DNA of 64,000 nt from Leptothrix discophora (GTDB taxonomy: Bacteria; Pseudomonadota; Gammaproteobacteria; Burkholderiales; Burkholderiaceae_C): positions 186,001 to 250,000 of the forward strand of contig NZ_JAUZEE010000001.1 of the NCBI RefSeq assembly GCF_030705305.1, written 5' to 3'. Of this stretch, positions 1 through 64,000 are shown piece after piece. The position numbers and the translations under genes are program-made. How positions within the stretch are numbered: position 1 is the stretch's first letter; each line of letters begins with the position of its first letter. The notes under the pieces were generated by a model. It made no database searches. It had not been told where the DNA came from and saw only the letters and a list, made by a program, of their open reading frames with translations.

Positions 1-732
1 GGTGCCCACCACGTCGCCGACGTAGGCGACCAGGTGGCCCTTCTTCTTCAGGTCCTCGATGAACTGCATCGGGCCGCGCTTGCCGTCTTCCTCGGGCTTG
101 AACGCCGCGCCTTCGCGGGTGTTCTTCAGCATGGCCAGGTAGTGCAGCGGGATGTCCGGGCGGCTCCACGCGTCGGGCGCGGGCGACAGGTCGTCGGTGT
201 TGGTCTCGCCGGGCACCTTGAAGACCGTCACGGTGATGCTGCGCGGCACTTCCGGGCGGGTCGTGAACCACTCGGCGTCGGCCCAGCTCTGCACGACTTC
301 CTTGGCCTTGGCGTTGCCGGCCTTGGCCTTCTCGGCCACGTCGTGGAAGAAGTCGAACATCAGCAGGGTCTTCTTCAGGCCCTCGGCGGCGACGCCGGCG
401 ACGTCGGCGTCGTCCAGCAGGTCGATCAGCGGCTTGACGTTGTAGCCGCCGACCATGGTGCCCAGCAGCTCGGTGGCCTTGGCGCGCGAGACCAGCGCGA
501 CGGCGAAGTCGCCGTGTGCGACGGCGGCCAGGAAGCTGGCCTTGACCTTGGCGGCGTCGTCCACGCCCGGCGGCACGCGGTGGGTGAGCAGGTCCAGCAG
601 GAAAGCCTCTTCGCCGGCCGGCGGGTTCTTGATCAGCTCGATCAGCTCGGCCACTTGCTTGGCGTCGAGCGGCAGCGGCGGGATGCCAAGAGCGGCGCGC
701 TCGGCAACGTGTTGGCGATAGGCTTGCAGCAT
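1..732 (-). CDS. acnB: Aconitate hydratase B, N-terminal part (cut by window edge)
   Basis: This is the first 244 residues of the bifunctional aconitate hydratase / 2-methylisocitrate dehydratase AcnB, which interconverts citrate and isocitrate in the cytoplasm. The start MLQAYRQHVAERAALGIPPL, the helical HEAT-like AcnB N-terminal domain and the segment TNTDDLSPAPDAWSRPDIPL are typical of the family. The ATG has a GGAG ribosome-binding site 8 nt upstream. AcnB is about 860 residues, so the iron-sulfur catalytic domains lie off the left edge. The palindrome at 824-837 lies 92-105 bp upstream of the start and is shared with the mdh/gntR promoter region, so the gene is probably under the GntR regulator at 4098. 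The identity is firm; the regulation is inferred. Confidence 0.95.
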   Translation of the reverse strand, partial: MLQAYRQHVAERAALGIPPLPLDAKQVAELIELIKNPPAGEEAFLLDLLTHRVPPGVDDAAKVKASFLAAVAHGDFAVALVSRAKATELLGTMVGGYNVKPLIDLLDDADVAGVAAEGLKKTLLMFDFFHDVAEKAKAGNAKAKEVVQSWADAEWFTTRPEVPRSITVTVFKVPGETNTDDLSPAPDAWSRPDIPLHYLAMLKNTREGAAFKPEEDGKRGPMQFIEDLKKKGHLVAYVGDVVGT

Positions 733-823
733 GAAGGGAACTCCGTGCGGGGGTGGCGAGAGACGGGGCAGGACCTTGTCACAGCGTCGGAACCCTGCTC
801 CTGGGGTTTGCCCGACATTTTAT

Positions 824-837
824 GTCTTATATAAGAC
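824..837. promoter_or_regulatory. Palindromic operator upstream of acnB (probable GntR site)
   Basis: The sequence is GTCTTATATAAGAC, a perfect 14-bp palindrome in an AT-rich patch of otherwise G+C-rich DNA. An identical core at 4031-4044 lies between mdh and the GntR regulator gene. Identity at two divergent TCA-gene promoters makes it a good candidate operator for that GntR protein. Binding is inferred. Confidence 0.7.
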
Positions 838-889
838 TTGCCAAGTCTTCCCTGCACCGGGAAGGGGATGACGTGCCTCAAAAAGACAA

Positions 890-912
890 ACGGCCGCCCG
901 GTGGGCGGCCGT
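890..912 (-). terminator. Probable rho-independent terminator after the secreted-protein gene
   Basis: A perfect 10-bp stem (ACGGCCGCCC pairing with GGGCGGCCGT) has a 3-nt loop. Read on the minus strand it is followed by TTGTCTTTTTG, a usable U-tract. It would end transcripts from the gene at 1077-1538 before they reach acnB. Confidence 0.65.
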
Positions 913-962
913 CAAGGCTGGTGTCAGCAGGATCCGGGCCGACCGACCGAAAGCAAGGGATC

Positions 963-1081
963 AACGTACCCGTCGGCCAAGGGGCTCAAGTCCCCCGCAG
1001 GCCAGCGCCGGGCCGCTCCCAAGCGGCCTGCGCATCCCCCTGGGGGATCGACCGACGTACCCGTCGGTCGAGGGGCTCAAG
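963..1081. repeat. Intergenic palindromic repeat element bounded by 28-bp direct repeats
   Basis: Two direct copies of a 28-bp sequence (963-990 and 1054-1081) match at 25 of 28 positions and flank about 63 bp. The interior holds inverted repeats: GCAGGCC at 997-1003 with GGCCTGC at 1025-1031, and ATCCCCC T GGGGGAT at 1034-1048. This resembles the short palindromic repeats scattered between genes in Burkholderiales. The right copy contains the stop codon of the gene at 1077, so the element abuts or has replaced the last two codons. Confidence 0.6.
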
Positions 1082-1538
1082 TTTTCTGATTCGGATGCAC
1101 GCAGTTGTCGACCATGCGGCGACCGACCTTGGCGTTCATCAGCATCGACTTGTTGGCGATCTGCAGCCAGACCAGGCCGTTCTTCTTGTCCTCGAGGCGG
1201 ACCGCGCCGGTGGTGGTCGGCTCGGGTGCCATCAGGTAGGACTTGCCCTTGAAGGCGACCTTGAAATAGCCGGACTTCTCGGTGGCGGCATCGACGCTGA
1301 CGGACTGGTTGAACTCGCAGGCGCTCGGACCGGTCAGCACGCGTTCGGCGTTGGCGATCTGCTCGGGCGTCAGGTCGGGCAGGGCAGGGGCCTTGGCGGC
1401 GGGCTTCTTCTTGGCCGGGGCCGGTGCGGCGGCGTCGGCTGCGGCGGCCGGCAGGCTGGTCAGCACGGCGGCGCCCAGAAGGGCGACAGACAGGGCGGCC
1501 GACAGGGCCAGGGCGGGCAACGAGCGTTGGGTGTTCAT
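1077..1538 (-). CDS. Small secreted protein of unknown function
   Basis: A 153-residue protein starts MNTQRSLPALALSAALSV and has a clear Sec signal peptide of about 33 residues ending in ...LPAAAADA. An Ala/Pro/Lys-rich linker follows, then a compact domain of about 90 residues with two cysteines (one in SACEFNQ, one in VDNCVHP) that could form a disulfide in the periplasm. The start has GGAG 9 nt upstream; a longer frame exists but would bury the signal peptide. I do not recognise the domain. Its place between acnB and a lyase gene suggests only shared location. The last codons lie inside the repeat element at 963-1081. Confidence 0.75.
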   Translation of the reverse strand: MNTQRSLPALALSAALSVALLGAAVLTSLPAAAADAAAPAPAKKKPAAKAPALPDLTPEQIANAERVLTGPSACEFNQSVSVDAATEKSGYFKVAFKGKSYLMAPEPTTTGAVRLEDKKNGLVWLQIANKSMLMNAKVGRRMVDNCVHPNQKT

Positions 1539-1722
1539 TCTGGTGACTCCGGGTATCGGGATGCGACAGCCAGAGATTCTTGGCGAACCGAAGCGAGCCA
1601 ACGTCACCAAATGCAGCCGTGAAAAGTATCACTTCCGGCGATCCGTGCCGGCCGGTGGATGCTTCTGGTCACATCCTGGCGCTCGGATGGGGCGGCGCGC
1701 GGCCTCCCGCCCGTCTCGCCAC

Positions 1723-2766
<1,044 letters not shown>

Positions 2767-2787
2767 GGCGGGTGTCGTCCGGAAGTG

Positions 2788-2814
2788 AAAAAGCCGGTCG
2801 CAAGGACCGGCTTT
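2788..2814 (-). terminator. Rho-independent terminator after mdh
   Basis: The stem AAAGCCGGTC / GACCGGCTTT has a 5-nt loop. On the minus strand it is followed directly by TTTTTCAC, a standard U-tract. It sits 60 bp after the mdh stop and 22 bp before the downstream lyase start. Confidence 0.85.
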
Positions 2815-2875
2815 CATTGTGAGTCCGTCACCGGCAAGCCGGGAGACGCCGGTTGCCGGTGCGCTCGGGCTGATG

Positions 2876-3862
2876 TCACAGCAGGTGCTTGACGCCGTCC
2901 TGCTCGCCCTGGAGTTCGGCCAGGGTCTTGTTGATGCATTCCTGCGAGAACGCGTCGATGGGCAGGCCTTCGACCAGCTTGTACTCGCCGCCTTCGCAGG
3001 TCACCGGGTAGCCGAACATGACGTCCTTGGGGATGCCGTATTCGCCGTTCGACGGCACGCCCATCGTGACCCACTTGCCGTTGGTGCCCAGGGCCCAGTC
3101 GCGCATGTGGTCGATGGCCGCGTTGGCGGCCGAGGCGGCCGACGACAGGCCGCGCGCGGCGATGATGGCCGCGCCGCGCTTGCCCACGGTCGGCAGGAAG
3201 GTGTTGGCGTTCCAGTCGTGGTCGTTGATGGCGTCCTTGACCGATTGGCCATTGACGGTGGCGAAGCGGTAGTCCGCATACATCGTCGGCGAGTGGTTGC
3301 CCCACACGGCCAGCTTCTCGATGTCACCGACCTTGACGCCCATCTTGGCGGCGATCTGGCTGGCCGCACGGTTGTGGTCCAGGCGCAGCATGGCGGTGAA
3401 GTTCTTGCGCGGCAGGTCCGGCGCGCTCTTCATCGCGATGTAGGCATTGGTGTTGGCGGGGTTGCCAACGACCAGGACGCGCACGTTGCGGGAGGCGACC
3501 GCGTTCAGGGCCTTGCCCTGGGCGGTGAAGATCTGGGCGTTGGCGGCCAGCAGGTCGGCGCGCTCCATGCCGGGACCGCGCGGACGGGCACCGACCAGCA
3601 GGGCGTAGTCGGTGTCCTTGAAGGCGGTCATGGGATCGCTGTGGGCCTCGACACCGGCCAGCAGCGGGAAGGCGCAGTCCTCGAGTTCCATGATCACGCC
3701 CTTGAGCGCGTTCTGCGCCTTCTCGTCGGGGATCTCGAGCAGCTGCAGGATGACCGGCTGGTCCTTGCCGAGCATTTCGCCCGAAGCGATGCGGAACAGC
3801 AGGGCATAACCGATCTGGCCGGCGGCGCCGGTGACGGCGACACGGACGGGACTCTTGCTCAT
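2876..3862 (-). CDS. mdh: Malate dehydrogenase
   Basis: A 328-residue NAD-dependent malate dehydrogenase converts malate to oxaloacetate in the TCA cycle. The N-terminal [18 protein letters not shown] carries the nucleotide-binding GxxGxx[16 protein letters not shown] holds the substrate-binding arginines, [12 protein letters not shown] and [12 protein letters not shown] hold the Asp/His catalytic pair. Length and motifs fit the group without a lactate-type loop, found in most betaproteobacteria. The ATG at 3862 has AGGAG 9 nt upstream and matches the conserved [12 protein letters not shown] start. It diverges from the GntR gene across a 235-bp region containing the palindromic operator, and ends at a terminator. 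Confidence 0.98.
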
Positions 3863-4028
3863 GGCGGGACTCCTGGAACTGAGGCTGGGGATGGAACGGG
3901 GACCGGACGCGAGCCGGCGGGGCGTCACCATCGACCGCTTCAGGGGCGGCTGCACGAGGGCTGACGGGTCCGGCGGGCGTGGAGTATCTCGCAGTCTAGG
4001 GGTTGACCCTCGCACCGTCAATGATCTT

Positions 4029-4046
4029 ATGTCTTATATAAGACAT
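4029..4046. promoter_or_regulatory. 18-bp perfect palindromic operator between mdh and gntR
   Basis: ATGTCTTATATAAGACAT is a perfect palindrome whose 14-bp core equals the site upstream of acnB at 824-837. A TTGACA hexamer starts at 4050 on the plus strand, so a bound repressor would cover or abut the gntR promoter and the start region of mdh transcription. GntR-family regulators with UTRA domains bind sites of this form, often autogenously. Confidence 0.8.
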
Positions 4047-4097
4047 CTGTTGACATTTGGTTGCGCCGGTCTTGTGGCTTGTGCTGCAATCCCGTGC

Positions 4098-4886
4098 ATG
4101 TCGCAGACCGCGTCCCAGTCCGTGCCCCCTTCGTCGCCCAGCAGCACGCCGTCCGCGTCTGCCGAGGTGGCGCCGGCATTCAGCCCGCTCTACCAGCAGA
4201 TCAAGGCGCTGATCATGCGTGGCCTGCAGGGCGGCGAATGGAAGCCGGGCGAGGCCATCCCCAGCGAGCTGGACCTGGCCGCCCGCTTCAAGGTGAGCCA
4301 GGGCACGGTGCGCAAGGCGATCGATGAACTGGCCGCCGAGAACCTGCTGGTCCGCCGGCAGGGCAAGGGCACCTTCGTCGCGACCCACAACGAACAGAAG
4401 ATCCAGTACCGTTTCCTGCGCCTGCAGCCCGAAGAGGGCGCGCCGCAGCCGATGCAGCGCGAGTTCCTCGACTGCCGCCGCCTGCGTGCCCCGGCCGACA
4501 TCGTGCGTTCGCTCGACCTGCGCAGCGGCGACATGGTGGTGCAGCTGCGCCGCACGCTGTCCCAGGCCGGACGGCCGGTCGTGCTCGACGACATCTGGCT
4601 GCCGGGCAGCCTGTTCAAGGGCCTGACCGCCGAGCGCCTGACCGAGTACCGCGGCCCGCTCTACAGCCTTTTCGAATCCGAGTTCGGCGTGCGGATGATC
4701 CGCGCGGAGGAGAAGATCCGTGCCATCGCGGCCGACCGCAGCGTGGCCGCCTTGCTCGGGGTGGCGGACGGCGCACCGCTCTTGAGCGTGGAGCGCCTGT
4801 CGCTGACCTATGGCGATCGCCCGGTCGAACTGCGTCGCGGCCTCTACAACACGACGCAACATCATTACCGCAATGAATTGAGTTGA
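4098..4886 (+). CDS. GntR-family (HutC/UTRA) transcriptional regulator
   Basis: The 262-residue protein has an N-terminal winged helix (about residues 30-100: FSPLYQQIKALIMRGLQ, PSELDLAARFKVSQGTVRKA, VRRQGKGTFVA). A C-terminal UTRA ligand-binding domain follows, ending in LLSVERLSLTYGDRPVELRR. This is the HutC subfamily, which usually senses a small acid. It lies between divergent mdh and downstream sdhCDAB, and the palindrome at 4029-4046 is in its own promoter region. It is therefore a good candidate for the local regulator of acnB, mdh and perhaps sdh. The ATG at 4098 gives the usual short N-terminal tail; upstream in-frame codons read through the operator. Its effector is unknown. Confidence 0.9.
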   Translation: MSQTASQSVPPSSPSSTPSASAEVAPAFSPLYQQIKALIMRGLQGGEWKPGEAIPSELDLAARFKVSQGTVRKAIDELAAENLLVRRQGKGTFVATHNEQKIQYRFLRLQPEEGAPQPMQREFLDCRRLRAPADIVRSLDLRSGDMVVQLRRTLSQAGRPVVLDDIWLPGSLFKGLTAERLTEYRGPLYSLFESEFGVRMIRAEEKIRAIAADRSVAALLGVADGAPLLSVERLSLTYGDRPVELRRGLYNTTQHHYRNELS

Positions 4887-4980
4887 AGCTGACAGCACAG
4901 TGCGCCGCAGAGGTACAGCACGGTCGTGCTGCATTGCAATAAACTTCTTCGGTTTCTTTGACATGACAAACAGGCTCACC

Positions 4981-5409
4981 ATGGTTGACACCTCCAAGAA
5001 GCGCCCGGTCCACCGCAACATCCACGTGTCGGACATCGTCAGCTACCGGCTTCCGCCGGCCGGCATCGTGTCCATCCTGCACCGCATCAGCGGCGCGGTG
5101 ATGTTCCTGCTGATGCCGCTGGTGATCTGGCTGTTCGACACAAGCATCAGCTCGGAGGTGTCCTACGGCTCCTTCACGGCGGCCTTCACCGCCGGCATCG
5201 GCTTCGTGCCCGGCGTGCTGGTCAAGCTGGTCGTGCTGGGCCTGATCTGGGCCTACCTGCACCACTTCATCGCTGGCGTGCGCCACCTCTGGATGGACGC
5301 CACCCACAGCGTCACCAAGGAACTGGGTCACAGCTCGGCGATCGTCACGCTGGCGTCCAGCGTGGTGCTGACCGTGGCGCTCGGCGCCAAGCTGTTCGGC
5401 CTGTTCTGA
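4981..5409 (+). CDS. sdhC: Succinate dehydrogenase cytochrome b556 subunit
   Basis: This 142-residue membrane anchor of complex II binds haem b and ubiquinone with SdhD. It has three hydrophobic helices. The segment GIVSILHRISGAVMFLL is the quinone-site helix, and YLHHFIAGVRHLWMDA carries the conserved haem-ligand histidine motif (HxxxGxRHLxxD). The ATG at 4981 follows an AGG ribosome-binding site and matches the usual family N-terminus; an in-frame ATG at 4963 would add six residues. It is the first gene of sdhCDAB-sdhE, 94 bp after the GntR gene. Confidence 0.96.
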   Translation: MVDTSKKRPVHRNIHVSDIVSYRLPPAGIVSILHRISGAVMFLLMPLVIWLFDTSISSEVSYGSFTAAFTAGIGFVPGVLVKLVVLGLIWAYLHHFIAGVRHLWMDATHSVTKELGHSSAIVTLASSVVLTVALGAKLFGLF

Positions 5410-5499
5410 GTGCCGGCGGCGATGGCCGCCGCGGGCTCCGCTCCGTTCCCGATCCCCTCCGTCCCCCGTTCGCAGAACATCAACAAGGACACTCCCCCC

Positions 5500-5862
5500 A
5501 TGTCCCAGAACTATGGATCCAAGCGCATCGTCGTCGGTGCGCACTATGGCTTCCGCGACTGGCTTGCTCAGCGCGTCACCGCCGTGCTGATGGCCCTCTA
5601 CACCGTGGTCCTGCTGCTGCAGGTGCTGCTCGGCGGCCCGCTCGGCTATGAACGCTGGGCCGGCATCTTTGCCCAGCAGTGGATGAAGTTCCTGACCTTC
5701 ACGGTCATCGTCGCGCTGCTCGTTCACGCCTGGGTCGGCGTGCGCGACATCTGGATGGATTACATCAAGCCGGTCGGCATCCGCCTGACCCTGCAGGTGT
5801 TCACGATCGTGTGGCTTGTCGGCTGTGCCGGCTGGTCGATCCAAGTTCTCTGGAGACTCTGA
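5500..5862 (+). CDS. sdhD: Succinate dehydrogenase hydrophobic membrane anchor subunit
   Basis: A 120-residue integral membrane protein pairs with SdhC to hold complex II in the inner membrane. It has three predicted membrane helices. RDWLAQRVTAVLMALYT is the quinone-site helix, and LLVHAWVGVRDIWMDYIKP contains the conserved haem-ligand histidine. The ATG at 5500 is preceded by AAGGAC. Its TGA stop overlaps the ATG of sdhA by one base, indicating translational coupling. Confidence 0.96.
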   Translation: MSQNYGSKRIVVGAHYGFRDWLAQRVTAVLMALYTVVLLLQVLLGGPLGYERWAGIFAQQWMKFLTFTVIVALLVHAWVGVRDIWMDYIKPVGIRLTLQVFTIVWLVGCAGWSIQVLWRL

Positions 5863-7670
5863 TGGCATCGGTCAACAACCTGCCGCGTCGCAAGTTCGAC
5901 GTGGTCATCGTCGGCGCGGGCGGCTCGGGCATGCGCGCCTCCCTGCAACTGGCCCGTGCGGGCCTCAACGTGGCCGTGCTGTCCAAGGTCTTCCCGACCC
6001 GTTCGCACACCGTCGCGGCGCAGGGCGGCATCGGCGCCTCGCTGGGCAACATGAGCGAGGACAACTGGCACTACCACTTCTACGACACCGTCAAGGGCTC
6101 CGACTGGCTCGGCGACCAGGATGCGATCGAGTTCATGTGTCGTGAAGCGCCCAAGGTCGTCTACGAGCTTGAGCACTTCGGCATGCCGTTCGACCGCAAC
6201 CCGGACGGCACGATCTACCAGCGTCCGTTCGGTGGCCACACCGCCAACTACGGCGAGAAGCCGGTCCAGCGCGCCTGCGCCGCAGCCGACCGCACCGGCC
6301 ACGCGATGCTGCACACGCTGTACCAGCAGAACGTGAAGTCGCGCACCCAGTTCTTCGTCGAATGGATGGCGCTGGACATCATCCGCGACAGCGAAGGCGA
6401 CGTGCTGGGCGTGACCGCGCTCGAGATGGAGACCGGCGACGTCTACATCCTCGAAGGCAAGTGCACCCTGTTCGCGACCGGTGGCGCCGGCCGCATCTAC
6501 GCAGCCTCGACCAACGCCTTCATCAACACCGGCGACGGCCTGGGCATGGCCGCGCGGGCGAACATCCCGCTGCAGGACATGGAGTTCTGGCAGTTCCACC
6601 CGACCGGCGTGGCTGGCGCGGGCGTGCTGCTGACCGAAGGCTGCCGCGGCGAAGGCGCGATCCTGCGCAACAGCAACGGCGAGCGCTTCATGGAGCGCTA
6701 CGCCCCGACGCTGAAGGACCTGGCGCCGCGCGACTTCGTCTCGCGCTGCATGGACCAGGAGATCAAGGAAGGTCGCGGCTGCGGTCCCAACAAGGATCAC
6801 GTCGTGCTCGACATGACCCACCTGGGCGGCGAGACCATCCTCAAGCGCCTGCCCTCGGTCTACGAGATCGGCCACAACTTCGCCAACGTCGACATCACCA
6901 AGGAACCGATCCCGGTGGTGCCGACCATCCATTACCAGATGGGTGGCATCCCGACCAACATCAACGGCCAGGTGGTGGTCCCCAAGGGTGACGACTACAA
7001 GAGCATCGTCAACGGCCTGTACGCGGTGGGCGAATGCTCCTGCGTGTCGGTGCACGGCGCCAACCGCCTGGGCACCAACTCGCTGCTCGACCTGCTGGTG
7101 TTCGGCCGCGCGGCTGGCAACCACATCGTCGACGCGATCAAGAGCGCGCCGAAGTCGCACAAGGAACTGCCGAAGGACGCGGCCGACTTCTCGCTGGCCC
7201 GCCTGGCCCGCCTGGACGGCAGCAGCAACGGCGAATACGCACAGGACGTCGCCAACGACATCCGCGCGGCCATGCAGCAGCATGCCGGCGTGTTCCGCAC
7301 CCAGGTGACGATGGACGAAGGCGTGGGCAAGATCAACGCGATCCGCGAGCGGGTCAAGGCGATCACGCTGAAGGACAAGTCCAAGGTCTTCAACACCGCG
7401 CGCATCGAGGCGCTGGAAGTCGACAACCTGATCGAGGCCGCGCAGGCCACCATGACGTCGGCCGCCGCCCGCCAGGAATGCCGTGGCGCGCACACCGTCA
7501 AGGACTACGAGCGTGGTGCCGAAGACGCCGAGTTCCCGCTCGGCCGCAACGACAAGGTCTGGATGAAGCACACCCTGTGGGACAGCGCCACGAATGGCCT
7601 GTCGTACAAGCCGGTCAACCTGACGCCGCTGACGGTCGAGTCGGTGCCCCCGAAGGTTCGCACCTTCTAA
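5862..7670 (+). CDS. sdhA: Succinate dehydrogenase flavoprotein subunit
   Basis: A 602-residue catalytic subunit of complex II oxidises succinate to fumarate. The FAD Rossmann motif VIVGAGGSGM is at about residues 15-24. SHTVAAQGGIG contains the histidine (residue 49) that carries covalent FAD. HPTGVAGAGVLLTEGCRGEG and HGANRLGTNSLLDLLVFGR are family signatures of the dicarboxylate site. The length is standard. The start overlaps the sdhD stop by one base; sdhB follows after 21 bp. Confidence 0.98.
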   Translation: MASVNNLPRRKFDVVIVGAGGSGMRASLQLARAGLNVAVLSKVFPTRSHTVAAQGGIGASLGNMSEDNWHYHFYDTVKGSDWLGDQDAIEFMCREAPKVVYELEHFGMPFDRNPDGTIYQRPFGGHTANYGEKPVQRACAAADRTGHAMLHTLYQQNVKSRTQFFVEWMALDIIRDSEGDVLGVTALEMETGDVYILEGKCTLFATGGAGRIYAASTNAFINTGDGLGMAARANIPLQDMEFWQFHPTGVAGAGVLLTEGCRGEGAILRNSNGERFMERYAPTLKDLAPRDFVSRCMDQEIKEGRGCGPNKDHVVLDMTHLGGETILKRLPSVYEIGHNFANVDITKEPIPVVPTIHYQMGGIPTNINGQVVVPKGDDYKSIVNGLYAVGECSCVSVHGANRLGTNSLLDLLVFGRAAGNHIVDAIKSAPKSHKELPKDAADFSLARLARLDGSSNGEYAQDVANDIRAAMQQHAGVFRTQVTMDEGVGKINAIRERVKAITLKDKSKVFNTARIEALEVDNLIEAAQATMTSAAARQECRGAHTVKDYERGAEDAEFPLGRNDKVWMKHTLWDSATNGLSYKPVNLTPLTVESVPPKVRTF

Positions 7671-7691
7671 GCGTCACGCAGGAGAAACAAC

Positions 7692-8402
7692 ATGGCAGCA
7701 CAGAAGCGCACCTTCCAGATCTACCGCTACGACCCCGACAAGGACGCCAAGCCCTACATGCAGTCCATCGAGGTCGAACTCGACGGCAACGAACGCATGC
7801 TGCTCGACGCCCTGATCAAGCTCAAGGCGGTCGATCCGACGCTGAGCTTCCGCCGTTCCTGCCGCGAAGGCGTGTGCGGTTCGGACGCGATGAACATCAA
7901 CGGCAAGAACGGCCTGGCCTGCCTGACGAACATGCGTGACCTGCCCGGCACCGTGGTCCTCAAGCCGCTGCCCGGCCTGCCGGTGATCCGCGACCTGATC
8001 GTGGACATGACGCAGTTCTTCAAGCAGTACAACTCGATCAAGCCCTACCTCGTCAACGACACCATCGCGCCCGACAAGGAGCGCCTGCAGTCGCCCGAGG
8101 AGCGTGACGAGCTCAACGGCCTGTACGAGTGCATCCTGTGCGCGAGCTGCTCGACGAGCTGCCCGAGCTTCTGGTGGAACCCGGATAAGTTCGTCGGCCC
8201 GGCCGGCCTGCTGCAGGCCTACCGCTTCATCGCCGACAGCCGTGACCAGGCCACCGGCGAGCGTCTCGACAACCTCGAGGACCCGTACCGCCTGTTCCGT
8301 TGCCACACGATCATGAACTGCGTCGACGTCTGCCCGAAGGGCCTGAACCCGACCAAGGCCATCGGCAAGATCAAGGAGCTGATGGTCCGCCGTGCCGTCT
8401 GA
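7692..8402 (+). CDS. sdhB: Succinate dehydrogenase iron-sulfur subunit
   Basis: This 236-residue subunit passes electrons from FAD to quinone. An N-terminal ferredoxin-like domain holds the 2Fe-2S cysteines ([19 protein letters not shown]). The C-terminal domain holds the 4Fe-4S motif [12 protein letters not shown] and the 3Fe-4S motif [14 protein letters not shown], all complete. AGGAG precedes the ATG by 6 nt. It is the fourth gene of the sdhCDAB operon. Confidence 0.98.
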
Positions 8403-8430
8403 GGCCGGTCAGACCGAAGCAAGACGCCCG

Positions 8431-8718
8431 ATGGACACTCCCGCCAACGACCTGCTGGACGAACGGTCCCTGAGCAAGCTGCGCTGGCGCTGCCGGCGCG
8501 GTCTGCTCGAGAACGACCTGTTCATCGAGCGGTTCTTCGGGCGTCACGAGGCCACCCTGACCGTGCGGCAAGCCGCCGGCCTGGAGGCCTTGATGGATCT
8601 GGCCGACAACGATCTGCTGGACCTGCTGCTGCGCCGTCGCGACCCCGACGGTGACCTTGCGAGGCCCGAGGTGAACGAGGTCCTGGCCCAGCTGAGAGAG
8701 CCACCCGATCAGAGGTGA
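8431..8718 (+). CDS. sdhE: FAD assembly factor SdhE (succinate dehydrogenase assembly)
   Basis: A 95-residue helical protein of the SdhE/YgfY (DUF339) family promotes covalent attachment of FAD to SdhA. The motif WRCRRGLLENDLFIERFF contains the conserved RGxxE needed for flavinylation. The ATG at 8431 gives the usual length of about 90 residues. An in-frame GTG at 8392 would overlap the end of sdhB and add 13 residues, so the start is slightly uncertain. It lies directly behind sdhB, as expected. Confidence 0.93.
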   Translation: MDTPANDLLDERSLSKLRWRCRRGLLENDLFIERFFGRHEATLTVRQAAGLEALMDLADNDLLDLLLRRRDPDGDLARPEVNEVLAQLREPPDQR

Positions 8719-8802
8719 GCGCCGCAGCAAGGCCGAATGCATGTCCGTCCCGACAAGAAATGCCCCCGCGAGCTTGAGTTTTGAACCCCTGAGGATTTAG
8801 CC

Positions 8803-10116
8803 ATGATGACTCCCTCCGACGTGAAGGCGACGCTATCGTTCTCCGACGGCAGTGCCGCGATGGACCTGCCGATCTACAAGGGCACGATCGGCCCGGATGT
8901 CATCGACATCCGCAAGCTGTACGCCCAGACCGGCAAGTTCACCTACGACCCGGGCTTCCTGAGCACCGCGTCGTGCAACTCGGCGATCACCTACATCGAC
9001 GGCGACAAGGGCGAGCTGCTGTACCGCGGCTACCCGATCGAGCAGCTGGCCGAGAACTGCGACTTCCTCGAGACCTGCCACCTGCTGCTGTACGGCGAGC
9101 TGCCCAACGTGGCGCAGAAGTCCGACTTCGTCAGCCGCGTGACCAACCACACGATGGTCAACGAGCAGATGCAGTTCTTCCTGCGCGGCTTCCGTCGTGA
9201 CGCGCACCCGATGGCGGTGATGACCGGCCTGGTGGGGGCTCTCTCGGCCTTCTATCACGACAGCACGGACATCAACAACCCGCAGCACCGCGAGATCGCG
9301 GCGATCCGCCTGATCGCCAAGATGCCCACGCTGGTGGCGATGGCGTACAAGTATTCGGCTGGCCAGCCCTACATGTACCCGAAGAACAAGCTGAGCTACA
9401 CCGCGAACTTCATGCACATGATGTTCGCGACGCCCTGCGAGGACTACGAGCCCAACGACGTGCTGGTGCGTGCGCTCGACCGCATCTTCATCCTGCATGC
9501 CGACCACGAGCAGAACGCGTCGACCTCGACCGTGCGCCTGTGCGGCTCGTCGGGCACCAACCCGTTCGCGGCCATTGCCGCAGGCGTGGCCTGCCTGTGG
9601 GGCCCGTCGCACGGCGGTGCGAACGAGGCCTGCCTGAACATGCTCGGCGAGATCCAGCAGATGGGTGGCGTCGAGAAGATCGGCGAGTTCATCCGCCAGG
9701 TGAAGGACAAGAACAGCGGCGTCAAGCTGATGGGCTTCGGTCACCGGGTCTACAAGAACTACGACCCGCGCGCCAAGCTGATGCGCGAGACCTGCCATGA
9801 AGTCCTCGGCGCCCTGGGCCTCGAGAACGACCCGCTGTTCAAGCTGGCCATGGCGCTCGAGAAGATCGCGCTGGAAGACGAGTACTTCGTCGCCCGCAAG
9901 CTCTACCCGAACGTCGACTTCTACTCGGGCATCGTGCAGCGCGCCATCGGCATCCCGGTGAGCCTGTTCACCGCGATCTTCGCGCTGGCCCGCACGGTCG
10001 GCTGGATCGCCCAGCTCAACGAGATGATCGGCGACCCCGAGTACAAGATCGGCCGCCCGCGCCAGCTCTTCGCCGGCTCCGACCGCCGCGACGTCAAGCC
10101 GCTCGCCGCGCGCTGA
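8803..10116 (+). CDS. gltA: Citrate synthase (type II)
   Basis: A 437-residue hexameric-type citrate synthase condenses acetyl-CoA and oxaloacetate. The active-site histidines are in [14 protein letters not shown] and [16 protein letters not shown], and the catalytic aspartate is in [16 protein letters not shown]. The N-terminal beta domain ([19 protein letters not shown]) is typical of the Gram-negative NADH-sensitive class. Two adjacent ATG codons start the frame; GAGG lies 9 nt upstream of the first. It ends the TCA block and is followed by a hairpin at 10156. Confidence 0.98.
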
Positions 10117-10155
10117 TCGACGCATCCCCTGCGGGCCGCCCGGTCCGCAGTCGAC

Positions 10156-10178
10156 AAGGGCCGCCTCGCGCGGCCCTT
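10156..10178 (+). terminator. Probable terminator after gltA
   Basis: The 8-bp stem AAGGGCCG / CGGCCCTT has a 7-nt loop, about 40 bp after the gltA stop. The following sequence GCGCGTTTC is a poor U-tract, so termination strength is uncertain. Confidence 0.5.
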
Positions 10179-10298
10179 GCGCGTTTCACGGCCGCGTCCT
10201 GCGGCCCCGGTGCGTGTCATGGCCGGATGAACCGCCCTGCAAGCGGCTAACCTATCGAACCCGAGACCCCTGCCGAGATGACCGAGGAGCGACCCGAC

Positions 10299-11192
10299 AT
10301 GCACAACAGCCCCGACCGCGAAGACCTGGGTGACTGGCCCAACCCGCTGGGCATGGAAGGCATCGAGTTCATCGAGTACGCGACGACCCGCCCGCAGGCG
10401 CTCGGGCAGGTGCTGGAGATGATGGGCTTCCGGCCGATCGCGCGGCACCGCTCGCGCGAGGTGCTGCTGTACCGCCAGGGCGGCATGAACATCGTCATCA
10501 ACGCCCACACCAGCAGCACGCCGCGTGGCGTGCAGCCGACCGAGACGCCGGTCATCGCCGCGGTCGCGCTGCGTGTGCGCGATGCCGCCGCCGCCTACCG
10601 CCGCGCGCTCGACCGCGGTGCCTGGGCCGTGCCCACGCATGTCGAGGTGATGGAGCTGAACATCCCCGCCATCCACGGCGTGGGCACCAGCCGCATCTAC
10701 TTCATCGACCGCTACCGCGAGTTCTCGATCTGGGACGTCGACTTCGTGCCCATCCCGACCGTCGAGCGCCACCCGCCGGCGCTGCAGGGCCTGCACTGGT
10801 TCGGGCTGGTGCAGTACATCGGCATCGACCGCATGGCCGACTGGTGCGAGTTCTACCGCGAGCTGTTCGGCTTCGCCGAGCTGCCCGACGAGCAGCGCTT
10901 CGGCATCCTTCCGAAGGGCCGCATCCTGCGCAGCCCGTGTGGCACCTTCTACCTGCAGCTGATCGAGCCGGAGCCGGGCATCGTCGACTTCGAGGGCAGC
11001 GAGTCGCTGCAGCGCCTCGGCCTGGGCACGCCCGACGTGCAGGCCGCCGTGGCCGCGCTGGGCACGCGCGGCGTCGAGTTCGTGGCCAGCCGCCAGGTCC
11101 ATGCCGACGAGCGTGGCGCGCTGACCCGCAGCTGGCTGGGCGACGTGATGTTCGAGCTGGTCCACCACGTCGAATCCGGCCCCTCGGCCTGA
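10299..11192 (+). CDS. HPPD-like vicinal-oxygen-chelate protein (QuiC1 C-domain-like)
   Basis: This 297-residue protein has two VOC modules like 4-hydroxyphenylpyruvate dioxygenase. NPLGMEGIEFIEYATT and RSREVLLYRQGGMNIVIN match the HPPD N-terminal half. Of the three iron ligands, the first histidine (LHWFGLVQYIG) and the glutamate (DVMFELVHH) are present. The second histidine is replaced: SLQRLGLGTPDV stands where HPPD has QHVA. It is about 60 residues shorter than HPPD, so dioxygenase activity is doubtful. In pseudomonad QuiC1 such a domain is fused behind the 3-dehydroshikimate dehydratase barrel; here that barrel is the next gene, 19 bp downstream. The ATG at 10299 was chosen over 10278 because GAGGAG lies 9 nt before it. 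Confidence 0.8.
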   Translation: MHNSPDREDLGDWPNPLGMEGIEFIEYATTRPQALGQVLEMMGFRPIARHRSREVLLYRQGGMNIVINAHTSSTPRGVQPTETPVIAAVALRVRDAAAAYRRALDRGAWAVPTHVEVMELNIPAIHGVGTSRIYFIDRYREFSIWDVDFVPIPTVERHPPALQGLHWFGLVQYIGIDRMADWCEFYRELFGFAELPDEQRFGILPKGRILRSPCGTFYLQLIEPEPGIVDFEGSESLQRLGLGTPDVQAAVAALGTRGVEFVASRQVHADERGALTRSWLGDVMFELVHHVESGPSA

Positions 11193-11211
11193 GCCCGCAG
11201 GAGCGTTCCCC

Positions 11212-12105
11212 ATGACCCAGCGCACCGGCTACATCGACGACTTCGGGATGGACACCATCTCGCTTGCCGGCCCCCTGGAGGCCAAGCTGCAGGCCATCCG
11301 CGAGGCCGGCTTCACCCAGGTCATGCTCAAGGCCAACGACATCGTGGGCCATCCCGGCGGGGTCGACGCGGCGGTCGGGCTGGTCAAGGACAGCGGGCTG
11401 CGCGTCACCGGCTTCCAGGTCCTGCGCGACTTCGAGGGCCTGGCGGGGCACCTGCACGACTACAAGGTCGACATCGCCAAGGCCATGCTCGAGATGGCCC
11501 ACGCGCTCGGCGCGCCGGTGCTGCTGGCCTGTTCGTCGACCAGCCAGCACGCCAGCCAGGACATCGATGCCCTGGCCCGCGACCTGCGCAAGCTGGCGAT
11601 GCTGGCGGTGCCGCTGGGCATCAAGGTGGCCTACGAAGGCCTGTCCTGGGGCCGCACCGTCAGCGAGTTCACGACCGCCTGGGAGGTGGTCTGCCGGGCC
11701 GACGCGCCCAACCTGGGCCTGGGCATCGACTCCTTCCACATCCTCGCCACCGACACCTCGCTGGACGAGCTCGACCAGCTCGACGCCGACCGCATCTTCC
11801 TGGTCCAGCTGGCCGACTTCATGTGGCAGGAGATCCGCTCGGTCGAGGAACGCATCGCGACCGCGCGACATTTCCGCGTCTTCCCCGGCGAGGGCGTGCA
11901 CAGCGCCCAGGTTGCCGACCTCGTGCTGCGGCTGGACGCCATCGGCTACCGCGGCGACTACAGCTTCGAGGTCTTCAACGACGACTACCAGCAGCTCCCG
12001 CTGCCCCTGGTGGCCCAGCGCGCCCGCCGCTCGGCCCTGTGGCTTGGCGAAGAGGTGCTGCGCCGCTCCGTGCCGCTGCCAGGGCGCATGACCCTCAAGC
12101 GTTGA
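11212..12105 (+). CDS. 3-Dehydroshikimate dehydratase-like TIM barrel (QuiC/AsbF type)
   Basis: A 297-residue sugar-phosphate-isomerase-fold protein resembles the catalytic barrel of QuiC1, which converts 3-dehydroshikimate to protocatechuate. Metal ligands expected for the family are visible: Glu in AYEGLSWG, Asp in LGIDSFHIL, Gln in FLVQLADF, Glu in FEVFNDDY. HFRVFPGEG also matches. This route feeds quinate or shikimate into the beta-ketoadipate pathway. AGGAG lies 9 nt before the ATG. It follows the HPPD-like gene and is convergent with an IclR regulator. The enzyme family is well supported; that the substrate is 3-dehydroshikimate is a strong inference. Confidence 0.85.
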   Translation: MTQRTGYIDDFGMDTISLAGPLEAKLQAIREAGFTQVMLKANDIVGHPGGVDAAVGLVKDSGLRVTGFQVLRDFEGLAGHLHDYKVDIAKAMLEMAHALGAPVLLACSSTSQHASQDIDALARDLRKLAMLAVPLGIKVAYEGLSWGRTVSEFTTAWEVVCRADAPNLGLGIDSFHILATDTSLDELDQLDADRIFLVQLADFMWQEIRSVEERIATARHFRVFPGEGVHSAQVADLVLRLDAIGYRGDYSFEVFNDDYQQLPLPLVAQRARRSALWLGEEVLRRSVPLPGRMTLKR

Positions 12106-12111
12106 GGGGCC

Positions 12112-12876
12112 CTACATCACCGGACGCAGCGACTGCGCGCATTCCTGCAACAGCGGCAGGACGCGCGCCACCATCGCCTCGCGGTTCTCGTTCTGCATCG
12201 GCATGGTCGAGCCGATCGCGCCGCGGCAGACGCCCTTGCGGTCCTTGATCGCCACCGCGATGCCGCGCAGGCCGGGTTCGAGCTGCTGCTCGGTGACCCA
12301 GAACGAGAGCCGGCGCGCGCCCAGCACGTTGTCGCGGAACAGCGCCGCGTCGGTCTGTGTCTGCGGCCCGAAGGCGGTGAACTCGTGGGTCGCGATCCAC
12401 TCGGCCAGCGCCTCGTCGGTGTAGGTCGCCAGGATGGGCACGCTCGGCGTGACCGCATGGGCCGGCACCCGCGCGCCTGGCTGGAAGCCGATCGAGATGA
12501 CGCGCGGGCTGTTGCTGCGCGCCAGGTAGACGATCTCGTGGCCGTCCAGCACGCTGAAGTTGAAGGTCTCGCCGGTGGCCTGCGAGAGCCGCTGGATGAA
12601 GGGCTGCACCAGCCGGGGCAGGCGCGCCGCGCCCAGGTAGCTCTGGCCCAGCCGCAGCACCTTGGGCAGCAACCAGAAGTGCTTGCCGTCGCCGTCGGCA
12701 TAGCCGAAGTGCACGAGGCTCAGCAGGTAGCGCCGGGCCGCCGTGCGGGTCATGCCGGACAGCGCGGCCGCCTCGCTGGGCGTCAGGCGTGGGTGGTCAT
12801 CGTCGAAGGCCTCGATCACGCGCAGGCCCTTGCCCAGCCCGTCGATGATGTCCTTGCGGTCGATCGGCGTGTCCAT
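12112..12876 (-). CDS. IclR-family transcriptional regulator (PcaR/PobR-like)
   Basis: A 254-residue regulator has a winged helix-turn-helix (about residues 10-70: GLRVIEAF, LTPSEAAALSGMTRTAARRY) and an IclR effector domain (GETFNFSVLDGHEIVYLARS, SIGFQPGARVPAHAVTPS). IclR proteins of this type control protocatechuate, hydroxybenzoate or quinate genes. It diverges from the shikimate-dehydrogenase-like gene at 13073, and two palindromes lie in between. The ATG at 12876 has GGGGGA upstream; an ATG at 12894 would add six residues. The likely targets are the flanking dehydratase and transporter genes. Confidence 0.92.
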   Translation of the reverse strand: MDTPIDRKDIIDGLGKGLRVIEAFDDDHPRLTPSEAAALSGMTRTAARRYLLSLVHFGYADGDGKHFWLLPKVLRLGQSYLGAARLPRLVQPFIQRLSQATGETFNFSVLDGHEIVYLARSNSPRVISIGFQPGARVPAHAVTPSVPILATYTDEALAEWIATHEFTAFGPQTQTDAALFRDNVLGARRLSFWVTEQQLEPGLRGIAVAIKDRKGVCRGAIGSTMPMQNENREAMVARVLPLLQECAQSLRPVM

Positions 12877-12966
12877 CGTCGTGTCCCCCGGCATCCATGA
12901 CGCCCTCGTCGGTTTGCGCTGGGTCGTGCCGGACCGGGTGGCCCGCTCAGGACTAACCCGAGAAGC

Positions 12967-13002
12967 GCACGATCATCGCGCCAGATGCGCGATTGTCGCG
13001 CA
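12967..13002. promoter_or_regulatory. Paired palindromes, probable IclR operator
   Basis: TGCGCGATTGTCGCGCA (12986-13002) is a perfect 7-3-7 palindrome. A related imperfect one with core CGATCATCG lies at 12967-12981. Both follow GCnCGA-N3-TCGnGC. They lie in the intergenic region between the IclR gene and the divergent shikimate-dehydrogenase-like gene, about 70-105 bp before the latter's start. Confidence 0.65.
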
Positions 13003-13072
13003 GATCGCATGAAACCGGCTTGTGACCGACCGGGCCGCTGCCTATCGTTCGCCCACCTTGCAGCGACCGACC

Positions 13073-13951
13073 ATGCACATCTCCGGCACCACCCGCGTCT
13101 TCCTGATCCTGGGCGACCCCGTCGCCCAGGTGCGTGCGCCCGAGGTCTTCAACCCGTTGTTCGCCCAGGCCGGCGTCGACGCGGTGCTGGTGCCCATGCA
13201 GGTGCCGGCCGGCCAGCTCGACGCCTTCGTGCGTGGCGTCTTCCAGGCCCGCAACGTCGACGGCCTGTGGGTCACGATCCCGCACAAGACCGCGCTGCCG
13301 GGCCTGCTCGACCACTGCGACCTGAGCGGCAGCACCGCCGAGGCCGTCAACGCCGTGCGCCGCAATGCCGACGGCACGATCGAGGGCGCGTTGTTCGACG
13401 GCATCGGCTTCGTGAAGGCGCTCGACCACTTCGGCATCGGCTGCACCGGCGCACGCGTGCTGGTCGTGGGCGCGGGCGGTGCAGGCATCGCCATCGGCTG
13501 CGCGCTGGCCCAGCGCGACCTGGCCGAGCTGTCCATCCACGACGTCGATGCGGGGCGTGCCAGTGCCGCCGCCGATCGCCTGCGCAGCATCAGCACCGTG
13601 CGGGTCAGCACGCCGGCACAGGCCGATCCGGCCGGCTACGACCTGGTCATCAATGCCACGCCGCTGGGCCTGCGCGAGGGCGATCCGCTGCCCTTCGACG
13701 TGCGCCGCCTCGATGGCAGCGCCGCCGTGGTCGACATCCTCATGAAGGACGCCAGCACGCCGCTGCTGCGGGCCTGCGCGGCGCGTGGCATCACCGCCCA
13801 TCCCGGCCACGAGATGCTGATCCAGCAGGTGCCGGAGTACCTGCGCTTCTTCGGCTTCGAGGCGCTGGCCCGGGCCACCCAGGCCGACCTCGAACCGGTC
13901 CGTGCGCTGATGCGCGACGACCTGCGCCGCGACCTGCCGCACGCGGCCTGA
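13073..13951 (+). CDS. Shikimate dehydrogenase-like protein, catabolic type (paralogue 1)
   Basis: This 292-residue AroE-superfamily oxidoreductase keeps the catalytic lysine (VTIPHK) and aspartate (ALFDGIGF), and the nucleotide loop VVGAGGAG. It differs from biosynthetic AroE in two ways. The Ser-x-Ser pair that binds shikimate carboxylate (HSRSP type) is AQVRAP here. The residue after the second beta strand is aspartate (SIHDVDAGR), not the Asn-Arg-Thr of NADP enzymes. It is therefore probably an NAD-dependent catabolic enzyme for quinate, shikimate or a related cyclic polyol acid. It lies between the IclR regulator and an ABC transporter operon. The ATG at 13073 matches the family N-terminus. 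Confidence 0.85.
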   Translation: MHISGTTRVFLILGDPVAQVRAPEVFNPLFAQAGVDAVLVPMQVPAGQLDAFVRGVFQARNVDGLWVTIPHKTALPGLLDHCDLSGSTAEAVNAVRRNADGTIEGALFDGIGFVKALDHFGIGCTGARVLVVGAGGAGIAIGCALAQRDLAELSIHDVDAGRASAAADRLRSISTVRVSTPAQADPAGYDLVINATPLGLREGDPLPFDVRRLDGSAAVVDILMKDASTPLLRACAARGITAHPGHEMLIQQVPEYLRFFGFEALARATQADLEPVRALMRDDLRRDLPHAA

Positions 13952-14043
13952 ACCTGCGGCATGAACCCGCTGCCGACCCCTTTCCGTTTCACCGTCCCGA
14001 CCTCAACCCGCCGGCGCCCGACGCCTTTCCCAGGAGACCCACC

Positions 14044-15198
14044 ATGACCTTCAACCGTCGCTACCTGATCGCCGCCGCCGCGCTGTCCGCCCTCTGCGCC
14101 AGCGGCCTGGCCCAGGCCCAGAACACCATCAAGATCGCCGGCCTGTATGAGCTGTCGGGCGCCGGCGCGAGCGCCGGCACGATGTTCAAGAACGGCGTCG
14201 ACCTGGCCGTCAAGGAAATCAACGCCGCCGGCGGCATCCTGGGCAAGAAGGTCGAGCACAACGTGGCCGACACCCAGAGCAACCCCGGCGTGGCCAAGGG
14301 CCTGGCCTCCAAGGCCGTGGACGACGACGTCTTCGCGGTCTTCGGTCCGGTGTTCTCGGGCTCGATCATGGTGAGCATGGCCGAGACCCAGCGTGCCGAG
14401 GTCATCAACTTCACCGGCGGCGAGGCAGCGGCGATCACCCAGAAGGGCAACCCGTACATCTTCCGCACCAGCTTCACGCAGTCGACCGCGATGCCCAAGG
14501 TCGCGCGCTACATCGCCAAGAACCTGAAGGCCAAGACGGTGGCCGTGCTGTTCGTCAACAACGACTTCGGCAAGGGCGGCCGCGATGCCATCACCAAGGC
14601 GCTCGAGGCCAACGGCGTGAAGGTCGTCGCCGACATCTCGACCGACAGCGGCCAGGTCGACTTCTCGGCCCCGGTGCTCAAGGCCAAGCAGGCCAATGCC
14701 GATGCGCTGTTCGTCTACACCAACGAAGAGGAATCGGCCCGTGCGCTGCGTGAACTGCGCAAGCAGGGCTACGACAAGCCCATCGTTGGCGAGACCACGC
14801 TGACCGGCCAGAAGGTCATCGAGCTGGCCGGCAATGCCGCCAATGGCGCGACCGCCCACGTCGGCCTGACGGTGGACGCACCCAACCCGCAGATGATCAA
14901 GTTCAAGGGCAACTTCTTCGCTGCGACCAACACCATCTCGGACCACAACGGCATCAAGGGCTACACCGGCGTGTACATCCTCAAGGCCGCGATCGAGAAG
15001 GTCGGCAAGGTCGACCGCAAGGCCGTGGCCGCCGCGCTGCATGGCCTGACCATCAAGGCCGCCAAGAACCCCGGCGTGCTCTACGACGTCGCCATCGACG
15101 CCAACGGCGACCTGGACCGCGAGAGCTTCCTGGTTGAGGTCAAGGACGGCCGCCAGGTCGTCAAGGAAGTCCTGCCGGCGCTCAACGCGTCGAAGTGA
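14044..15198 (+). CDS. Liv-type ABC transporter substrate-binding protein (transporter 1)
   Basis: A 384-residue periplasmic binding protein starts with a Sec signal peptide (MTFNRRYLIAAAALSALCAS...AQAQ). The periplasmic-binding-protein type I fold follows: IKIAGLYELSGAGASAGTMF, AVKEINAAGGILGKKVE, VFGPVFSGSIM. This is the LivK-like family, which also serves many aromatic and alicyclic acids. It heads a transporter operon of binding protein, two permeases and two ATPases. Its location next to the dehydratase and dehydrogenase genes suggests a quinate/shikimate-like ligand (inference). Confidence 0.93.
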   Translation: MTFNRRYLIAAAALSALCASGLAQAQNTIKIAGLYELSGAGASAGTMFKNGVDLAVKEINAAGGILGKKVEHNVADTQSNPGVAKGLASKAVDDDVFAVFGPVFSGSIMVSMAETQRAEVINFTGGEAAAITQKGNPYIFRTSFTQSTAMPKVARYIAKNLKAKTVAVLFVNNDFGKGGRDAITKALEANGVKVVADISTDSGQVDFSAPVLKAKQANADALFVYTNEEESARALRELRKQGYDKPIVGETTLTGQKVIELAGNAANGATAHVGLTVDAPNPQMIKFKGNFFAATNTISDHNGIKGYTGVYILKAAIEKVGKVDRKAVAAALHGLTIKAAKNPGVLYDVAIDANGDLDRESFLVEVKDGRQVVKEVLPALNASK

Positions 15199-15263
15199 TG
15201 CCCGCGTCGCCCGGGGCTGCCGTCGTGCGGCCCGTCGCGGCGACGCGTCGGTGCGAAGCACCG

Positions 15264-15334
15264 GCCGGCCACTGCGCGTGGCCGGCGGTGTCCGACCTCT
15301 TTCGGCAGGACAGGCTCATCGCCTGAGCCTGTCC
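15264..15334 (+). promoter_or_regulatory. Paired hairpins after the binding-protein gene
   Basis: Two perfect hairpins lie between the binding protein and the permease: GCCGGCCAC / GTGGCCGGC (15264-15286) and GGACAGGCTCA / TGAGCCTGTCC (15308-15334). Neither has a good U-tract. Such structures often stabilise the upstream mRNA or partly end transcription, so that binding protein exceeds permease. Confidence 0.6.
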
Positions 15335-15350
15335 AACCTTTCGGTGCCCC

Positions 15351-16226
15351 ATGACCGACTTCCTCCAGCTCTTCTTCTCCGGCCTCGCGACCGGCAGCGT
15401 CTACGCGCTGGCCGCGCTCGGCTTCACGCTGCTCTGGCAGGCCAGCGGCACGATCAACTTCGCCCAGGGCGAGTTCGTCATGCTGCCCGCCTTCATGATG
15501 CTGGGCTTCCAGGCCGCTGGACTGACGCTGCTGCCGGCCTTCGTCGCGACCTGCCTGCTGGCCGTGTTCGTGCTGGGCTGGGCCTTCAAGCGTGGCATCG
15601 CCGACCCGCTGCTGCGCTTCGGGATGATGCCCATCGTCGTGGCCACCATTGGCCTGTCCATCGCGATGCGCAACGGCGTGCGGGCCGGCTACAGCGCCGA
15701 GGCGCATCCCTTCCCGAGCCTGTTCGCCGACCAGATCTTCAACATCGCCGGTGTCACCATCACCATGGCCGACATCGGCACGCTCGGCTGCGCGCTGGCG
15801 CTGGTGCTGGCGACCCAGGCCTTCCTGTCGAAGACGGTCACCGGCCGCGCGATGCAGGCCGTCGCGCAGAACACCGAGAGCGCGACCGTGCTGGGCATCA
15901 ATGTCCCACGCATGATCTTCTACACCTTCGCGATCAACGCGCTGCTGGCCTGCGCCGCCGCGCTGCTGGTCGCGCCGGTGTACCTCGCGAAGTTCGACAT
16001 GGGCGAGGGCCTGGGCAACAAGGCCTTCTTCGCGGCCATCATCGGCGGCTTCAACAACAGCCGTGGCGCGCTGCTGGGCGGCGTCATCGTCGGCGTGGCC
16101 GAGAACCTGGCGGCGGCCTACATCTCGCCGGCCTACAAGGACGCGGTGGCGCTGGTGCTGTTCATGATCGTCATCCTCTTCAAGCCTCAGGGACTCCTGG
16201 GCAAGAAGGAAATGCGCAAGGTTTGA
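15351..16226 (+). CDS. Liv-type ABC transporter permease, LivH-like (transporter 1)
   Basis: A 291-residue inner-membrane permease has about eight hydrophobic helices. The LivH signature GSVYALAALGFTLLW...SGTINFAQGEFVML is near the N-terminus, and IIGGFNNSRGALLGGVIVG is the conserved loop near the C-terminus that contacts the ATPases. It forms the translocation channel with the LivM-like protein 13 bp downstream. The ATG at 15351 is the conserved family start. Confidence 0.95.
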   Translation: MTDFLQLFFSGLATGSVYALAALGFTLLWQASGTINFAQGEFVMLPAFMMLGFQAAGLTLLPAFVATCLLAVFVLGWAFKRGIADPLLRFGMMPIVVATIGLSIAMRNGVRAGYSAEAHPFPSLFADQIFNIAGVTITMADIGTLGCALALVLATQAFLSKTVTGRAMQAVAQNTESATVLGINVPRMIFYTFAINALLACAAALLVAPVYLAKFDMGEGLGNKAFFAAIIGGFNNSRGALLGGVIVGVAENLAAAYISPAYKDAVALVLFMIVILFKPQGLLGKKEMRKV

Positions 16227-16239
16227 GGAGCGAACGACC

Positions 16240-17238
16240 ATGAAACCCCTCCACAAGTTCGGCCTGCTCCTCATCGTCCTGGTGATGCTGGCGGTGCCTC
16301 CGATGCTGAAGAACTACGGCATCTACCTGTTCACCTACTGGCTCGTCTTCATCATCGCGACGATGGGCCTGAACCTGACCATCGGCTATGCCGGCCAGAA
16401 GTCGCTCGGCCATGCCGCGTTCTTCGGCATCGGCGCCTACACGGTCGCGATCCTGCTGCAGCACGGCATCAGCTTCTGGATCGGCCTGCCGCTGGCGGCC
16501 ATCGGCTGCTTCGGCATCGGCCTGCTGGTGGGCTTCCCGGCGCTGCGGGTGCAGACCATCTACCTGGCCTTCGCGACGCTGGGCTTCAACACCGCCGTCT
16601 GGCTGGTGATGCGCAACGAGGAATGGCTGACCGGCGGCACCTTCGGCATCAACGGCATCACGCGGCCGGCACTGTTCGGCCTGGACCTCGGCAGCAACCT
16701 CAGCTACTACTACTTCGTGCTGGGCGTGACGCTGATCCTCGGTGCGCTGCTGTTCGGCCTGCTGCGCTCGCCCTGGGGCAAGGCCTTCACCGCCCTGCGC
16801 GACAACCCGATCCGGGCCGAGAGCCTCGGCGTGAGCGTTCAGGCCTACACGCTGCTGGCCTTCGCGATCGGTGCGGTCTATGCGGGCGTCGCGGGTGCGC
16901 TGTTCGCCAGCCTGGTCGGCTTCATCGAGCCGGCGCCGTTCACGGTCGGCTCGTCGATCATGATGTACCTGATGGTCGTGCTGGGCGGCTCGGGCTACTT
17001 CTTCGGCCCGGTGCTGGGCGCGGCGGTCGGCGTGCTGTTGCCGGAATGGCTGCGCTTCGCACAGGCCTGGTATCTCTTCGTCTTCGGCTCGGCCGTGATC
17101 CTGCTGATGCTGTGGCTGCCCGATGGCCTGCTCAGCATCCCGGACCGCATCCGCGCCCGCCGTCAATCGCGCGAGGCCTCGGCCGCCCGCGCCGCATCCG
17201 CCGCTGCGGCCGCCGCAGCCGAAGGAGGTCAGTCATGA
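16240..17238 (+). CDS. Liv-type ABC transporter permease, LivM-like (transporter 1)
   Basis: A 332-residue inner-membrane permease shows IATMGLNLTIGYAGQKSLGHAAFFGIGAY, the LivM N-terminal signature, and FTALRDNPIRAESLGV, the coupling segment. An Ala-rich cytoplasmic tail ends the protein. GGAGCG precedes the ATG. Its stop overlaps the next start as ATGA, so the ATPase gene is translationally coupled. Confidence 0.95.
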   Translation: MKPLHKFGLLLIVLVMLAVPPMLKNYGIYLFTYWLVFIIATMGLNLTIGYAGQKSLGHAAFFGIGAYTVAILLQHGISFWIGLPLAAIGCFGIGLLVGFPALRVQTIYLAFATLGFNTAVWLVMRNEEWLTGGTFGINGITRPALFGLDLGSNLSYYYFVLGVTLILGALLFGLLRSPWGKAFTALRDNPIRAESLGVSVQAYTLLAFAIGAVYAGVAGALFASLVGFIEPAPFTVGSSIMMYLMVVLGGSGYFFGPVLGAAVGVLLPEWLRFAQAWYLFVFGSAVILLMLWLPDGLLSIPDRIRARRQSREASAARAASAAAAAAAEGGQS

Positions 17239-18008
17239 GCCCCGTTCAGGGACCGGCGCTGCTGAAGGTCAGCGGCCTGAAGAAGTCCTATGGCGCGATC
17301 CGCGCGGTCAACGGCGTCGAGTTCGAGGTCCGCCCCGGCGAGATCTTCGGCGTCATCGGTCCGAACGGCTCGGGCAAGACGACGATGTTCAACAGCGTGC
17401 TTGGCCAGATCACGCCCGATGCCGGCCGCATCGAGCTCAAGGGCCAGGACATCACCAACCTGAGCCCGCTGGAGCTGAACCGGCGCGGCGTCGGCCGCAC
17501 CTTCCAGACCCTGCAGGTGTTCGGCAAGATGACCGTGCGCGACAACCTCATCGTCGCCGCGCAGGAGCACGGCGGCAGCATGTTCAGCCGCATGTTCGCG
17601 CCGTCCGATTCGGGCCTGGGTGCCAAGGCCGACGAGCTGATCGACCTGTTCCGCATCCGCCATGTCGCCGACAAGAAGGCGGGCGAACTGAGCTACGGCC
17701 AGCAGAAGCTGGTCGACATCGCGATGGCCTTCATGAGCGAGCCCGACCTGGTGCTGCTCGACGAGCCTTGCGCGGGCGTCAACCCGAGCCTGGTCGGCGG
17801 CATCAGCACGCTGCTCAAGCAGCTCAACCAGAAGCACGCAGTTGGGGAAAAGGCCTGCAGCTTCGTGGTCATCGAGCACAACATGGACTTCGTCATGGAC
17901 CTGTGCCACCGCATCATGGTGATGGTCGAGGGCGAGGTCATGGCCATCGGCACGCCGGCCGAGATCCGTGGCAACAAGCAGGTGCTGGACGCCTACCTCG
18001 GGAGCTGA
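17235..18008 (+). CDS. Liv-type ABC transporter ATPase, LivG-like (transporter 1)
   Basis: A 257-residue cytoplasmic ATPase has Walker A GPNGSGKT, signature LSYGQQKLVD and Walker B LVLLDEPCAGVNP, followed by the H-loop histidine in VVIEHNMDFV. The RRGVGRTFQTLQVFGKMTV segment is typical of LivG. It starts within the livM-like stop (ATGA) after a GAAGGAGG ribosome-binding site. Confidence 0.95.
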   Translation: MSPVQGPALLKVSGLKKSYGAIRAVNGVEFEVRPGEIFGVIGPNGSGKTTMFNSVLGQITPDAGRIELKGQDITNLSPLELNRRGVGRTFQTLQVFGKMTVRDNLIVAAQEHGGSMFSRMFAPSDSGLGAKADELIDLFRIRHVADKKAGELSYGQQKLVDIAMAFMSEPDLVLLDEPCAGVNPSLVGGISTLLKQLNQKHAVGEKACSFVVIEHNMDFVMDLCHRIMVMVEGEVMAIGTPAEIRGNKQVLDAYLGS

Positions 18009-18033
18009 CGGTGTCCCCTTGCTCATTTCATTC

Positions 18034-18080
18034 GCTGCCCCCCGCGGGGGCTCGGGCCTCCCTTGGGGCGGCCCGGCAGG
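18034..18080. repeat. Intergenic palindromic G+C-rich repeat
   Basis: The stretch GCTGCC...GGCAGG contains inner palindromes including CCCCCGCGGGGG (18039-18050), and its outer ends pair. It resembles short interspersed palindromes common between Burkholderiales genes. Its right end supplies the GGAGG ribosome-binding site of the following ATPase gene. Confidence 0.5.
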
Positions 18081-18089
18081 AGGCCCGAC

Positions 18090-18836
18090 ATGTCTGATCA
18101 TGCAATCGAGTTCAACAATGTGGTCGCCGGCTACGGCGACTTCATGATCCTCAACAACCTGACCTTCCAGGCCAAGCGCGGCGCGATCACGCTGCTGATC
18201 GGTCCGAACGGCGCGGGCAAGTCGACGGTGCTCAAGACGCTGTTCGGCCTGCTCAAGGTGCGCAGCGGCAGCATCCGGCTGGACGGCCAGGACATCACCG
18301 GCGCGAGCGCCAAGGACCTGCTGGTCCAGCACGGCATCGCCTTCGTGCCGCAGGGCCGCAACCTGTTCGGCCAGCTCAGCGTCTACGAGAACCTCGAGCT
18401 GGGCGGCATCACGCTGGGCATGAAGACCACGCACGAGCGCATCCCCGAGGTGCTCGAACGCTTCCCGCGGGTCAAGGAGCGCATCAACAGCCCGGCCGCG
18501 GCGCTGTCCGGCGGCGAGCAGAAGCAGCTTGAGGTCGGCCGTGCGCTGCTGCTGCGGCCCAAGGTCATCCTGATCGATGAACCGTCGATCGGCCTGAGCC
18601 CGCTGGTCGTGCAGGACGTCTTCAAGCTGCTGCGCCAGCTCGCCGACCAGGGCACCACCGTGCTGATGGTCGAGCAGAACGTGAAGAGCGCGTTGAAGAT
18701 CTCCGACGAGGCGATCGCGCTCGAATCGGGCCGTCGCGTGCTGCAGAAGCCGGCCGACGAGCTGCTCAACGATCCGCACATCGAGCGGCTGTTCCTGGGC
18801 GGTGCCCACGCCGCCGCGCCTGCCACGGCGCCCTGA
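18090..18836 (+). CDS. Liv-type ABC transporter ATPase, LivF-like (transporter 1)
   Basis: A 248-residue ATPase has Walker A GPNGAGKS, signature ALSGGEQKQLEVGRALLL, Walker B VILIDEPSIGLSP and H-loop VEQNVKSA. FVPQGRNLFGQLSVYENLELG is the LivF hallmark. It completes the five-gene transporter. The ATG at 18090 follows AGGAGG; a longer frame reads into the palindromic repeat and is unlikely. The next gene, a MarR regulator, is convergent. Confidence 0.95.
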   Translation: MSDHAIEFNNVVAGYGDFMILNNLTFQAKRGAITLLIGPNGAGKSTVLKTLFGLLKVRSGSIRLDGQDITGASAKDLLVQHGIAFVPQGRNLFGQLSVYENLELGGITLGMKTTHERIPEVLERFPRVKERINSPAAALSGGEQKQLEVGRALLLRPKVILIDEPSIGLSPLVVQDVFKLLRQLADQGTTVLMVEQNVKSALKISDEAIALESGRRVLQKPADELLNDPHIERLFLGGAHAAAPATAP

Positions 18837-18863
18837 AGGCGGGCGAGGCGGCGAGGCGGCGCC

Positions 18864-19379
18864 TCACGCCTCCTCGTCGCCCCCCGCGTCGCCACCGCCG
18901 TTCTGCTGGTCGATCTGCTGCATGCGGTCGAGCATCTTCAGCAGGTAGTGCAGCGCGTGGCTCATGTCGTTGACCGAGAAGTCGCCCAGCACCTGCTCGT
19001 AGTAGGCATGGATCTTGGGCAGCGCCTGCTGCTGCCAGACGACATGGCCGGACTCGGTCATGCGCACGCGGCGCGAGCGCCGGTCGCGGTCATCGGGCGC
19101 ACTGACGATGTGGCCGTCGCGTTCCATGCGGCCGATCAGGCCGGACAGGTTCTGGCGGCTGACCATCAGGTAGCGCGCCAGCTCGCCCACGCCCATGCCG
19201 TCGACCACCTGTGGCCGCGACAGCGCGCCCAGCACGGCCCATTGCTGCGTGGTCAGCCCTTCGGCCTCGACCGCGCGGGTGCCGGTCTTGTGCAGCAGGT
19301 TGGCGCACTGGTAGAGGCGGAAGAAGAGCCGGTTGGCCAGGTCGATGCGCGTGCTCTGGTGGTGTTCGGTCGTGGCCAT
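18864..19379 (-). CDS. MarR-family transcriptional regulator
   Basis: A 171-residue winged-helix regulator shows LTTQQWAVLGALSRPQ, MGVGELARYLMVSRQNLSGLIGRMERDGH and the wing DRDRRSRRVRMTESG. Many MarR proteins near aromatic-acid genes respond to phenolic acids or their CoA esters. It has a short Gly/Asp/Glu-rich C-terminal tail. It lies between transporter 1 (convergent) and the AraC gene (same strand), so its target is unclear. Self-regulation or control of transporter 1 is a guess. Confidence 0.9.
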   Translation of the reverse strand: MATTEHHQSTRIDLANRLFFRLYQCANLLHKTGTRAVEAEGLTTQQWAVLGALSRPQVVDGMGVGELARYLMVSRQNLSGLIGRMERDGHIVSAPDDRDRRSRRVRMTESGHVVWQQQALPKIHAYYEQVLGDFSVNDMSHALHYLLKMLDRMQQIDQQNGGGDAGGDEEA

Positions 19380-19487
19380 GCGTGCGGGCTTGAAGGAGGG
19401 GCGGGCTGCGAATAGCCAGCATGTTGACGCAGTTTCGCGTGCACCGGGCGCCCGGCCGGCCTGCGGGCGGTGCGGGCCGGCGACGGG

Positions 19488-20435
19488 TCAGTCGAGGGAC
19501 GCGGCCACCGGCGCGCGTCGCGGCGGTGCCAGCTGGGCCTGCGCCAGCTCGCGGAACTCGGTCGGCGTGCAGCCGGTCTGCTTCTTGAAGAAGCGGCCGA
19601 AGTAGGCCTCGTCGGCATAGCCCAGCAGCGCGGCGATCTGCTTGACGCTGAGGATGGAGTAGACGAGCTCGCGCTCGGCCTCATGCACCACCCGCGCGCT
19701 GATCACGTCCAGCGCGGACATGCCCAGCACCTCGCGGCACAGGCGCGAGAGCTGGCCCGCGCTGATGCCCAGCGGGCTGGCGTAGTCGTCCAGCGAGAGC
19801 CGCTCGCGGTAGCGTTCATCGACCATCGCGCGGAAGCGCTCGACCTGCGCGGCCTTGCGGTTGCGCGTGCCGGCCTCGCCGTCCTCGCCGCTGTGCAGGA
19901 CCGCCTGGATGCGGGCGATCTGCACGAACACCGCCAGCAGCAGCGCCATGCCCGCGCTGGCCACGCCGCTGGGGTGCACGCGGGTCTCGCGGTCGAGCGC
20001 CTGGAACAGCGGCAGCAGCGCCTCGGCGTGGCGGCTCGCATCGCCGACGTCGTCGAGCAGGCCGATCGCCAGCGGCTTGCGGATCTGCGCCACCAGCGCC
20101 GGCGCGGCCACCGCGGCGATCGACTCCAGCGGACGCTGCGCGGCCGTCACCACCGGACCGTCGACCTCCGGCAACCAGTCGAAGCCGTGCACGTGCCGGC
20201 TCGGCACCACGATCAGCGCGGGTGCGCGCAGCGTGTGGCGCTCGCCGTCGATCAGCACGTCGCCGCCGCCCTGGGTCAGGTAGAGCACCTGGATCATGCC
20301 GTCGTGCACATGCGGATCGATGCGGTAGTCGTGCATCGATGAACGCTCGTGGATCTGCTCGATGTGGACCATGTCCAGCCAGGCCGGCTGGGCCTCGTGG
20401 CCATAGAGCGCGTAGTTCGGGATGCGCGAGTTCAT
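19488..20435 (-). CDS. AraC-family regulator, PobR-like
   Basis: A 315-residue activator has an N-terminal cupin-like sensor (SMHDYRIDPHVHDGMIQVLY, ALIVVPSRHVHGFDW) and two C-terminal helix-turn-helix motifs (LSLDDYASPLGISAGQLSRL; KQIAALLGYADEAYFGRFFK). The IPNYALYGHEAQ...HIEQIHERSSMHDY start resembles AraC-type activators of 4-hydroxybenzoate hydroxylase (PobR). It diverges from the SDR/flavoprotein operon at 20549 and probably activates it, perhaps sensing a hydroxybenzoate-like acid. The ATG at 20435 has GGGAG upstream; longer reading enters the shared promoter region. Family sure, effector inferred. Confidence 0.88.
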   Translation of the reverse strand: MNSRIPNYALYGHEAQPAWLDMVHIEQIHERSSMHDYRIDPHVHDGMIQVLYLTQGGGDVLIDGERHTLRAPALIVVPSRHVHGFDWLPEVDGPVVTAAQRPLESIAAVAAPALVAQIRKPLAIGLLDDVGDASRHAEALLPLFQALDRETRVHPSGVASAGMALLLAVFVQIARIQAVLHSGEDGEAGTRNRKAAQVERFRAMVDERYRERLSLDDYASPLGISAGQLSRLCREVLGMSALDVISARVVHEAERELVYSILSVKQIAALLGYADEAYFGRFFKKQTGCTPTEFRELAQAQLAPPRRAPVAASLD

Positions 20436-20465
20436 GCGGGTTTCTCCCAGGAGTCCGTGCACGAA

Positions 20466-20493
20466 TTGTCCGACTCTCTGCCGCGTTTGTCGA
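20466..20493. promoter_or_regulatory. Direct repeats, possible AraC activator site
   Basis: TTGTCCGA (20466-20473) and TTGTCGA (20487-20493) are direct repeats with starts 21 bp apart, two helical turns. They lie between the AraC gene and the operon it faces. This arrangement is typical of AraC-family binding sites. Confidence 0.45.
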
Positions 20494-20548
20494 TTGAGGC
20501 CGGCGCCCCTCGTTCCTACGATCCGCCCCACGCCAACAAGGAGATGTG

Positions 20549-21496
20549 GTGGACGCGACTTCCCCGATGCGTGGCTTGCAGGCTGGCGCCCAAGCAGCTG
20601 AGAAGCCCGAAAAGTCTGGTATCCAGGACGGTGGTCCTGACCTCGCGCGGGCCCGTCACTGGCTCGGCCTGGCGGGCCGCGTGGTGGTCGTCAGCGGCGC
20701 GGCCAGTGGCATCGGCCGGGCCATCGCGCAGGGGCTGTGCGAGGCGGGTGCCAAGGTCGCGCTGATCGACCGCGACGCCGACGGCGTGCAGGTCGCGGCC
20801 GATGCGTTGCGCGCCGCCGGTGCGGACGTGCTGGGCCTGGCCTGCGACATCGCCGACGAGGCCGGCGTGCGCGCCGCCGCCGAGCGCGTGCGCCGCGAGC
20901 TGGGCCCCGTCGAGGGCCTGGTCAACAACGCCGGCCTGCTGCGCGCCGGCCCGCTGGCCGAGGTCACGCTGGCGGACTGGAACACCGTGCTGGCGGTCAA
21001 CCTGACCGGCTACCTGCTGTGCTCGCGCGAGTTCGGCGCCGACATGCGAGCGGCCGGTCGCGGCAGCATCGTGCACATCGCCAGCATCTCGGCGCTGCAC
21101 CCGCAGACCCGCAGCGGCGCCTACAGCGCCAGCAAGGCCGGCGTGCTGCTGCTCAACAAGCAGCTGGCGGCCGAGTGGGGGCCGCTGGGCGTGCGCAGCA
21201 ACGCGGTCTGCCCCGGAATGATCCGCACCGCGCTGTCGGCCCGCTTCTACGAGGAACCCGGCTTCGAGGCCCGTCGCGCCGCCGTCACCGCCAGCCGCCG
21301 CGTCGGCGAGCCGGTCGACATCGCCGAGCCGGCGTTGTTCCTGCTGAGCGAGCGCGCGGCCTACGTCAACGGCACCGAGCTGGTGGTCGACGGCGGGCTG
21401 GACTGCATGTTGATGGACATGGTGCCGCGCCCCGGCTTCAACGACACGCGCTGCGCGCCGGTCGAAGCCGCCAGCGCTGTGCCGGCCTCCCACTGA
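20549..21496 (+). CDS. Short-chain dehydrogenase/reductase (SDR 1)
   Basis: A 315-residue classical SDR has an extended N-terminus of about 40 residues. VVVSGAASGIGRAIA is the cofactor motif, NNAG is present, and the catalytic Ser and YSASK are in SISALHPQTRSGAYSASK. Aspartate in VALIDRDADG favours NAD. It probably oxidises a ring hydroxyl to a ketone ahead of the flavoprotein that follows 19 bp downstream. The start is probably the GTG at 20549, 5 nt after AAGGAG; the GTG at 20546 is only 2 nt after it. The substrate is unknown. Confidence 0.88.
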   Translation: MDATSPMRGLQAGAQAAEKPEKSGIQDGGPDLARARHWLGLAGRVVVVSGAASGIGRAIAQGLCEAGAKVALIDRDADGVQVAADALRAAGADVLGLACDIADEAGVRAAAERVRRELGPVEGLVNNAGLLRAGPLAEVTLADWNTVLAVNLTGYLLCSREFGADMRAAGRGSIVHIASISALHPQTRSGAYSASKAGVLLLNKQLAAEWGPLGVRSNAVCPGMIRTALSARFYEEPGFEARRAAVTASRRVGEPVDIAEPALFLLSERAAYVNGTELVVDGGLDCMLMDMVPRPGFNDTRCAPVEAASAVPASH

Positions 21497-21515
21497 CCTT
21501 CACGAGGAAACCCCG

Positions 21516-23306
21516 ATGAACACGAGCAACTGCGACGTCCTGGTGATCGGCTCCGGTGCCGGCGGCCTGTCCGCGGCGGTGACCGCGCGCCAGGCCGACC
21601 TGGACGTGATCGTGGCCGAGAAGGCCCCCGTCTTCGGCGGCACCACCGCCTTCAGCGGCGGCGTGCTGTGGATCCCCGGCAACCGGCATGCCCGGGCCCA
21701 GGGCATCGTCGACAGCCAGGACGCCGCCCGGGAGTACCTGCGCCGCGAGACCGGCGCATGGTTCAACGAGGCCGCCAGCGAGCTGTTCCTCGACCATGCC
21801 GCCGAGATGGTCGACTGGTTCGAGCGCGAGACGTCGGTGAAGTTCGTGCCGACGCTCTACCCGGACTACCACCCGGACGTGCCCGGTGGCGCCGACGTCG
21901 GCCGCTCCATCCTGGCCGCGCCCTTCGACATCCGCGGCCTCGGCGCCGACATGGCGCGGCTGCGCCCGCCGCTGAAGACCATCACCTTCATCGGCATGAT
22001 GTTCAACTCGTCCAATGCGGACCTGAAGCACTTCTTCCGCGCGACGAAGTCGCTGACGTCCTTCTTCTATGTGTGCAGGCGCCTGGCCACCCACCTCAAG
22101 GAACTGGCGATCTACCGGCGCGGCGTGCAGGTCACCAGCGGCAACGCGCTGGCCGCGCGGCTGGCCAAGTCCGCGCTGGACCTGGGCGTCCCGATCTGGA
22201 CCGACAGCCCGGCGCGTCGCCTGATCGTCGAGGACGGTCGTGTGGTCGGCGCGGTGCTGCAGCGCGACGGCGTCGACCAGGTCGTGCGTGCGCGACATGG
22301 CGTGGTGCTGGCCTGCGGCGGCTTCCCGCACGACCGCGAGCGCATCGCCCAGGCCTATCCGCACCTGCGCCGCGGCGGCGAGCACCTGTCGCCGGTGCCG
22401 GTGGACAACACCGGCGACGGCATCCGGCTGGCCGAGACGGTGGGGGCGAAGCTGGAGATCCGCTTCCCGTCGACCTCCGCCTGGATGCCGGTCTCGAAGG
22501 TGCCCTACGCGGACGGCAGCCACGGCGTCTTCCCACACCTGCTGGACCGCTACAAGCCCGGCATCATCGGCGTGACCCGCGACGGTCGACGCTTCTGCAA
22601 CGAGTCGGAGTCGTATCACGACGTCGGCGCGGCCATGATCAAGGCCTGCGAAGGCCAGGCCGAGACCGCGATGTGGCTGGTCTGCGACCAGCAGGCGCTG
22701 TCGCGCTACGGCCTGGGCCACGTCAAGCCCGCGCCGATGCCGCTGGCCGGCCCGATCCAGCGCGGCTACCTGCTGCGGGGCCGCACGCTGGAAGAACTGG
22801 CGGCGCAAGCCGGCATCGACGCCGCCGGGCTGGTGCGCACGGTGGCCGAGTACAACGAGGGCGCGCGCGAGGGCGTCGACCGCCAGTTCGGCCGTGGCAC
22901 GACCCGCTTCAACCGCTACCTGGCCGATCCGGAGAACCAGCCCAACCCCTGCGTCGCGCCGATCGGGCAGGGCCCGTACTACGCGGTCAAGGTCATCATG
23001 GGCGACCTGGGCACCTTCGACGGCCTGGACACCACGCCGCAGGGCGAGGTGCTGGATGCCGAGCACCACGTCATCCCCGGCCTCTACGCGGTGGGCAACG
23101 ACCGGGCCAGCATGATGGGCGGCAACTACCCGGCCGCCGGCATCACGCTGGGCCCGAACATGACCTTCGGCTGGCTGACCGCGCGGCTGATCGTGCAGCG
23201 GGCCTGCGAGTCGAATCCCGACCCGGCGCATCCGGCCGACGCGGCACAGGCTCAGTCGTCGAGCCAGCCTGCCGCAACGCCCGCCCAGGAGGCCGCGCAT
23301 GCCTGA
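21516..23306 (+). CDS. FAD-dependent 3-ketosteroid-dehydrogenase-like flavoprotein (1)
   Basis: This 596-residue flavoprotein belongs to the FAD_binding_2 family (fumarate reductase / 3-ketosteroid dehydrogenase). The dinucleotide motif VIGSGAGGLSA is at residues 10-20, and VFGGTTAFSGGVLWIP follows. Residues resembling the KstD tyrosines are visible: LYPDYHPDVPGG, CNESESYHDVG and GQGPYYAVKVIMGDLGT. YAVGNDRASMMGGNYPAAGI closes the FAD domain. Such enzymes insert a double bond next to a ring ketone. Lying between two SDRs, it may desaturate an oxo-cyclohexane acid or a steroid-like ring. The substrate is inferred. Confidence 0.88.
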   Translation: MNTSNCDVLVIGSGAGGLSAAVTARQADLDVIVAEKAPVFGGTTAFSGGVLWIPGNRHARAQGIVDSQDAAREYLRRETGAWFNEAASELFLDHAAEMVDWFERETSVKFVPTLYPDYHPDVPGGADVGRSILAAPFDIRGLGADMARLRPPLKTITFIGMMFNSSNADLKHFFRATKSLTSFFYVCRRLATHLKELAIYRRGVQVTSGNALAARLAKSALDLGVPIWTDSPARRLIVEDGRVVGAVLQRDGVDQVVRARHGVVLACGGFPHDRERIAQAYPHLRRGGEHLSPVPVDNTGDGIRLAETVGAKLEIRFPSTSAWMPVSKVPYADGSHGVFPHLLDRYKPGIIGVTRDGRRFCNESESYHDVGAAMIKACEGQAETAMWLVCDQQALSRYGLGHVKPAPMPLAGPIQRGYLLRGRTLEELAAQAGIDAAGLVRTVAEYNEGAREGVDRQFGRGTTRFNRYLADPENQPNPCVAPIGQGPYYAVKVIMGDLGTFDGLDTTPQGEVLDAEHHVIPGLYAVGNDRASMMGGNYPAAGITLGPNMTFGWLTARLIVQRACESNPDPAHPADAAQAQSSSQPAATPAQEAAHA

Positions 23307-23679
23307 GCTGCATCCCGCCGTCCTGGCCGCGGCGGCCAAGCCGCTGGTCGACCACCGCGTCTACACCATCACCTTGCGCCGCATGGGCGAGTTCATCGAG
23401 GTCTTCGACCGCCTGGCCATGCCGGTGCTGATGGCCACGCTGGGTCATCCGCTGGGCTTCTGGACCAGCGTGGTCGGGCCGCAGAACCAGTTCGTGCACC
23501 TGTGGGGCTACGACAGCCTGGCCGACTACGAGGCGCGCTGCCGCGCCCGTGACAGCCACCCCGGTTTCCCGGCCTACCTGGCCGCCTCCGGCCACCTGAT
23601 CACCGCCCAGGAGACCCGCCTGATCCGCCGCGCCGAGCTGCCGCTGTTGCAAGCCTGGATGCCGGGAGCGTCGGCATGA
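23299..23679 (+). CDS. NIPSNAP-family protein, single domain
   Basis: A 126-residue ferredoxin-like fold protein shows [18 protein letters not shown] and the conserved [21 protein letters not shown], typical of NIPSNAP. The biochemical role of the family is unclear. It overlaps the flavoprotein gene by 8 bp and the next SDR by 4 bp (ATGA), so it is tightly coupled to both. A second, tandem NIPSNAP protein occurs at 39517 in a related operon. Confidence 0.85.
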
Positions 23680-24482
23680 CGGCGCAGGCGATGAACGGCC
23701 GCGTCGCCGTCGTCACCGGCGCAGCCGACGGCATCGGCTGGGCCACCGCGCAGCGCCTGGCGGCCGACCACGCCCATGTCGTCGTGCTCGACCTGCGCGC
23801 CGATGCGGCGGTCGCGCGGGCTGCCGGGCTGGGTCCCGAGCACCTCGGCCTGGGTTGCGACGTGGCGCAGGAAGCGTCGGTTGCCACGGCCGTCGCAGCG
23901 GTGCTGGCCGCCTTCGGCCGCATCGACACGCTGGTCAACAACGCCGGCATCGGCGACCAGGCCGGCGCCACCGTGGACCAGGACGTCGGCGCCTTCGACC
24001 GCGTGCTGGGCGTGCACCTGCGCGGCACCTTCCTGATGAGCCGCGACGTCGGCCGCGTGATGCTGGCGCAGGGCGGCGGCGCGATCGTCAACCTGGCCTC
24101 GATCGTGGCCTCCGCCGGCATCCCCGGCCGCAATGCCTACGGCGCGGCCAAGGCCGGCATCGTCGGCATGACGCAGGCCATGGCGGTCGAGTGGGGCCTG
24201 CACGGCGTGCGCGTCAACGCGGTCGCGCCGGGCTACGTGCGCACCGCGCTGGTCGATCGGCTGGCCGTGCAGGGTGCGCTGAAGACCGAGGCCATCGAGG
24301 CCCGCACGCCCATGGGCCGCATGGGCCGCCCTGACGAGATCGCCGAGGCGATCGCCTTCCTGGCCTCGCCGGCGGCGAGCTACGTCACCGGCACGGTGCT
24401 CAAGGTCGACGGCGGCTGGACCGCCCATGGCGGAACGATCCCGGCGGTGCCGCCGGTGGTCGGGCAGGGCGACACACGCTGA
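23676..24482 (+). CDS. Short-chain dehydrogenase/reductase (SDR 2)
   Basis: A 268-residue classical SDR has [25 protein letters not shown], the catalytic serine in [10 protein letters not shown] and YGAAK in [12 protein letters not shown]. Aspartate in VVLDLRAD suggests NAD. It starts inside the NIPSNAP stop codon (ATGA). With SDR 1 it would give two ring-alcohol oxidation steps around the flavoprotein. The specific reaction is unknown. Confidence 0.9.
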
Positions 24483-24500
24483 GGTCGACCGGCCGAACCC

Positions 24501-24528
24501 AGAACACAGAACACAAAACACAGAACAC
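24501..24528 (+). repeat. Four tandem 7-bp AGAACAC units
   Basis: The units AGAACAC, AGAACAC, AAAACAC and AGAACAC run head to tail just before the GGAG ribosome-binding site of the permease gene at 24542. The stretch is unusually A-rich for this genome and would form an unstructured mRNA leader. Confidence 0.75.
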
Positions 24529-24541
24529 AGGAGACATCGAC

Positions 24542-25390
24542 ATGACCATCCACCTCTTCAATGGCCTCGTCTACGGCGCGCTGCTGATCGTGATGTGCTC
24601 GGGCCTGGCGCTGATCTACGGCCTGCGCCGGGTCGTCAACTTCGCCCACGGCTCGCTCTACATGCTGGGCGCCTACATCGGCTATTCGGTCGCGCTGCAA
24701 AGCAACTTCTGGGTCGCGCTGGTGGTTGCGCCGGCCGTCATGGCCGTGCTGGGCGTGGTGATCGACCGCTGGGGCTTCCGTCTGCTGCAGGACCGCGATC
24801 CGCTGTCGGTCGTGCTGGTCACCTTCGGCGGCCTGCTGGTGATCGAGGACTTCGTGCAGACCGTCTGGGGCAAGAGCAACCTGTCGGTCAGCGCACCGGC
24901 CGAGCTGGCCTTCTCGGTCGACCTGTGGGGCACGCCGGTGCCGGCCTACCGGCTGGGCGTGATCGTGGTCGGCGCGGCCGTCGCGATCGGCCTGACGCTG
25001 TGGCTGCGCTACTCGAAGGTCGGCCTGTTCGTGCGCGCGGCCAGCACCGACCCGGTGACCACCGCGATGCAGGGCGTGCACACCGACGCGCTCAGCGCGA
25101 TGGTGGTTGGCCTGGGCACGGCGCTGGCCGGCCTGGCCGGCGTGGTCGCCGCGCCCTTCCTGTCGCTGTCGCCGTCGATGAGCAGCGACGTGATCATCGA
25201 CAGCTTCGTGGTCGTCGTGATCGGTGGCCTGGGCAGCCTGGCCGGTGCCTTCGTGGCCGCGATGGCGCTGGGCCTGGTGCAGGCGCTCGGCGCCGTCTGG
25301 CTGCCCGATGCGTCGGTGCTGCTGCCCTTCCTGCTGATGGTGGCGATCCTGCTGTGGAAGCCGGCCGGCTTCGCGGGCAGCCGCACCTGA
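24542..25390 (+). CDS. Liv-type ABC transporter permease, LivH-like (transporter 2)
   Basis: A 282-residue inner-membrane permease has the LivH pattern LALIYGLRRVVNFAHGSLYMLGAY near the N-terminus and VVVVIGGLGSLAGAFVAAM near the C-terminus. CAGGAG precedes the ATG by about 8 nt. It opens the transporter part of the SDR/flavoprotein gene cluster and pairs with the LivM-like permease 54 bp downstream. Confidence 0.95.
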   Translation: MTIHLFNGLVYGALLIVMCSGLALIYGLRRVVNFAHGSLYMLGAYIGYSVALQSNFWVALVVAPAVMAVLGVVIDRWGFRLLQDRDPLSVVLVTFGGLLVIEDFVQTVWGKSNLSVSAPAELAFSVDLWGTPVPAYRLGVIVVGAAVAIGLTLWLRYSKVGLFVRAASTDPVTTAMQGVHTDALSAMVVGLGTALAGLAGVVAAPFLSLSPSMSSDVIIDSFVVVVIGGLGSLAGAFVAAMALGLVQALGAVWLPDASVLLPFLLMVAILLWKPAGFAGSRT

Positions 25391-25444
25391 GTCGCGTCCG
25401 AGCCCTTCGACGCCGCCCGTCCACCCGCCCCGCGAGGACCTTCC

Positions 25445-26482
25445 ATGACCCCCGTGCAACTCCTGCTGTCCGCCGCCGGCGCGATGGCCGTCGGTGTCGC
25501 CGTCGCCTTCGGCGTGGCCTCCGGCACCGTGCTGTCGCTGCTCACGCAGGCGACCATCTACGCGATCTTCGCCCTCGGCGTGGGCCTGCTGCTGCGCCAG
25601 AACGGCATGGTCAGCTTCGGCCACGCGCTGTACTTCGGCGCCTCGGGCTATGTCGTCGCCATCCTGCTGCAGCTCAAGGCCATGCCGGCGGAATGGGCCG
25701 TGCTGGTCGCCATCGCCGGCCTGGCCGTGCTGGCCTTCGTGGTGGGCCTGGTGATCGTGCGCGTGCCCGGCGTCGCCTTCGGCATGCTGACGCTGGCGAT
25801 CGGCCAGATGGCCTACCTCACCGCCTCGCGCTCACGCGGCCTGACCGGCGGCGCGGACGGCATGTCGATCGACTGGCCGTCGACGCTGTTCGGCCTGCCG
25901 ATCTCGCTCATCACCAAGCCGGCCGGGCTGCTGCTGGTCAGCTGGGGTTCGCTGGTGCTGGCCCTGCTGCTGCTCGCGCTGCTGCTGCGCTCGCGCTTCG
26001 GCGCCATCACCGAGGCGGTGCGCGACAACGAGGAGCGGGCCCGCTTCATCGGCATCCGCACGCTGCTGCCGCGTGCGGCGGTCTACGCGCTGTCGGCCGC
26101 CGTCACCGCGCTGGCCGGCGTGCTGGCGGCCCTCAACACCGGCTTCATCTCGCCCGAGTCGTTGCACTGGAGCCTGTCCGGCGTGGCCCTGATGATGGTC
26201 GTGGTCGGCGGCACCCGCGTGCTGTGGGGGCCGGCGCTGGGCGCGGCCGTCTACTTCCTGGCCAAGGACGTGCTGGGCGACCACGCGCAGCACTGGATGG
26301 CGATCTTCGGCATCGCGCTGATCGTGGTGATCGTGTTCGCGCCCGAGGGCCTGTCGGGCTACCTGCAGCGGCTGTGGACGCGCCGCCCTTCCGCGCAGGC
26401 TGTCGCGCCCGCTGCGTCGCGGACCACGCCGTCGACCGCCCCGTCGACCACCCCGGCGACAGCCCCGGCAATCACCCACTGA
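25445..26482 (+). CDS. Liv-type ABC transporter permease, LivM-like (transporter 2)
   Basis: A 345-residue membrane permease shows IFALGVGLLLRQNGMVSFGHALYFGASGY and ITEAVRDNEERARFIGI, the LivM signatures. The C-terminal 30 residues are a low-complexity Ala/Thr/Pro/Ser tail, encoded by short imperfect repeats of the type ACCGCCCCGTCG. The tail is cytoplasmic by topology and probably not needed for transport. Confidence 0.94.
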   Translation: MTPVQLLLSAAGAMAVGVAVAFGVASGTVLSLLTQATIYAIFALGVGLLLRQNGMVSFGHALYFGASGYVVAILLQLKAMPAEWAVLVAIAGLAVLAFVVGLVIVRVPGVAFGMLTLAIGQMAYLTASRSRGLTGGADGMSIDWPSTLFGLPISLITKPAGLLLVSWGSLVLALLLLALLLRSRFGAITEAVRDNEERARFIGIRTLLPRAAVYALSAAVTALAGVLAALNTGFISPESLHWSLSGVALMMVVVGGTRVLWGPALGAAVYFLAKDVLGDHAQHWMAIFGIALIVVIVFAPEGLSGYLQRLWTRRPSAQAVAPAASRTTPSTAPSTTPATAPAITH

Positions 26483-26507
26483 TCCCCGCGTCCCGCAGGA
26501 GAACCCC

Positions 26508-27227
26508 ATGACCGACTACGTGCTCCAGACCGAGGACGTCGCGATCCACTACGGCGGCGTGAAGGCGCTCGACGGCGTCGCGCTGACCCTTGAACGTGGC
26601 CAGATCCGCGGCCTGATCGGCCCCAACGGCGCGGGCAAGTCCACCGTCATCGACGCCATCACCGGCCGCCGCCGCCTGACCCGCGGCAAGGTCACGCTCG
26701 GCGGCCAGGACGTGAGCGCGCTGGGCGTGGTCGAACGCCGCCAGCGCGGCCTGTCGCGCAGCTTCCAGCGCACCAGCGTGTTCGGCCAAATGCGGGTGCG
26801 CCAGCAGGTCGAACTGGCGTCGCACCAGATGGGCGCGGACGATCCCGGTGCCGATGCCGATGACGTGCTGCAGGAGCTGTCGCTGGACCGCATGGCCGAC
26901 ACGCTGGCGGTCGACCTCGGCTATGGCGAGCAGCGCCGGCTGGACCTCGCGCTGGCGCTGGTCGGCCGTCCCAGCGTGTTGCTGCTGGACGAGCCGATGG
27001 CCGGCCTGTCGGTGCAGGAGTCGCTCGACCTGGCCCAGCACCTGAAGGCCCTGACGACCCGCCGCAAGGTCTCGGTGCTGCTGGTCGAACACGACATGGA
27101 CGTGGTCTTCGGCATCTCCGACCAGGTCACCGTGTTCGAGCTCGGCCGCGTCATCGCGCAGGGCAGCCCGGCCCAGGTGCGGGCCGACCCCCGGGTGCGC
27201 GAGGCCTACCTCGGCAGCGCGGCCTGA
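26508..27227 (+). CDS. Liv-type ABC transporter ATPase, LivG-like (transporter 2)
   Basis: A 239-residue ATPase has Walker A GPNGAGKS, a signature region LGYGEQRRLDLALALVG, Walker B VLLLDEPMAGLSV and H-loop VEHDMDVVF. The C-signature is YGEQ, the usual LivG variant of SGGQ. CAGGAG precedes the ATG. It forms the ATPase pair with the gene at 27282. Confidence 0.95.
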   Translation: MTDYVLQTEDVAIHYGGVKALDGVALTLERGQIRGLIGPNGAGKSTVIDAITGRRRLTRGKVTLGGQDVSALGVVERRQRGLSRSFQRTSVFGQMRVRQQVELASHQMGADDPGADADDVLQELSLDRMADTLAVDLGYGEQRRLDLALALVGRPSVLLLDEPMAGLSVQESLDLAQHLKALTTRRKVSVLLVEHDMDVVFGISDQVTVFELGRVIAQGSPAQVRADPRVREAYLGSAA

Positions 27228-27281
27228 CGCGTCCCGAACCGCACCGACGGCCAGAACACCCGATCACGACGAGGCACCACG

Positions 27282-27983
27282 ATGTCCACCCCCTTGCTTG
27301 AACTCGAAGGCGTCCAGTCCTACTACGGCTCGGCGCACATCCTCCACGGCCTCGACCTGCGCGTGAACGCGGGCGAGCGCGTCGCGCTGATCGGCCGCAA
27401 CGGCGTGGGCAAGACCACCGTCGTCAACACCGTGCTGGGCCTGGCCGCGCTGCGCGGCGGGCGCGTCGCGCTGGCCGGCCGCGCGATGCCGAGGCCGCGA
27501 ACCTACATGGCCGCGCAGCGCGGCGTCGTGGTCGTGCCGCAGGGCCGCCGCATCGTTGCCAACCTGACGGTCGAGGAGAACCTCAAGCTCGGTGCCGCCA
27601 CCGGCCGCACGGGCCACTGGACGGTGCCGGAGGTCTACAAGCTCTTCCCCATCCTGCAGGAGCGCGCCCACACGCCCGGCACCGCCCTGTCCGGTGGCCA
27701 GCAGCAGATGCTGGCGGTCGGTCGCGCGCTGATGGCCAACCCGTCGCTGATCCTGCTGGACGAGCCCACCGAGGGCCTTGCGCCGGTGATCGTCGACCAG
27801 CTCGGCGTGATCTTCAACGAGGTCGCGCGCCAGGGCACCGCACTGCTGCTCATCGAGCAGAACATGACCCTGGTCGCGCGCGTCGCCGAACGCTATTGCG
27901 CGATGGCCAAGGGCTCGGTCGTCGCCCAGGGCGTGGTCGCGCAGACCAGCCTCGACGAGCTGCACGCTCACGTGATGGTCTGA
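27282..27983 (+). CDS. Liv-type ABC transporter ATPase, LivF-like (transporter 2)
   Basis: A 233-residue ATPase has Walker A GRNGVGKT, signature ALSGGQQQMLAVGRALM, Walker B LILLDEPTEGLAP and H-loop IEQNMTLV. VVVPQGRRIVANLTVEENL is LivF-like. It is followed by three 25-bp tandem repeats and then the binding protein, so here the binding protein is last in the operon, unlike transporter 1. Confidence 0.95.
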   Translation: MSTPLLELEGVQSYYGSAHILHGLDLRVNAGERVALIGRNGVGKTTVVNTVLGLAALRGGRVALAGRAMPRPRTYMAAQRGVVVVPQGRRIVANLTVEENLKLGAATGRTGHWTVPEVYKLFPILQERAHTPGTALSGGQQQMLAVGRALMANPSLILLDEPTEGLAPVIVDQLGVIFNEVARQGTALLLIEQNMTLVARVAERYCAMAKGSVVAQGVVAQTSLDELHAHVMV

Positions 27984-28025
27984 GGACCTCGCGTCGCCGA
28001 CACAGGCAGCGCAAACCCCTTTTTC

Positions 28026-28101
28026 CACCGGCCGCAGGCCGATACAGCCCCACCGGCCGCAGGCCGACACAGCCCCACCCGGCCGCAGGCCGACACAGCC
28101 C
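28026..28101 (+). repeat. Three tandem 25-bp repeats before the binding-protein gene
   Basis: Units start at 28026, 28051 and 28076, the third with one extra C. Each contains the small inverted repeat CGGCCGCAGGCCG followed by a GAyACAGCCC tail. They fill most of the gap between the LivF-like gene and the binding-protein gene. Triple hairpins here could protect or attenuate the mRNA. Confidence 0.85.
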
Positions 28102-28129
28102 GACCGGGCGCATTCCAAGGAGACCGTCG

Positions 28130-29326
28130 ATGACCCCGAACTTCACCCGCCGCAGCGTGGCCCTGGCCGCCCTGTTCGCAACCATCCTCGCCATGCCCGC
28201 GGCCGTCCTGGCCCAGGCCAAGGACCCGGTCCGCGTCGGCCTGGTCAGCTCCAAGTCGGGCGTGTTCGCCCAGCAGGGCGAGGAGGTCATCCGCGCCGTC
28301 AGGTTCGCGATCGACGAGGCGAACGCCAAGGGCGGCGTCGACGGCCGCAAGGTCGAGGTCGCCGAGGCCGACGACGAGGGCACGCCCGATGCCGGCCGCC
28401 GCGTCGCCGAGAAGCTGGCGCGCGACGGCTACAACCTGCTGATCGGCGCGATCCCGTCGTCGATCTCGCTGGCCCTGGCGCCGAACCTCGAACGCTGGGA
28501 CGCGGCCTACTTCGTCGTCGCCAGCAAGAGCGACAAGATCACCGGCGACACCTGCAAGCCGCGTGTCTTCCGCACCAACCACTCGGACGCGATGGACATC
28601 GCCATGATCAGCGAGTGGGCCAAGGGCTTCAAGGAGAAGACCTATGCCTCGCTGGCGGCCGACTACGTCTGGGGCCGCGACTCGGCCGAGTCCTTCGCCA
28701 AGGCCGTCAAGGCGCAGGGCAAGGACGTCAAGCTGCAGCTCTACGCACCGCTGGGCACCAAGGACTTCTCGCCCTTCATCGCCCAGCTCAAGGAGGCCAA
28801 GGTCGACGCGATCTGGGTCGCCGAGACCGGCCGCGACGCGATCGCCTTCGTCAAGCAGGCGCAGGAGTTCGGCCTGATCCCGCAGACCCGGCTGGTGGGT
28901 CACTCGCTGATCCTGAACTTCATGATCAACGCGACCGACAAGTCGCTCGAAGGCACGCCCGGCACCACCGGCTACACGCCCGACATCGACAACGCCCGCA
29001 ACAAGGCGTTCGTGGCTGCCTGGAAGGCCAGGTTCAACCGCCTGCCGACCGACAACGAGGGCCAGGCCTACAACGGCGCACAGGTCATGTTCGAGGGCGT
29101 GAGGCTCGCGAAGAGCGCCAAGCCGGCCGACGTGAGCAAGGCCCTGAGCGGGGCGATGATCGACTCGATCTACGGCAACGTGCAGATGCGTGCGGCCGAC
29201 AACCAGTTGATGCTGCCGAACTTCGTCGGCCGCGCCAAGGTCGTCGACGGCCAGCTGCGTCCGGTGATCGAGCAGACCTTCGCCGCCAGCTCGATGCCCG
29301 GCCCGTCGCCGCTGTGCAAGATGTGA
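28130..29326 (+). CDS. Liv-type ABC transporter substrate-binding protein (transporter 2)
   Basis: A 398-residue periplasmic protein starts with a signal peptide (MTPNFTRRSVALAALFATIL...VLAQA). The type I binding-protein fold shows VRVGLVSSKSGVFAQQGEEV, AIDEANAKGGVDGRKVEV and AADYVWGRDSAESF. A cysteine pair (one in DTCKPRVF, one in SPLCKM) may form a disulfide. It completes transporter 2 and precedes flavoprotein 2. The ligand is probably the substrate of the neighbouring SDR/flavoprotein genes. Confidence 0.93.
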   Translation: MTPNFTRRSVALAALFATILAMPAAVLAQAKDPVRVGLVSSKSGVFAQQGEEVIRAVRFAIDEANAKGGVDGRKVEVAEADDEGTPDAGRRVAEKLARDGYNLLIGAIPSSISLALAPNLERWDAAYFVVASKSDKITGDTCKPRVFRTNHSDAMDIAMISEWAKGFKEKTYASLAADYVWGRDSAESFAKAVKAQGKDVKLQLYAPLGTKDFSPFIAQLKEAKVDAIWVAETGRDAIAFVKQAQEFGLIPQTRLVGHSLILNFMINATDKSLEGTPGTTGYTPDIDNARNKAFVAAWKARFNRLPTDNEGQAYNGAQVMFEGVRLAKSAKPADVSKALSGAMIDSIYGNVQMRAADNQLMLPNFVGRAKVVDGQLRPVIEQTFAASSMPGPSPLCKM

Positions 29327-29361
29327 CCGGCACGGCATGAACGGGGTGCGTCCGACAAAAA

Positions 29362-29386
29362 TGGAATACAATTCCAATATTGTATT
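29362..29386. promoter_or_regulatory. Nested palindromes upstream of flavoprotein 2 (probable IclR operator)
   Basis: TGGAATACAATTCCA (29362-29376) is a perfect 6-3-6 palindrome. Overlapping it, AATACAAT (29365-29372) and ATTGTATT (29379-29386) form a second inverted repeat. The stretch is AT-rich and holds candidate -10 hexamers TACAAT and TATTGT. The GGAATnnnATTCC core recurs at 35718-35730 in front of the IclR gene, which suggests control by that protein. Confidence 0.7.
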
Positions 29387-29415
29387 TCATTCCGGTTCTG
29401 CACCGGACGCGCCCC

Positions 29416-31200
29416 ATGTCGCTGCTGCAAACCCTTCCGTCGCTGCCCTCGGACGCGGCCTACGACCTGGTCGTGATCGGTGCCGGTGGCGCCGGCCTGT
29501 CGGCCGCGCTGCATGGGGCGATCGACGGGGCGCGGGTGCTGGTGGTCGAGCGCACCGGCTACGTCGGCGGCACCACCGCCTGGTCGGCCGGCACGACCTG
29601 GATCCCGTGCACCCGCCATGCCCGGTCGGTGCCTGGCGAGGACAGCCTCGCGCAGGCCGAGGGCTACCTCGACCGGGTCGTCGGCCTGCATGCGGATGCC
29701 GCGCTGCGGCGCGCCTTCCTGGCCCATGGCGCCGAGGCGGTCGAGCGCTTCGAGCAGCACACCGAGGTCCACTACCGGCCCTACGCGACCCATCCGGACT
29801 ACGAGTCCGACATCGAGGGCGCAACCTTGCGCGGCCGGGCGCTGGAGCCGCTGCCCTTCGACGGCCGCCGACTCGGCGCGCTGTTCGGCGCGCTGCGTCC
29901 ACCCATTCCCGAGTTCACCGTGCTGGGCGGCATGATGGTCGACCGCACCGACATCAACCACCTGCTGGCGATGGGGCGCTCGCTGGCCTCGCTCCGGCAC
30001 GCCATCGGCATCGTCGGCCGCCATGCGGTCGACCGCCTGAGCCACCCGCGCGGCACCCGGCTGGTGATGGGCAACGCGCTGGTCGGGCGGCTGCTGCACT
30101 CGCTGGCGCAACGCCCGAACGTGACGCTGCTGCTGCACACGCAAATGCGCGAGATCCATGTCGAGGCGGGCGGGACGGCCGATGAACACGGGCCTCGCGC
30201 GATCGAGGCGATCACGCTTGAGGCCGGCAGCGCGACCCGGCGCGTGCGCGTGCGGGGCGGTCTCGTGCTGTCCAGCGGCGGCATCAACCGCGACCCGCAG
30301 TGGCGCGCGCGCATGCTGCCCGGCATCCCGATGGACTGGTGCCCCGGCGCACCCGGCCACACCGGCCAGGCCCAGGCGCTGGCCCTGCAGCTGGGCGCCC
30401 GTCACGGCGAAGGTGCGGCCAGCCCGGCCTTCTGGGCACCGGTGTCGCTGCGCCGGCGTCCGGACGGCAGCACGGCCGTCTTCCCACATTTCGTGATGGA
30501 CCGCGCCAAGCCCGGCATGCTGACGATCAACCAGGCCGGCCGGCGCTACCTCAACGAGAGCACCTCCTACCACCGCTACGGTCTGGCGATGCAGGCCGAG
30601 CAGCGCCGCAGCGAACGCGGCGATCTCGGTGCCGGTGCGGCGCTGCCGTCGTGGATCGTCTGCGATGCGGCGGCGCTCAAGCGCCACGGCCTGGGCATGG
30701 TCCGCCCTGGCGGCGGTGGGCTGGCGGCCTTCCTCGCCGATGGCTACCTGCGCACCGGCGCGACGCTGGCCGAACTCGCCGTGCGCATCGGGGTGGACGC
30801 CGCCACGCTGGAAGCCACCGTGGCCACCCACAACCGCCATGCCGAGGCCGGCCTTGACCCCGACTTCCAGCGCGGCACGACGGCCTACCAGCGCAACATC
30901 GGCGACGCGACCTGGCCGGGCCGCAACCCCAACCTCGGTGCGCTGGCGACCGGGCCGTACTACGCGGTCCAGGTCGTGCCGGGCGACATCGGCGCGGCGG
31001 TCGGTCTGCAGACCGACGACCGCGCCCGCGTGCTGGATGCCCAGGGCACGCCCATCGCCGGCCTCTACGCGGTCGGCAACGATGCCCAGTCCATCATGGG
31101 CGGCACCTACCCGGGTCCCGGCATCACGATCGGCCCAGGCATGGTCTTCGGCTACCTCGCCGCCCGCGACGCCGTGGCGCGGGCCACAGCAGCGGCGTGA
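29416..31200 (+). CDS. FAD-dependent 3-ketosteroid-dehydrogenase-like flavoprotein (2)
   Basis: A 594-residue FAD_binding_2 flavoprotein has [16 protein letters not shown] at about residues 19-34, YVGGTTAWSAGTTWIP, ATHPDYESD, LNESTSYHRYG and ATGPYYAVQVVPGDIG. These match the KstD-type catalytic tyrosine regions. It ends with YAVGNDAQSIMGGTYPGPGI. The ATG at 29416 was chosen because the longer frame starts with TTG inside the operator. It probably carries out a ring desaturation beside a ketone. It has its own promoter with an IclR-type palindrome. Confidence 0.87.
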   Translation: MSLLQTLPSLPSDAAYDLVVIGAGGAGLSAALHGAIDGARVLVVERTGYVGGTTAWSAGTTWIPCTRHARSVPGEDSLAQAEGYLDRVVGLHADAALRRAFLAHGAEAVERFEQHTEVHYRPYATHPDYESDIEGATLRGRALEPLPFDGRRLGALFGALRPPIPEFTVLGGMMVDRTDINHLLAMGRSLASLRHAIGIVGRHAVDRLSHPRGTRLVMGNALVGRLLHSLAQRPNVTLLLHTQMREIHVEAGGTADEHGPRAIEAITLEAGSATRRVRVRGGLVLSSGGINRDPQWRARMLPGIPMDWCPGAPGHTGQAQALALQLGARHGEGAASPAFWAPVSLRRRPDGSTAVFPHFVMDRAKPGMLTINQAGRRYLNESTSYHRYGLAMQAEQRRSERGDLGAGAALPSWIVCDAAALKRHGLGMVRPGGGGLAAFLADGYLRTGATLAELAVRIGVDAATLEATVATHNRHAEAGLDPDFQRGTTAYQRNIGDATWPGRNPNLGALATGPYYAVQVVPGDIGAAVGLQTDDRARVLDAQGTPIAGLYAVGNDAQSIMGGTYPGPGITIGPGMVFGYLAARDAVARATAAA

Positions 31201-31206
31201 CCCTTC

Positions 31207-31271
31207 GGGCCGGCAGGCACCGGCCCGCCCGCCTCACCCGTCCCTTCGGGTGCCCTCCTCAGGGGGAGGGC
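31207..31271 (+). terminator. Hairpin cluster after flavoprotein 2
   Basis: Three hairpins follow the stop codon: GGGCCGG / CCGGCCC (31207-31226), CACCCG / CGGGTG (31235-31252) and GCCCTCC / GGAGGGC (31252-31271). None has a clear U-tract. They probably end or protect the upstream transcript. The rest of the gap up to 31370 shows nothing else. Confidence 0.5.
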
Positions 31272-31375
31272 GCTCTCCCGCCCGCTCGTCAACCATGGCC
31301 CGCACGCCCCGTCACCCCGACGCGGCGCCGGGCCGGTCCGTCTGCCTCATCCGAAGGAGGGGATCCGGCATCTGA

Positions 31376-31392
31376 ATTGTCGTAGCTACAAT
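31376..31392 (+). promoter_or_regulatory. brnTA promoter with inverted repeat over the -10 box
   Basis: ATTGT-N7-ACAAT is a perfect inverted repeat, and its right half is the TACAAT -10 hexamer (31387-31392). The brnT ATG begins at 31397, only 4 nt after the hexamer, so the transcript would start at or very near the start codon. The repeat is a natural autoregulatory operator for the toxin-antitoxin complex. Confidence 0.6.
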
Positions 31393-31396
31393 AAAG

Positions 31397-31675
31397 ATGC
31401 AGATCGAATTCGATCCGAACAAGGACGAGACCAACCGGTTCAAGCATGGCATCAGCCTAGATCAGGCGGCGGCGCTGGACTGGGGCCGAGGACGCTACTG
31501 GTTCGACCCGCGCTGGGCGCATCTCGAGCCGCGCGTGGTGGGGCACGTCTCGCTGTCGGGACGGCTGCATGTCGTGGTCTTCGTCGACCGGGACGAATCC
31601 CGCCGAATCATCAGCCTGCGCAAGGCCAACGAACGCGAGGTGAAACGCCATGACGAAGAAGAAGGACGGCGCTGA
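31397..31675 (+). CDS. brnT: BrnT-family toxin (ribonuclease)
   Basis: A 92-residue RelE-fold toxin of the BrnT/COG2929 family shows the conserved start IEFDPNKDETNRFKHGISL, a central GHVSLSGRLHVVVFVDRD and the C-terminal RRIISLRKANEREVKRHDEE with the basic catalytic residues. BrnT cleaves RNA and stops growth unless bound by BrnA. It overlaps brnA by 26 bp, toxin first, as usual for this family. No ribosome-binding site precedes the ATG, in line with a leaderless transcript. Confidence 0.93.
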   Translation: MQIEFDPNKDETNRFKHGISLDQAAALDWGRGRYWFDPRWAHLEPRVVGHVSLSGRLHVVVFVDRDESRRIISLRKANEREVKRHDEEEGRR

Positions 31676-31991
31676 ATACATCGTCACCCGGAGCGGACAG
31701 CGGGTGCGCGTTCCGACCCCGGAAGAGGATGCCGAAATCACTGCCGCTGCCTTGGCCGATCCCGACACGGTCCTGCTCACCGACGAGCAGATCGACGCGA
31801 TGGTCCCCTACAGCGCCCTGCGCGGCCGTCCGCCGCTGGCCCGCCCGAAGGTGCTGGTCTCGGTGCGCTACAGCCCCGAGGTGATCGACTTCTTCAAGTC
31901 GACTGGCGAAGGCTGGCAGACCCGCATGGACGAGGTGCTGAAGGCGCATGTGGCGCGGGTGCAGGCCGACGGCGAGGACACGTCGGGTTGA
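31650..31991 (+). CDS. brnA: BrnA-family antitoxin
   Basis: A 113-residue antitoxin has the BrnA central segment LPDTV-like (ADPDTVLLTDEQIDAM) and a C-terminal ribbon-helix-helix (PKVLVSVRYSPEVIDFFKST, GWQTRMDEVLKAHV) that binds DNA and neutralises BrnT. It starts inside brnT, so the two are co-translated. The complex probably represses the promoter at 31376-31392. Confidence 0.92.
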   Translation: MTKKKDGAEYIVTRSGQRVRVPTPEEDAEITAAALADPDTVLLTDEQIDAMVPYSALRGRPPLARPKVLVSVRYSPEVIDFFKSTGEGWQTRMDEVLKAHVARVQADGEDTSG

Positions 31992-32025
31992 ACGGGCCTC
32001 GACCCAGGCCGTGCCCAAGCACCCC

Positions 32026-32868
32026 TCAGCGCGGGCCCACCCTGGCGGCCCGACGTTCATCGGCCTGCGCCAGCACCCGGTCGGTCGCCGCGATGGCCAG
32101 GCGGGCCCATGCCTCGTAGCCCATCGCCGGGGCGCGTGATTCGCTCGGCACCTCGATGCTGATCGTCAGGTCGGCCGGCAGGCGCGAGAACAGGTCGACC
32201 AGGTCGATGTCGCCTTCGCCCGGCAGCAGGCGCTCGCAGCGGGCGTCGTGGATCAGGCCGGCCACCGTGGTCGGACCGGGCACCCGGCCGTCGCAGATCT
32301 GGGCGTAGTTCAGGCGCTGGCGCGGCCAGCCGGCCAGGTCCTCGATGCGGCTCGGCGAACGCGCCACGTGCAGCGCATCGAACAGCACCGCCGCGTTGGG
32401 CTGGTCAACCGCCGCGACGATGCGCTGCGCGGCAGCCAGCGTCGGCACGGCGGTCCAGGGCATGAACTCGAGGTCGGCGCTGAGGCCGTGGCGGGCGGCC
32501 GCCTCGCAGAAGGCGGCGTAGGACGCGGTCAGGCGGGCCTCGTCCGGGTCATCGCCCGCGACCAGCACGTGGGCTGCGCCCAGGCCCGCGCCGCAGGCCA
32601 GGAAGGCCTCGTAGCGGGAGGCCTCGAAGTCGGCGTCCAGGCGCACCACCTCCAGGTCCAGCACCTGCACGCCGGTGTCGCGGATCGCCGCCAGCGCCTC
32701 GCGCTGGCCGGCCGGGTCGTCCATCAGCGGGTGGTGCAGGCCGCCGGGTGCGGCGGGCAGCAGCCGGATGCCGGCGGCGGCGCAGCCGGTGGCGGCGGCC
32801 AGGCGGACCATCTGCGCCGGGTTCAGCGGCAGGGCCATCAGCTGGGCGAGGGAGTAGCGACGGGACAT
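32026..32868 (-). CDS. Sugar-phosphate-isomerase-fold TIM barrel (dehydroshikimate dehydratase-like)
   Basis: A 280-residue xylose-isomerase-like TIM barrel has the four metal ligands expected for this fold: Glu in ADLEFMPW, Asp in VLFDALHVA, Gln in NYAQICDG and Glu in SIEVPSES. It shares this pattern with the dehydratase-like barrel at 11212, but overall similarity is lower. It may be a dehydratase or epimerase acting on a ring acid. It lies 91 bp downstream of flavoprotein 3 on the same strand. The specific reaction is unknown. Confidence 0.8.
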   Translation of the reverse strand: MSRRYSLAQLMALPLNPAQMVRLAAATGCAAAGIRLLPAAPGGLHHPLMDDPAGQREALAAIRDTGVQVLDLEVVRLDADFEASRYEAFLACGAGLGAAHVLVAGDDPDEARLTASYAAFCEAAARHGLSADLEFMPWTAVPTLAAAQRIVAAVDQPNAAVLFDALHVARSPSRIEDLAGWPRQRLNYAQICDGRVPGPTTVAGLIHDARCERLLPGEGDIDLVDLFSRLPADLTISIEVPSESRAPAMGYEAWARLAIAATDRVLAQADERRAARVGPR

Positions 32869-32940
32869 GGCAAGGCTCTTGTAGCGGACGGTGGATCGTC
32901 GGGGAGGCCGATGCCATCGGCGCTTCCGCGCGGGGTGGGC

Positions 32941-32968
32941 GTGTCTCAGGTGGCGTGTCTCAGGTGGC
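32941..32968. repeat. 14-bp tandem duplication at the end of flavoprotein 3
   Basis: GTGTCTCAGGTGGC occurs twice head to tail. The duplication includes the flavoprotein 3 stop codon (32960-32962), so a second in-frame-looking stop lies just downstream. It looks like a recent slippage event. Confidence 0.8.
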
Positions 32969-34729
32969 GGGCGGCGGCAGTGGCTGGCCGGCCGCGTGGT
33001 GCGCCAGGATGTAGCCGAAGGTCATCGCCGGACCCAGCGTGATGCCGCCGCTGGGGTAGTGACCGCCCATCAGGCTGGCCATGTCGTTGCCGGCGGTGTA
33101 GAGGCCGGGGATGACCGCGCCGTCGGCATCGAGCACGCGGGCCTGCGCGTCGGCGGCGAGGCCGGCGAAGGTGCCCAGGCTGCCCGGCACGATGCGCAGC
33201 GCGTACCAGGGGCCGTGCCCGATCGGCGCGACGCAGGGGTTGGGGCCGGCGTGTTCGGCGTCGCCCTGCAGGCGGTCGTAGGCGATCTCGCCGCGGCCCC
33301 AGGCCGGGTCCCGGCCTTCGCGGGCATGCACGTTGTAGCCGGCCACCTCGTCGACCAGGCCGGCCGGATCGATGCCGCAGCGACGCGCCAGTGCTGCCAG
33401 GCTGTCGGCGCGCTGCAGGTAGCCGTTGCGCAGCCAGGGCGCGAGCGGGAAGGGCCAGGGCTTGCTATGACCCAGGCCGTAACGGCGCTGGAAGCGGTGG
33501 TCGCAGATCAGCCAGGCCTGCAGCGGCTGGCCGGGCCGGGCGCTGGATTCGCCCAGGCGGTCGAACAGGCCGCGCATGAAGCTGTGGTAATTGCCGGCCT
33601 CGTCGGCGAAACGTCGGCCGCGGGCATCGACCGCGATCAGGCCGGGCTTGCCGCGTTCGGCCAGGTGAACGAAGGCGTCGAGCCGGCCGTCCGACCGTGG
33701 CAGCAGCGAAACCGGCGCCCAGGCTCCCGCGTGGGCCACGGTGGTGTCGATGTGGGCACCGGCGGCCTCGGCCATGCGCAGGCCGTCGCCGGTGTTGCAG
33801 GGCGGCGCGGCGCTGACGTGCTCGCGGCCGGTCGGCGCATGCCGGAACAGCGCGGCCTTGCGCGCCGTGTCGTGCGGGAAGCCGCCGGTGGCCAGCACGA
33901 CGCCACGGTTCGCCTCGACGACCTGCTCGTGTCCATCGGGCCTGCGCACGCGCGCACCGGTGACGCGGCCGTCCGCCGCGCGGGTCAGGGCCAGCGCCGC
34001 ATGCCCGTGCAGCAGCGTCACGCCGGCCTCGCGGGCCGAGGCCAGCAGCGCGGCGGCGAGGGCGTTCCCGCCCATGCGCAGGCGGCCCTGGCCATGCGTG
34101 AGATGGTCGATCGCATGCCGCAGCAGACGACCGGCGACGTAGACGAAGGAGTCCCAGGCCCGGTTGGCGCGCATGAAGTGGCGCAGGTCGCTGCCGATGC
34201 TCATGCCCAGCCAGCTGAGGATGTCGCGCGGCGGCCGCAGCCGGGCCAGCAGCGGGCGGCCCAGGCGCGCGGCATCGAAGGGCGCGGCACAGACCGAACG
34301 CCCGCCCTCCGCCGCACCCGGCACGCGGCCATGGAAGTCGGGGATGCGGTTGCCGTCGATGAAGCGCAGGGCGGTGTGGTCGAGGTGGAACTGCACCATC
34401 GCCGGCGCATGGGCCAGGAAGGCATCGATGCGGGCCGCGTCGAAGCGCTCGCCCAGGATCTCGCGCAGGTAGCGGCGCGGGGCTTCCGGGTCCTCGTGGA
34501 TGCCGGCCGCGCGGGCCAGCGGGTTGCGCGGCACCCACATCCAGCCGCCCGACCAGGCGGTGGTGCCGCCGAACAGCGGCTCCTTCTCGATCACGACGAC
34601 CTTCAGGCCGAGGTGGGCGGCGGTCACGGCGGCGGAGAGGGCGCCGGCGCCGGAGCCGACGACCAGCAGGTCGCAACGGTCGGGCAGGGCGGTCGGCGCC
34701 GACGGGCCGGATCGCGTGGCAGGACTCAT
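32960..34729 (-). CDS. FAD-dependent 3-ketosteroid-dehydrogenase-like flavoprotein (3)
   Basis: A 589-residue FAD_binding_2 flavoprotein has LLVVGSGAGALSAAV at about residues 21-35, LFGGTTAWSGGWMWVP, ADEAGNYHSFM and GHGPWYALRIVPGSLGT, close to the KstD family. The position of the first active-site tyrosine is RIPDFHGRVPGA, so Phe replaces the Tyr seen in flavoproteins 1 and 2, which may change activity. YTAGNDMASLMGGHYPSGGI closes the FAD domain. It forms a two-gene unit with the TIM barrel at 32026 and follows the IclR gene. A four-unit repeat lies upstream. Substrate unknown. Confidence 0.87.
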   Translation of the reverse strand: MSPATRSGPSAPTALPDRCDLLVVGSGAGALSAAVTAAHLGLKVVVIEKEPLFGGTTAWSGGWMWVPRNPLARAAGIHEDPEAPRRYLREILGERFDAARIDAFLAHAPAMVQFHLDHTALRFIDGNRIPDFHGRVPGAAEGGRSVCAAPFDAARLGRPLLARLRPPRDILSWLGMSIGSDLRHFMRANRAWDSFVYVAGRLLRHAIDHLTHGQGRLRMGGNALAAALLASAREAGVTLLHGHAALALTRAADGRVTGARVRRPDGHEQVVEANRGVVLATGGFPHDTARKAALFRHAPTGREHVSAAPPCNTGDGLRMAEAAGAHIDTTVAHAGAWAPVSLLPRSDGRLDAFVHLAERGKPGLIAVDARGRRFADEAGNYHSFMRGLFDRLGESSARPGQPLQAWLICDHRFQRRYGLGHSKPWPFPLAPWLRNGYLQRADSLAALARRCGIDPAGLVDEVAGYNVHAREGRDPAWGRGEIAYDRLQGDAEHAGPNPCVAPIGHGPWYALRIVPGSLGTFAGLAADAQARVLDADGAVIPGLYTAGNDMASLMGGHYPSGGITLGPAMTFGYILAHHAAGQPLPPPAT

Positions 34730-34748
34730 CGTGGCAAGGATTCAGCGT

Positions 34749-34800
34749 GATCGTTCAGCGCGATCGTTCAGTACGAACGTTCATCGCGAACGTTCATCGC
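34749..34800. repeat. Four tandem 13-bp repeats between IclR and flavoprotein 3
   Basis: Units GATCGTTCAGCGC, GATCGTTCAGTAC, GAACGTTCATCGC and GAACGTTCATCGC run head to tail with one helical turn-like period. Weaker copies may extend to 34737. The last units overlap the stop codon of the IclR gene (34794-34796). They sit 20-70 bp before the flavoprotein 3 start, so they may be protein-binding iterons or simple slippage. Confidence 0.9.
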
Positions 34801-35675
34801 GATCGGCTCGCCGCACGCGTCGCGGCAGCGGGCCTGGCGGTCGCGCGGGCGGCCGGCTCGGCATCGATGGCAACGGGACTGGGCTGGGCCGGCGCATAGG
34901 CCCGGTTGAACAGCGGCGAGGCCGCGCTGATGCCGGCCAGGTCACTGGCGGCGGCCAGCAGCTCGGGGGCCCATTGCTGCATCTTGGCCTCGGTCAGCCG
35001 CACGGCCGGACCGGACATCGCCAGCACGCCGACCGCGCCCTTGCCCGAGGGCACCAGCGCGGTCGACATCGCGTTCAGGCCGGGCGCGTAGGTCTCGCAG
35101 GTCACCGCATAGCCCTGCTTGCGGACCTGCCGGACCAGCTTGAGCACCGCCTGCATCGAGCTGGGCGCGTTCGGCCCGTAGGCCGGTGGCAGGCCCAGGC
35201 CCTGGCGGCTGACCAGCGCGATCGCGTCGTCTTCCGGCAGCGTCGACAGCCAGGCGATGCCGGAGGCCGTGCACGACAGCTTCACGTCGATGCCCTGGTC
35301 TGGGTCGTAGCGCAGGCCCGAGCGGGTGCCCTGCGACAGCGAGACCCAGGTGATGTGGTCGACGTCGACGACGCCCAGCCGCACCAGCTCGCCGCTGGCC
35401 TCGGCCAGCCGGTCGAGGATGGGCTGGCAGAGGTCGATCGCGCCGGAGGCCTTGAGGTAGTTCAGACCCATCGACACCAGCTTGGTGGTCAGCATGTAGT
35501 CGCCGCGCTCGCGCGACTGGCGCACCCAGCCCAGCTCGCCGAGTTCCATCAGCAGGCGATGGGCGGCGCTGCGCGGGATGTCCAGCTCGTCGGCCAGCGT
35601 GGCCAGCGGCACGCCCTGCACCTCGGTGGCGAGCCGTTCCAGGATCGCCAGGGTTCTCTGCATCACGCCGGACAT
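34794..35675 (-). CDS. IclR-family transcriptional regulator (2)
   Basis: A 293-residue regulator has a winged helix (VMQRTLAILERLATEVQGVP, LATLADELDIPRSAAHRLLMELGELGW) and an IclR effector domain (GELVRLGVVDVDHITWVSLS, LSCTASGIAWLST). An Ala/Arg-rich tail of about 25 residues is encoded partly by the 13-bp repeats. It diverges from the dehydrogenase/acyl-CoA dehydrogenase operon at 35799, with a GGAATnnnATTCC palindrome between. The same motif fronts flavoprotein 2. It is a likely local repressor or activator of both. GGAG precedes the ATG. Confidence 0.93.
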   Translation of the reverse strand: MSGVMQRTLAILERLATEVQGVPLATLADELDIPRSAAHRLLMELGELGWVRQSRERGDYMLTTKLVSMGLNYLKASGAIDLCQPILDRLAEASGELVRLGVVDVDHITWVSLSQGTRSGLRYDPDQGIDVKLSCTASGIAWLSTLPEDDAIALVSRQGLGLPPAYGPNAPSSMQAVLKLVRQVRKQGYAVTCETYAPGLNAMSTALVPSGKGAVGVLAMSGPAVRLTEAKMQQWAPELLAAASDLAGISAASPLFNRAYAPAQPSPVAIDAEPAARATARPAAATRAASRSR

Positions 35676-35717
35676 GGCTGCTCCATCGTCGGGTTCATCA
35701 TCACCACTCCTGTTTCC

Positions 35718-35730
35718 GGAATGCTATTCC
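35718..35730. promoter_or_regulatory. IclR-type palindrome in the divergent promoter
   Basis: GGAATGCTATTCC is a perfect 5-3-5 palindrome between the IclR gene and the operon starting at 35799. A plus-strand -10 hexamer TATACT lies at 35752. The palindrome has the same core as the one at 29362-29376. Confidence 0.7.
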
Positions 35731-35798
35731 ACATTTGAACGAAAGTCCATTTATACTGATCCGAACGAACACAAACGGCCGCTGCGACGGCCCCTGTC

Positions 35799-36629
35799 AT
35801 GGCCATGAACGAAGACGCCTTCCTGAGCCGCTACAGCGGTGCCACCCGCGTGATCTACATCGTCGGCGATCCGATCGCGCAGGTGAAGTCGCCGTCCGGC
35901 GTGACCAGGCTGATGCAGGCCCGGGGCGCGGACGCGGTCTGCGTGCCGGCCCATGTCGCGCCCGAACACCTGGCCGACTGGTGCGCGGCGATCCGGCTGC
36001 AGCGCAACGTCGACGGGATCATCGTCACCGTGCCGCACAAGTTCGCGGTGCTGCCGCTGTGCGACGAGCTGACGCCGCGCGCCCGCTCGATCGGCGCGGT
36101 CAACATCCTGCGCCGGCATGCGCCCAGCGGTGGCTGGACCGGCGACATGTGCGATGGCGACGGCCATGTGGCGGGCATGCGTTCCGCCGGCGCGGTGCTG
36201 GCCGGCCGGCGTGCGCTGCTGGTCGGTGCCGGGGGGGCGGGCTCGGCGATCGCGCATGCGCTGGTCGATGCCGGCGTGGCCGCGCTGGACCTGTTGGATG
36301 CCGATGCGGCCCGGCGCGAGGCGCTGGCCGACAAGCTGCGCCGCTATGCCGCCGGCCACGCCCAGGCGCTGGCGCTGGGCATCGGCAGCGCCGACCCGAC
36401 CGGCTACGACCTCGTCACCAACGCCACGCCGCTGGGCATGAAGCCCACCGACCCGCTGCCGGTCGATGTCTCGAAGCTGGCCGTGACGACCTTCGTCAGC
36501 GACGTCGTCACCCAGCCGGCCCTGCCGCCGCTGATCGAGGCGGCCCGCGCGCGCGGCTGCGCCACCCTCACCGGCATCGGCATGTTCGAGGCCGTGCGCG
36601 ACCGCATGGTCGACTTCTACCTGGCCTGA
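35799..36629 (+). CDS. Shikimate dehydrogenase-like protein, catabolic type (paralogue 2)
   Basis: A 276-residue AroE-superfamily protein retains the catalytic lysine (VTVPHK) and aspartate (DMCDGDGH) and the nucleotide loop LVGAGGAGSA. The carboxylate-binding Ser-x-Ser is altered to AQVKSP, with one serine lost. LDLLDADAARR places an aspartate where NADP enzymes have Asn-Arg-Thr, so NAD is likely. It heads an operon with acyl-CoA dehydrogenase, CoA-transferase and NIPSNAP genes. It probably oxidises a cyclic hydroxy acid other than shikimate itself. An alternative ATG lies two codons later. Confidence 0.85.
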   Translation: MAMNEDAFLSRYSGATRVIYIVGDPIAQVKSPSGVTRLMQARGADAVCVPAHVAPEHLADWCAAIRLQRNVDGIIVTVPHKFAVLPLCDELTPRARSIGAVNILRRHAPSGGWTGDMCDGDGHVAGMRSAGAVLAGRRALLVGAGGAGSAIAHALVDAGVAALDLLDADAARREALADKLRRYAAGHAQALALGIGSADPTGYDLVTNATPLGMKPTDPLPVDVSKLAVTTFVSDVVTQPALPPLIEAARARGCATLTGIGMFEAVRDRMVDFYLA

Positions 36630-36684
36630 CCGGGCACGGCCCGCTGGCGACCTCTCACCCCACCCACAGACTCCCGGACCCGCG

Positions 36685-37848
36685 ATGGACTTCTCCCTCA
36701 ACGACGAACAGAAGATGATGATCGACACCGTGCGTCGATTCATCCGCGAAGAACTGCAGCCGCTGGAAGAGCGCCTGGAGGCCGACGGCGAGCTCGACGA
36801 CGCGACCGCGACCGCCGTGTTCGAGAGGTCGCGCAGCCTGGGCCTGTACGCGCTGAACATGCCGGCCGAGCTGGGCGGCGGTGGCCTGTCGACGCTGGAC
36901 CGCATCCTCTGCGAGGAGCAGTTCGGTCACACCTCCGACCTGCTGATCCGGCGCGCCTTCGGCAACGTCTACGAGCCGCTGCTCGAATGCCGCGGTGAAC
37001 AGGTCGAGCGCTGGCTGAAGCCGGCGGTCGAAGGCCGCCGCACCTGCGCCATCGCGATCACCGAGCCGGGCGCGGGCTCCGATGCGCAGGGCATCAGGAC
37101 CACGGCGCGCCGCGATGCCGACGGCAACTGGGTGCTCAATGGCGGCAAGCACTTCATCAGCGACGGCCTGTGGAGCGACTTCTTCCTGGTCTCGGCCCGC
37201 ACCGGCGAGCGCGAGATCAGCATGTTCATGGTCGACAAGGGCCTGCCCGGTTTCACCGTCGGCAAGGACCAGAAGATGATGGGCCTGCGCGGCACGCCGC
37301 ACGTCGAGCTGTTCTTCGACAACGTGGTGCTGGAACCGCTGACGCTGCTGGGCGCCGAGGGCCAGGGCTTCAAGCTGGCGATGGGCGCACTCAACGTGGT
37401 GCGGCTCGCGCAGGTCGGTGCCCGGGCGGTCGGCAAGGCCACGCATGTGCTCGAACAGATGAGCGCCTACGCGCAGGACCGCAAGCAGTTCGGCACGCGC
37501 ATCGCCGACTTCCAGATGATCCAGCAGATGCTGGCCGACAGCGTCATCGAGGTCAACGCTGCGCGCCTGATGGTCTGGCAGTCGGCCTGGATGATCGACG
37601 CCGGCCTCGATGCCCGCGACCACATCGCGATGGTCAAGGTGCATGCGGCCGAGACGCTGGGCCGGGTGGTCGACCGGGCGGTGCAGGTCTTCGGCGGCAT
37701 GGGCTTCTGCAAGGAGCTGCCCATCGAGCGCTACTACCGCGACGCCCGCATCTACCGCATCTTCGACGGCACCTCGGAGATCCACCGCACCGTCATCGCG
37801 CGCAGCCTGGGCAAGAAGGGCGCGGCGCTGTACGACGTGCACCGCTGA
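36685..37848 (+). CDS. Acyl-CoA dehydrogenase
   Basis: A 387-residue FAD enzyme introduces an alpha,beta double bond into an acyl-CoA and passes electrons to ETF. The family motifs CAIAITEPGAGSDAQGI and MGLRGTPHVELFFDNV surround the FAD and substrate sites. VQVFGGMGFCKELPIERYYR and DARIYRIFDGTSEIHR are C-terminal. At the usual catalytic-Glu position (YEGT in medium-chain enzymes) the sequence is FDGT, so Asp would be the base, as in a subset of the family. It lies between a dehydrogenase and a CoA-transferase, suggesting oxidation of a ring-derived CoA ester. Confidence 0.93.
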   Translation: MDFSLNDEQKMMIDTVRRFIREELQPLEERLEADGELDDATATAVFERSRSLGLYALNMPAELGGGGLSTLDRILCEEQFGHTSDLLIRRAFGNVYEPLLECRGEQVERWLKPAVEGRRTCAIAITEPGAGSDAQGIRTTARRDADGNWVLNGGKHFISDGLWSDFFLVSARTGEREISMFMVDKGLPGFTVGKDQKMMGLRGTPHVELFFDNVVLEPLTLLGAEGQGFKLAMGALNVVRLAQVGARAVGKATHVLEQMSAYAQDRKQFGTRIADFQMIQQMLADSVIEVNAARLMVWQSAWMIDAGLDARDHIAMVKVHAAETLGRVVDRAVQVFGGMGFCKELPIERYYRDARIYRIFDGTSEIHRTVIARSLGKKGAALYDVHR

Positions 37849-37858
37849 GACCCAGACG

Positions 37859-39466
37859 ATGAGTCCCCACGACAAGTTCATGAGCGCGGACGACGCCGCC
37901 GCGCTGATCCCCGACGGCGCGACCGTCGCGCTGATGGGCGGCGGTGGCGGCCTGATGGAGGCGACCTGCGTCTTCCAGGCCATCGAGCGCCGCTTCCTCT
38001 CGACCGGCGCGCCGCGCGGCCTGACGGCGGTGCATGCGCTGGGCATCGGCGACAAGGCCACGCGCGGCATGAACTGCTTCGCCCATGAAGGGCTGGTGCG
38101 CAAGGTGATCGGCGGCCACTGGGTCTGGTCACCGCGACTGCAGCAGCTCGCGCGCGACAACCGCATCGAGGCCTACATCCTGCCGGGCGGCGTGTCCTCG
38201 CAGCTGTTCCGGGCCATCGGTGCCGGCCAGCCGGGCCTGATCACGCACGTCGGCCTGGGCACCGTCTGCGACCCGCGCCACGGCGGCGGGCGCATGAACG
38301 AGGCCGCCCGCGACGAGCTGGCCGAGGTCATCACGCTCGATGGCCGCGAGTACCTGCGCTACAAGCCCTACCGCGTCGACGTCGCGATCGTGCGGGCTTC
38401 GGCCGCCGACGAGGACGGCCACATCAGCTTCGAGCACGAGGCCGCCAACCTCGATGCGCAGGCCATTGCCCTGGCCGCGCGCAACAGCGGCGGCCGCGTC
38501 ATCGTGCAGGTCCGCGAGCGCCTGCCGCGTGGCGCGCTGAAGGCCCGCGAGGTCCGCATCCCGGCGTCCTGGGTCGATGCGATCGTGGTCGACCCGGACC
38601 AGCGCACCAGCTACGACATCCCCTTCGACGCCAGCCTGTCGGGCGAGCTGACCGGCGCGGCCCGCGCGGCGGCGGTGGCCGAGTCGCTGCCCGACGAGCC
38701 CTTCAGCGAACGCCTCGCGGTGGCCCGGCGTGCCGCCTGCGAGCTGGTCGACGGCGTGGTCGTCAACTACGGCGTGGGCGTGCCCGACGCGGTCGCCAAG
38801 CTGGTGGTGCGGCGCGGCGAACTCGGCCGCATCCACCAGACGATCGAGCACGGCACCTACGGCGGCAGCCTGCTCGACGGCGTGCTGTTCGGCTATGCCC
38901 GCAATGCCAGCGCGATGCTCGACGCGCCGACGCAGTTCGACTTCTACGGCGGCGGCGGCCTGCAACTGGCCTTCCTGGGCTTCGGGGAATTCGACGCGCT
39001 GGGCAACGTCAACGTGTCCAAGCTCGGCGGCCTGGCGGTCGGCCCGGGCGGCTTCATCGACATCGCCCAGAACGCCCGCAAGGTCGTGTTCTGCGGCACC
39101 TTCGCGGCCAAGGGCGTGCAGCTGCAGACCGGCGACGGCCAGATGCGCGTGCTCCGCCAGGGCCAGGTCCGCAAGCTCGTGCGTGCGGTCGAGCAGATCA
39201 CCTTCAGCGGCCCGCAGGCGCTGCAGCGCGGCCAGACCGCGCTCTACCTGACCGAGCGCGCGAGCTTCCGGCTGGTCGACGGCGGGGTCGAGCTGTTCGA
39301 GATCGCGCCGGGCATCGACCTGCAGCGCGACGTGCTCGACCAGATGGACTTCGCCCCGCGCATCGCGGCCGACCTGCGGGTCATGCCGGCCTCGCATTTC
39401 CTGCGCGACGACGACGGCTTCGGCTCACTGACCTCGCGGGCGACGCGCTCGCGTGCGACGGCCTGA
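37859..39466 (+). CDS. Acyl-CoA:acetate/3-ketoacid CoA-transferase-like protein (YdiF type)
   Basis: A 535-residue protein has both halves of a family I CoA-transferase fused: an alpha-like N-terminal half (DGATVALMGGGGGLMEATCV, ILPGGVSSQLFRAIGAGQPG) and a beta-like C-terminal half (GVVVNYGVGVPDAVAKLV). QTIEHGTYGGSLLDG carries the expected nucleophilic glutamate. Such enzymes move CoA between carboxylic acids. It follows the acyl-CoA dehydrogenase by 10 bp and probably activates the acid that the dehydrogenase then oxidises. The ATG at 37859 gives the normal family length. Confidence 0.9.
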   Translation: MSPHDKFMSADDAAALIPDGATVALMGGGGGLMEATCVFQAIERRFLSTGAPRGLTAVHALGIGDKATRGMNCFAHEGLVRKVIGGHWVWSPRLQQLARDNRIEAYILPGGVSSQLFRAIGAGQPGLITHVGLGTVCDPRHGGGRMNEAARDELAEVITLDGREYLRYKPYRVDVAIVRASAADEDGHISFEHEAANLDAQAIALAARNSGGRVIVQVRERLPRGALKAREVRIPASWVDAIVVDPDQRTSYDIPFDASLSGELTGAARAAAVAESLPDEPFSERLAVARRAACELVDGVVVNYGVGVPDAVAKLVVRRGELGRIHQTIEHGTYGGSLLDGVLFGYARNASAMLDAPTQFDFYGGGGLQLAFLGFGEFDALGNVNVSKLGGLAVGPGGFIDIAQNARKVVFCGTFAAKGVQLQTGDGQMRVLRQGQVRKLVRAVEQITFSGPQALQRGQTALYLTERASFRLVDGGVELFEIAPGIDLQRDVLDQMDFAPRIAADLRVMPASHFLRDDDGFGSLTSRATRSRATA

Positions 39467-39516
39467 ACCCGCCGTCGCCAACTTCGACTTTTCCCCCTGT
39501 TGATCGGACCTTCCCC

Positions 39517-40131
39517 ATGTCGACCCTCCATGAAGTCACCACGCTCGAGATCAAGGTCTTCAGCAACGCGGCCGTCTACGCGGCGCTCGAAAAGGCCTTG
39601 CCCGAGGCCGGCGGCCGGCTGATCGGTGCCTTCGCGTCGGACATCGGCGAACTGAGCCGCGTGCTGATCCTGCGCGAGTTCGACGATGCCAACGCGCTGG
39701 TCGCGGCGCGCCAGAAGCTGCTGCTGTCGACCGATCCGCTGGGCTGCGCCGAGTCGCTGGTCTCGCTGCGGTCGGAGAGCTACGCGCTGTTCCCCTTCCT
39801 GCCGCAGCCGCAACCCGGCGCGCACGGCCGCTGGTACGAGTTCCGCACCTACGGCCTGCGCCAGGGCCTGCTGGGCCAGACGATCGGGGCCTGGCAGGAC
39901 GCCGTGCCGGCCCGCCACGCGATGTCCCCGCTGGTCGGCGCCTTCACCGCACTGGACGGCGAGCAGCCGCGCTTCCTGAACATCTGGGCCTACGAGAGCC
40001 TGGAGCAGCGCTCGCAGGTCCGCGCCGAGGCGGTCAAGCAGGGCGTCTGGCCACCGAAGGGCGGACCGGCCTCGCTGACGACCATGACGTCCTGGGTCTG
40101 CGCACCGACGCCGTTCTCGCCGATGACGTGA
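39517..40131 (+). CDS. NIPSNAP-family protein, tandem domains
   Basis: A 204-residue protein contains two ferredoxin-like NIPSNAP repeats: HEVTTLEIKVFSNAAVYAAL in the first and GRWYEFRTYGLRQGLLGQTI with RFLNIWAYESLEQRSQVRAE in the second. It is the last gene of the IclR-controlled operon. A single-domain relative lies at 23299 beside flavoprotein 1, so this family is linked twice to the same pathway. Its chemistry is unknown. Confidence 0.85.
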   Translation: MSTLHEVTTLEIKVFSNAAVYAALEKALPEAGGRLIGAFASDIGELSRVLILREFDDANALVAARQKLLLSTDPLGCAESLVSLRSESYALFPFLPQPQPGAHGRWYEFRTYGLRQGLLGQTIGAWQDAVPARHAMSPLVGAFTALDGEQPRFLNIWAYESLEQRSQVRAEAVKQGVWPPKGGPASLTTMTSWVCAPTPFSPMT

Positions 40132-40147
40132 GGCCGGTCTCCGGCCT
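40131..40147. terminator. Hairpin between convergent NIPSNAP and thiE-SET genes
   Basis: The stem AGGCCGG / CCGGCCT has a 3-nt loop and overlaps the last base of the NIPSNAP stop codon. It lies between two convergent genes and could act in both directions. U-tracts are weak. Confidence 0.5.
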
Positions 40148-40158
40148 TGCCGCAGGGC

Positions 40159-41853
40159 TCAGAGCGAGCCTCGGCAGTTCGGCAAGCCGCAGCGGCAGAC
40201 CAGCTTGCCCTCGTGGTGGGTCTCGCCGTAGTCGGCGGTGAGTTCCTCGCCGGCCTTGATCGCGCGCATCGCATAGAGCTCGACCCGGCCGCCACGGATG
40301 CGCAGCACGGTGTTGGGCTGGCAGGCGTGGTTGGTGTAGCGCAGCGGGTCGCTCGAATGCGTCGCGTCGATGGCGCGCCGGTCGCTGATCTCCACCATCA
40401 TGATGCGGGCCTGGCCCTTCACCCGCTGGCGGGCCTCGCGCACGCTGATGGCCTCGCCGCGGATCTCGCCGATCTTCTTGTAGGCCGGGATGTCCTCGCC
40501 GGCGAAGGCGCCGGTGCCGTCGATCGCGCTGGGCCGGTTCTCGACCCGGAACTTGTTCGGATCGGCCGGCGTGGCCTTGCGGCGCGGCGTGGCCGCCGCT
40601 GCTGCAGCCTCGTCGAACGGCCCAGGCAGGCTCGGATGCGGCCAGCCGATGGCCGCGTGGCCCTTGCCGGCCGCCGCGCGCCGGCCGTCGCGCCAGGCGT
40701 CCTGCCAGGCCGACCACTGCGCCAGCCCCTCATCGCTCAAGGCCCGCACCAGGCAGGCCACTGGCGCGCCTGCTGCGGCGGCCGAGCGCAGCTGCTCGGG
40801 GCTCAGGATGCCGCCGATCGCGACCACCGGCACGCCGGCCATGGCCGACCACCAGGCCAGGTTGTCCAGGCCCTGTGGCCGCCACGGCATGGCCTTGGTC
40901 AACGTCGGCCAGACGGGGCCGCAGGCAATCACCGCCGGCCCCATCGCGCGGGCCCGGGCGAGTTCCCACAGGCTGTGCGAGCTCAGGCCCAGCGCGACCG
41001 GCCGCTGCGGGTCGGCCTGCAGCATCGCCATCAGCTCGGCACGGCCGACACGGCCCAGCGCGGCCAGGTCTTCCTGCCCCAGGTGGACGCCGATGCGCAC
41101 GGCCGAGCGGCGCGGGTCGTCCCGCCAGGCGGTGATCAGCTGGCCGGCCACGCGCCAGTGGTCGTTGATGACCAGCACGACATGCCGGGCGGCACGGTGC
41201 GCCAGCAGCGCGTCGGCGGCCTGCGTGGCCTGGGCACGCACGTGGGCCTCGAAGGCCGCATCGTCCAGCCCGGCATGCGCCTCTCGCTTGATGCGCAGCT
41301 GCAGCGCGCAGAGGTCGTCGCTGGCCCTGGCCAGGATGGGATCGACCCGCGCCGCGTCATCGGCCAGCGCGTACAGGCCGGGTCCGAAGGGCGGTGCCGG
41401 GTGCGGTGCCGGTGGCTCGACATCGTCGTGGCCATCGAGCATCGGCAGCGTGTCGGCCTGCTGCATGAAGGTCAGGGCATCGGCGCCACGGGCGACCGCC
41501 TGCAGCGCCATCGCGGCGATCACGCCGGCATCGGCCTCGACGTAGCCACGCGCCAGTGCGGCCGAATGGGCCGCAGCGACGACACGCTGGCCGACCGCGT
41601 CGGGCTGGACCGGCGTCGACAGCCAGAGCCGGCCGCGGGCCTGCGGCGTGTCCAGCCGCAGGCAGCGGCCATCGTCGGCCAGCACGGGGGCTTCGAGGCG
41701 GACCGTGCCGATGTGCGGCTGGGCGATCTCGGCATCGGCCTGCAGCGTGATGCCGCAGGCCGCGGCCAGCGCGCGCAGCGTCGGGTCCTCGCACCAGGCG
41801 GCCGGCCAACGGACGGGCGCGGCGGCGGTCGGGTGGTTCATCGCTGGAGCCAT
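40159..41853 (-). CDS. thiE: Thiamine-phosphate synthase fused to a C-terminal SET domain
   Basis: One open frame of 564 residues has three parts. Residues 1-150 resemble a degenerate C-terminal ThiD half. Residues about 150-390 are ThiE, which joins HMP-diphosphate to thiazole phosphate: VLVINDHWRVAG, VHLGQEDL, CGPVWPTLTK and VPVVAIGGI. After an Ala/Pro-rich linker, residues 432-564 are a SET methyltransferase domain: RYTNHACQPN, GEELTADYGE and the post-SET zinc motif CRCGLPNCRG. No stop, frameshift or Met/Val start codon was found in the linker. It is last in the thiO-S-G-E operon, 5 bp after thiG. The fusion is unusual; the role of the SET part is unknown. Confidence 0.85.
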   Translation of the reverse strand: MAPAMNHPTAAAPVRWPAAWCEDPTLRALAAACGITLQADAEIAQPHIGTVRLEAPVLADDGRCLRLDTPQARGRLWLSTPVQPDAVGQRVVAAAHSAALARGYVEADAGVIAAMALQAVARGADALTFMQQADTLPMLDGHDDVEPPAPHPAPPFGPGLYALADDAARVDPILARASDDLCALQLRIKREAHAGLDDAAFEAHVRAQATQAADALLAHRAARHVVLVINDHWRVAGQLITAWRDDPRRSAVRIGVHLGQEDLAALGRVGRAELMAMLQADPQRPVALGLSSHSLWELARARAMGPAVIACGPVWPTLTKAMPWRPQGLDNLAWWSAMAGVPVVAIGGILSPEQLRSAAAAGAPVACLVRALSDEGLAQWSAWQDAWRDGRRAAAGKGHAAIGWPHPSLPGPFDEAAAAAATPRRKATPADPNKFRVENRPSAIDGTGAFAGEDIPAYKKIGEIRGEAISVREARQRVKGQARIMMVEISDRRAIDATHSSDPLRYTNHACQPNTVLRIRGGRVELYAMRAIKAGEELTADYGETHHEGKLVCRCGLPNCRGSL

Positions 41854-41858
41854 CGCCG

Positions 41859-42659
41859 TCAGCCGATCAGGAAGGGCCGGCCGCCGACCGGCGTGCTGGC
41901 CACGGCCATGTCCTGCGCGGCCATCACGCCGGCCTCGCGGGCGATCCGGCCGGCAGAGACCGCCTGGCCGAAGGCGGCGGCCATGCGCACCGGGTCGCCG
42001 GCCTGCGAGACGGCCGAGTTCAGCAGCACCGCATCGAAGCCGAGTTCAAGCGCCTGTGCGGCATGCGAGGGCGCGCCGATGCCGGCATCGACGATCAGCA
42101 CCGTGTCGGGCAGGCGTTCGCGCAGCGTGCGCAGCGCCCAGGGGTTGATCAGGCCCTGGCCGGAGCCGATCGGCGCGCCCCAGGGCATCAGCACCTCGCA
42201 GCCGGCATCGAGCAGGCGCTGGCAGGTCACGAGGTCGTCGGTGCAGTAAGGGAAGACCGCGAAGCCGTCGCGGACCAGCGTGGCGGCGGCCTCGACCGTG
42301 CCCCAGGGATCGGGCTGCAGCGTGTGCTCGTCGCCGACCACCTCCAGCTTCAGCCAGTTCGTGCCGTACAGCTCGCGCGCCATGTGGGCCAGCGTGATCG
42401 CCTCGTTGGCCGTGCGGCAGCCGGCGGTGTTGGGCAGCAGGCGCGCACCGCGCTCGACCAGCGCGCGCTGGATCGCCGCGATGTGGCCGTTGTCGCCGGC
42501 CGCCGCGAGCGTGCGCTTCAGGCCGACGGTGACGACCTGCGTGCCGCTGGCCGCGATGGCCTCGTGCAGCACCTGCGGCGACGGGTAGCCGGCGGTGCCC
42601 AGCAGCAGGCGGCTGTCGAGCGTGACGCCGTAGGCGGTCCAGGAACGGGCGTGGATCAT
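41859..42659 (-). CDS. thiG: Thiazole synthase
   Basis: A 266-residue TIM-barrel enzyme makes the thiazole phosphate of thiamine from deoxyxylulose phosphate, dehydroglycine and ThiS thiocarboxylate. [14 protein letters not shown] is the N-terminal signature. WLKLEVVGD contains the Schiff-base lysine. [15 protein letters not shown] and [18 protein letters not shown] bind phosphate. The length is standard. It lies 26 bp after thiS in the riboswitch-controlled operon. Confidence 0.96.
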
Positions 42660-42685
42660 GGGGGTGTCCTTCGGGTCGTGTGTGT

Positions 42686-42925
42686 TCAGCCGCCGACGAT
42701 GGCCTGGAACACGCTGATGGCCTGGCCGTCCTGCAGGATGTGGCTCACGCGGTGAGCCCGCGCGACGAAGACGCCATCGACGGCGGTGGCGTAGCGCTCG
42801 GGGGCGAGCTCGGCCATCGACGGGTGTTGCGCCAGCAGCTCGGCGAGCGTGCTGCCGGCACGGGCGGTGACCGGCTGGCCGTCCAGCGTCAGGTTCAGCA
42901 GGGTGGCGGACTCATGCGTGTTCAT
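42686..42925 (-). CDS. thiS: Sulfur carrier protein ThiS
   Basis: A 79-residue ubiquitin-like sulfur carrier ends in the required Gly-Gly (FQAIVGG) that is thiocarboxylated and used by ThiG. The core [20 protein letters not shown] is typical. It overlaps the end of thiO by 14 bp, so it is translationally coupled. Confidence 0.95.
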
Positions 42926-44174
42926 CGGTCTTCTCCACGATCAGGTCATCCAGCGCGCAAGCCACGCCACAGGCCCGCAGGCCGTCGTGCAGCAGCGCCG
43001 GCGCGATCAGCCAGCCATGCCGGAACAGGCCGTTGATGCGCAGCAGGCCGTCGAGCGCATCGGTGCGCGGCGCGTGGTCGGGCAGGGCGGGGCGCAGGTT
43101 GGTTTCCAGGTGGACGATGCGGGCCTCGGCCAGCGCCGGCAGCACGCTGTGGGCGGCAGCCATCAGCTCGACGGCGCTGCGCAGGCTGGCGGGCGAGCGG
43201 TCCTCGCTCTCGATCTCGCTGGCGCCGATGACAACCCGCTCGCCCGGTCGCGGCACGATGTAGACGCGGTGGCGCGGGTGCAGCAGGCGCAGCGGCCGGT
43301 CCAGCCTCAGGCCGGGCGCATGCAGCCAGACCAGCTCGCCGCGCACGCCGCGCAGGTCGGCGGTCCAGGGGCGTTCGGCATGCATCGCGCCGCTCTCCGG
43401 CCGTGCGCCCAGGCCGCGCAGGTCCAGCGCCAGGTCGCAGCGATGCACGTCGCCATCGGCCATCCGCAGCCGACCGGGTTCGACGGCGGCAACGTTCGTG
43501 CCCCATCGCCAGGTCACGTCGCCAGGGCTGGCACCGGCCAGCGCCGCCAGCATCATCGCCGGCACCAGCTGGCCTTCGTCGGGCAGCAGCCAGGCCCGCA
43601 GCGACGGGTCGATCGCCGGTTCGAGCGTGCGCAGCGCCTCGCGCGCCAGGGCTTGAGGCTGCGGCCAGCCGGCCCGCTGACCGGCCCCGGCGCGCACGCG
43701 GTTGAGCACCCGTTCGGCCGCACCCAGGTCGCTGCCGTGGGCCAGCAGCAGGCTGCCGGCGCGGCGCAGGCCGATCGGGCCGAAGGCATCGGCTGGCGCG
43801 TCCGGCAGATCGGTCGCAGGCTCCGGCTGGCCCAGCGCCAGTCCGGTCCGACGGGCCCGTGCAGCGGCCGCGCAGGCCGCGGGATCGGCGGCCAGCTGCG
43901 CGGCCACGGCATGCCAGAGGTCCAGCGAACGCCAGCCGAGTTCGGCCACCTCGGGGCCGGCGTTGTCCAGTTCGGCCAGCGGGCTGAGCATGCCGGCCGC
44001 CGTCTGCCCGGCCGCGCCGCGACCGTCGTGGCGCGCGCCGGGGCAGGCCGCCGGGTCGAACACCGTCACCGCATGGCCTGCCCGGGCCAGCGCCCAGGCC
44101 GCCAGGCGGCCGAGCACGCCCGCACCGGCGATGCCGATGTGGCGGGGCGAGGGGTCGGGATCGGGTCGGGTCAT
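42912..44174 (-). CDS. thiO: Glycine oxidase
   Basis: A 420-residue DAO-family flavoenzyme oxidises glycine to the imine needed by ThiG. HIGIAGAGVLGRLAAWALA is the FAD motif near the N-terminus; GQTAAGMLSPLAELDN is the ThiO region. HRVYIVPRPGERVVIGASE and LFRHGWLIAPALLHDGL are C-terminal signatures. The ATG at 44174 lies 9 nt after AAGGACA. It is first in the operon and directly behind the TPP riboswitch. Confidence 0.95.
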   Translation of the reverse strand: MTRPDPDPSPRHIGIAGAGVLGRLAAWALARAGHAVTVFDPAACPGARHDGRGAAGQTAAGMLSPLAELDNAGPEVAELGWRSLDLWHAVAAQLAADPAACAAAARARRTGLALGQPEPATDLPDAPADAFGPIGLRRAGSLLLAHGSDLGAAERVLNRVRAGAGQRAGWPQPQALAREALRTLEPAIDPSLRAWLLPDEGQLVPAMMLAALAGASPGDVTWRWGTNVAAVEPGRLRMADGDVHRCDLALDLRGLGARPESGAMHAERPWTADLRGVRGELVWLHAPGLRLDRPLRLLHPRHRVYIVPRPGERVVIGASEIESEDRSPASLRSAVELMAAAHSVLPALAEARIVHLETNLRPALPDHAPRTDALDGLLRINGLFRHGWLIAPALLHDGLRACGVACALDDLIVEKTDEHA

Positions 44175-44184
44175 CGGGCGTTGT

Positions 44185-44210
44185 CCTTCGAAAGCGTCTG
44201 GCTCCGAAGG
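44185..44210 (-). promoter_or_regulatory. Ribosome-binding-site hairpin of the thiO leader
   Basis: On the minus strand CCTTCG (44210-44205) pairs with CGAAGG (44190-44185), which contains the thiO Shine-Dalgarno GAAGGA. Additional hairpins lie between this and the aptamer (GTGCC / GGCAC and GTCGCCCG / CGGGCGAC). It fits a translational off-switch when TPP is bound. Confidence 0.6.
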
Positions 44211-44257
44211 TCGCCCGGTCCGGCCGTCGGGCGACGACCGGTGCCGCGCAGGCACTT

Positions 44258-44403
44258 CGCTCTTCTTTCGCCGGTACGAGCCGGATCAAGTTCAGCGGGT
44301 TTGGCGGCAGCGTGTCGCGATCGTCACAACGTTGATCGCGGCGGCTTGGCGGGCCATCTCAGCCAGCGGTCGTCGGGTGATCGACCGTTGGCACCCCGGA
44401 GCG
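44258..44403 (-). ncRNA. TPP riboswitch aptamer (THI element)
   Basis: Read on the minus strand, the 5' part has CCGGGGTGCC and the conserved GGCTGAGATGG. The 3' part has ACCCGCTGAACTTGATCCGG followed by TACCGGCGAAAG, the THI-box signature. P1 is closed by CGCTC (44403-44399) with GAGCG (44262-44258). A long variable P3 arm separates the halves. It is 84 bp upstream of thiO and lowers thi expression when thiamine diphosphate is plentiful. Confidence 0.93.
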
Positions 44404-44458
44404 GTCGCGATTGTCAGGTTCCGCGCAGCGGCGTGCAAGCCGGGGCGCGGATGGGCCC

Positions 44459-45292
44459 TCAGCTCGCGTCGACCTCGGCCCGCAGGGCGGCCAGGATGCC
44501 GTCGGTCGACGGGCGCACGCCGCGCCAGAACTGGAAGGCTTCGGCGGCCTGCTCGACCAGCATGCCCAGGCCATCGCGGGTGACGGCGCCGTGCTCGCGT
44601 GCCCAGGCCAGGAAGGGTCGGGCGGCCGGGCCGTACATCATGTCCAGCACCAGGCAGCCGGGGCGCAGCGCGCTGGCCGCCACCGGGCTGCCGGCGCCGG
44701 CCAGGCTGGCCGAGGTCGCGTTGACGACCACGTCGTGGCCGCTGCCGGCATCCTCCAGCGCACCGGCGCGCAGGCTCACGCCATGAGCCTGTGCGAGCGA
44801 GGCATGGCGGGCCACCGCTTCCTCGGCCTTGGCGACGGTGCGGTTGACCATCACCAGCTCGGCCACGCCGGCCTCGATCAGTGGCCCCAGCGCACCCAGT
44901 CCGGCGCCGCCGGCACCGATCAGCAGCACGCGCGCGCCCTTCAGCGCCACGCCGGCGTTGACGGTGATGTCGTGGACCAGCCCGGCGCCGTCGGTGTTGT
45001 CGCCGGCCCAGCCCTCGGCATCGAAGCGCAGCGTGTTGACCGCGTGCGCGAGCTCGGCACGCGGCGTGCGCCGTGCCGCCGCCTGCCAGGCTTCGAGCTT
45101 GTAGGGCACGGTGATGTTGCAGCCCTTGCCGCCCGCGGCCGCGAACTCGCGCACCTGGGTGGCGAACTCGCCGGGCGCGATCTCCAGGCGGTCGTACTGG
45201 ACCGGCTCGCCGGTCTCGGCGGCGAAGCGGCCGTGGATCGCCGGCGAGCGGCTGTGCTTGACCGGAAAACCGGCGATGACGTAACGGTCCAT
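44459..45292 (-). CDS. aroE: Shikimate dehydrogenase (biosynthetic)
   Basis: A 277-residue NADP enzyme reduces 3-dehydroshikimate to shikimate in aromatic amino-acid synthesis. The carboxylate-binding serines are intact in [10 protein letters not shown], the catalytic lysine is in NITVPYK and the aspartate is in [19 protein letters not shown] is the NADP-type Asn-Arg-Thr motif. It contrasts with the two diverged paralogues at 13073 and 35799. It lies 56 bp upstream of the riboswitch aptamer, probably a separate unit. Confidence 0.96.
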
Positions 45293-45411
45293 CTTGTGCG
45301 TCTTCGGGTGGCTGTGCCCGCATCGCGGGGCGCGTGATGCAGGTGTATCAGGTGGTTCCAGGAGGCCGCTCGGGGCGGCCGGGAGGGGTCGGACGGCGAC
45401 AGAATCGCCGC

Positions 45412-46038
45412 ATGAAGATCACGATCCCCCTCGATTGTCGCGGAGCCGCCGACCCGGCCCGCCGTTCCCTGTTGCTGCGCGCGCTGGCCTGTGCCGGTTC
45501 CGCGCCGCTGTTCGCCCTGGGTGGCTGTGCCAGCGCGGGCGCGCAGGGCCTGCAGCGCGAGTGGAACTTGAGCCAGACCGAGCTGCTCAACGCGGTCGCG
45601 CCGCGCTTCCCGCTGACCCGCCGGGTCGGCGAGATCTTCGACCTGCACCTGCTGCGCCCCCGGCTCAAGCTGCGTCCGGCCGACAACAAGCTGGTCTTCG
45701 GCTGCGACGTCGGCGTCGACGAGACCCTGTTCACCCGCCGCACCTTCGACGGCAACCTGACCTTCGCGACCGGCCTGCGCTACGAGGCCAGCGACGGCAC
45801 CGTGCGGCTGGACGGCGTGCGCGGCGAGACCTTCAGCATCGCCGGCCTGCCCGGCCGCATCGCCGAAGCCGTCGAACGCGTCGGCCCCCGCGTGGTCGAG
45901 GAGGTGCTGCAGGACCATGAGGTCCACCGCTTCGACGACCGCCTGCGCGAGGGCATCAAGCTGCTGGGCATGCAGCCTGGCGATTTCCGGGTGACCGACG
46001 CGGGCGTGCGGATGAGGCTGGTGCCGATTCCGTTGTGA
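45412..46038 (+). CDS. DUF1439-like outer-membrane lipoprotein
   Basis: A 208-residue protein has a lipoprotein signal peptide with twin arginines ([19 protein letters not shown]) and lipobox LGGC, so the mature protein starts at the cysteine of GCASAG. The rest resembles DUF1439 proteins (YceB-like), with alternating beta strands such as [20 protein letters not shown] and [17 protein letters not shown]. The function is unknown, possibly lipid binding. The ATG at 45412 is the start that places the signal peptide at the N-terminus. Confidence 0.85.
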
Positions 46039-46043
46039 GCCGG

Positions 46044-46063
46044 TGAGGCTCGGGAGAGCCTCA
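46044..46063. terminator. Bidirectional hairpin between convergent genes
   Basis: A perfect 8-bp stem TGAGGCTC / GAGCCTCA has a GGGA loop. Its right arm includes the paaY stop codon. It separates the lipoprotein gene from convergent paaY. Confidence 0.6.
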
Positions 46064-46669
46064 GGCGCCTTCCCGCTTCGTCGCCACCAGCGGCTTCACG
46101 TCCGGTGCGGGCATGCGCGGGCGGTCGGGTTCGGCCTCGGTGAGCGGGCTGCACTCGACCAGGCTGGCATGGCAGCGGCGGGTCAGGTCCTGGTAGACGG
46201 CGGTGCCTTCGCGCTTCCAGGCCATCTCGGATTCGGTCAGCTCGCGCACCACCTTGGCTGGCAGGCCGGCGACCAGCGAGCGCGGTGGCAGCTTCAGGCC
46301 GGCACGGACGAAGGCGCAGGCGGCGACGATGGTCTGGGTGCCAACCTCGGCCTCGTCCATCACGACCGCGTTCATGCCGACCAGCGCGTCGCGCCGGACC
46401 ACGCAGCCGTGCAGCACGGCGCCATGGCCGATGTGACCGTTCTCCTCGACCACCGTGTCGCTGCCGGGGAAGCCGTGCATCACGCAGTTGTCCTGCACGT
46501 TGGCGCCACGTTCGATGACGATGCGGCCGAAGTCGCCGCGCAGGCTGGCCAGCGGGCCGATGTAGGCGCCCGGGCCCACGATCACGTCGCCGATCAGCAC
46601 GGCGGTCGGGTGGACATGGGCGGTCGGGTCGACGACCGGGCGGATGCCGTCGATGGCGTAGCAGGGCAT
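46061..46669 (-). CDS. paaY: PaaY hexapeptide-repeat thioesterase (gamma-carbonic-anhydrase fold)
   Basis: A 202-residue left-handed beta-helix protein starts [20 protein letters not shown] and continues with hexapeptide repeats ([40 protein letters not shown]). Zinc-ligand histidines appear in NCVMHGFPG and HIGHG. PaaY removes stalled ring-1,2-epoxide or ring-opened CoA esters in phenylacetate degradation. It diverges from paaG. The ATG at 46669 matches the family start. Confidence 0.9.
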
Positions 46670-46760
46670 GGGAGGTCTCCGGAACGTGGGGGTCGGCAGA
46701 GGGTGGTCGGCGGCATGGGCCTGCATCCCGCATCGTTCTGCGGGTTGATCCCGAGGCCGC

Positions 46761-46784
46761 TCACCTTGTTGTGGATCAAGGTGA
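46761..46784. promoter_or_regulatory. Inverted repeat TCACCTTG-N8-CAAGGTGA upstream of paaG
   Basis: Two perfect 8-bp arms are separated by 8 bp in the paaY/paaG intergenic region. It does not match the neighbouring TetR-type site. It may bind a second regulator or lie in the paaY leader. Confidence 0.5.
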
Positions 46785-46798
46785 AGGCTACGATTTAC

Positions 46799-46813
46799 TT
46801 ACCGGTCGGTCAA
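46799..46813. promoter_or_regulatory. Probable PaaR (TetR-type) operator upstream of paaG
   Basis: TTACCGGTCGGTCAA is a near-palindrome of the ACCG-N2-CGGT type known for betaproteobacterial PaaR sites. It lies 23 bp before the paaG GTG and in the divergent paaY/paaG region. The TetR protein at 49575 is the obvious candidate. Confidence 0.6.
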
Positions 46814-46835
46814 CAATGTTTCGGAGTCCCCTGCC

Positions 46836-47726
46836 GTGTCGCCCACACCGTCGCAAGCCCCGTCGCAAGCCCCGTCGCAAGCCCCGTCGCAAACCGCGTC
46901 GCAAACCGCGTCGATTCCCCTGGTTCTGGTGACGCAGGACGGTGCCGTGCGCACCCTCGCGCTGAACCGCCCGCAGGCGCTCAACAGCTTCACCACCGCG
47001 ATGCACGGCGAGCTGCTGGCCGCGCTGGACGCCGCCGCAGCCGATGCCAGCGTGCGATGCCTGGTCATCACCGGCTCGGGGCGCGGCTTCTGCGCCGGCC
47101 AGGACCTGGGCGATCCGGCCGTCGCGCCGGTGAGGGTCGACGGCCAGCTCGCGCCGTCGGCCGAGCAGCCCGACATCGGCGACCTGATCGAGGCGACCTA
47201 CCGGCCGCTGGCCTTGCGCATCCGCGCCATGCCGGTGCCGGTCGTCGCGGCGGTCAACGGCGTGGCCGCCGGGGCCGGCGCCAACCTCGCGCTTGGCTGC
47301 GATCTGACGGTGGCCGCGCGGTCGGCCAGCTTCATCCAGGCCTTCGCCAAGATCGCGCTGGTGCCCGATTGCGGCGGCACCTGGCTGCTGCCGCGCCTGA
47401 CCACCCGCCAGCGTGCGCTGGGTCTGGCCATGCTGGGCGACAAGCTGACGGCGCAGCAGGCTGCCGACTGGGGCCTGATCTGGCAGTGCGTGGACGATGC
47501 CGAGTTCCCCGCTGCCGTCGCCGCGCTGGCGCAGCGCCTGGCCGCGATGCCGGTCAAGGCGCTGGTCGAGACCCGCGCCGCGCTCGACGCCGGAGCCGCG
47601 GCGGACCTGGATACGGCGCTCGCCAACGAGGCGCGCCTGCAGCGTCGCCTGGGTCGCGCGGCCGACTATGCCGAGGGCGTGGGCGCCTTCTTCGCCAAGC
47701 GCGCGCCGACCTTCACGGAGCGTTGA
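46836..47726 (+). CDS. paaG: Enoyl-CoA hydratase/isomerase PaaG with repeat-encoded N-terminal extension
   Basis: A 296-residue crotonase-fold enzyme isomerises the ring-1,2-epoxyphenylacetyl-CoA to the oxepin. ITGSGRGFCAGQDLGD has the active-site aspartate of PaaG; NGVAAGAGANLALGCD is the oxyanion region; KIALVPDCGGTWLLPRL is typical. It is about 30 residues longer than usual: the N-terminus is MSPTP plus SQAP three times and SQTA twice, encoded by 12-bp repeats. The start is the GTG at 46836 with CGGAGT upstream; no later Met precedes the core. Confidence 0.93.
   Translation: MSPTPSQAPSQAPSQAPSQTASQTASIPLVLVTQDGAVRTLALNRPQALNSFTTAMHGELLAALDAAAADASVRCLVITGSGRGFCAGQDLGDPAVAPVRVDGQLAPSAEQPDIGDLIEATYRPLALRIRAMPVPVVAAVNGVAAGAGANLALGCDLTVAARSASFIQAFAKIALVPDCGGTWLLPRLTTRQRALGLAMLGDKLTAQQAADWGLIWQCVDDAEFPAAVAALAQRLAAMPVKALVETRAALDAGAAADLDTALANEARLQRRLGRAADYAEGVGAFFAKRAPTFTER
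46851..46910 (+). repeat. Five 12-bp tandem repeats inside the 5' end of paaG
   Basis: Three copies of TCGCAAGCCCCG are followed by two of TCGCAAACCGCG. They keep the reading frame and encode Ser-Gln-Ala-Pro and Ser-Gln-Thr-Ala units. Copy number could vary by slippage without breaking the frame. Confidence 0.95.
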
Positions 47727-47727
47727 G

Positions 47728-48177
47728 ATGACCCCCCAGCAGACCGCCGACCATGTGCGCGAGGGCATGTACGCCAACGACCGCGCCGCCCAGGCCCTCG
47801 GGCTGGCCATCACCGCGATCGCACCGGGCAGCGCCACGGTCGAGATGACGGTGCGCGCCGACATGCTCAATGGCTTTGCGACCTGCCACGGCGGCCTGGT
47901 CGCGACACTGGCCGACACCGCCTTCGCCTATGCCTGCAACGCGGCCAACGAGGCGACGGTGGCCTCGGGCTTCTCGATCGACATCGTCGCGCCTTCGCAC
48001 GAGGGCGACCGCCTGACCGCGGTGGCGCGCGAGATCCAGCGGGCCGGCCGCACGGGGGTCTACGACATCGAGGTGCGCAACCAGAAGGGCGCGCTGATCG
48101 CGGTCTTCCGCGGCAAGTCCTACGCCATGAAGGGCCGCCAGACGGTGCCGCTCGCGGCCGACGCAGCGGCGACCTGA
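47728..48177 (+). CDS. paaI: Hydroxyphenylacetyl-CoA thioesterase PaaI
   Basis: A 149-residue hot-dog thioesterase has the PaaI motif CHGGLVATLADTAFAYACN (His-Gly-Gly and the catalytic Asp) and SGFSIDIVAPSHEGDRLTA. It rescues CoA from dead-end intermediates of phenylacetate degradation. It follows paaG by one base and precedes paaK by 52 bp, the usual order. Confidence 0.94.
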   Translation: MTPQQTADHVREGMYANDRAAQALGLAITAIAPGSATVEMTVRADMLNGFATCHGGLVATLADTAFAYACNAANEATVASGFSIDIVAPSHEGDRLTAVAREIQRAGRTGVYDIEVRNQKGALIAVFRGKSYAMKGRQTVPLAADAAAT

Positions 48178-48229
48178 GCCGCCGCCCGCCCGGCTTCCCC
48201 GGCTTCCCCGCCTTCCAGGAGACTGACCC

Positions 48230-49540
48230 ATGCCCGTCAAGCAACCCGCTCCCGGCGACCTCGAGCCGATCGAGACCGCCAGCCGCGACGAGCTGCAGGC
48301 CCTGCAGCTGCAGCGCCTCAGGAAGACGCTCGCCCATGCCTATGCCAACGTGCCGCATTACCGCGCCGCCTTCGATGCCAGGGGCGTCCACCCCGATGAC
48401 CTGAAGACGCTGGCCGACCTGAGCAGGTTCCCCTTCACCGGCAAGGCCACGCTGCGCGACAACTATCCCTTCGGCCTGTTCGCGGTGCCGCGCGAGCAGG
48501 TGGTGCGCGTGCATGCCTCCTCGGGCACGACCGGAAAGCCGACCGTGGTGGGCTACACAAAGCAGGACATCGACCACTGGGCCGACCTGGTGGCGCGCTC
48601 GATCCGCGCGGCGGGCGGCCGGGCCGGCGACATCGTGCATGTGGCCTATGGCTACGGCCTCTTCACCGGCGGCCTGGGCGCGCACTACGGGGCCGAGCGG
48701 CTGGGCTGCACGGTCATCCCGATGTCGGGCGGCCAGACCGAGAAGCAGGTCCAGCTGATCACCGACTTCAGGCCCGACATCATCATGGTCACGCCCAGCT
48801 ACATGCAAGTGATCGTCGAGGAGATGCGCCGCCAGGGCCTGGACCCGGCGGCCAGCTCGCTGAAGGTCGGCATCTTCGGTGCCGAGCCCTGGACCGAGGC
48901 GATGCGGCGCGAGATCGAGCGCACCGCCGGCATCGACGCGGTCGACATCTACGGCCTGTCCGAGGTGATGGGCCCGGGCGTGGCCAGCGAGTGCATCGAG
49001 TCCAAGGACGGCCCGGTGATCTGGGAAGACCACTTCTACCCCGAGATCATCGACCCCGAGACCGGCGAGGTCCTGCCCGAGGGTTCCGAGGGCGAGCTGG
49101 TCTTCACCACGCTGACCAAGGAAGCGCTGCCGGTGATCCGCTACCGCACCCGCGACCTGACGCGGCTGCTGCCGCCGACCTCGCGCAGCATGCGCCGCAT
49201 CGGCAAGATCGTCGGCCGCAGCGACGACATGCTGATCATCCGCGGCGTCAACGTCTTCCCGACCCAGATCGAGGAGATCGTCCTGCAGCACGGCCAGCTG
49301 GCCGGCCAGTACCAGCTGATCGTCACGCGCGACGCGCACCTCGACGAGCTGGAGGTGCGCTGCGAGCGCCTGGTCGGCGCCTCGGAGCAGGTCTCGCAGG
49401 AGGCCGCCAGCTGGCTGCAGCAGCGCATCAAGACGCTGGTCGGCGTGACCGCCCGGGTGGTGGTCGGCGAGCCTGACAGCATCGAGCGCACCCTCGTCGG
49501 CAAGGCCCGTCGCGTGGTCGACAAGCGACCACGCGGCTGA
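48230..49540 (+). CDS. paaK: Phenylacetate-CoA ligase
   Basis: A 436-residue adenylate-forming enzyme activates phenylacetate to its CoA ester. ASSGTTGKPTVVGYT (P-loop, about residues 96-110), YGLSEVMGPGVASEC and GKIVGRSDDMLIIRGVNVFP are PaaK hallmarks. AGGAG lies 8 nt before the ATG. It commits phenylacetate to the epoxide pathway; the oxygenase genes paaABCDE are not in this window. Confidence 0.96.
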   Translation: MPVKQPAPGDLEPIETASRDELQALQLQRLRKTLAHAYANVPHYRAAFDARGVHPDDLKTLADLSRFPFTGKATLRDNYPFGLFAVPREQVVRVHASSGTTGKPTVVGYTKQDIDHWADLVARSIRAAGGRAGDIVHVAYGYGLFTGGLGAHYGAERLGCTVIPMSGGQTEKQVQLITDFRPDIIMVTPSYMQVIVEEMRRQGLDPAASSLKVGIFGAEPWTEAMRREIERTAGIDAVDIYGLSEVMGPGVASECIESKDGPVIWEDHFYPEIIDPETGEVLPEGSEGELVFTTLTKEALPVIRYRTRDLTRLLPPTSRSMRRIGKIVGRSDDMLIIRGVNVFPTQIEEIVLQHGQLAGQYQLIVTRDAHLDELEVRCERLVGASEQVSQEAASWLQQRIKTLVGVTARVVVGEPDSIERTLVGKARRVVDKRPRG

Positions 49541-49574
49541 GTCCGCCAGCCCACGCCCCGCACGAAACCGCCCG

Positions 49575-50195
49575 ATGCCACGCGGCCGTTCTGCCACCTA
49601 TGCCGACCAGCACGAGGCCATCCTCGCGCATGCGGCCGAGCTGTTCGCCGCGCGCGGCTATCCCGGCACCTCGATGAACGAGGTCGCCACCGCCTGCGGC
49701 CTGACCAAGCCGGCGCTCTACCACTACGTGCGCGACAAGGAAGCGCTGCTGCTGCAGATCTGCCAGCAGCACATCGCCCGGCTGCAGGCGCTGGTCGCCA
49801 GCGTGCAGGCCCAGGGCCTCGTCGGCGAGGCCCACCTGCGCGCGCTGATCCTGGCCTTCGTGCGGGCCTATGCCGATGCGCAGGGCGAGCACCGCGTGCT
49901 GACCGAGGACGTGCGCTTCCTCGGCGAGGCCGAGCGCGAGGTCGTGCTCGACGGCCAGCGCCGCGTCGTGGCCGCCTTCGCCGATGCGGTCGCCCAGGTC
50001 CGCCCGGCACTGGCCACCGCTGCGCTGCACAAGCCGCTGACCATGCTGCTGTTCGGCATGATCAACTGGATGTTCACCTGGCTGCACCCCGATGGGCCAC
50101 TGACGCACGACGACATGGCCCCGGTCGTCGCCGACCTGTTCGTCGGTGGCCTGCAGGCGCTGCAGACACCGGCGCTGCAGGCGCTGCAGCCGTAG
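49575..50195 (+). CDS. TetR-family regulator, PaaR-like
   Basis: A 206-residue regulator has an N-terminal TetR helix-turn-helix (ILAHAAELFAARGYPGTSMN, VATACGLTKPALYHYVRDKE) and a C-terminal ligand domain of the type found in PaaR (GMINWMFTWLHPDGPLTHDD). PaaR senses phenylacetyl-CoA. It lies 34 bp after paaK, and a matching operator is upstream of paaG. The final residues repeat LQALQ/LQTPALQ. Confidence 0.88.
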   Translation: MPRGRSATYADQHEAILAHAAELFAARGYPGTSMNEVATACGLTKPALYHYVRDKEALLLQICQQHIARLQALVASVQAQGLVGEAHLRALILAFVRAYADAQGEHRVLTEDVRFLGEAEREVVLDGQRRVVAAFADAVAQVRPALATAALHKPLTMLLFGMINWMFTWLHPDGPLTHDDMAPVVADLFVGGLQALQTPALQALQP

Positions 50196-50259
50196 GCGTC
50201 GCCACTTCCTTCCCGCCCCCGAAACCTGACCGCGCAAACCACCCCAAGGAGACAAGACG

Positions 50260-51417
50260 ATGATGATCCGACGCACCCTGATCGCCGCCGCCGCGCTGGC
50301 GTTCCTCGGCCTGAACGCGGCCGTCGCCCAGGCCCAGATCAAGGTCGGCGTGACGGTCTCGGCCACCGGCCCGGCAGCCTCGCTGGGCATTCCCGAGAAG
50401 AACACCATCGCGCTGATGCCGAGCAAGATCGGCGGCAAGACGGTCGAGTACATCGTGCTGGACGATGCCTCGGACACGACCAAGGCGGTGGCCAACACGC
50501 GTCGCCTGATCACCGAGGACAAGGTCGACATCGTGCTCGGCTCGACCACCACGCCGAACTCGCTGGCCATGATCGACGCCGTCGCCGAGGCCAAGGTGCC
50601 GATGATCTCGATGGCTGCCTCGGCCCGCATCGTCGAGCCGATGGACGACAAGAAGCGCTGGGTCTTCAAGACGCCGCAGAACGACATCATGATGTCGCTG
50701 GCGATCGCCGCCCACATGGCCGACAACGGCGTGCGCAAGGTCGGCTTCATCGGCTTTGCCGATGCCTACGGCGAAGGCTGGTTCAACGAGTTCAGCAAGG
50801 CCGCCGCGCTCAAGGGCATCCAGATCGTCGCCAACGAGCGCTATGCCCGCAACGACACCTCCGTGACCGCCCAGGTCCTGAAGCTGCAGGCCGCCAACCC
50901 GGACGCGGTGCTGATCGCCGGCTCCGGCACGCCGGCCGCGTTGCCGGCCAAGACGCTCAAGGAGCGCGGCTACGCCGGCAAGCAGTACCAGACCCACGGC
51001 GTGGCCAACAACGACTTCCTGCGCGTCGGCGGCAAGGACGTCGACGGCACCATCCTGCCCAGCGGCCCGGTGCTGGTGGCCGACCAGCTGCCCGCCAACC
51101 ACCCGGTGCGCAAGAGCGCGCAGGCCTATGTCGCGGCCTACGAGGCGGCCAACGGCAAGGGCAGCGTCAGCACCTTCGGGGCCCATGCCTGGGACGCCGG
51201 CGCGCTGATGGCCGCCGCCGTGCCGGTCGCGCTGAAGAAGGCCCAGCCAGGCACGGCCGAGTTCCGCGCCGCGCTGCGCGACGCGCTGGAACAGGTCAAG
51301 GACCTGGCCGGCGCGCACGGCATCTTCAACATGTCGCCCGGCGACCACCTCGGCCTGGACCAGCGCGCCCGCGTGATGGTCAAGATCGAGAACGGCGCCT
51401 GGAAGCTCCAGCCCTGA
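50260..51417 (+). CDS. Liv-type ABC transporter substrate-binding protein, orphan
   Basis: A 385-residue periplasmic protein has a signal peptide (MMIRRTLIAAAALAFLGLNA...AQAQ) and a type I binding fold (IKVGVTVSATGPAASLGIPE, KVDIVLGSTTTPNSLAMI, GFIGFADAYGEGWFNEF). No permease or ATPase genes follow; the next gene is a hydrolase. It lies just after the phenylacetate genes and could bind phenylacetate or another aromatic acid, using a transporter encoded elsewhere. AAGGAG precedes the start. Confidence 0.92.
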   Translation: MMIRRTLIAAAALAFLGLNAAVAQAQIKVGVTVSATGPAASLGIPEKNTIALMPSKIGGKTVEYIVLDDASDTTKAVANTRRLITEDKVDIVLGSTTTPNSLAMIDAVAEAKVPMISMAASARIVEPMDDKKRWVFKTPQNDIMMSLAIAAHMADNGVRKVGFIGFADAYGEGWFNEFSKAAALKGIQIVANERYARNDTSVTAQVLKLQAANPDAVLIAGSGTPAALPAKTLKERGYAGKQYQTHGVANNDFLRVGGKDVDGTILPSGPVLVADQLPANHPVRKSAQAYVAAYEAANGKGSVSTFGAHAWDAGALMAAAVPVALKKAQPGTAEFRAALRDALEQVKDLAGAHGIFNMSPGDHLGLDQRARVMVKIENGAWKLQP

Positions 51418-51429
51418 GCGGTGGCCGCG

Positions 51430-52293
51430 ATGCCCTTGCTGGAAGGCCGTTTCGAGAACCAGGCCCAGGTCGACGCGCAGTACAACCCGGCGCTGCGCAT
51501 CGCCGACGCAGCCGCCGAGCTGCGTCACCACGCCGAACGCAGCGCGCTGGCGCGGCAGCAGCTCGAAGGCCGGCTGGGCGTGTCCTACGGACCGACGCGG
51601 GCCGAGAAGCTGGATGTCTTCCCGGCCCGGCAGCCGGGCTCGCCGGTCTTCGTCTTCATCCACGGCGGCTACTGGCGCGCGCTGTCGGCCGGCGACTTCA
51701 GCTACACCGCGCGGGGCCCGCACCGGCGCGGCCATGCGGCGGTGGTGCTGGACTACGCGCTGTGCCCGTGGGTCACGATCGACGAGATCGTGCGCCAGGT
51801 GCGGGCCGCGCTGGCCTGGGTCTGGCGCCATGCCGAGACCTTCAACGGCGACCGCGAGCGCATCGTGATCGCCGGCCACTCGGCCGGAGGCCAGCTCGGC
51901 GCGATGGCCCTGCACACCGACTGGGCCGGTGACTACGGCCTGCCGGTCGATCCCCTGCGGGCGGCCTGGCTGGCCAGCGGTCTCTACGAGCTGTCGCCGC
52001 TGCGCTGGAGCTACCTGCAGCCGCTGATCCAGCTGGACGACCGCACGATCGCCCGGCAGTCGCCGATGCACACGGTGCGGCCCTGCGCCACGCCGCTCAA
52101 GCTGGTCTGGGGCGACCTGGAAAGCGAGGAGTTCGCGCGCCAGTCGACCGAACACGCGGCGCGCTGGCAAGCGGCCGGCAACCGGGTCGAGGCCGAGGCG
52201 CTGGCCGGCCTGCACCACCATTCGGTCGTGCATGCCCTGGAGGACCCGGACAGCGCCGCCTGTGACTGGCTGGACCGCCAGGCGCGCGCCTGA
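51430..52293 (+). CDS. Alpha/beta hydrolase, arylformamidase-like
   Basis: A 287-residue hydrolase has the HGGYW oxyanion motif (VFVFIHGGYWRALSAGDF) and the nucleophile elbow GHSAGGQLGAMAL, both typical of eukaryotic-type kynurenine formamidase relatives. The histidine near the end (LHHHSVVHALED) completes the triad. It may hydrolyse formyl-kynurenine or another small amide or ester. It starts 12 bp after the orphan binding protein; a GTG at 51421 is an alternative start. The specific substrate is uncertain. Confidence 0.82.
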   Translation: MPLLEGRFENQAQVDAQYNPALRIADAAAELRHHAERSALARQQLEGRLGVSYGPTRAEKLDVFPARQPGSPVFVFIHGGYWRALSAGDFSYTARGPHRRGHAAVVLDYALCPWVTIDEIVRQVRAALAWVWRHAETFNGDRERIVIAGHSAGGQLGAMALHTDWAGDYGLPVDPLRAAWLASGLYELSPLRWSYLQPLIQLDDRTIARQSPMHTVRPCATPLKLVWGDLESEEFARQSTEHAARWQAAGNRVEAEALAGLHHHSVVHALEDPDSAACDWLDRQARA

Positions 52294-52487
52294 AACCCGG
52301 GGAGGCCGACGGACACGGTCACGTCCGGGGCGGCCGCTGGCCCGCGCTCAGGCCACGCGCTCGATGTCGCCGATGCACCGGCGTCCCTGCGCGAGCCGTT
52401 CGGGCGGCCCGTGCCCGTCGCGACACCGCCGCGGTGCTTGCGGCACACTTCCGGCCGAGCTTCGATCCACCGCATCAAGGACCCCGC

Positions 52488-53546
52488 ATGAACCCCGTCA
52501 CCCTGGGCCGCAGCGAGCTGCGCGTCACCCCGATCTGCCTCGGCACCATGACCTTTGGCGAGCAGGTCGGCGAGGATCTGGCGCACCGCATCATGGACCG
52601 CGCGGTCGAGCGCGGCATCAACTTCCTCGACACCGCCGAGATGTACGCGGTGCCGCCCCGGCGCGAGACCTACGGCGCGACCGAGTCCATCATCGGCAAC
52701 TGGCTGGCGGCCCGTCCGGGGCTGCGCGAGAAGCTGGTCATCGCCACCAAGGTGGCCGGCCCGTCGCGCGGCATGGACTGGATCCGCCATGGCAGCGCGG
52801 ACCTGACGGCCGACGACATCGTGCAGGCCTGCGAGGCCAGCCTGCGCCGCCTGCGCACCGACGTGATCGACCTCTACCAGATCCACTGGCCGGTGCGCAA
52901 CGTGCCGATGTTCGGCGCGCTCTACTTCGACCCATCGCGCGAGAAGGCCGGCGCCTCGGTGGAGGTGCAGCTCGAAGCCATGCAGCGCCTGGTGCAGGCC
53001 GGCAAGGTCCGCGCCATCGGCCTGAGCAACGAGACGCCGTGGGGCGTCAGCGAGTTCGTCCAGGTGGCCGAGCGGGCCGGCCTGCCGCGCGTCGCGACGG
53101 TTCAGAACCCGTACTGCCTGGTCAACCGCGTGGTCGACAACGGCCTGGACGAGGTGATGTGGCGCGAGCAGGTCTCGCTGCTGGCCTATTCGCCGCTGGG
53201 CTTTGGCCTGCTGACCGGCAAGTACGACGCGCTGGGGCTGGACGATCCGGACCGGCCGGGCCGGCTGGCGATCTTCGACAGCATGAAGAAGCAGCGCTGG
53301 GGCCGCGTCGAGGCGCTCGATGCAGCGCGCCGCTACAACGCGCTGGCACGGGCGCACGGCCTCACGCCGACGCAGCTCGCGCTGGCCTTCTGCTACCGGC
53401 GCTGGAGCGTGGCCAGCACCATCATCGGCGTGACCAGCGTGGCCCAGCTCGATGAGGACATCGACGCCTGGGACGTGCCGCTCGACGCCGCCGTCCTGGC
53501 CGAGATCGACGCGATCCGCTGGACCTTTCGAGATCCCGGCCAGTGA
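52488..53546 (+). CDS. Aldo/keto reductase (Tas-like)
   Basis: A 352-residue NADPH-dependent TIM-barrel reductase shows LGTMTFGEQ, the catalytic Asp/Tyr in NFLDTAEMYAVPP, Lys in VIATKVAG and His in DLYQIHWPVRN. The close fit to Tas and related aldo/keto reductases of 346-350 residues is clear in RAIGLSNETPWGVSEF. The physiological substrate is unknown. AAGGACC precedes the ATG. A strong hairpin follows. Confidence 0.93.
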   Translation: MNPVTLGRSELRVTPICLGTMTFGEQVGEDLAHRIMDRAVERGINFLDTAEMYAVPPRRETYGATESIIGNWLAARPGLREKLVIATKVAGPSRGMDWIRHGSADLTADDIVQACEASLRRLRTDVIDLYQIHWPVRNVPMFGALYFDPSREKAGASVEVQLEAMQRLVQAGKVRAIGLSNETPWGVSEFVQVAERAGLPRVATVQNPYCLVNRVVDNGLDEVMWREQVSLLAYSPLGFGLLTGKYDALGLDDPDRPGRLAIFDSMKKQRWGRVEALDAARRYNALARAHGLTPTQLALAFCYRRWSVASTIIGVTSVAQLDEDIDAWDVPLDAAVLAEIDAIRWTFRDPGQ

Positions 53547-53568
53547 GCCGCGCCCCGGGCGCATGAAC

Positions 53569-53597
53569 GACAACGGGCCCCCGCGGGGCCCGTTGTC
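53569..53597. terminator. Strong hairpin between convergent genes
   Basis: A perfect 13-bp stem GACAACGGGCCCC / GGGGCCCGTTGTC has a 3-nt loop. It lies between the aldo/keto reductase and the convergent redoxin gene and can serve both strands, although U-tracts are weak. Confidence 0.65.
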
Positions 53598-53621
53598 CTG
53601 GGTGCCGACCGTGGCCGGTCG

Positions 53622-54023
53622 TCAGGGAGCGCGCAGGGGCTCGGCCTGCAGCGACGCGATCAGCTTCTTGACCTGGAAGCCCAGCTCGGTGCGGCCGTTG
53701 GACAGCACGAAGGTCGGCGTGCCGATCGCGCGGCGCTGCTCGAACTCGGCGCGGCAGGCCGTGTCGGTCTCGATGGTGCACATCTCGAACGGGATCTCGT
53801 GCTTCGTCAGCCAGGCGTGCGCGACCTCGCAGACCGTGCAGGTGTTGCTCGACAGCATGCGGATCGTGCCCGGCGCGGCGGCCAGGCTGCGCAGCGTGTC
53901 GGCACGCTGGATCTCCAGCACCTTGCGGGCGGCCTGTGCGCTGCCCCAGGACAGGCCGGCAACGAGCACGACGGCGATGAGCGGGTGGCGGCGCAGCCAG
54001 GTCGGGACGGTCGAGAGCTTCAT
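53622..54023 (-). CDS. Membrane-anchored glutaredoxin-like protein
   Basis: A 133-residue protein starts with a hydrophobic segment (HPLIAVVLVAGLSWGSAQA) that is a signal peptide or anchor. A thioredoxin-fold domain follows with the CxxC site SSNTCTVCEVAH and cis-proline region IGTPTFVLSNGR. A second cysteine pair is in FEMCTIETDTACRAEF. It is probably a periplasmic thiol-disulfide protein. It lies 7 bp after plsY on the same strand. Confidence 0.83.
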   Translation of the reverse strand: MKLSTVPTWLRRHPLIAVVLVAGLSWGSAQAARKVLEIQRADTLRSLAAAPGTIRMLSSNTCTVCEVAHAWLTKHEIPFEMCTIETDTACRAEFEQRRAIGTPTFVLSNGRTELGFQVKKLIASLQAEPLRAP

Positions 54024-54030
54024 GTGTGTG

Positions 54031-54720
54031 TCAATGCTTGCGGCGGTGGCCGCGATCCTTGTGGTGTCCGCCGGCCGGCGCACGGGGTGAGGACGCGGCG
54101 GCGGGGGCCGACTTCTGGCCCAGCTTGCTTTCGGTGCCGGCCATCAGCTTGGCGATGTTGGCCCGGTGACGCCAGACCAGCAGGCCGCTCATCAGCGTGA
54201 TCGCCAGCGTGGCGCCCGACGGACCCCAGACCACAATGTGCACGATCGGCGCGGCCACGGAAGCCACCAGCGCCGCCAGCGACGAGTAGCGCGTGGCAAA
54301 CGCCACACCGATCCAGATGGCCAGCACCGCCAGGCCCAGGCCGGCATGCAGGCCCAGCAGCACGCCCGCGGCGGTCGCCACGCCCTTGCCGCCCTGGAAG
54401 CGGAAGAACACCGGCCACAGGTGGCCCAGGAAGGCCGCCAGGCCGACCAGCGCGGCGGTGTTGTCGCGCAGGTTCCAGGGCGCGCCGAAGGCCAGCACCA
54501 GCAGCACCGGGATCAGGCCCTTGAGCAGGTCGAAGACCAGCGTCAGCACGGCCGCCTTCTTGTTGCCCGAGCGCAGCACGTTGGTCGCGCCGGGGTTGCC
54601 CGAGCCGTAGCTGCGCGGGTCGTTCAGGCCCATCACGCGGCTGACGATGACGGCGAAGGACAGCGAGCCGATCAGGTAGGCCGCGACGGTGACGGCAAGG
54701 GTGAGCAGGACAGTGGTCAT
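54031..54720 (-). CDS. plsY: Acyl-phosphate:glycerol-3-phosphate acyltransferase
   Basis: A 229-residue integral membrane enzyme makes lysophosphatidate from acyl-phosphate. It has five hydrophobic helices and the three family motifs: GSGNPGATNVLRSGNK, RFQGGKGVATAAGVLLG and a later HRANIAKLMAGTE. A Lys/Arg/His-rich tail follows the last motif and extends it beyond the usual 200 residues. It is cotranscribed with the redoxin downstream. Confidence 0.96.
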   Translation of the reverse strand: MTTVLLTLAVTVAAYLIGSLSFAVIVSRVMGLNDPRSYGSGNPGATNVLRSGNKKAAVLTLVFDLLKGLIPVLLVLAFGAPWNLRDNTAALVGLAAFLGHLWPVFFRFQGGKGVATAAGVLLGLHAGLGLAVLAIWIGVAFATRYSSLAALVASVAAPIVHIVVWGPSGATLAITLMSGLLVWRHRANIAKLMAGTESKLGQKSAPAAASSPRAPAGGHHKDRGHRRKH

Positions 54721-54770
54721 GGGCGAGGTGTCTCGTTCTTGTGGGTCAGGTGAGGGGATGCGGATGTGGC

Positions 54771-55274
54771 TCAGGTGGCCGACGCGGGATCGATGGCCTC
54801 GACCGGGCGGGCCGCCAGCAGCGTCACCAGCACCTGCGGCGCGAGACCGACGAGGTAGCCGCGCCGACCGCCGTTGATGTAGATGACGGGCAGCGCCAGG
54901 ATGCCCGCCTCGACATAGACCGGCACCACCTTGCGCAAGCCGAAGGGGCTGGTGCCGCCGACCTGGTAGCCGCTGTGGCGCTGGGCCACCTCGGGCGTGC
55001 AGGGCTCGACCTTCTTGGCGCCGATCTGGCGGGCCAGGTTCTTGGTGCTGACCTGCCGGTCGCCATGCATCAGCACGACCAGCGGCCGGGCGTCCTGGTC
55101 CTGCATGACCAGCGTCTTGACGACCGCATGCTCGGCCACGCCGAGCTGGCGGGCCGACTCGGCGGTGCCGCCGCGGTCGACGTAGTCGTAGGGGTGTTCG
55201 GTGAACGCGACGCCGGCCTGCCGCAGCATCTGCGTGGCCGGCGTCTCGCTCACGTGATGGCCCTTCTTCGCCAT
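54771..55274 (-). CDS. ybaK: Cys-tRNA(Pro)/Cys-tRNA(Cys) deacylase
   Basis: A 167-residue YbaK-family trans-editing enzyme removes cysteine from mischarged tRNA-Pro. HPYDYVDRGGTAESARQLGV precedes the catalytic lysine in VVKTLVMQ; GGTSPFGLRKVVPVYVE and RRGYLVGLAPQVLVTLL are conserved. The ATG at 55274 has GGAGG upstream and lies 4 bp after the YciO-like gene. Confidence 0.95.
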   Translation of the reverse strand: MAKKGHHVSETPATQMLRQAGVAFTEHPYDYVDRGGTAESARQLGVAEHAVVKTLVMQDQDARPLVVLMHGDRQVSTKNLARQIGAKKVEPCTPEVAQRHSGYQVGGTSPFGLRKVVPVYVEAGILALPVIYINGGRRGYLVGLAPQVLVTLLAARPVEAIDPASAT

Positions 55275-55278
55275 GCCG

Positions 55279-55908
55279 TCAGCCCTCCAGCCCGACGGTG
55301 GCCAGGTCACCCCGGCCGGCACGCACCAGCACCGGGTCGCCGCCGCAGAGGTCGACCACCGTGGTCGGCTCGGCCGGACAGGGGCCGGCGGCGACGATGA
55401 CCTGCACCAGGCGCTCGTAGCGCTCGCGGATCTCGTCGCAGTCGTTGAGCGGCTCGGTCTCGCCGGTCGGGATCAGCGTGGTGCCCAGCAGCGGCTGGCC
55501 GAGCAGGTCGAGCAGGTCATGCGTGACGCGGTGGTCCGGCACGCGCAGGCCGATGGTGCGTCGCGAAGGGTGCGAGACCCGTCGCGGCACCTCCTTGGTC
55601 GCTTCGAGCAGGAAGGTGTAAGGGCCCGGCGTGGCGGCCTTGAGCAGCCGGAACTGGCGGTTGTCGACCTTGGCGTAGCTGGCCAGCTCCGACAGGTCGC
55701 GGCACAGCAGCGTCAGGTGGTGCTTGTCGTCGACGCCGCGAATGCGCCGCAGGTTGTCGGCGGCGGCCTTGTCGTCGAGGTGGCAGACCAGCGCGTAGCT
55801 GGAGTCCGTCGGGATGGCTGCGATGCCGCCGGCGGCGATGATGGCGACGGCCTGCTTGAGCAGGCGCGGCTGCGGGTTGTCAGGGTGGACGTCGAAGAAC
55901 TGGGCCAT
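55279..55908 (-). CDS. YciO/Sua5 family L-threonylcarbamoyladenylate synthase-like protein
   Basis: A 209-residue YrdC-domain protein shows IAAIPTDSSYALVCHLDDKA, KHHLTLLCRDLSELASYAKV and PGPYTFLLEATKEVPRRV. The TsaC/Sua5 family makes threonylcarbamoyl-AMP for tRNA t6A; the YciO branch has a less certain role. The sequence here (TDSSYA rather than TDTVYG) is YciO-like. It is cotranscribed with ybaK. Confidence 0.92.
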   Translation of the reverse strand: MAQFFDVHPDNPQPRLLKQAVAIIAAGGIAAIPTDSSYALVCHLDDKAAADNLRRIRGVDDKHHLTLLCRDLSELASYAKVDNRQFRLLKAATPGPYTFLLEATKEVPRRVSHPSRRTIGLRVPDHRVTHDLLDLLGQPLLGTTLIPTGETEPLNDCDEIRERYERLVQVIVAAGPCPAEPTTVVDLCGGDPVLVRAGRGDLATVGLEG

Positions 55909-55954
55909 CCCGCAATTGTCGCGCCGTGCCAGCGCACGGCGTTGCGTCGGCGCT

Positions 55955-56890
55955 TCAGTCGTCGACCGGGTCGTCGTTCAGCGCCGACGGCGGGCCCGAG
56001 CGGTGCCGGGTGTTGAGCCAGGCGGTGGTGCCGCCGCAGACGGCGATCACGCCCATGCCGATCCAGCCCCAGCGATCCGGCAGGTCGCCGAACAGCAGCC
56101 AGCCGAACAGCGCGGCGTTGGCGATCTGCACGTACATGAAGGGCACCAGCCGCGAGGCCGGCGCGCAGCCCAGCGCCAGGATCAGCAGCAGGTGGCCGCC
56201 GGTGCCAAGCAGGCCGATGAGGGCGATCAGCGCACAGGTCAGCGCGGAGGCGTGCAGCAGCAGGCCGTCGACGTCCAGCGGGCTGGCCAGCACCACCGGC
56301 AGCAGCAGCAGGGTGCCGACCAGGCCGGTGTAGAAGTGCGTGGTGTACGGGTTCTCCAGCGCGGCCAGCTTGCTGGTCAGCAACTGGAAGCTGGCATAGG
56401 TGACCGCGCCGCCCAGCGGCAGCAGCACGGCCCAGCCGAACAGGCTGCTGCCCGGACGCATGACGATCAGCGCACCGGCAAAGGCGCCCAGCACCAGGGA
56501 CCAGCGCAGCACGCTCACCCGTTCCTTGAGCAGCCAGGCCGCCAGCAGCGTGACCAGCACCGGCGTGAGCATGTTGATCGCGGTGAACTCGGCCACCGGC
56601 ATGTGCTGGACCGCGACGAAGCTGAAGGCCGAGGTCGCCAGCAGCAGCGCACCCCGGGCGGCCTGGAAGCGTGGATGCGCGGTGCGCATCGCGTCCGGTC
56701 CCTGGCGCAGCAGCCAGATCGCCATCACGCCAGCCTGGGTCGCATAGCGCAGCCACAGGATCAGCAGGACCGGCAGGAACCGGCCGGCGTGGCGGACCGC
56801 GTTGTCCATCGCCGCGAAGCACAACGTGGCGGCCAGCAGCAGCGAGATGCCCAGCCAGGGGCGCTGGCCAGGCCCGGTGACGGCGTTCAG
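55955..56890 (-). CDS. EamA-family (DMT) transporter, probable CTG start
   Basis: A membrane protein of 311 residues has about ten helices in two EamA halves (TPVLVTLLAAWLLKERVSVL; NAALFGWLLFGDLPDRWGWI). It exports or imports an unknown metabolite. The first ATG/GTG/TTG start (TTG at 56824) would cut helix 1. Reading upstream in frame gives a full first helix (PWLGISLLLAATLCFAAMD) beginning at CTG 56890, which has GGAG 5 nt upstream and overlaps the PHP stop codon. The extended start is therefore preferred. Confidence 0.85.
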   Translation of the reverse strand: MNAVTGPGQRPWLGISLLLAATLCFAAMDNAVRHAGRFLPVLLILWLRYATQAGVMAIWLLRQGPDAMRTAHPRFQAARGALLLATSAFSFVAVQHMPVAEFTAINMLTPVLVTLLAAWLLKERVSVLRWSLVLGAFAGALIVMRPGSSLFGWAVLLPLGGAVTYASFQLLTSKLAALENPYTTHFYTGLVGTLLLLPVVLASPLDVDGLLLHASALTCALIALIGLLGTGGHLLLILALGCAPASRLVPFMYVQIANAALFGWLLFGDLPDRWGWIGMGVIAVCGGTTAWLNTRHRSGPPSALNDDPVDD

Positions 56891-57753
56891 ACCGACTCCG
56901 GCCGGGCGATGCGCGCGTCCAGCGCTTCCCAGACCGGCGACAGGCTGCCGGGCAGCCAGGGCAGCTTGCCCAGGTCGATGCGGCTTTCGGTGGGCGAGTG
57001 GAAGTCGCTGCCGCGCGAGGCGACCAGGCCCAGTTCGAGCGCCAGGTCGGCGTACTTCTGGTATTCGGCCGTGGTGTGGCTGCCGGTGACGACCTCGACG
57101 CCACGCCCGCCATGGCCGATGAACTCGGTGAACAGCGCGTATTCCTCGGTCGGGCTGAAGCGGTAGCGGCCCGGGTGCGCGACCACCGCGATGCCGCCGG
57201 CCTCGGTGATCCAGCGCACCGCCTCGCCCAGCGCGGCCCAGCGGTGCGGCACGTAGCCGGGCTTGCCGTCGGTCAGGAAGCGGCGGAAGACCTCGGGCGT
57301 GTCCTGGCAGACGCCGGCCTCGACCAGGTAGCGGGCAAAGTGGGTGCGCGAGATCAGGTCCGGGTTGCCGACGAACTTCAGCGCGCCCTCGAAGGCGCCG
57401 GGGATGCCGACGGCGGCCAGGCCTGCGGCCATGTCGCGTGCGCGGGCCTCTCGGCCACCACGGGTCTTGCCCAGGCCTTCGACCAGCTGGGGATCTTCCG
57501 GATCGAAGCCCAGGCCGACGATGTGCACCGTCTCGCCGCAGAAGCTGACCGAGACCTCGACGCCGCTGAGCCAGGCGATCCCGGCGGCGCGGGCGGCGGC
57601 CCTGGCGCGCTGCTGGCCACCGATCTCGTCATGGTCCGTGAGGGCCCACAGTTCGACCCCGTTGGCGGCCGCGCGTGCGGCCAGGGCCTCGGGGCTCAGG
57701 GTGCCGTCGGAGACGGTCGAATGGCAGTGCAGGTCGGCGTTGAGGAAGCTCAC
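56887..57753 (-). CDS. PHP-domain phosphoesterase (YciV / 3',5'-nucleoside bisphosphate phosphatase-like)
   Basis: A 288-residue PHP metalloenzyme starts at a GTG that overlaps the stop of the GGDEF-EAL gene (GTGA). Metal ligands are visible: NADLHCHSTVSDG, ALTDHDEIGG, IAVVAHPGRYRF and SRGSDFHSPTES. Relatives degrade 3'-phosphoadenosine 5'-phosphate or trim 5' ends of RNA (RNase AM). It is translationally coupled to the upstream c-di-GMP gene, which is an unusual neighbour. Confidence 0.92.
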   Translation of the reverse strand: MSFLNADLHCHSTVSDGTLSPEALAARAAANGVELWALTDHDEIGGQQRARAAARAAGIAWLSGVEVSVSFCGETVHIVGLGFDPEDPQLVEGLGKTRGGREARARDMAAGLAAVGIPGAFEGALKFVGNPDLISRTHFARYLVEAGVCQDTPEVFRRFLTDGKPGYVPHRWAALGEAVRWITEAGGIAVVAHPGRYRFSPTEEYALFTEFIGHGGRGVEVVTGSHTTAEYQKYADLALELGLVASRGSDFHSPTESRIDLGKLPWLPGSLSPVWEALDARIARPESV

Positions 57754-60700
57754 CGCTCCATTGTAGGAAGGCCGCCTTCCGCACGTGCGGGTTCCCCCGC
57801 AGTGCCGGCCCGGGACGTGGGCCCTTCTGCCGCGTTCCGGCCCGTCGTGCCGGCCAGCGCGGGCAACCACTGGCGGGCTTCGGCGGCCGGACGTGGCTTG
57901 CTGAAGAAGTAGCCCTGGGCCGACTCGCAGCCCAGCTCGCGCAGGAAGTCCAGCTGTTCCTCGGTCTCGACGCCCTCGGCCACGACGGAGATGCCGAGGT
58001 TGCGGCCCATCGAGACCATGGTCTGGACCAGCTGCGCGTCGCTGACGTCACCGGGCAGGTCGCGCACGAAGCCGCGGTCGATCTTGAGCTTGGAGACCGG
58101 GAAGCGCTTGAGGTAGGCCAGCGACGAGTAGCCGGTGCCGAAGTCGTCGATCGCCAGCTGCACGCCCAACGAACGCAGCTTGTGCAGGAAGGCTTCGGCG
58201 CGCTCGCCCTGTTCCATCAGGCCGGACTCGGTGATCTCCAGCTCGAGCCGATCGGCCGGCAGGCCGCTGGCCTGCAACGCCGCGCGGATGCGTTCGTCGG
58301 TCTGGCCACGCCGGACCTCCAGCGGCGACAGGTTGATCGCGATGCGGCCGAAGTCCAGTCCCTCGTCCAGCCAGGCGCGGCCTTGCCGGCAGGCCTCCTG
58401 CGTGACCCAGGCGCCCAGCGCGGTGATCTGGCCGGTTTCTTCGAGCACGGGGATGAACTCGGCCGGGCCGACCGGCGGCAGGCCCGGCTGGTTCAGCCGC
58501 ACCAGCGCCTCCAGCCCGATCAGGCGGCGATCGGCGATGCGGTAGAGCGGCTGGTACCAGAGCTCGAACTCGCGGTGTTCGAGTGCGCGGCGCAGGCGGG
58601 TGTCGAGCGCGAGCTTGTTCTGTGCCGCCGCCGTGAGGTTCTCGGTGTAGTAGCGGTAGGTCCCGCGGCCGGCACGCTTGGCCTGGTACATCGCCGCGTC
58701 GGCGTCGCGCACCAGCTCGCCGGCCTCGCGGGCGTCCTCGGGATAGACGCTGATGCCGATGCTGGACTGCACGTAGACGTCCTGCCCGGCGATGTGGAAG
58801 GGTGCCTCCAGCAGCTGCAGCAGTTCCTGCGCGACCTGGGCCGCGTCGGGCGCCTCGCGCAGCTGTTCCAGGATCAGGATGAACTCGTCGCCGCCGAGCC
58901 GTCCGAGCGTGTCCTCGCGCCGGGCCCGCGTCACCAGGCGCTGCGCGACCGCCTCCAGCAGCCGGTCGCCGGCGGCATGGCCGAGGCTGTCGTTGACGGT
59001 CTTGAAGTTGTCCAGGTCGATGAACAGCACCGCGACTCGGCGCTGCGAGCGCTCCGCCGCCGCGATGGCGTGGTCGAGCCGGTTGAGCACCAGCAGGCGG
59101 TTCGGCAGCTGGGTCAGCGGGTCGAAGTGGGCCAGGTGCTGGAGCTGGGCCTCGGCCTGCTTCTGCGCCGTGATGTCGGTGAAGACGGTGACGTAGTGGG
59201 TCGGCTCGCCGGCATCGTTGCGCACCGTGCTGATCGAGGTCCACTGGGTGTAGAGCTCGCCGTTCTTGCGTCGGTTCTGGATCTCGCCCTGCCAGCGGCC
59301 CTGCGTCAGCAGGCTTTCCCACAGGGCCGAGAAGAAGGCCGGGTCGTGCCGTCCGGAGGTCAGCAGCTTGGGCGACTGGCCGGCCACGTCCGACTCGGTG
59401 TAGCCGGTGATCTCGGTGTAGGCGCGGTTGACCGAGACGATGCGCGGGCGCAGGTCGGTCACCATGACGCCGTCCTGCGTGCTCTCCAGCGCGGCCGCGT
59501 GCAGCCGCACGCGGGCCAGCGATTCCTGCAGGCGCGCGTCGCGGCTGAGCCGGACCAGGGCATGCGACAGGTCCATGCCCAGCTCGCGCACCACCTCCAG
59601 CTGGTCGGGGTCGTCGCCATCGAGCCTCGGGCCGACCAGCATCAGCACCGCGACCACCGCATCGGCGTTGCGCACCGGCATCGCCAGCAGGTCCAGCGCC
59701 TCGCCGGACGGCGTGCGCACGCTGCCCGGCCGCCACTGCGACAGGCCGGTCAGCAGCGCCTGGGCCAGTGCGGCCGCATGGCTGTGCGTGGCCGGGGGCA
59801 GCGAGGCCTCGCACAGCGGCAGCAGTTCGACCTCGCCGTGCTGCGAGCGCAGCCGGGGCGGCCGGCTGGCGCTGCTGCCGGCCTCGACCAGCCAGGCCAG
59901 CTTCAGCCCGGCTTCGCTGACGGCCACGCGGGTGACGCGGTCGAACAGCTCATGGGCCGAGCGGGCCCAGACGATCGCCTGGTCGACCTGGCTCTTCAAG
60001 CGGTGCAGGCGGCTGCGGTCCTGTTCGCGCTGGTCGGCGGCCTGGACGGCCAGGCGACGATCTTCGCCGTCCAGGACCCCATCGGGATCGGCCGGCGCAT
60101 CGCCTGCAGACCTCGGCGACGTCGCGGCCGATGGGCCGTCGGCTGCCGGATGGGACCGGTCCGGCGAGGGCGTTGGGGACAGCCGATCGAGGCGCTCACC
60201 GGGCGCCGGCGCGACCGCGTCGTCTCTGCCCGCACGCCGGAGCGCCAGGTGCCAGACCAGCAGCCCCGACACCAGCGCGGACAGCAGCAGCACGAGGCTG
60301 GTCTGGCGTTGCCGCGCGGCGACGGTGCGCGCCATCAGCAGGTGCTCGGTCCGCTCCAGCTCCATCGCCATGGCCGTCAGCTCGCGCTGGTTGGCCAGCA
60401 ACTGCAGACCGGGCAACCAGTCGGTCGGACCCTGCACGAGCTGGCTGCGCAGCTGCTGCACGCCATCGCGGAAGCGCCGTGCCGCCGCCGCGACGGCATG
60501 GGCGGTGTGTGCGTCGAGCGCCAGGGATTCGGCCACGCGCTGCCAGGTGTCGAGCATCACCAGTGCGGTCTGCAGCTCGGCCACTGGCAGGCCACGCGCG
60601 CTCTCCTGCCGATCCGGCCGGTTGACACCGGCGTCGACGATGTCGTGTGCTTCCAGGGCCGGCGCGGCGTCTGCCGATGCGGCCAAGGGCGGCGCCGCCA

Positions 60701-60971
60701 GGACCGCCGGCCCGGCCGACGGCGAGCCGTGCGCGACGAAGTTCTCGCGCATCTGGCTGTGCGCCTGTTCGAGGTGGCGCAGCGTCTCGCCGAGCGCGTC
60801 CTCCAGCAGGTGCATGCGCTCGAAATGGCGGCTCCAGGCGTGGTGGGTCCAGGCAATCCCGCCCAGCCCGACCAGCACGCTGGCCAGCACCAGCGGCAGC
60901 AGGGGCAGGCTGGCAACCCAGGTCGACAGTCGACGGGTCCAGCGCCGGCGCGGCCGGGGAGGCTGGCTCAC
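57750..60971 (-). CDS. GGDEF-EAL signalling protein with PAS and GAF-like domains
   Basis: A 1073-residue membrane protein has an N-terminal helix (about 14-40), a periplasmic part of about 180 residues, and a second helix near residue 225-245. A Pro/Ala/Asp-rich linker, a GAF-like region, a PAS domain (TQDGVMVTDLRPRIVSVNRA) and PAC follow. The diguanylate cyclase core RLGGDEFILIL and the phosphodiesterase motif GLEALVRLN with IDDFGTGYSSLAYLKRFPVS are all intact, so it could make or break c-di-GMP. It is coupled by a 4-bp overlap to a periplasmic binding protein upstream, which may be its sensor partner. Confidence 0.95.
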   Translation of the reverse strand: MSQPPRPRRRWTRRLSTWVASLPLLPLVLASVLVGLGGIAWTHHAWSRHFERMHLLEDALGETLRHLEQAHSQMRENFVAHGSPSAGPAVLAAPPLAASADAAPALEAHDIVDAGVNRPDRQESARGLPVAELQTALVMLDTWQRVAESLALDAHTAHAVAAAARRFRDGVQQLRSQLVQGPTDWLPGLQLLANQRELTAMAMELERTEHLLMARTVAARQRQTSLVLLLSALVSGLLVWHLALRRAGRDDAVAPAPGERLDRLSPTPSPDRSHPAADGPSAATSPRSAGDAPADPDGVLDGEDRRLAVQAADQREQDRSRLHRLKSQVDQAIVWARSAHELFDRVTRVAVSEAGLKLAWLVEAGSSASRPPRLRSQHGEVELLPLCEASLPPATHSHAAALAQALLTGLSQWRPGSVRTPSGEALDLLAMPVRNADAVVAVLMLVGPRLDGDDPDQLEVVRELGMDLSHALVRLSRDARLQESLARVRLHAAALESTQDGVMVTDLRPRIVSVNRAYTEITGYTESDVAGQSPKLLTSGRHDPAFFSALWESLLTQGRWQGEIQNRRKNGELYTQWTSISTVRNDAGEPTHYVTVFTDITAQKQAEAQLQHLAHFDPLTQLPNRLLVLNRLDHAIAAAERSQRRVAVLFIDLDNFKTVNDSLGHAAGDRLLEAVAQRLVTRARREDTLGRLGGDEFILILEQLREAPDAAQVAQELLQLLEAPFHIAGQDVYVQSSIGISVYPEDAREAGELVRDADAAMYQAKRAGRGTYRYYTENLTAAAQNKLALDTRLRRALEHREFELWYQPLYRIADRRLIGLEALVRLNQPGLPPVGPAEFIPVLEETGQITALGAWVTQEACRQGRAWLDEGLDFGRIAINLSPLEVRRGQTDERIRAALQASGLPADRLELEITESGLMEQGERAEAFLHKLRSLGVQLAIDDFGTGYSSLAYLKRFPVSKLKIDRGFVRDLPGDVSDAQLVQTMVSMGRNLGISVVAEGVETEEQLDFLRELGCESAQGYFFSKPRPAAEARQWLPALAGTTGRNAAEGPTSRAGTAGEPARAEGGLPTMER

Positions 60972-61897
60972 GGCTGGCTCCCGGCACGTTCCTGGCCATC
61001 ACCCGCCGCGCGCAGATCGCGCAGGCCGATGGCCTGGGCCTTGGCGGGCGCGTCGACGTGGCGGGCGGCGGCCTCGACTTCCTCCTGGGTGTAGCCCAGC
61101 CGCTGCACCAGCTTCAGGTGCGACGGGCTGCCCAGGTAGCGGCCCAGCGCGGCATCGAAGGCCGGCAGGCGCGGGTCGCCTTGCCGCCAGGCGAAGGCGC
61201 TCAGGCCGGGCTCCGCGTCGTCGCCCAGGTCGGTCGGCACGATCAGTTCGACATCGGCGTTCTGGCGGGCCAGGTGGCGCAGCGACGGGGCCGACAGCGC
61301 GAAGGCCGCGACGGTGCCGTTGCGCAGCAGTGCGAGCGCGTCCTGCGGTTCGGCCACCCGCACCAGCCGGTGCGCCGCGATGCCGTGGCGGCGGGCCTGG
61401 CGCGACTCGGCCGCGCCTTCGAGCACCGCCAGCTTCAGGTCGCTGTCGCCGGACCAGTCCGACAGCGCGTGGACCCGCTGCGGGTTGCCGCGCGCGACCA
61501 GCAGCGCCGTGCCCACGGCCAGCGTCGGCCGGCTGAAGGCCACGCGGCGGCTGCGTTCGGGGGTGATGAACAGGCCGGCGGCGATGACGTCGATCCGGCC
61601 CAATTCGAGCTGGTGGATCAGGCGCGCGAAGGGCACCCGGACCCAGACCGGCTCCGGCTCGCCGATCGAGCGCAGCGTGGCCCGCAGCACCTCGGCCGAC
61701 TCGCCGCCGACGCGGCCTTGCGCGTCCAGTTCGACATAGGGCGGCTCGACGGCATAGCCGACCCGCAGCGGCAGGTCGTGCACGCTGTCCTCGGCATCGG
61801 TGCGGGTCTGCCAGATCAGGCCGAGCGCCAGCAAGGTGCTCGCGACCAGCAACAGTCCCAGCCATGTGACCGGCCTCTTCAACATCCCTGAATCCAT
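60968..61897 (-). CDS. Family 3 periplasmic solute-binding protein linked to GGDEF-EAL
   Basis: A 309-residue protein starts with a membrane-spanning or signal segment (WLGLLLVASTLLALGLIW). A bacterial extracellular solute-binding family 3 domain follows: LRVGYAVEPPYVELDAQGRV, LGRIDVIAAGLFITPERSRR and VAFSRPTLAVGTALLVARG. It lacks neighbouring permease genes and overlaps the GGDEF-EAL start (ATGA), so it is likely a ligand sensor for c-di-GMP signalling rather than an uptake protein. An alternative ATG lies at 61885. Confidence 0.9.
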   Translation of the reverse strand: MDSGMLKRPVTWLGLLLVASTLLALGLIWQTRTDAEDSVHDLPLRVGYAVEPPYVELDAQGRVGGESAEVLRATLRSIGEPEPVWVRVPFARLIHQLELGRIDVIAAGLFITPERSRRVAFSRPTLAVGTALLVARGNPQRVHALSDWSGDSDLKLAVLEGAAESRQARRHGIAAHRLVRVAEPQDALALLRNGTVAAFALSAPSLRHLARQNADVELIVPTDLGDDAEPGLSAFAWRQGDPRLPAFDAALGRYLGSPSHLKLVQRLGYTQEEVEAAARHVDAPAKAQAIGLRDLRAAGDGQERAGSQP

Positions 61898-62022
61898 CGC
61901 TGCGGCCCGTGTCCGGCTGACATGTCCTTGTAGGTCCGGAGATTGTGGTGGACCGGATGCTGTCGATGGTTCAGCGACTGTGCCCGACCGGGGATATTGC
62001 GCACCGCAGGCCCGCTTGAGAA

Positions 62023-62038
62023 CTGTATATTCATACAG
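62023..62038 (+). promoter_or_regulatory. LexA box upstream of the radical SAM gene
   Basis: CTGTATATTCATACAG fits the LexA consensus CTGT-N8-ACAG exactly and lies 24 bp before the start codon. It implies SOS control of the gene at 62062. The Pseudomonas aeruginosa homologue PA0069 is reported in the LexA regulon. Confidence 0.85.
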
Positions 62039-62061
62039 TCATGATCTGACTGGAGCGTCCG

Positions 62062-63324
62062 ATGACGCGCGACGTTTGTGTGCCTGATCCCGCCCCCGAC
62101 GAACAGGGGCGCGCCGATGGGCTTGATGCGATCGGCCAGCCGACACCGCTGCCGATTCCCCAGCCGCTGGTCCGTGGCCGTGGCACCGGCTGGCGCATCG
62201 CCCACCGCTTCGAGACCGACCGCCGCGAGCGTACCGACGACGGCTGGCCGGGCGAGGCAGAGGCGGCGCCGGCCGACGCCGGCGACGGGCCGCAGCGCGG
62301 CCCCGCGACCAGCGTGCGCTTCGAGCAGGCCGGCCGCATCCTCAGCCGCAACGACTCGCCCGACGTGCCCTTCGACCTGGCGATCAACCCCTACCGCGGC
62401 TGCGAGCACGGTTGCATCTACTGCTATGCCCGGCCGACGCACAGCTACCTGAACCTGTCGCCCGGCCTGGACTTCGAGACCCGGCTGGTCGCCAAGGTCA
62501 ACGCGGCCGAGCGATTGCGCGCCGAGCTGGCGCGACCGGGCTACCGGCCCAGCCCGATCAACATCGGCTCGGCCACCGACGCCTACCAGCCCATCGAACG
62601 CTCGCAGCGGCTGACGCGTGCGCTGCTGGAGGTGCTCGACGAGACCCGGCATCCGGCCACCCTGGTCACCAAGTCCGGCGGCATCGTGCGCGACCTCGAC
62701 CTGCTCGCGCGCATGGCGGCGCGCCAGCAGGTGCTGGTGTTCGTCAGCGTGACCTCGCTGGACGCACGCCTGTCGGCCCGGCTGGAGCCGCGCGCGGCGG
62801 CCCCGGCGCGGCGGCTGGCCGCCATCCGGGCGCTGGCCGACGCGGGCGTGTGGGTCGGCGTCAACGTCGCGCCGCTGATCCCTTTCGTCAACGAGCCCGA
62901 GATCGAACGCATCCTCGAAGCCGCCGCCGAGGCCGGCGCGCGCAGCGCCCACTGGACCGTGGTGCGGCTGCCCTGGGAGGTCGCGCCGCTGTTCCGCGAC
63001 TGGCTGCAGGCGCATTTCCCGGACCGTGCCGATCGCGTCATGGCCCGCATCCGCGACATGAGGGGCGGGCGCGACTACGAGGCCGATTTCGCCACCCGCA
63101 TGAAGGGCCAGGGCGCCTGGGCGGCGCTGTTGCGCCAGCGGGTCGAGAAGGGTGCCGCGCGGGTCGGCCTGGTGCGGCAGACGCCGGTGCTGGACGTCAG
63201 CGCCTTCGTGCCGCCGCCGAAACCCGTGACGAGGCCCCTGACGCAGCGCGTCGAAGCCACGGCAGGTGACGCAACGGGCCACGCTGGCGGGGGGCGGGAC
63301 GATCCGCAGCATGAACTGTTCTGA
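62062..63324 (+). CDS. PA0069-family radical SAM protein, SOS-regulated
   Basis: A 420-residue radical SAM protein has the unusual cluster motif CEHGCIYCYARPTH (CxxxCxxC) in a SplB-like barrel: INIGSATDAYQPIERSQRLT, ATLVTKSGGIVRDLDLL and GVWVGVNVAPLIPFVNEPE. Relatives include spore photoproduct lyase, but the substrate of this branch is unknown. A repair role is suggested by the LexA box in its promoter. GGAG lies 7 nt before the ATG. The Pro/Thr-rich tail is not conserved in pattern. Confidence 0.92.
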   Translation: MTRDVCVPDPAPDEQGRADGLDAIGQPTPLPIPQPLVRGRGTGWRIAHRFETDRRERTDDGWPGEAEAAPADAGDGPQRGPATSVRFEQAGRILSRNDSPDVPFDLAINPYRGCEHGCIYCYARPTHSYLNLSPGLDFETRLVAKVNAAERLRAELARPGYRPSPINIGSATDAYQPIERSQRLTRALLEVLDETRHPATLVTKSGGIVRDLDLLARMAARQQVLVFVSVTSLDARLSARLEPRAAAPARRLAAIRALADAGVWVGVNVAPLIPFVNEPEIERILEAAAEAGARSAHWTVVRLPWEVAPLFRDWLQAHFPDRADRVMARIRDMRGGRDYEADFATRMKGQGAWAALLRQRVEKGAARVGLVRQTPVLDVSAFVPPPKPVTRPLTQRVEATAGDATGHAGGGRDDPQHELF

Positions 63325-63333
63325 GCCCGGCGA

Positions 63334-64000
63334 TCAGGCTGCGGAGGCCGTCGGCGGCGCACCCAGGCCGTCGGCGTCGCCTGCATCGTTGACCGCATCC
63401 AGCCGGGTCCGGCCGGCCGACGACTCGACCTTGACGACCCGATCCAGCCGCAAGGCCAGGCCGCCCGGGCTGCGGCCGTTGTCGTTCAGGCTGATGCGCG
63501 TGCCCTTGGCGCAGTGCTGCTCCAGCATGCCTTCGACCTCGGCGCGCAACTCGGCATGGTCCGGGATGCGGCTCTCGTAGCGCTGCAGCACCTTCGCGGC
63601 CAGCTCCAGCAGCTTGGCGTTGAGCGTCTTGCGACCCTGGCCGATGAGGGTGCGCACGGCGGCATCGGGCGCGCCCTTGATGCTGTGGTTCATGGCCTGC
63701 TCGGCAGCGGTCGTGATCGCCTGATAGGCCGCGGCGATCAGGCCCTGGGTGGTCTCGTCGCCCCGTGTGGCCGCCGTCAGCAGGTCGACCGCCGCCTTCG
63801 AGACGCAGAAGCGCAGCGCGATGTCGCGGAACCAGTCCTCGGCCTGCGGCAGCTGCACCTCGGTGCGGCCCAGCAGCGAGAGCAGCGCGATCAGGTTGGT
63901 GGCGGCCTCGAAGTCGAAGTCCTCGTCGCGGATCTCGCCCGCCAGGTCACGGATGCGCTCGACCACCACGCCGATGCGGCGCTCGCCGAGGGCGCGCAGC
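63334..64000 (-). CDS. Unknown protein, C-terminal part (cut by window edge)
   Basis: The frame is open from the right edge and codes for at least 222 residues. The visible part is mostly helical with LALLSLLGRTEVQL-like and WFRDIALRFCVSKAAVDLLT segments, and later GQGRKTLNAKLLELAAKVLQ. Helical repeats are possible, and I recall similar C-termini in betaproteobacterial response-regulator or TPR-like proteins, but I cannot name the family. The N-terminus lies outside. It is convergent with the radical SAM gene, 9 bp apart. Confidence 0.7.
   Translation of the reverse strand, partial: LRALGERRIGVVVERIRDLAGEIRDEDFDFEAATNLIALLSLLGRTEVQLPQAEDWFRDIALRFCVSKAAVDLLTAATRGDETTQGLIAAAYQAITTAAEQAMNHSIKGAPDAAVRTLIGQGRKTLNAKLLELAAKVLQRYESRIPDHAELRAEVEGMLEQHCAKGTRISLNDNGRSPGGLALRLDRVVKVESSAGRTRLDAVNDAGDADGLGAPPTASAA

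Follow-up and report, generated by a model that had tools for sequence, protein, structure and literature searches.

A candidate gene module for the aromatisation of small alicyclic acids in Leptothrix discophora

In the stretch of Leptothrix discophora DNA that was analysed (64,000 nucleotides, referred to as the window), a gene cassette was found that, as we hold with moderate confidence, most likely imports small saturated ring acids and oxidises their ring to 4-hydroxybenzoate. The cassette, module A (19488-29326), comprises an AraC regulator, an SDR (SDR1), the KstD-like flavoprotein F1, a NIPSNAP protein, a second SDR (SDR2) and an ABC transporter (Table 1). The assignment draws on the genes present in the module and their conservation, on catalytic residues and on linkage in the genome.

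Gene layout of the window

Genes were called with custom scripts and their start positions are therefore uncertain. The start of SDR1 was placed at the GTG at 20549, which is preceded by an AAGGAG ribosome site, and SGAASGIG and YSASK motifs were present in the protein. A sequence-only reading of this DNA had named an AraC regulator, two SDRs, a NIPSNAP protein, two KstD-like flavoproteins and an ABC transporter; all of these were recovered at their places with Pfam matches, and as the best E-value per named gene ranged from 3.4e-19 to 1.2e-101, chance matches could be excluded. The AraC-type regulator obtained 153.5 bits with the HpaA model TIGR02297 and did not reach the cut-off of 274.65.

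The same reading had placed both flavoproteins in one island, a grouping that was not supported. Comparison by blastn showed that the MarR and F2 genes flanking module A are separated by 156 bases in a relative (G007), where the window carries the ∼10 kb of module A; module A is a cassette lying between these two genes. Because F2 sits 156 bases from the MarR gene in G007, it lies outside the module A operon, and a single operon with two desaturases was ruled out. F2 is instead assigned to module B, which is distinct from module A and also contains F3, another KstD-like flavoprotein, and a gene of the shikimate-dehydrogenase-like type. F3 lies 1.8 kb beyond the end of the stretch considered earlier and had been overlooked; a longer F3 start at 34729 brings back the N-terminal GxGxxG.

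Table 1. Features of the window, with position, strand and supporting match.
Feature	Position	Strand	Match or evidence
HPPD-like half of split QuiC, upstream module	10278..11192	+	QuiC positions 289-498, 86.2 bits
TIM-barrel (dehydratase) half of split QuiC	11212..12105	+	QuiC positions 5-268, 168.9 bits
Shikimate-dehydrogenase-like, upstream module	13073..13951	+	Shikimate_dh_N 6.2e-15; aroE 144.7 bits (cut-off 200.2)
MarR regulator	18864..19379	-	MarR_2 2.2e-11
Module A as cassette, absent from G007	19380..29355	.	blastn, window vs L054
AraC/XylS-type regulator (HpaA/PobR-like), module A	19488..20435	-	HTH_18 1.7e-22, cupin
SDR1, proposed hydroxycyclohexanecarboxylate dehydrogenase	20549..21496	+	adh_short_C2 1.5e-62 (on 20681-21496)
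F1, KstD-like flavoprotein, proposed oxo-cyclohexanecarboxylate desaturase	21516..23306	+	FAD_binding_2 1.2e-101
NIPSNAP protein, possible enone/dienone tautomerase or accessory	23299..23679	+	NIPSNAP 3.4e-19
SDR2, proposed second hydroxycyclohexanecarboxylate dehydrogenase, possibly for the other stereoisomer	23676..24482	+	adh_short_C2 7.6e-68
ABC permease, branched-chain amino acid type	24542..25390	+	BPD_transp_2 1.5e-32
ABC permease, branched-chain amino acid type	25445..26482	+	BPD_transp_2 2.2e-30
ABC ATPase	26508..27227	+	ABC_tran 2.8e-28, BCA_ABC_TP_C
ABC ATPase	27282..27983	+	ABC_tran 5.9e-28
Periplasmic substrate-binding protein, module A transporter	28130..29326	+	Peripla_BP_6 1.6e-75
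F2, second KstD-like flavoprotein (PRK12843), module B	29416..31200	+	PRK12843 827.5, above cut-off 758
AP_endonuc_2 TIM-barrel, module B	32026..32868	-	1.7e-14; weak QuiC match 26.8 bits
F3, third KstD-like flavoprotein, module B	32960..34729	-	FAD_binding_2 2.2e-84 on 32960-34627
IclR regulator, module B	34794..35675	-	IclR_C 9.8e-19
Shikimate-dehydrogenase-like, module B	35799..36629	+	Shikimate_dh_N 2.7e-19; aroE 134.2 bits (cut-off 200.2); PDB 4k28 7.7e-41
Acyl-CoA dehydrogenase, module B	36685..37848	+	Acyl-CoA_dh_1 2.7e-47; cyclohexane-1-carbonyl-CoA DH 242 bits (cut-off 650)
Fused CoA-transferase, module B	37859..39466	+	CoA_trans 5.6e-29; FadX 339 bits (cut-off 750)
Double NIPSNAP, module B	39517..40131	+	NIPSNAP 3e-27, two stretches
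Further shikimate dehydrogenase	44459-45292

The KstD-like flavoproteins

F1 belongs to the same family as the steroid enzymes KstD1 (4c3x) and AcmB (7p18). The catalytic residues of KstD, Tyr119, Tyr318, Tyr487 and Gly491 (roles from PMC5348764), were all kept in 84 of 84 F1 rows of a first alignment and in 87 of 87 rows of a second one, from which three rows below 60% identity had been dropped and to which six had been added. All four were also kept in F2 (12/12 rows in the first alignment and 13/13 in the second, from which F2 rows below 50% identity had been dropped), whereas F3 keeps three of them and lacks an equivalent of Tyr119, this position being occupied by Phe in 16 of the 18 rows and by Val in the other 2. 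Most pocket positions of F1 differ from those of KstD1. Four basic residues of F1 have no counterpart in the two KstDs and are fixed (H290, H341 and H368, 87/87) or nearly so (R530, 86/87), which would suit an acid substrate.

As the FAD_binding_2 superfamily of F1 also includes fumarate and urocanate reductases, the flavoproteins might be thought to act in reverse, as fumarate-reductase-like enone reductases that saturate rings. The KstD-type catalytic residues are conserved, however, and the known-pathway genes linked to F1 (pobA and bad/ali, see below) are catabolic, and we regard this direction as very unlikely.

AcmB was the closest solved structure to F1 (E 3.9e-95), a match in favour of steroid ring A degradation by these enzymes, and one weak, partial KshA_C match (27.8 bits, cut-off 23.3) was present elsewhere in the genome. 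F1 nevertheless stayed far under the cut-offs of the 3-ketosteroid models (PRK12844 472/789, PRK07843 423/788, PRK12845 371/793), and its pocket is mostly unlike that of KstD1. A search of the whole genome with the ChcC2 model (NF053677) gave seven matches, of which only F1, F2 and F3 were long and the other four short (20.5-24 bits); apart from F1-F3 the genome held no long KstD-like match. Pfam scans of 50 of the 65 genes in the window gave no steroid-specific family name. Steroid degradation was rejected as the main reading and appears extremely improbable.

Gene linkage across F1 loci

The genomic linkage of F1 was analyzed in the best 80 of 582 confirmed F1 loci, with flanks of up to 10 kb on each side (shorter at contig ends); this choice biases the sample towards close F1 relatives. 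Tree groups were labelled by best BLAST match prior to tree building. Relatives of the AraC regulator (at least 40% identity) were present in 66 of these 80 best loci. Both SDRs named by the sequence-only reading are encoded in the window but are not universal, SDR1 occurring in 67 and SDR2 in 31 of the best 80 loci (at least 50% identity). A PcaK-like MFS transporter gene was found near F1 in 35 of the best 80, three of which were scanned. F1-type modules were found in Pseudomonas, Azotobacter, Acinetobacter and many Burkholderiales, and on plasmids in several Alphaproteobacteria. Laboratory strains that carry the core of module A include Azotobacter vinelandii CA (L066) and Pseudomonas putida NBRC 14671 (L130).

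A 4-hydroxybenzoate-hydroxylase (PobA)-family gene was located in the flanks of 13 of the 80 best loci, under six taxon labels; the Derxia pair L075 and L081 among them appears to be a single place sampled twice. If one pobA per 5 Mb is assumed, the 1.65 Mb covered by the loci should contain ∼0.3, a rough estimate for counts made without matched control loci. Six F1-linked PobA-family proteins were scanned, and PRK08243 was above its cut-off in all six and TIGR02360 in two. Cyclohexanecarboxylate (bad/ali) genes were near F1 in 7 of the 80 best loci; at one of these loci (L092), BadH, BadI, AliA and AliB were each above their own cut-off. On plasmids, aliA-aliB-badI lies near AraC-F1 in Salipiger, and the order pobA-NIPSNAP-AraC-F1 was observed in Haematobacter. 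The linkage of F1 to bad/ali could also be caused by a general clustering of catabolic genes. For module A, the linkage to PobA-family and bad/ali genes and the plasmid cases support the earlier preference for an alicyclic acid over a steroid as the putative substrate, and also the proposed oxidation and desaturation towards 4-hydroxybenzoate.

Outside module A, the host genome encodes badHI-aliAB and PobA. Host BadI scored 534.8 and passed its cut-off of 467.6, and the adjoining BadH, AliB and AliA are 82, 86 and 73% identical to the L092 genes. In two genomes of the same genus (G012 and G009), badHI-aliAB is on the module A contig, some 10-25 kb away. Among 389 family genomes, F1 was present in 30, badI above cut-off in 65 and both in 16 (Fisher p 1.5e-6); by genus, co-occurrence was 11/17 (p 7e-4). 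In an order-wide sample of 399, F1 was too rare to be informative (4 genomes, against 10 with badI above cut-off and 2 with both). The MarR protein (18864) is 68 and 74% identical to those adjoining badH in G012 and G009, and gave no match in an NCBIfam search at 1e-15. The BadR operator, given as CAAN4TTG in the text available from PMC9795900, matched four times in the window, but no match fell in the MarR-AraC or the AraC-SDR1 interval.

Of the best 80 of 582 loci, 6 to 8 showed F1 among other neighbours (protein clusters from Variovorax, Hydrogenophaga, Xenophilus and Pseudacidovorax). The one such locus that was scanned (L078) encoded GntR, a thiolase, a ChsH2-type OB protein, an amidohydrolase and a further NIPSNAP, and on a Roseomonas plasmid F1 lies beside beta-oxidation-type genes. 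Because of these contexts, a single function for all F1 proteins is not certain. The called proteins longer than 330 aa of loci L035-L134 were searched with a P450 motif, and one case was found, in Xenophilus (L093); since an FMO-like gene is also present and the locus is of the other context, it was not counted as support. These thiolase, ChsH2-type, amidohydrolase, P450 and FMO-like neighbours would be expected if F1 were a generalist alicyclic-ketone desaturase serving several pathways (side-chain naphthenic acids, cyclic terpenoids), its substrate in the window being something other than simple cyclohexanecarboxylate. The order in the window, AraC-SDR-F1-NIPSNAP-SDR-ABC, is however that of the PobA- and bad/ali-linked type and not of the thiolase type. 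The host genome gave no P450 match (PF00067, 0 matches), and a P450 was dropped as the start of the pathway there. We consider a generalist F1 rather improbable.

Module B and the upstream genes

The surroundings of module A are not neutral: the window also contains, at 13073 and 35799, two genes of the shikimate-dehydrogenase-like type, another shikimate dehydrogenase gene at 44459-45292 and a QuiC-like pair of split genes. The pair resembles the two-domain dehydroshikimate dehydratase QuiC1/QsuB (PMC7442255), both halves of which are encoded next to each other upstream, but as two genes in reversed order, and with 168.9 and 86.2 bits they score far below the cut-off of 1200 of the full-length two-domain model NF042435. 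Modules A and B recur as neighbours, 15 of the best 80 of 582 loci having at least two module B genes in the vicinity of F1, and a Rhizobium plasmid (L165) carries AraC-F1-SDR-SDR, an ABC transporter, shikimate dehydrogenase, F2-like, F3-like and double-NIPSNAP relatives within ∼17.5 kb.

This recurrence, the A- and B-type genes of the Rhizobium plasmid, and the split QuiC and two shikimate-dehydrogenase-like genes of the window would agree with modules A and B forming one pathway, in which module A converts a more oxygenated acid of the quinate/shikimate class (e.g., 3,4-dihydroxycyclohexanecarboxylate or dihydroshikimate) to protocatechuate and not to 4-hydroxybenzoate. Against this, PobA, found near F1 in the loci described above, is a 4-hydroxybenzoate enzyme, and the upstream genes (13073, 10278 and 11212) had no counterpart at 45% identity or more in any of the best 80 F1 loci. 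We regard such an acid as an unlikely substrate of module A. A wider proposal, which we put forward only tentatively and judge possible but not probable, joins modules A and B and the upstream shikimate-type genes into a single supercluster for hydroaromatic acids, in which three KstD-like flavoproteins take part. Its substrates would be saturated, multiply hydroxylated acids of the cyclohexane type (dihydroshikimate, 3,4-dihydroxy- and 4-hydroxycyclohexanecarboxylate) and its aromatic products protocatechuate and 4-hydroxybenzoate; the NIPSNAPs would serve as enone/dienone tautomerases, in the manner of ketosteroid isomerase. The alicyclic acids on which module B (F2, F3) itself would act are probably more hydroxylated ones or CoA-linked ones.

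Proposed pathway and comparison with known systems

For the preferred conversion to 4-hydroxybenzoate, we infer the substrate, the order of steps, the double desaturation by F1, the role of the NIPSNAP protein and the inducer. The ABC transporter of module A would import a ring-hydroxylated cyclohexanecarboxylate, most likely 4-hydroxycyclohexanecarboxylate, and the cis and trans forms of this alcohol would be converted to the 4-ketone by SDR1 and SDR2. F1 would then desaturate next to the ketone, probably on either side of the ring, in the manner of KstD: Tyr and Gly polarise the ketone, Tyr takes the alpha proton and the beta hydride goes to FAD. The resulting dienone would then tautomerise to 4-hydroxybenzoate, perhaps with help of the NIPSNAP protein, and PobA, encoded elsewhere in the genome, would yield protocatechuate.

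The sequence-only reading had stated that the genes match no standard pathway, which was too strong. According to the available text of PMC9795900, the same chemistry has been described for Sinomonas cyclohexanicum, whose Chc route proceeds by alcohol dehydrogenation and desaturation of 4-oxocyclohexanecarboxylate to 4-hydroxybenzoate (Yamamoto 2021, as cited there). F1 aligns to the ChcC2 model over nearly its full length, but scores 546 (cut-off 900) and, with ChcC1 (NF053676), 335 (cut-off 1000), both of which count against the proposed reading; with PRK06134 it reaches 733 (cut-off 747). F2 (ChcC2 398, ChcC1 285) and F3 (453 and 313 for an N-terminally short call; ChcC2 480 for the full frame) are likewise under both Chc cut-offs. 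The scores of SDR1 (161.7) and SDR2 (211.7) with ChcB2, the cis-4-hydroxycyclohexanecarboxylate dehydrogenase, are below the cut-off of 350 and also count against the proposed reading, as does the single desaturase of module A where Sinomonas uses two. For the P450 by which cyclohexanecarboxylate is 4-hydroxylated in the Chc pathway, the host gave no match. Possible further differences from Chc are the NIPSNAP protein, the AraC regulator and the transporter of module A, a dedicated ABC system or a PcaK-like protein. The bad-ali pathway of Rhodopseudomonas and Aromatoleum, as outlined in the same text, handles the class of acid proposed for module A, but by CoA-dependent ring cleavage without aromatisation. 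The cyclohexanone dehydrogenase of the betaproteobacterium Alicycliphilus denitrificans (8am3; available text of PMC10966990) is another flavin enzyme that desaturates a small cyclic ketone at the alpha,beta position; its substrate is a neutral ketone, and its similarity to F1 (E 3e-33 to 9e-33) is lower than that of 7p18.

According to the available text of PMC9795900, strains of Alcaligenes, Acinetobacter and Pseudomonas, like Sinomonas, convert cyclohexanecarboxylate aerobically to 4-hydroxybenzoate, and the gene-level study cited there for this route is the Sinomonas one. In a literature search covering mostly titles and the beginnings of abstracts, with few subscription journals, no description of the cluster in Proteobacteria was found. 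Because PobA-family or bad/ali genes are near F1 in 20 of the best 80 of 582 loci, the F1-type module is a concrete candidate for this route in Proteobacteria.

NIPSNAP proteins are poorly understood, and the family is not known to have a ketosteroid-isomerase-like role. Their presence in 72 of the best 80 of 582 F1 loci links them to KstD-like enzymes. In an alignment of the NIPSNAP protein of module A (23299) with its relatives, at least 95% of the 73 sequences shared the same residue at 32 positions, including R20, Y22, R27, H67, W69, R80, R84 and D85.

Gene content and the three flavoproteins

The genes described in the sequence-only reading were all found where it had placed them. Three KstD-like flavoproteins, F1, F2 and F3, lie within ∼13 kb (21516 to 34729) of the 4.65 Mb genome. 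When this genome was searched with a model of ChcC2, from the known Sinomonas Chc route, long matches were obtained only for F1, F2 and F3, and the other four matches were short (20.5-24 bits). In a tree of 124 flavoproteins, calculated by a quick method with a distant steroid outgroup and with group names assigned from best matches before it was built, F1, F2 and F3 relatives were kept apart in three groups with support values of 83, 99 and 98.

Positions of the flavoproteins and other features in the window
Feature	Position	Strand
QuiC dehydroshikimate dehydratase, apparently split	10278-12105	
Module A	19488-29326	
F1, KstD-like flavoprotein	21516-23306	
F2, KstD-like flavoprotein	29416-31200	
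BrnT/BrnA pair	31397-31991	
F3, KstD-like flavoprotein	32960-34729	
Module B acyl-CoA dehydrogenase and CoA-transferase	36685-39466	
ThiE-like/SET frame	40159-41841	-

Separation of two modules

The window was compared by blastn with G007, a genome of the same genus. Positions 11407-19379 were collinear with one G007 stretch (88.7%) and 29356-31180 matched the next (84%). Between both matched stretches there were only 156 bases in G007 versus 9976 in the window, and this extra segment is module A, from the AraC gene through the binding protein. It may have been inserted in the window or lost from G007. The partners of F2 in three loci of relatives (L044, L048 and L051) were F3, a shikimate-dehydrogenase-like gene, a TIM-barrel protein, a double NIPSNAP and, in some cases, an IclR regulator; in L053 and L054 F2 was paired with counterparts of the upstream MarR, ABC and shikimate-dehydrogenase-like genes. 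The G007 gap and the F2-F3 pairing thus replace the single island proposed earlier, in which F1 and F2 were paired as two desaturases, by two modules: module A with F1, and module B with F2 and F3. A BrnT/BrnA type II toxin-antitoxin pair is located between the F2 and F3 genes.

Of the best 80 of 582 F1 loci, 15 had at least two module B genes close to F1, or 14 when the two Derxia loci are taken as one. A Rhizobium plasmid carried together AraC-F1-SDR-SDR, an ABC transporter, a shikimate dehydrogenase, F2-like and F3-like proteins and a double NIPSNAP relative. As this co-location recurs across classes, it suggests that both modules act on one family of substrates, which may be hydroaromatic acids.

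Elsewhere in the window, QuiC is apparently split in two genes in reversed order, the HPPD-like half first. A single 560-aa frame combines a ThiE-like domain (aa 178-368) with a SET domain (aa 442-539); it has a full-length relative (78%) in G007 (L046, 3353-5035) and a match of about half the length in G009.

Conservation of module A

Module A was followed through 80 named loci, the best 80 of 582 confirmed, whose F1 relatives had 64-75% identity. At set identity thresholds per gene, NIPSNAP was found near F1 in 72, SDR1 in 67, AraC in 66 and SDR2 in 31 of these 80 loci, the same ABC permease in 20 and a PcaK-like MFS transporter in 35. By these counts, module A has a core made up of regulator, SDR, F1 and NIPSNAP, and its transporter varies. 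Three of the PcaK-like proteins were scanned and scored 436-517 bits to PcaK, under the cut-off of 770. An Acinetobacter locus had a PcaR/PcaU/PobR-type regulator, whose score of 283.2 bits fell slightly short of the cut-off of 284.75. The F1 module of a Neorhizobium petrolearium plasmid was flanked by transposase genes, among them those of IS66 and IS4, a setting that suggests it is mobile. In a literature search no paper was found on the proteobacterial form of the cluster.

Judged by protein clusters, 6 to 8 of the best 80 of 582 loci had F1 in the company of other genes. The only such locus scanned (L078) contained thiolase, ChsH2-type OB protein, amidohydrolase and GntR genes with F1 and NIPSNAP. 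Beta-oxidation-type genes adjoined F1 on a Roseomonas plasmid (L160), and a P450 and an FMO-like gene accompanied it in a Xenophilus locus (L093). Given these several gene contexts, F1 may serve more than one pathway; the context of F1 and NIPSNAP in these three loci is possibly another alicyclic pathway.

Linkage to cyclohexanecarboxylate and 4-hydroxybenzoate genes

Module A was proposed to convert a ring-oxygenated cyclohexanecarboxylate to 4-hydroxybenzoate. F1, the SDRs and the regulator scored below the cut-offs for Chc and HpaA, the characterised families they were compared with. Among the best 80 of 582 loci, the bad/ali genes for cyclohexanecarboxylate were near F1 in 7 and PobA-family genes in 13, either in 20 and both together in none. 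Upstream of module A in Curvibacter, BadH, BadI, cyclohexanecarboxyl-CoA dehydrogenase and cyclohexanecarboxylate-CoA ligase all exceeded curated cut-offs. Second instances beside F1 were found on plasmids of Salipiger (ali/bad) and Haematobacter (pobA), and in G289 a PobA relative (51%) adjoined the AraC gene. All six PobA-like proteins scanned passed the PRK08243 cut-off; two passed that of TIGR02360 (538.7), and the other four scored 494-533. In G093 and G384, which like G289 are genomes from the order or family samples, neither a pobA nor a bad/ali link was present within the 20 kb examined. The alicyclic-acid chemistry of the sequence-only reading is probably right for module A, but the boundary it drew and its pairing of two desaturases do not hold.

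One contig of G012 carried badHI-aliAB, module A, F2 and F3 at ∼750-787 kb, together with genes related to two of module B, the acyl-CoA dehydrogenase and the CoA-transferase. These relatives (80-81%; L168) lie a few kb from badHI-aliAB in G012, a hint that an alicyclic acid is activated with CoA.

Of 389 genomes of the family, 30 had F1 and 65 had a BadI above cut-off; the two occurred together in 16 (Fisher p = 1.5e-6). When the L. discophora genome was left out, 15 of 29 F1 genomes had such a BadI (p = 4.8e-6), and by genus both genes shared a genome in 11 of 17 F1 genera (p = 7e-4); relatedness and genome size are only partly controlled in these p values. An order-wide sample of 399 genomes gave small numbers (F1 in 4, BadI above cut-off in 10, both in 2).

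L. discophora itself has a badHI-aliAB set on another contig than the window (C26) and a PobA above cut-off (C1, 679.7 bits), and a search of its genome for a P450 gave no match. This makes bad/ali the probable route for plain cyclohexanecarboxylate, with module A probably serving acids already bearing a ring oxygen.

Catalytic and conserved residues

According to PMC5348764, keto-enol tautomerisation in KstD1 is driven by Tyr487 and Gly491, while the proton is taken by Tyr119 and Tyr318 and the hydride by FAD. All four residues were present in 84/84 F1 and 12/12 F2 sequences of a first alignment and in 87/87 and 13/13 of a second. At Tyr119, F3 had Phe in 16 and Val in 2 of 18 sequences (13 and 2 of 15 in the first set). 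Most pocket positions of F1 other than the catalytic four were unlike those of KstD1. The basic residues H290, H341 and H368, common to F2 and/or F3, and the F1-specific R530 were fixed or nearly fixed in F1 and missing from both steroid enzymes compared; judged from the alignments, they would suit an acidic substrate.

Five of six solved NIPSNAP relatives were deposited as hypothetical or uncharacterised proteins. The NIPSNAP protein has conserved charged or aromatic residues (R20, Y22, R27, H67, W69, R80, R84 and D85), which could be functional.
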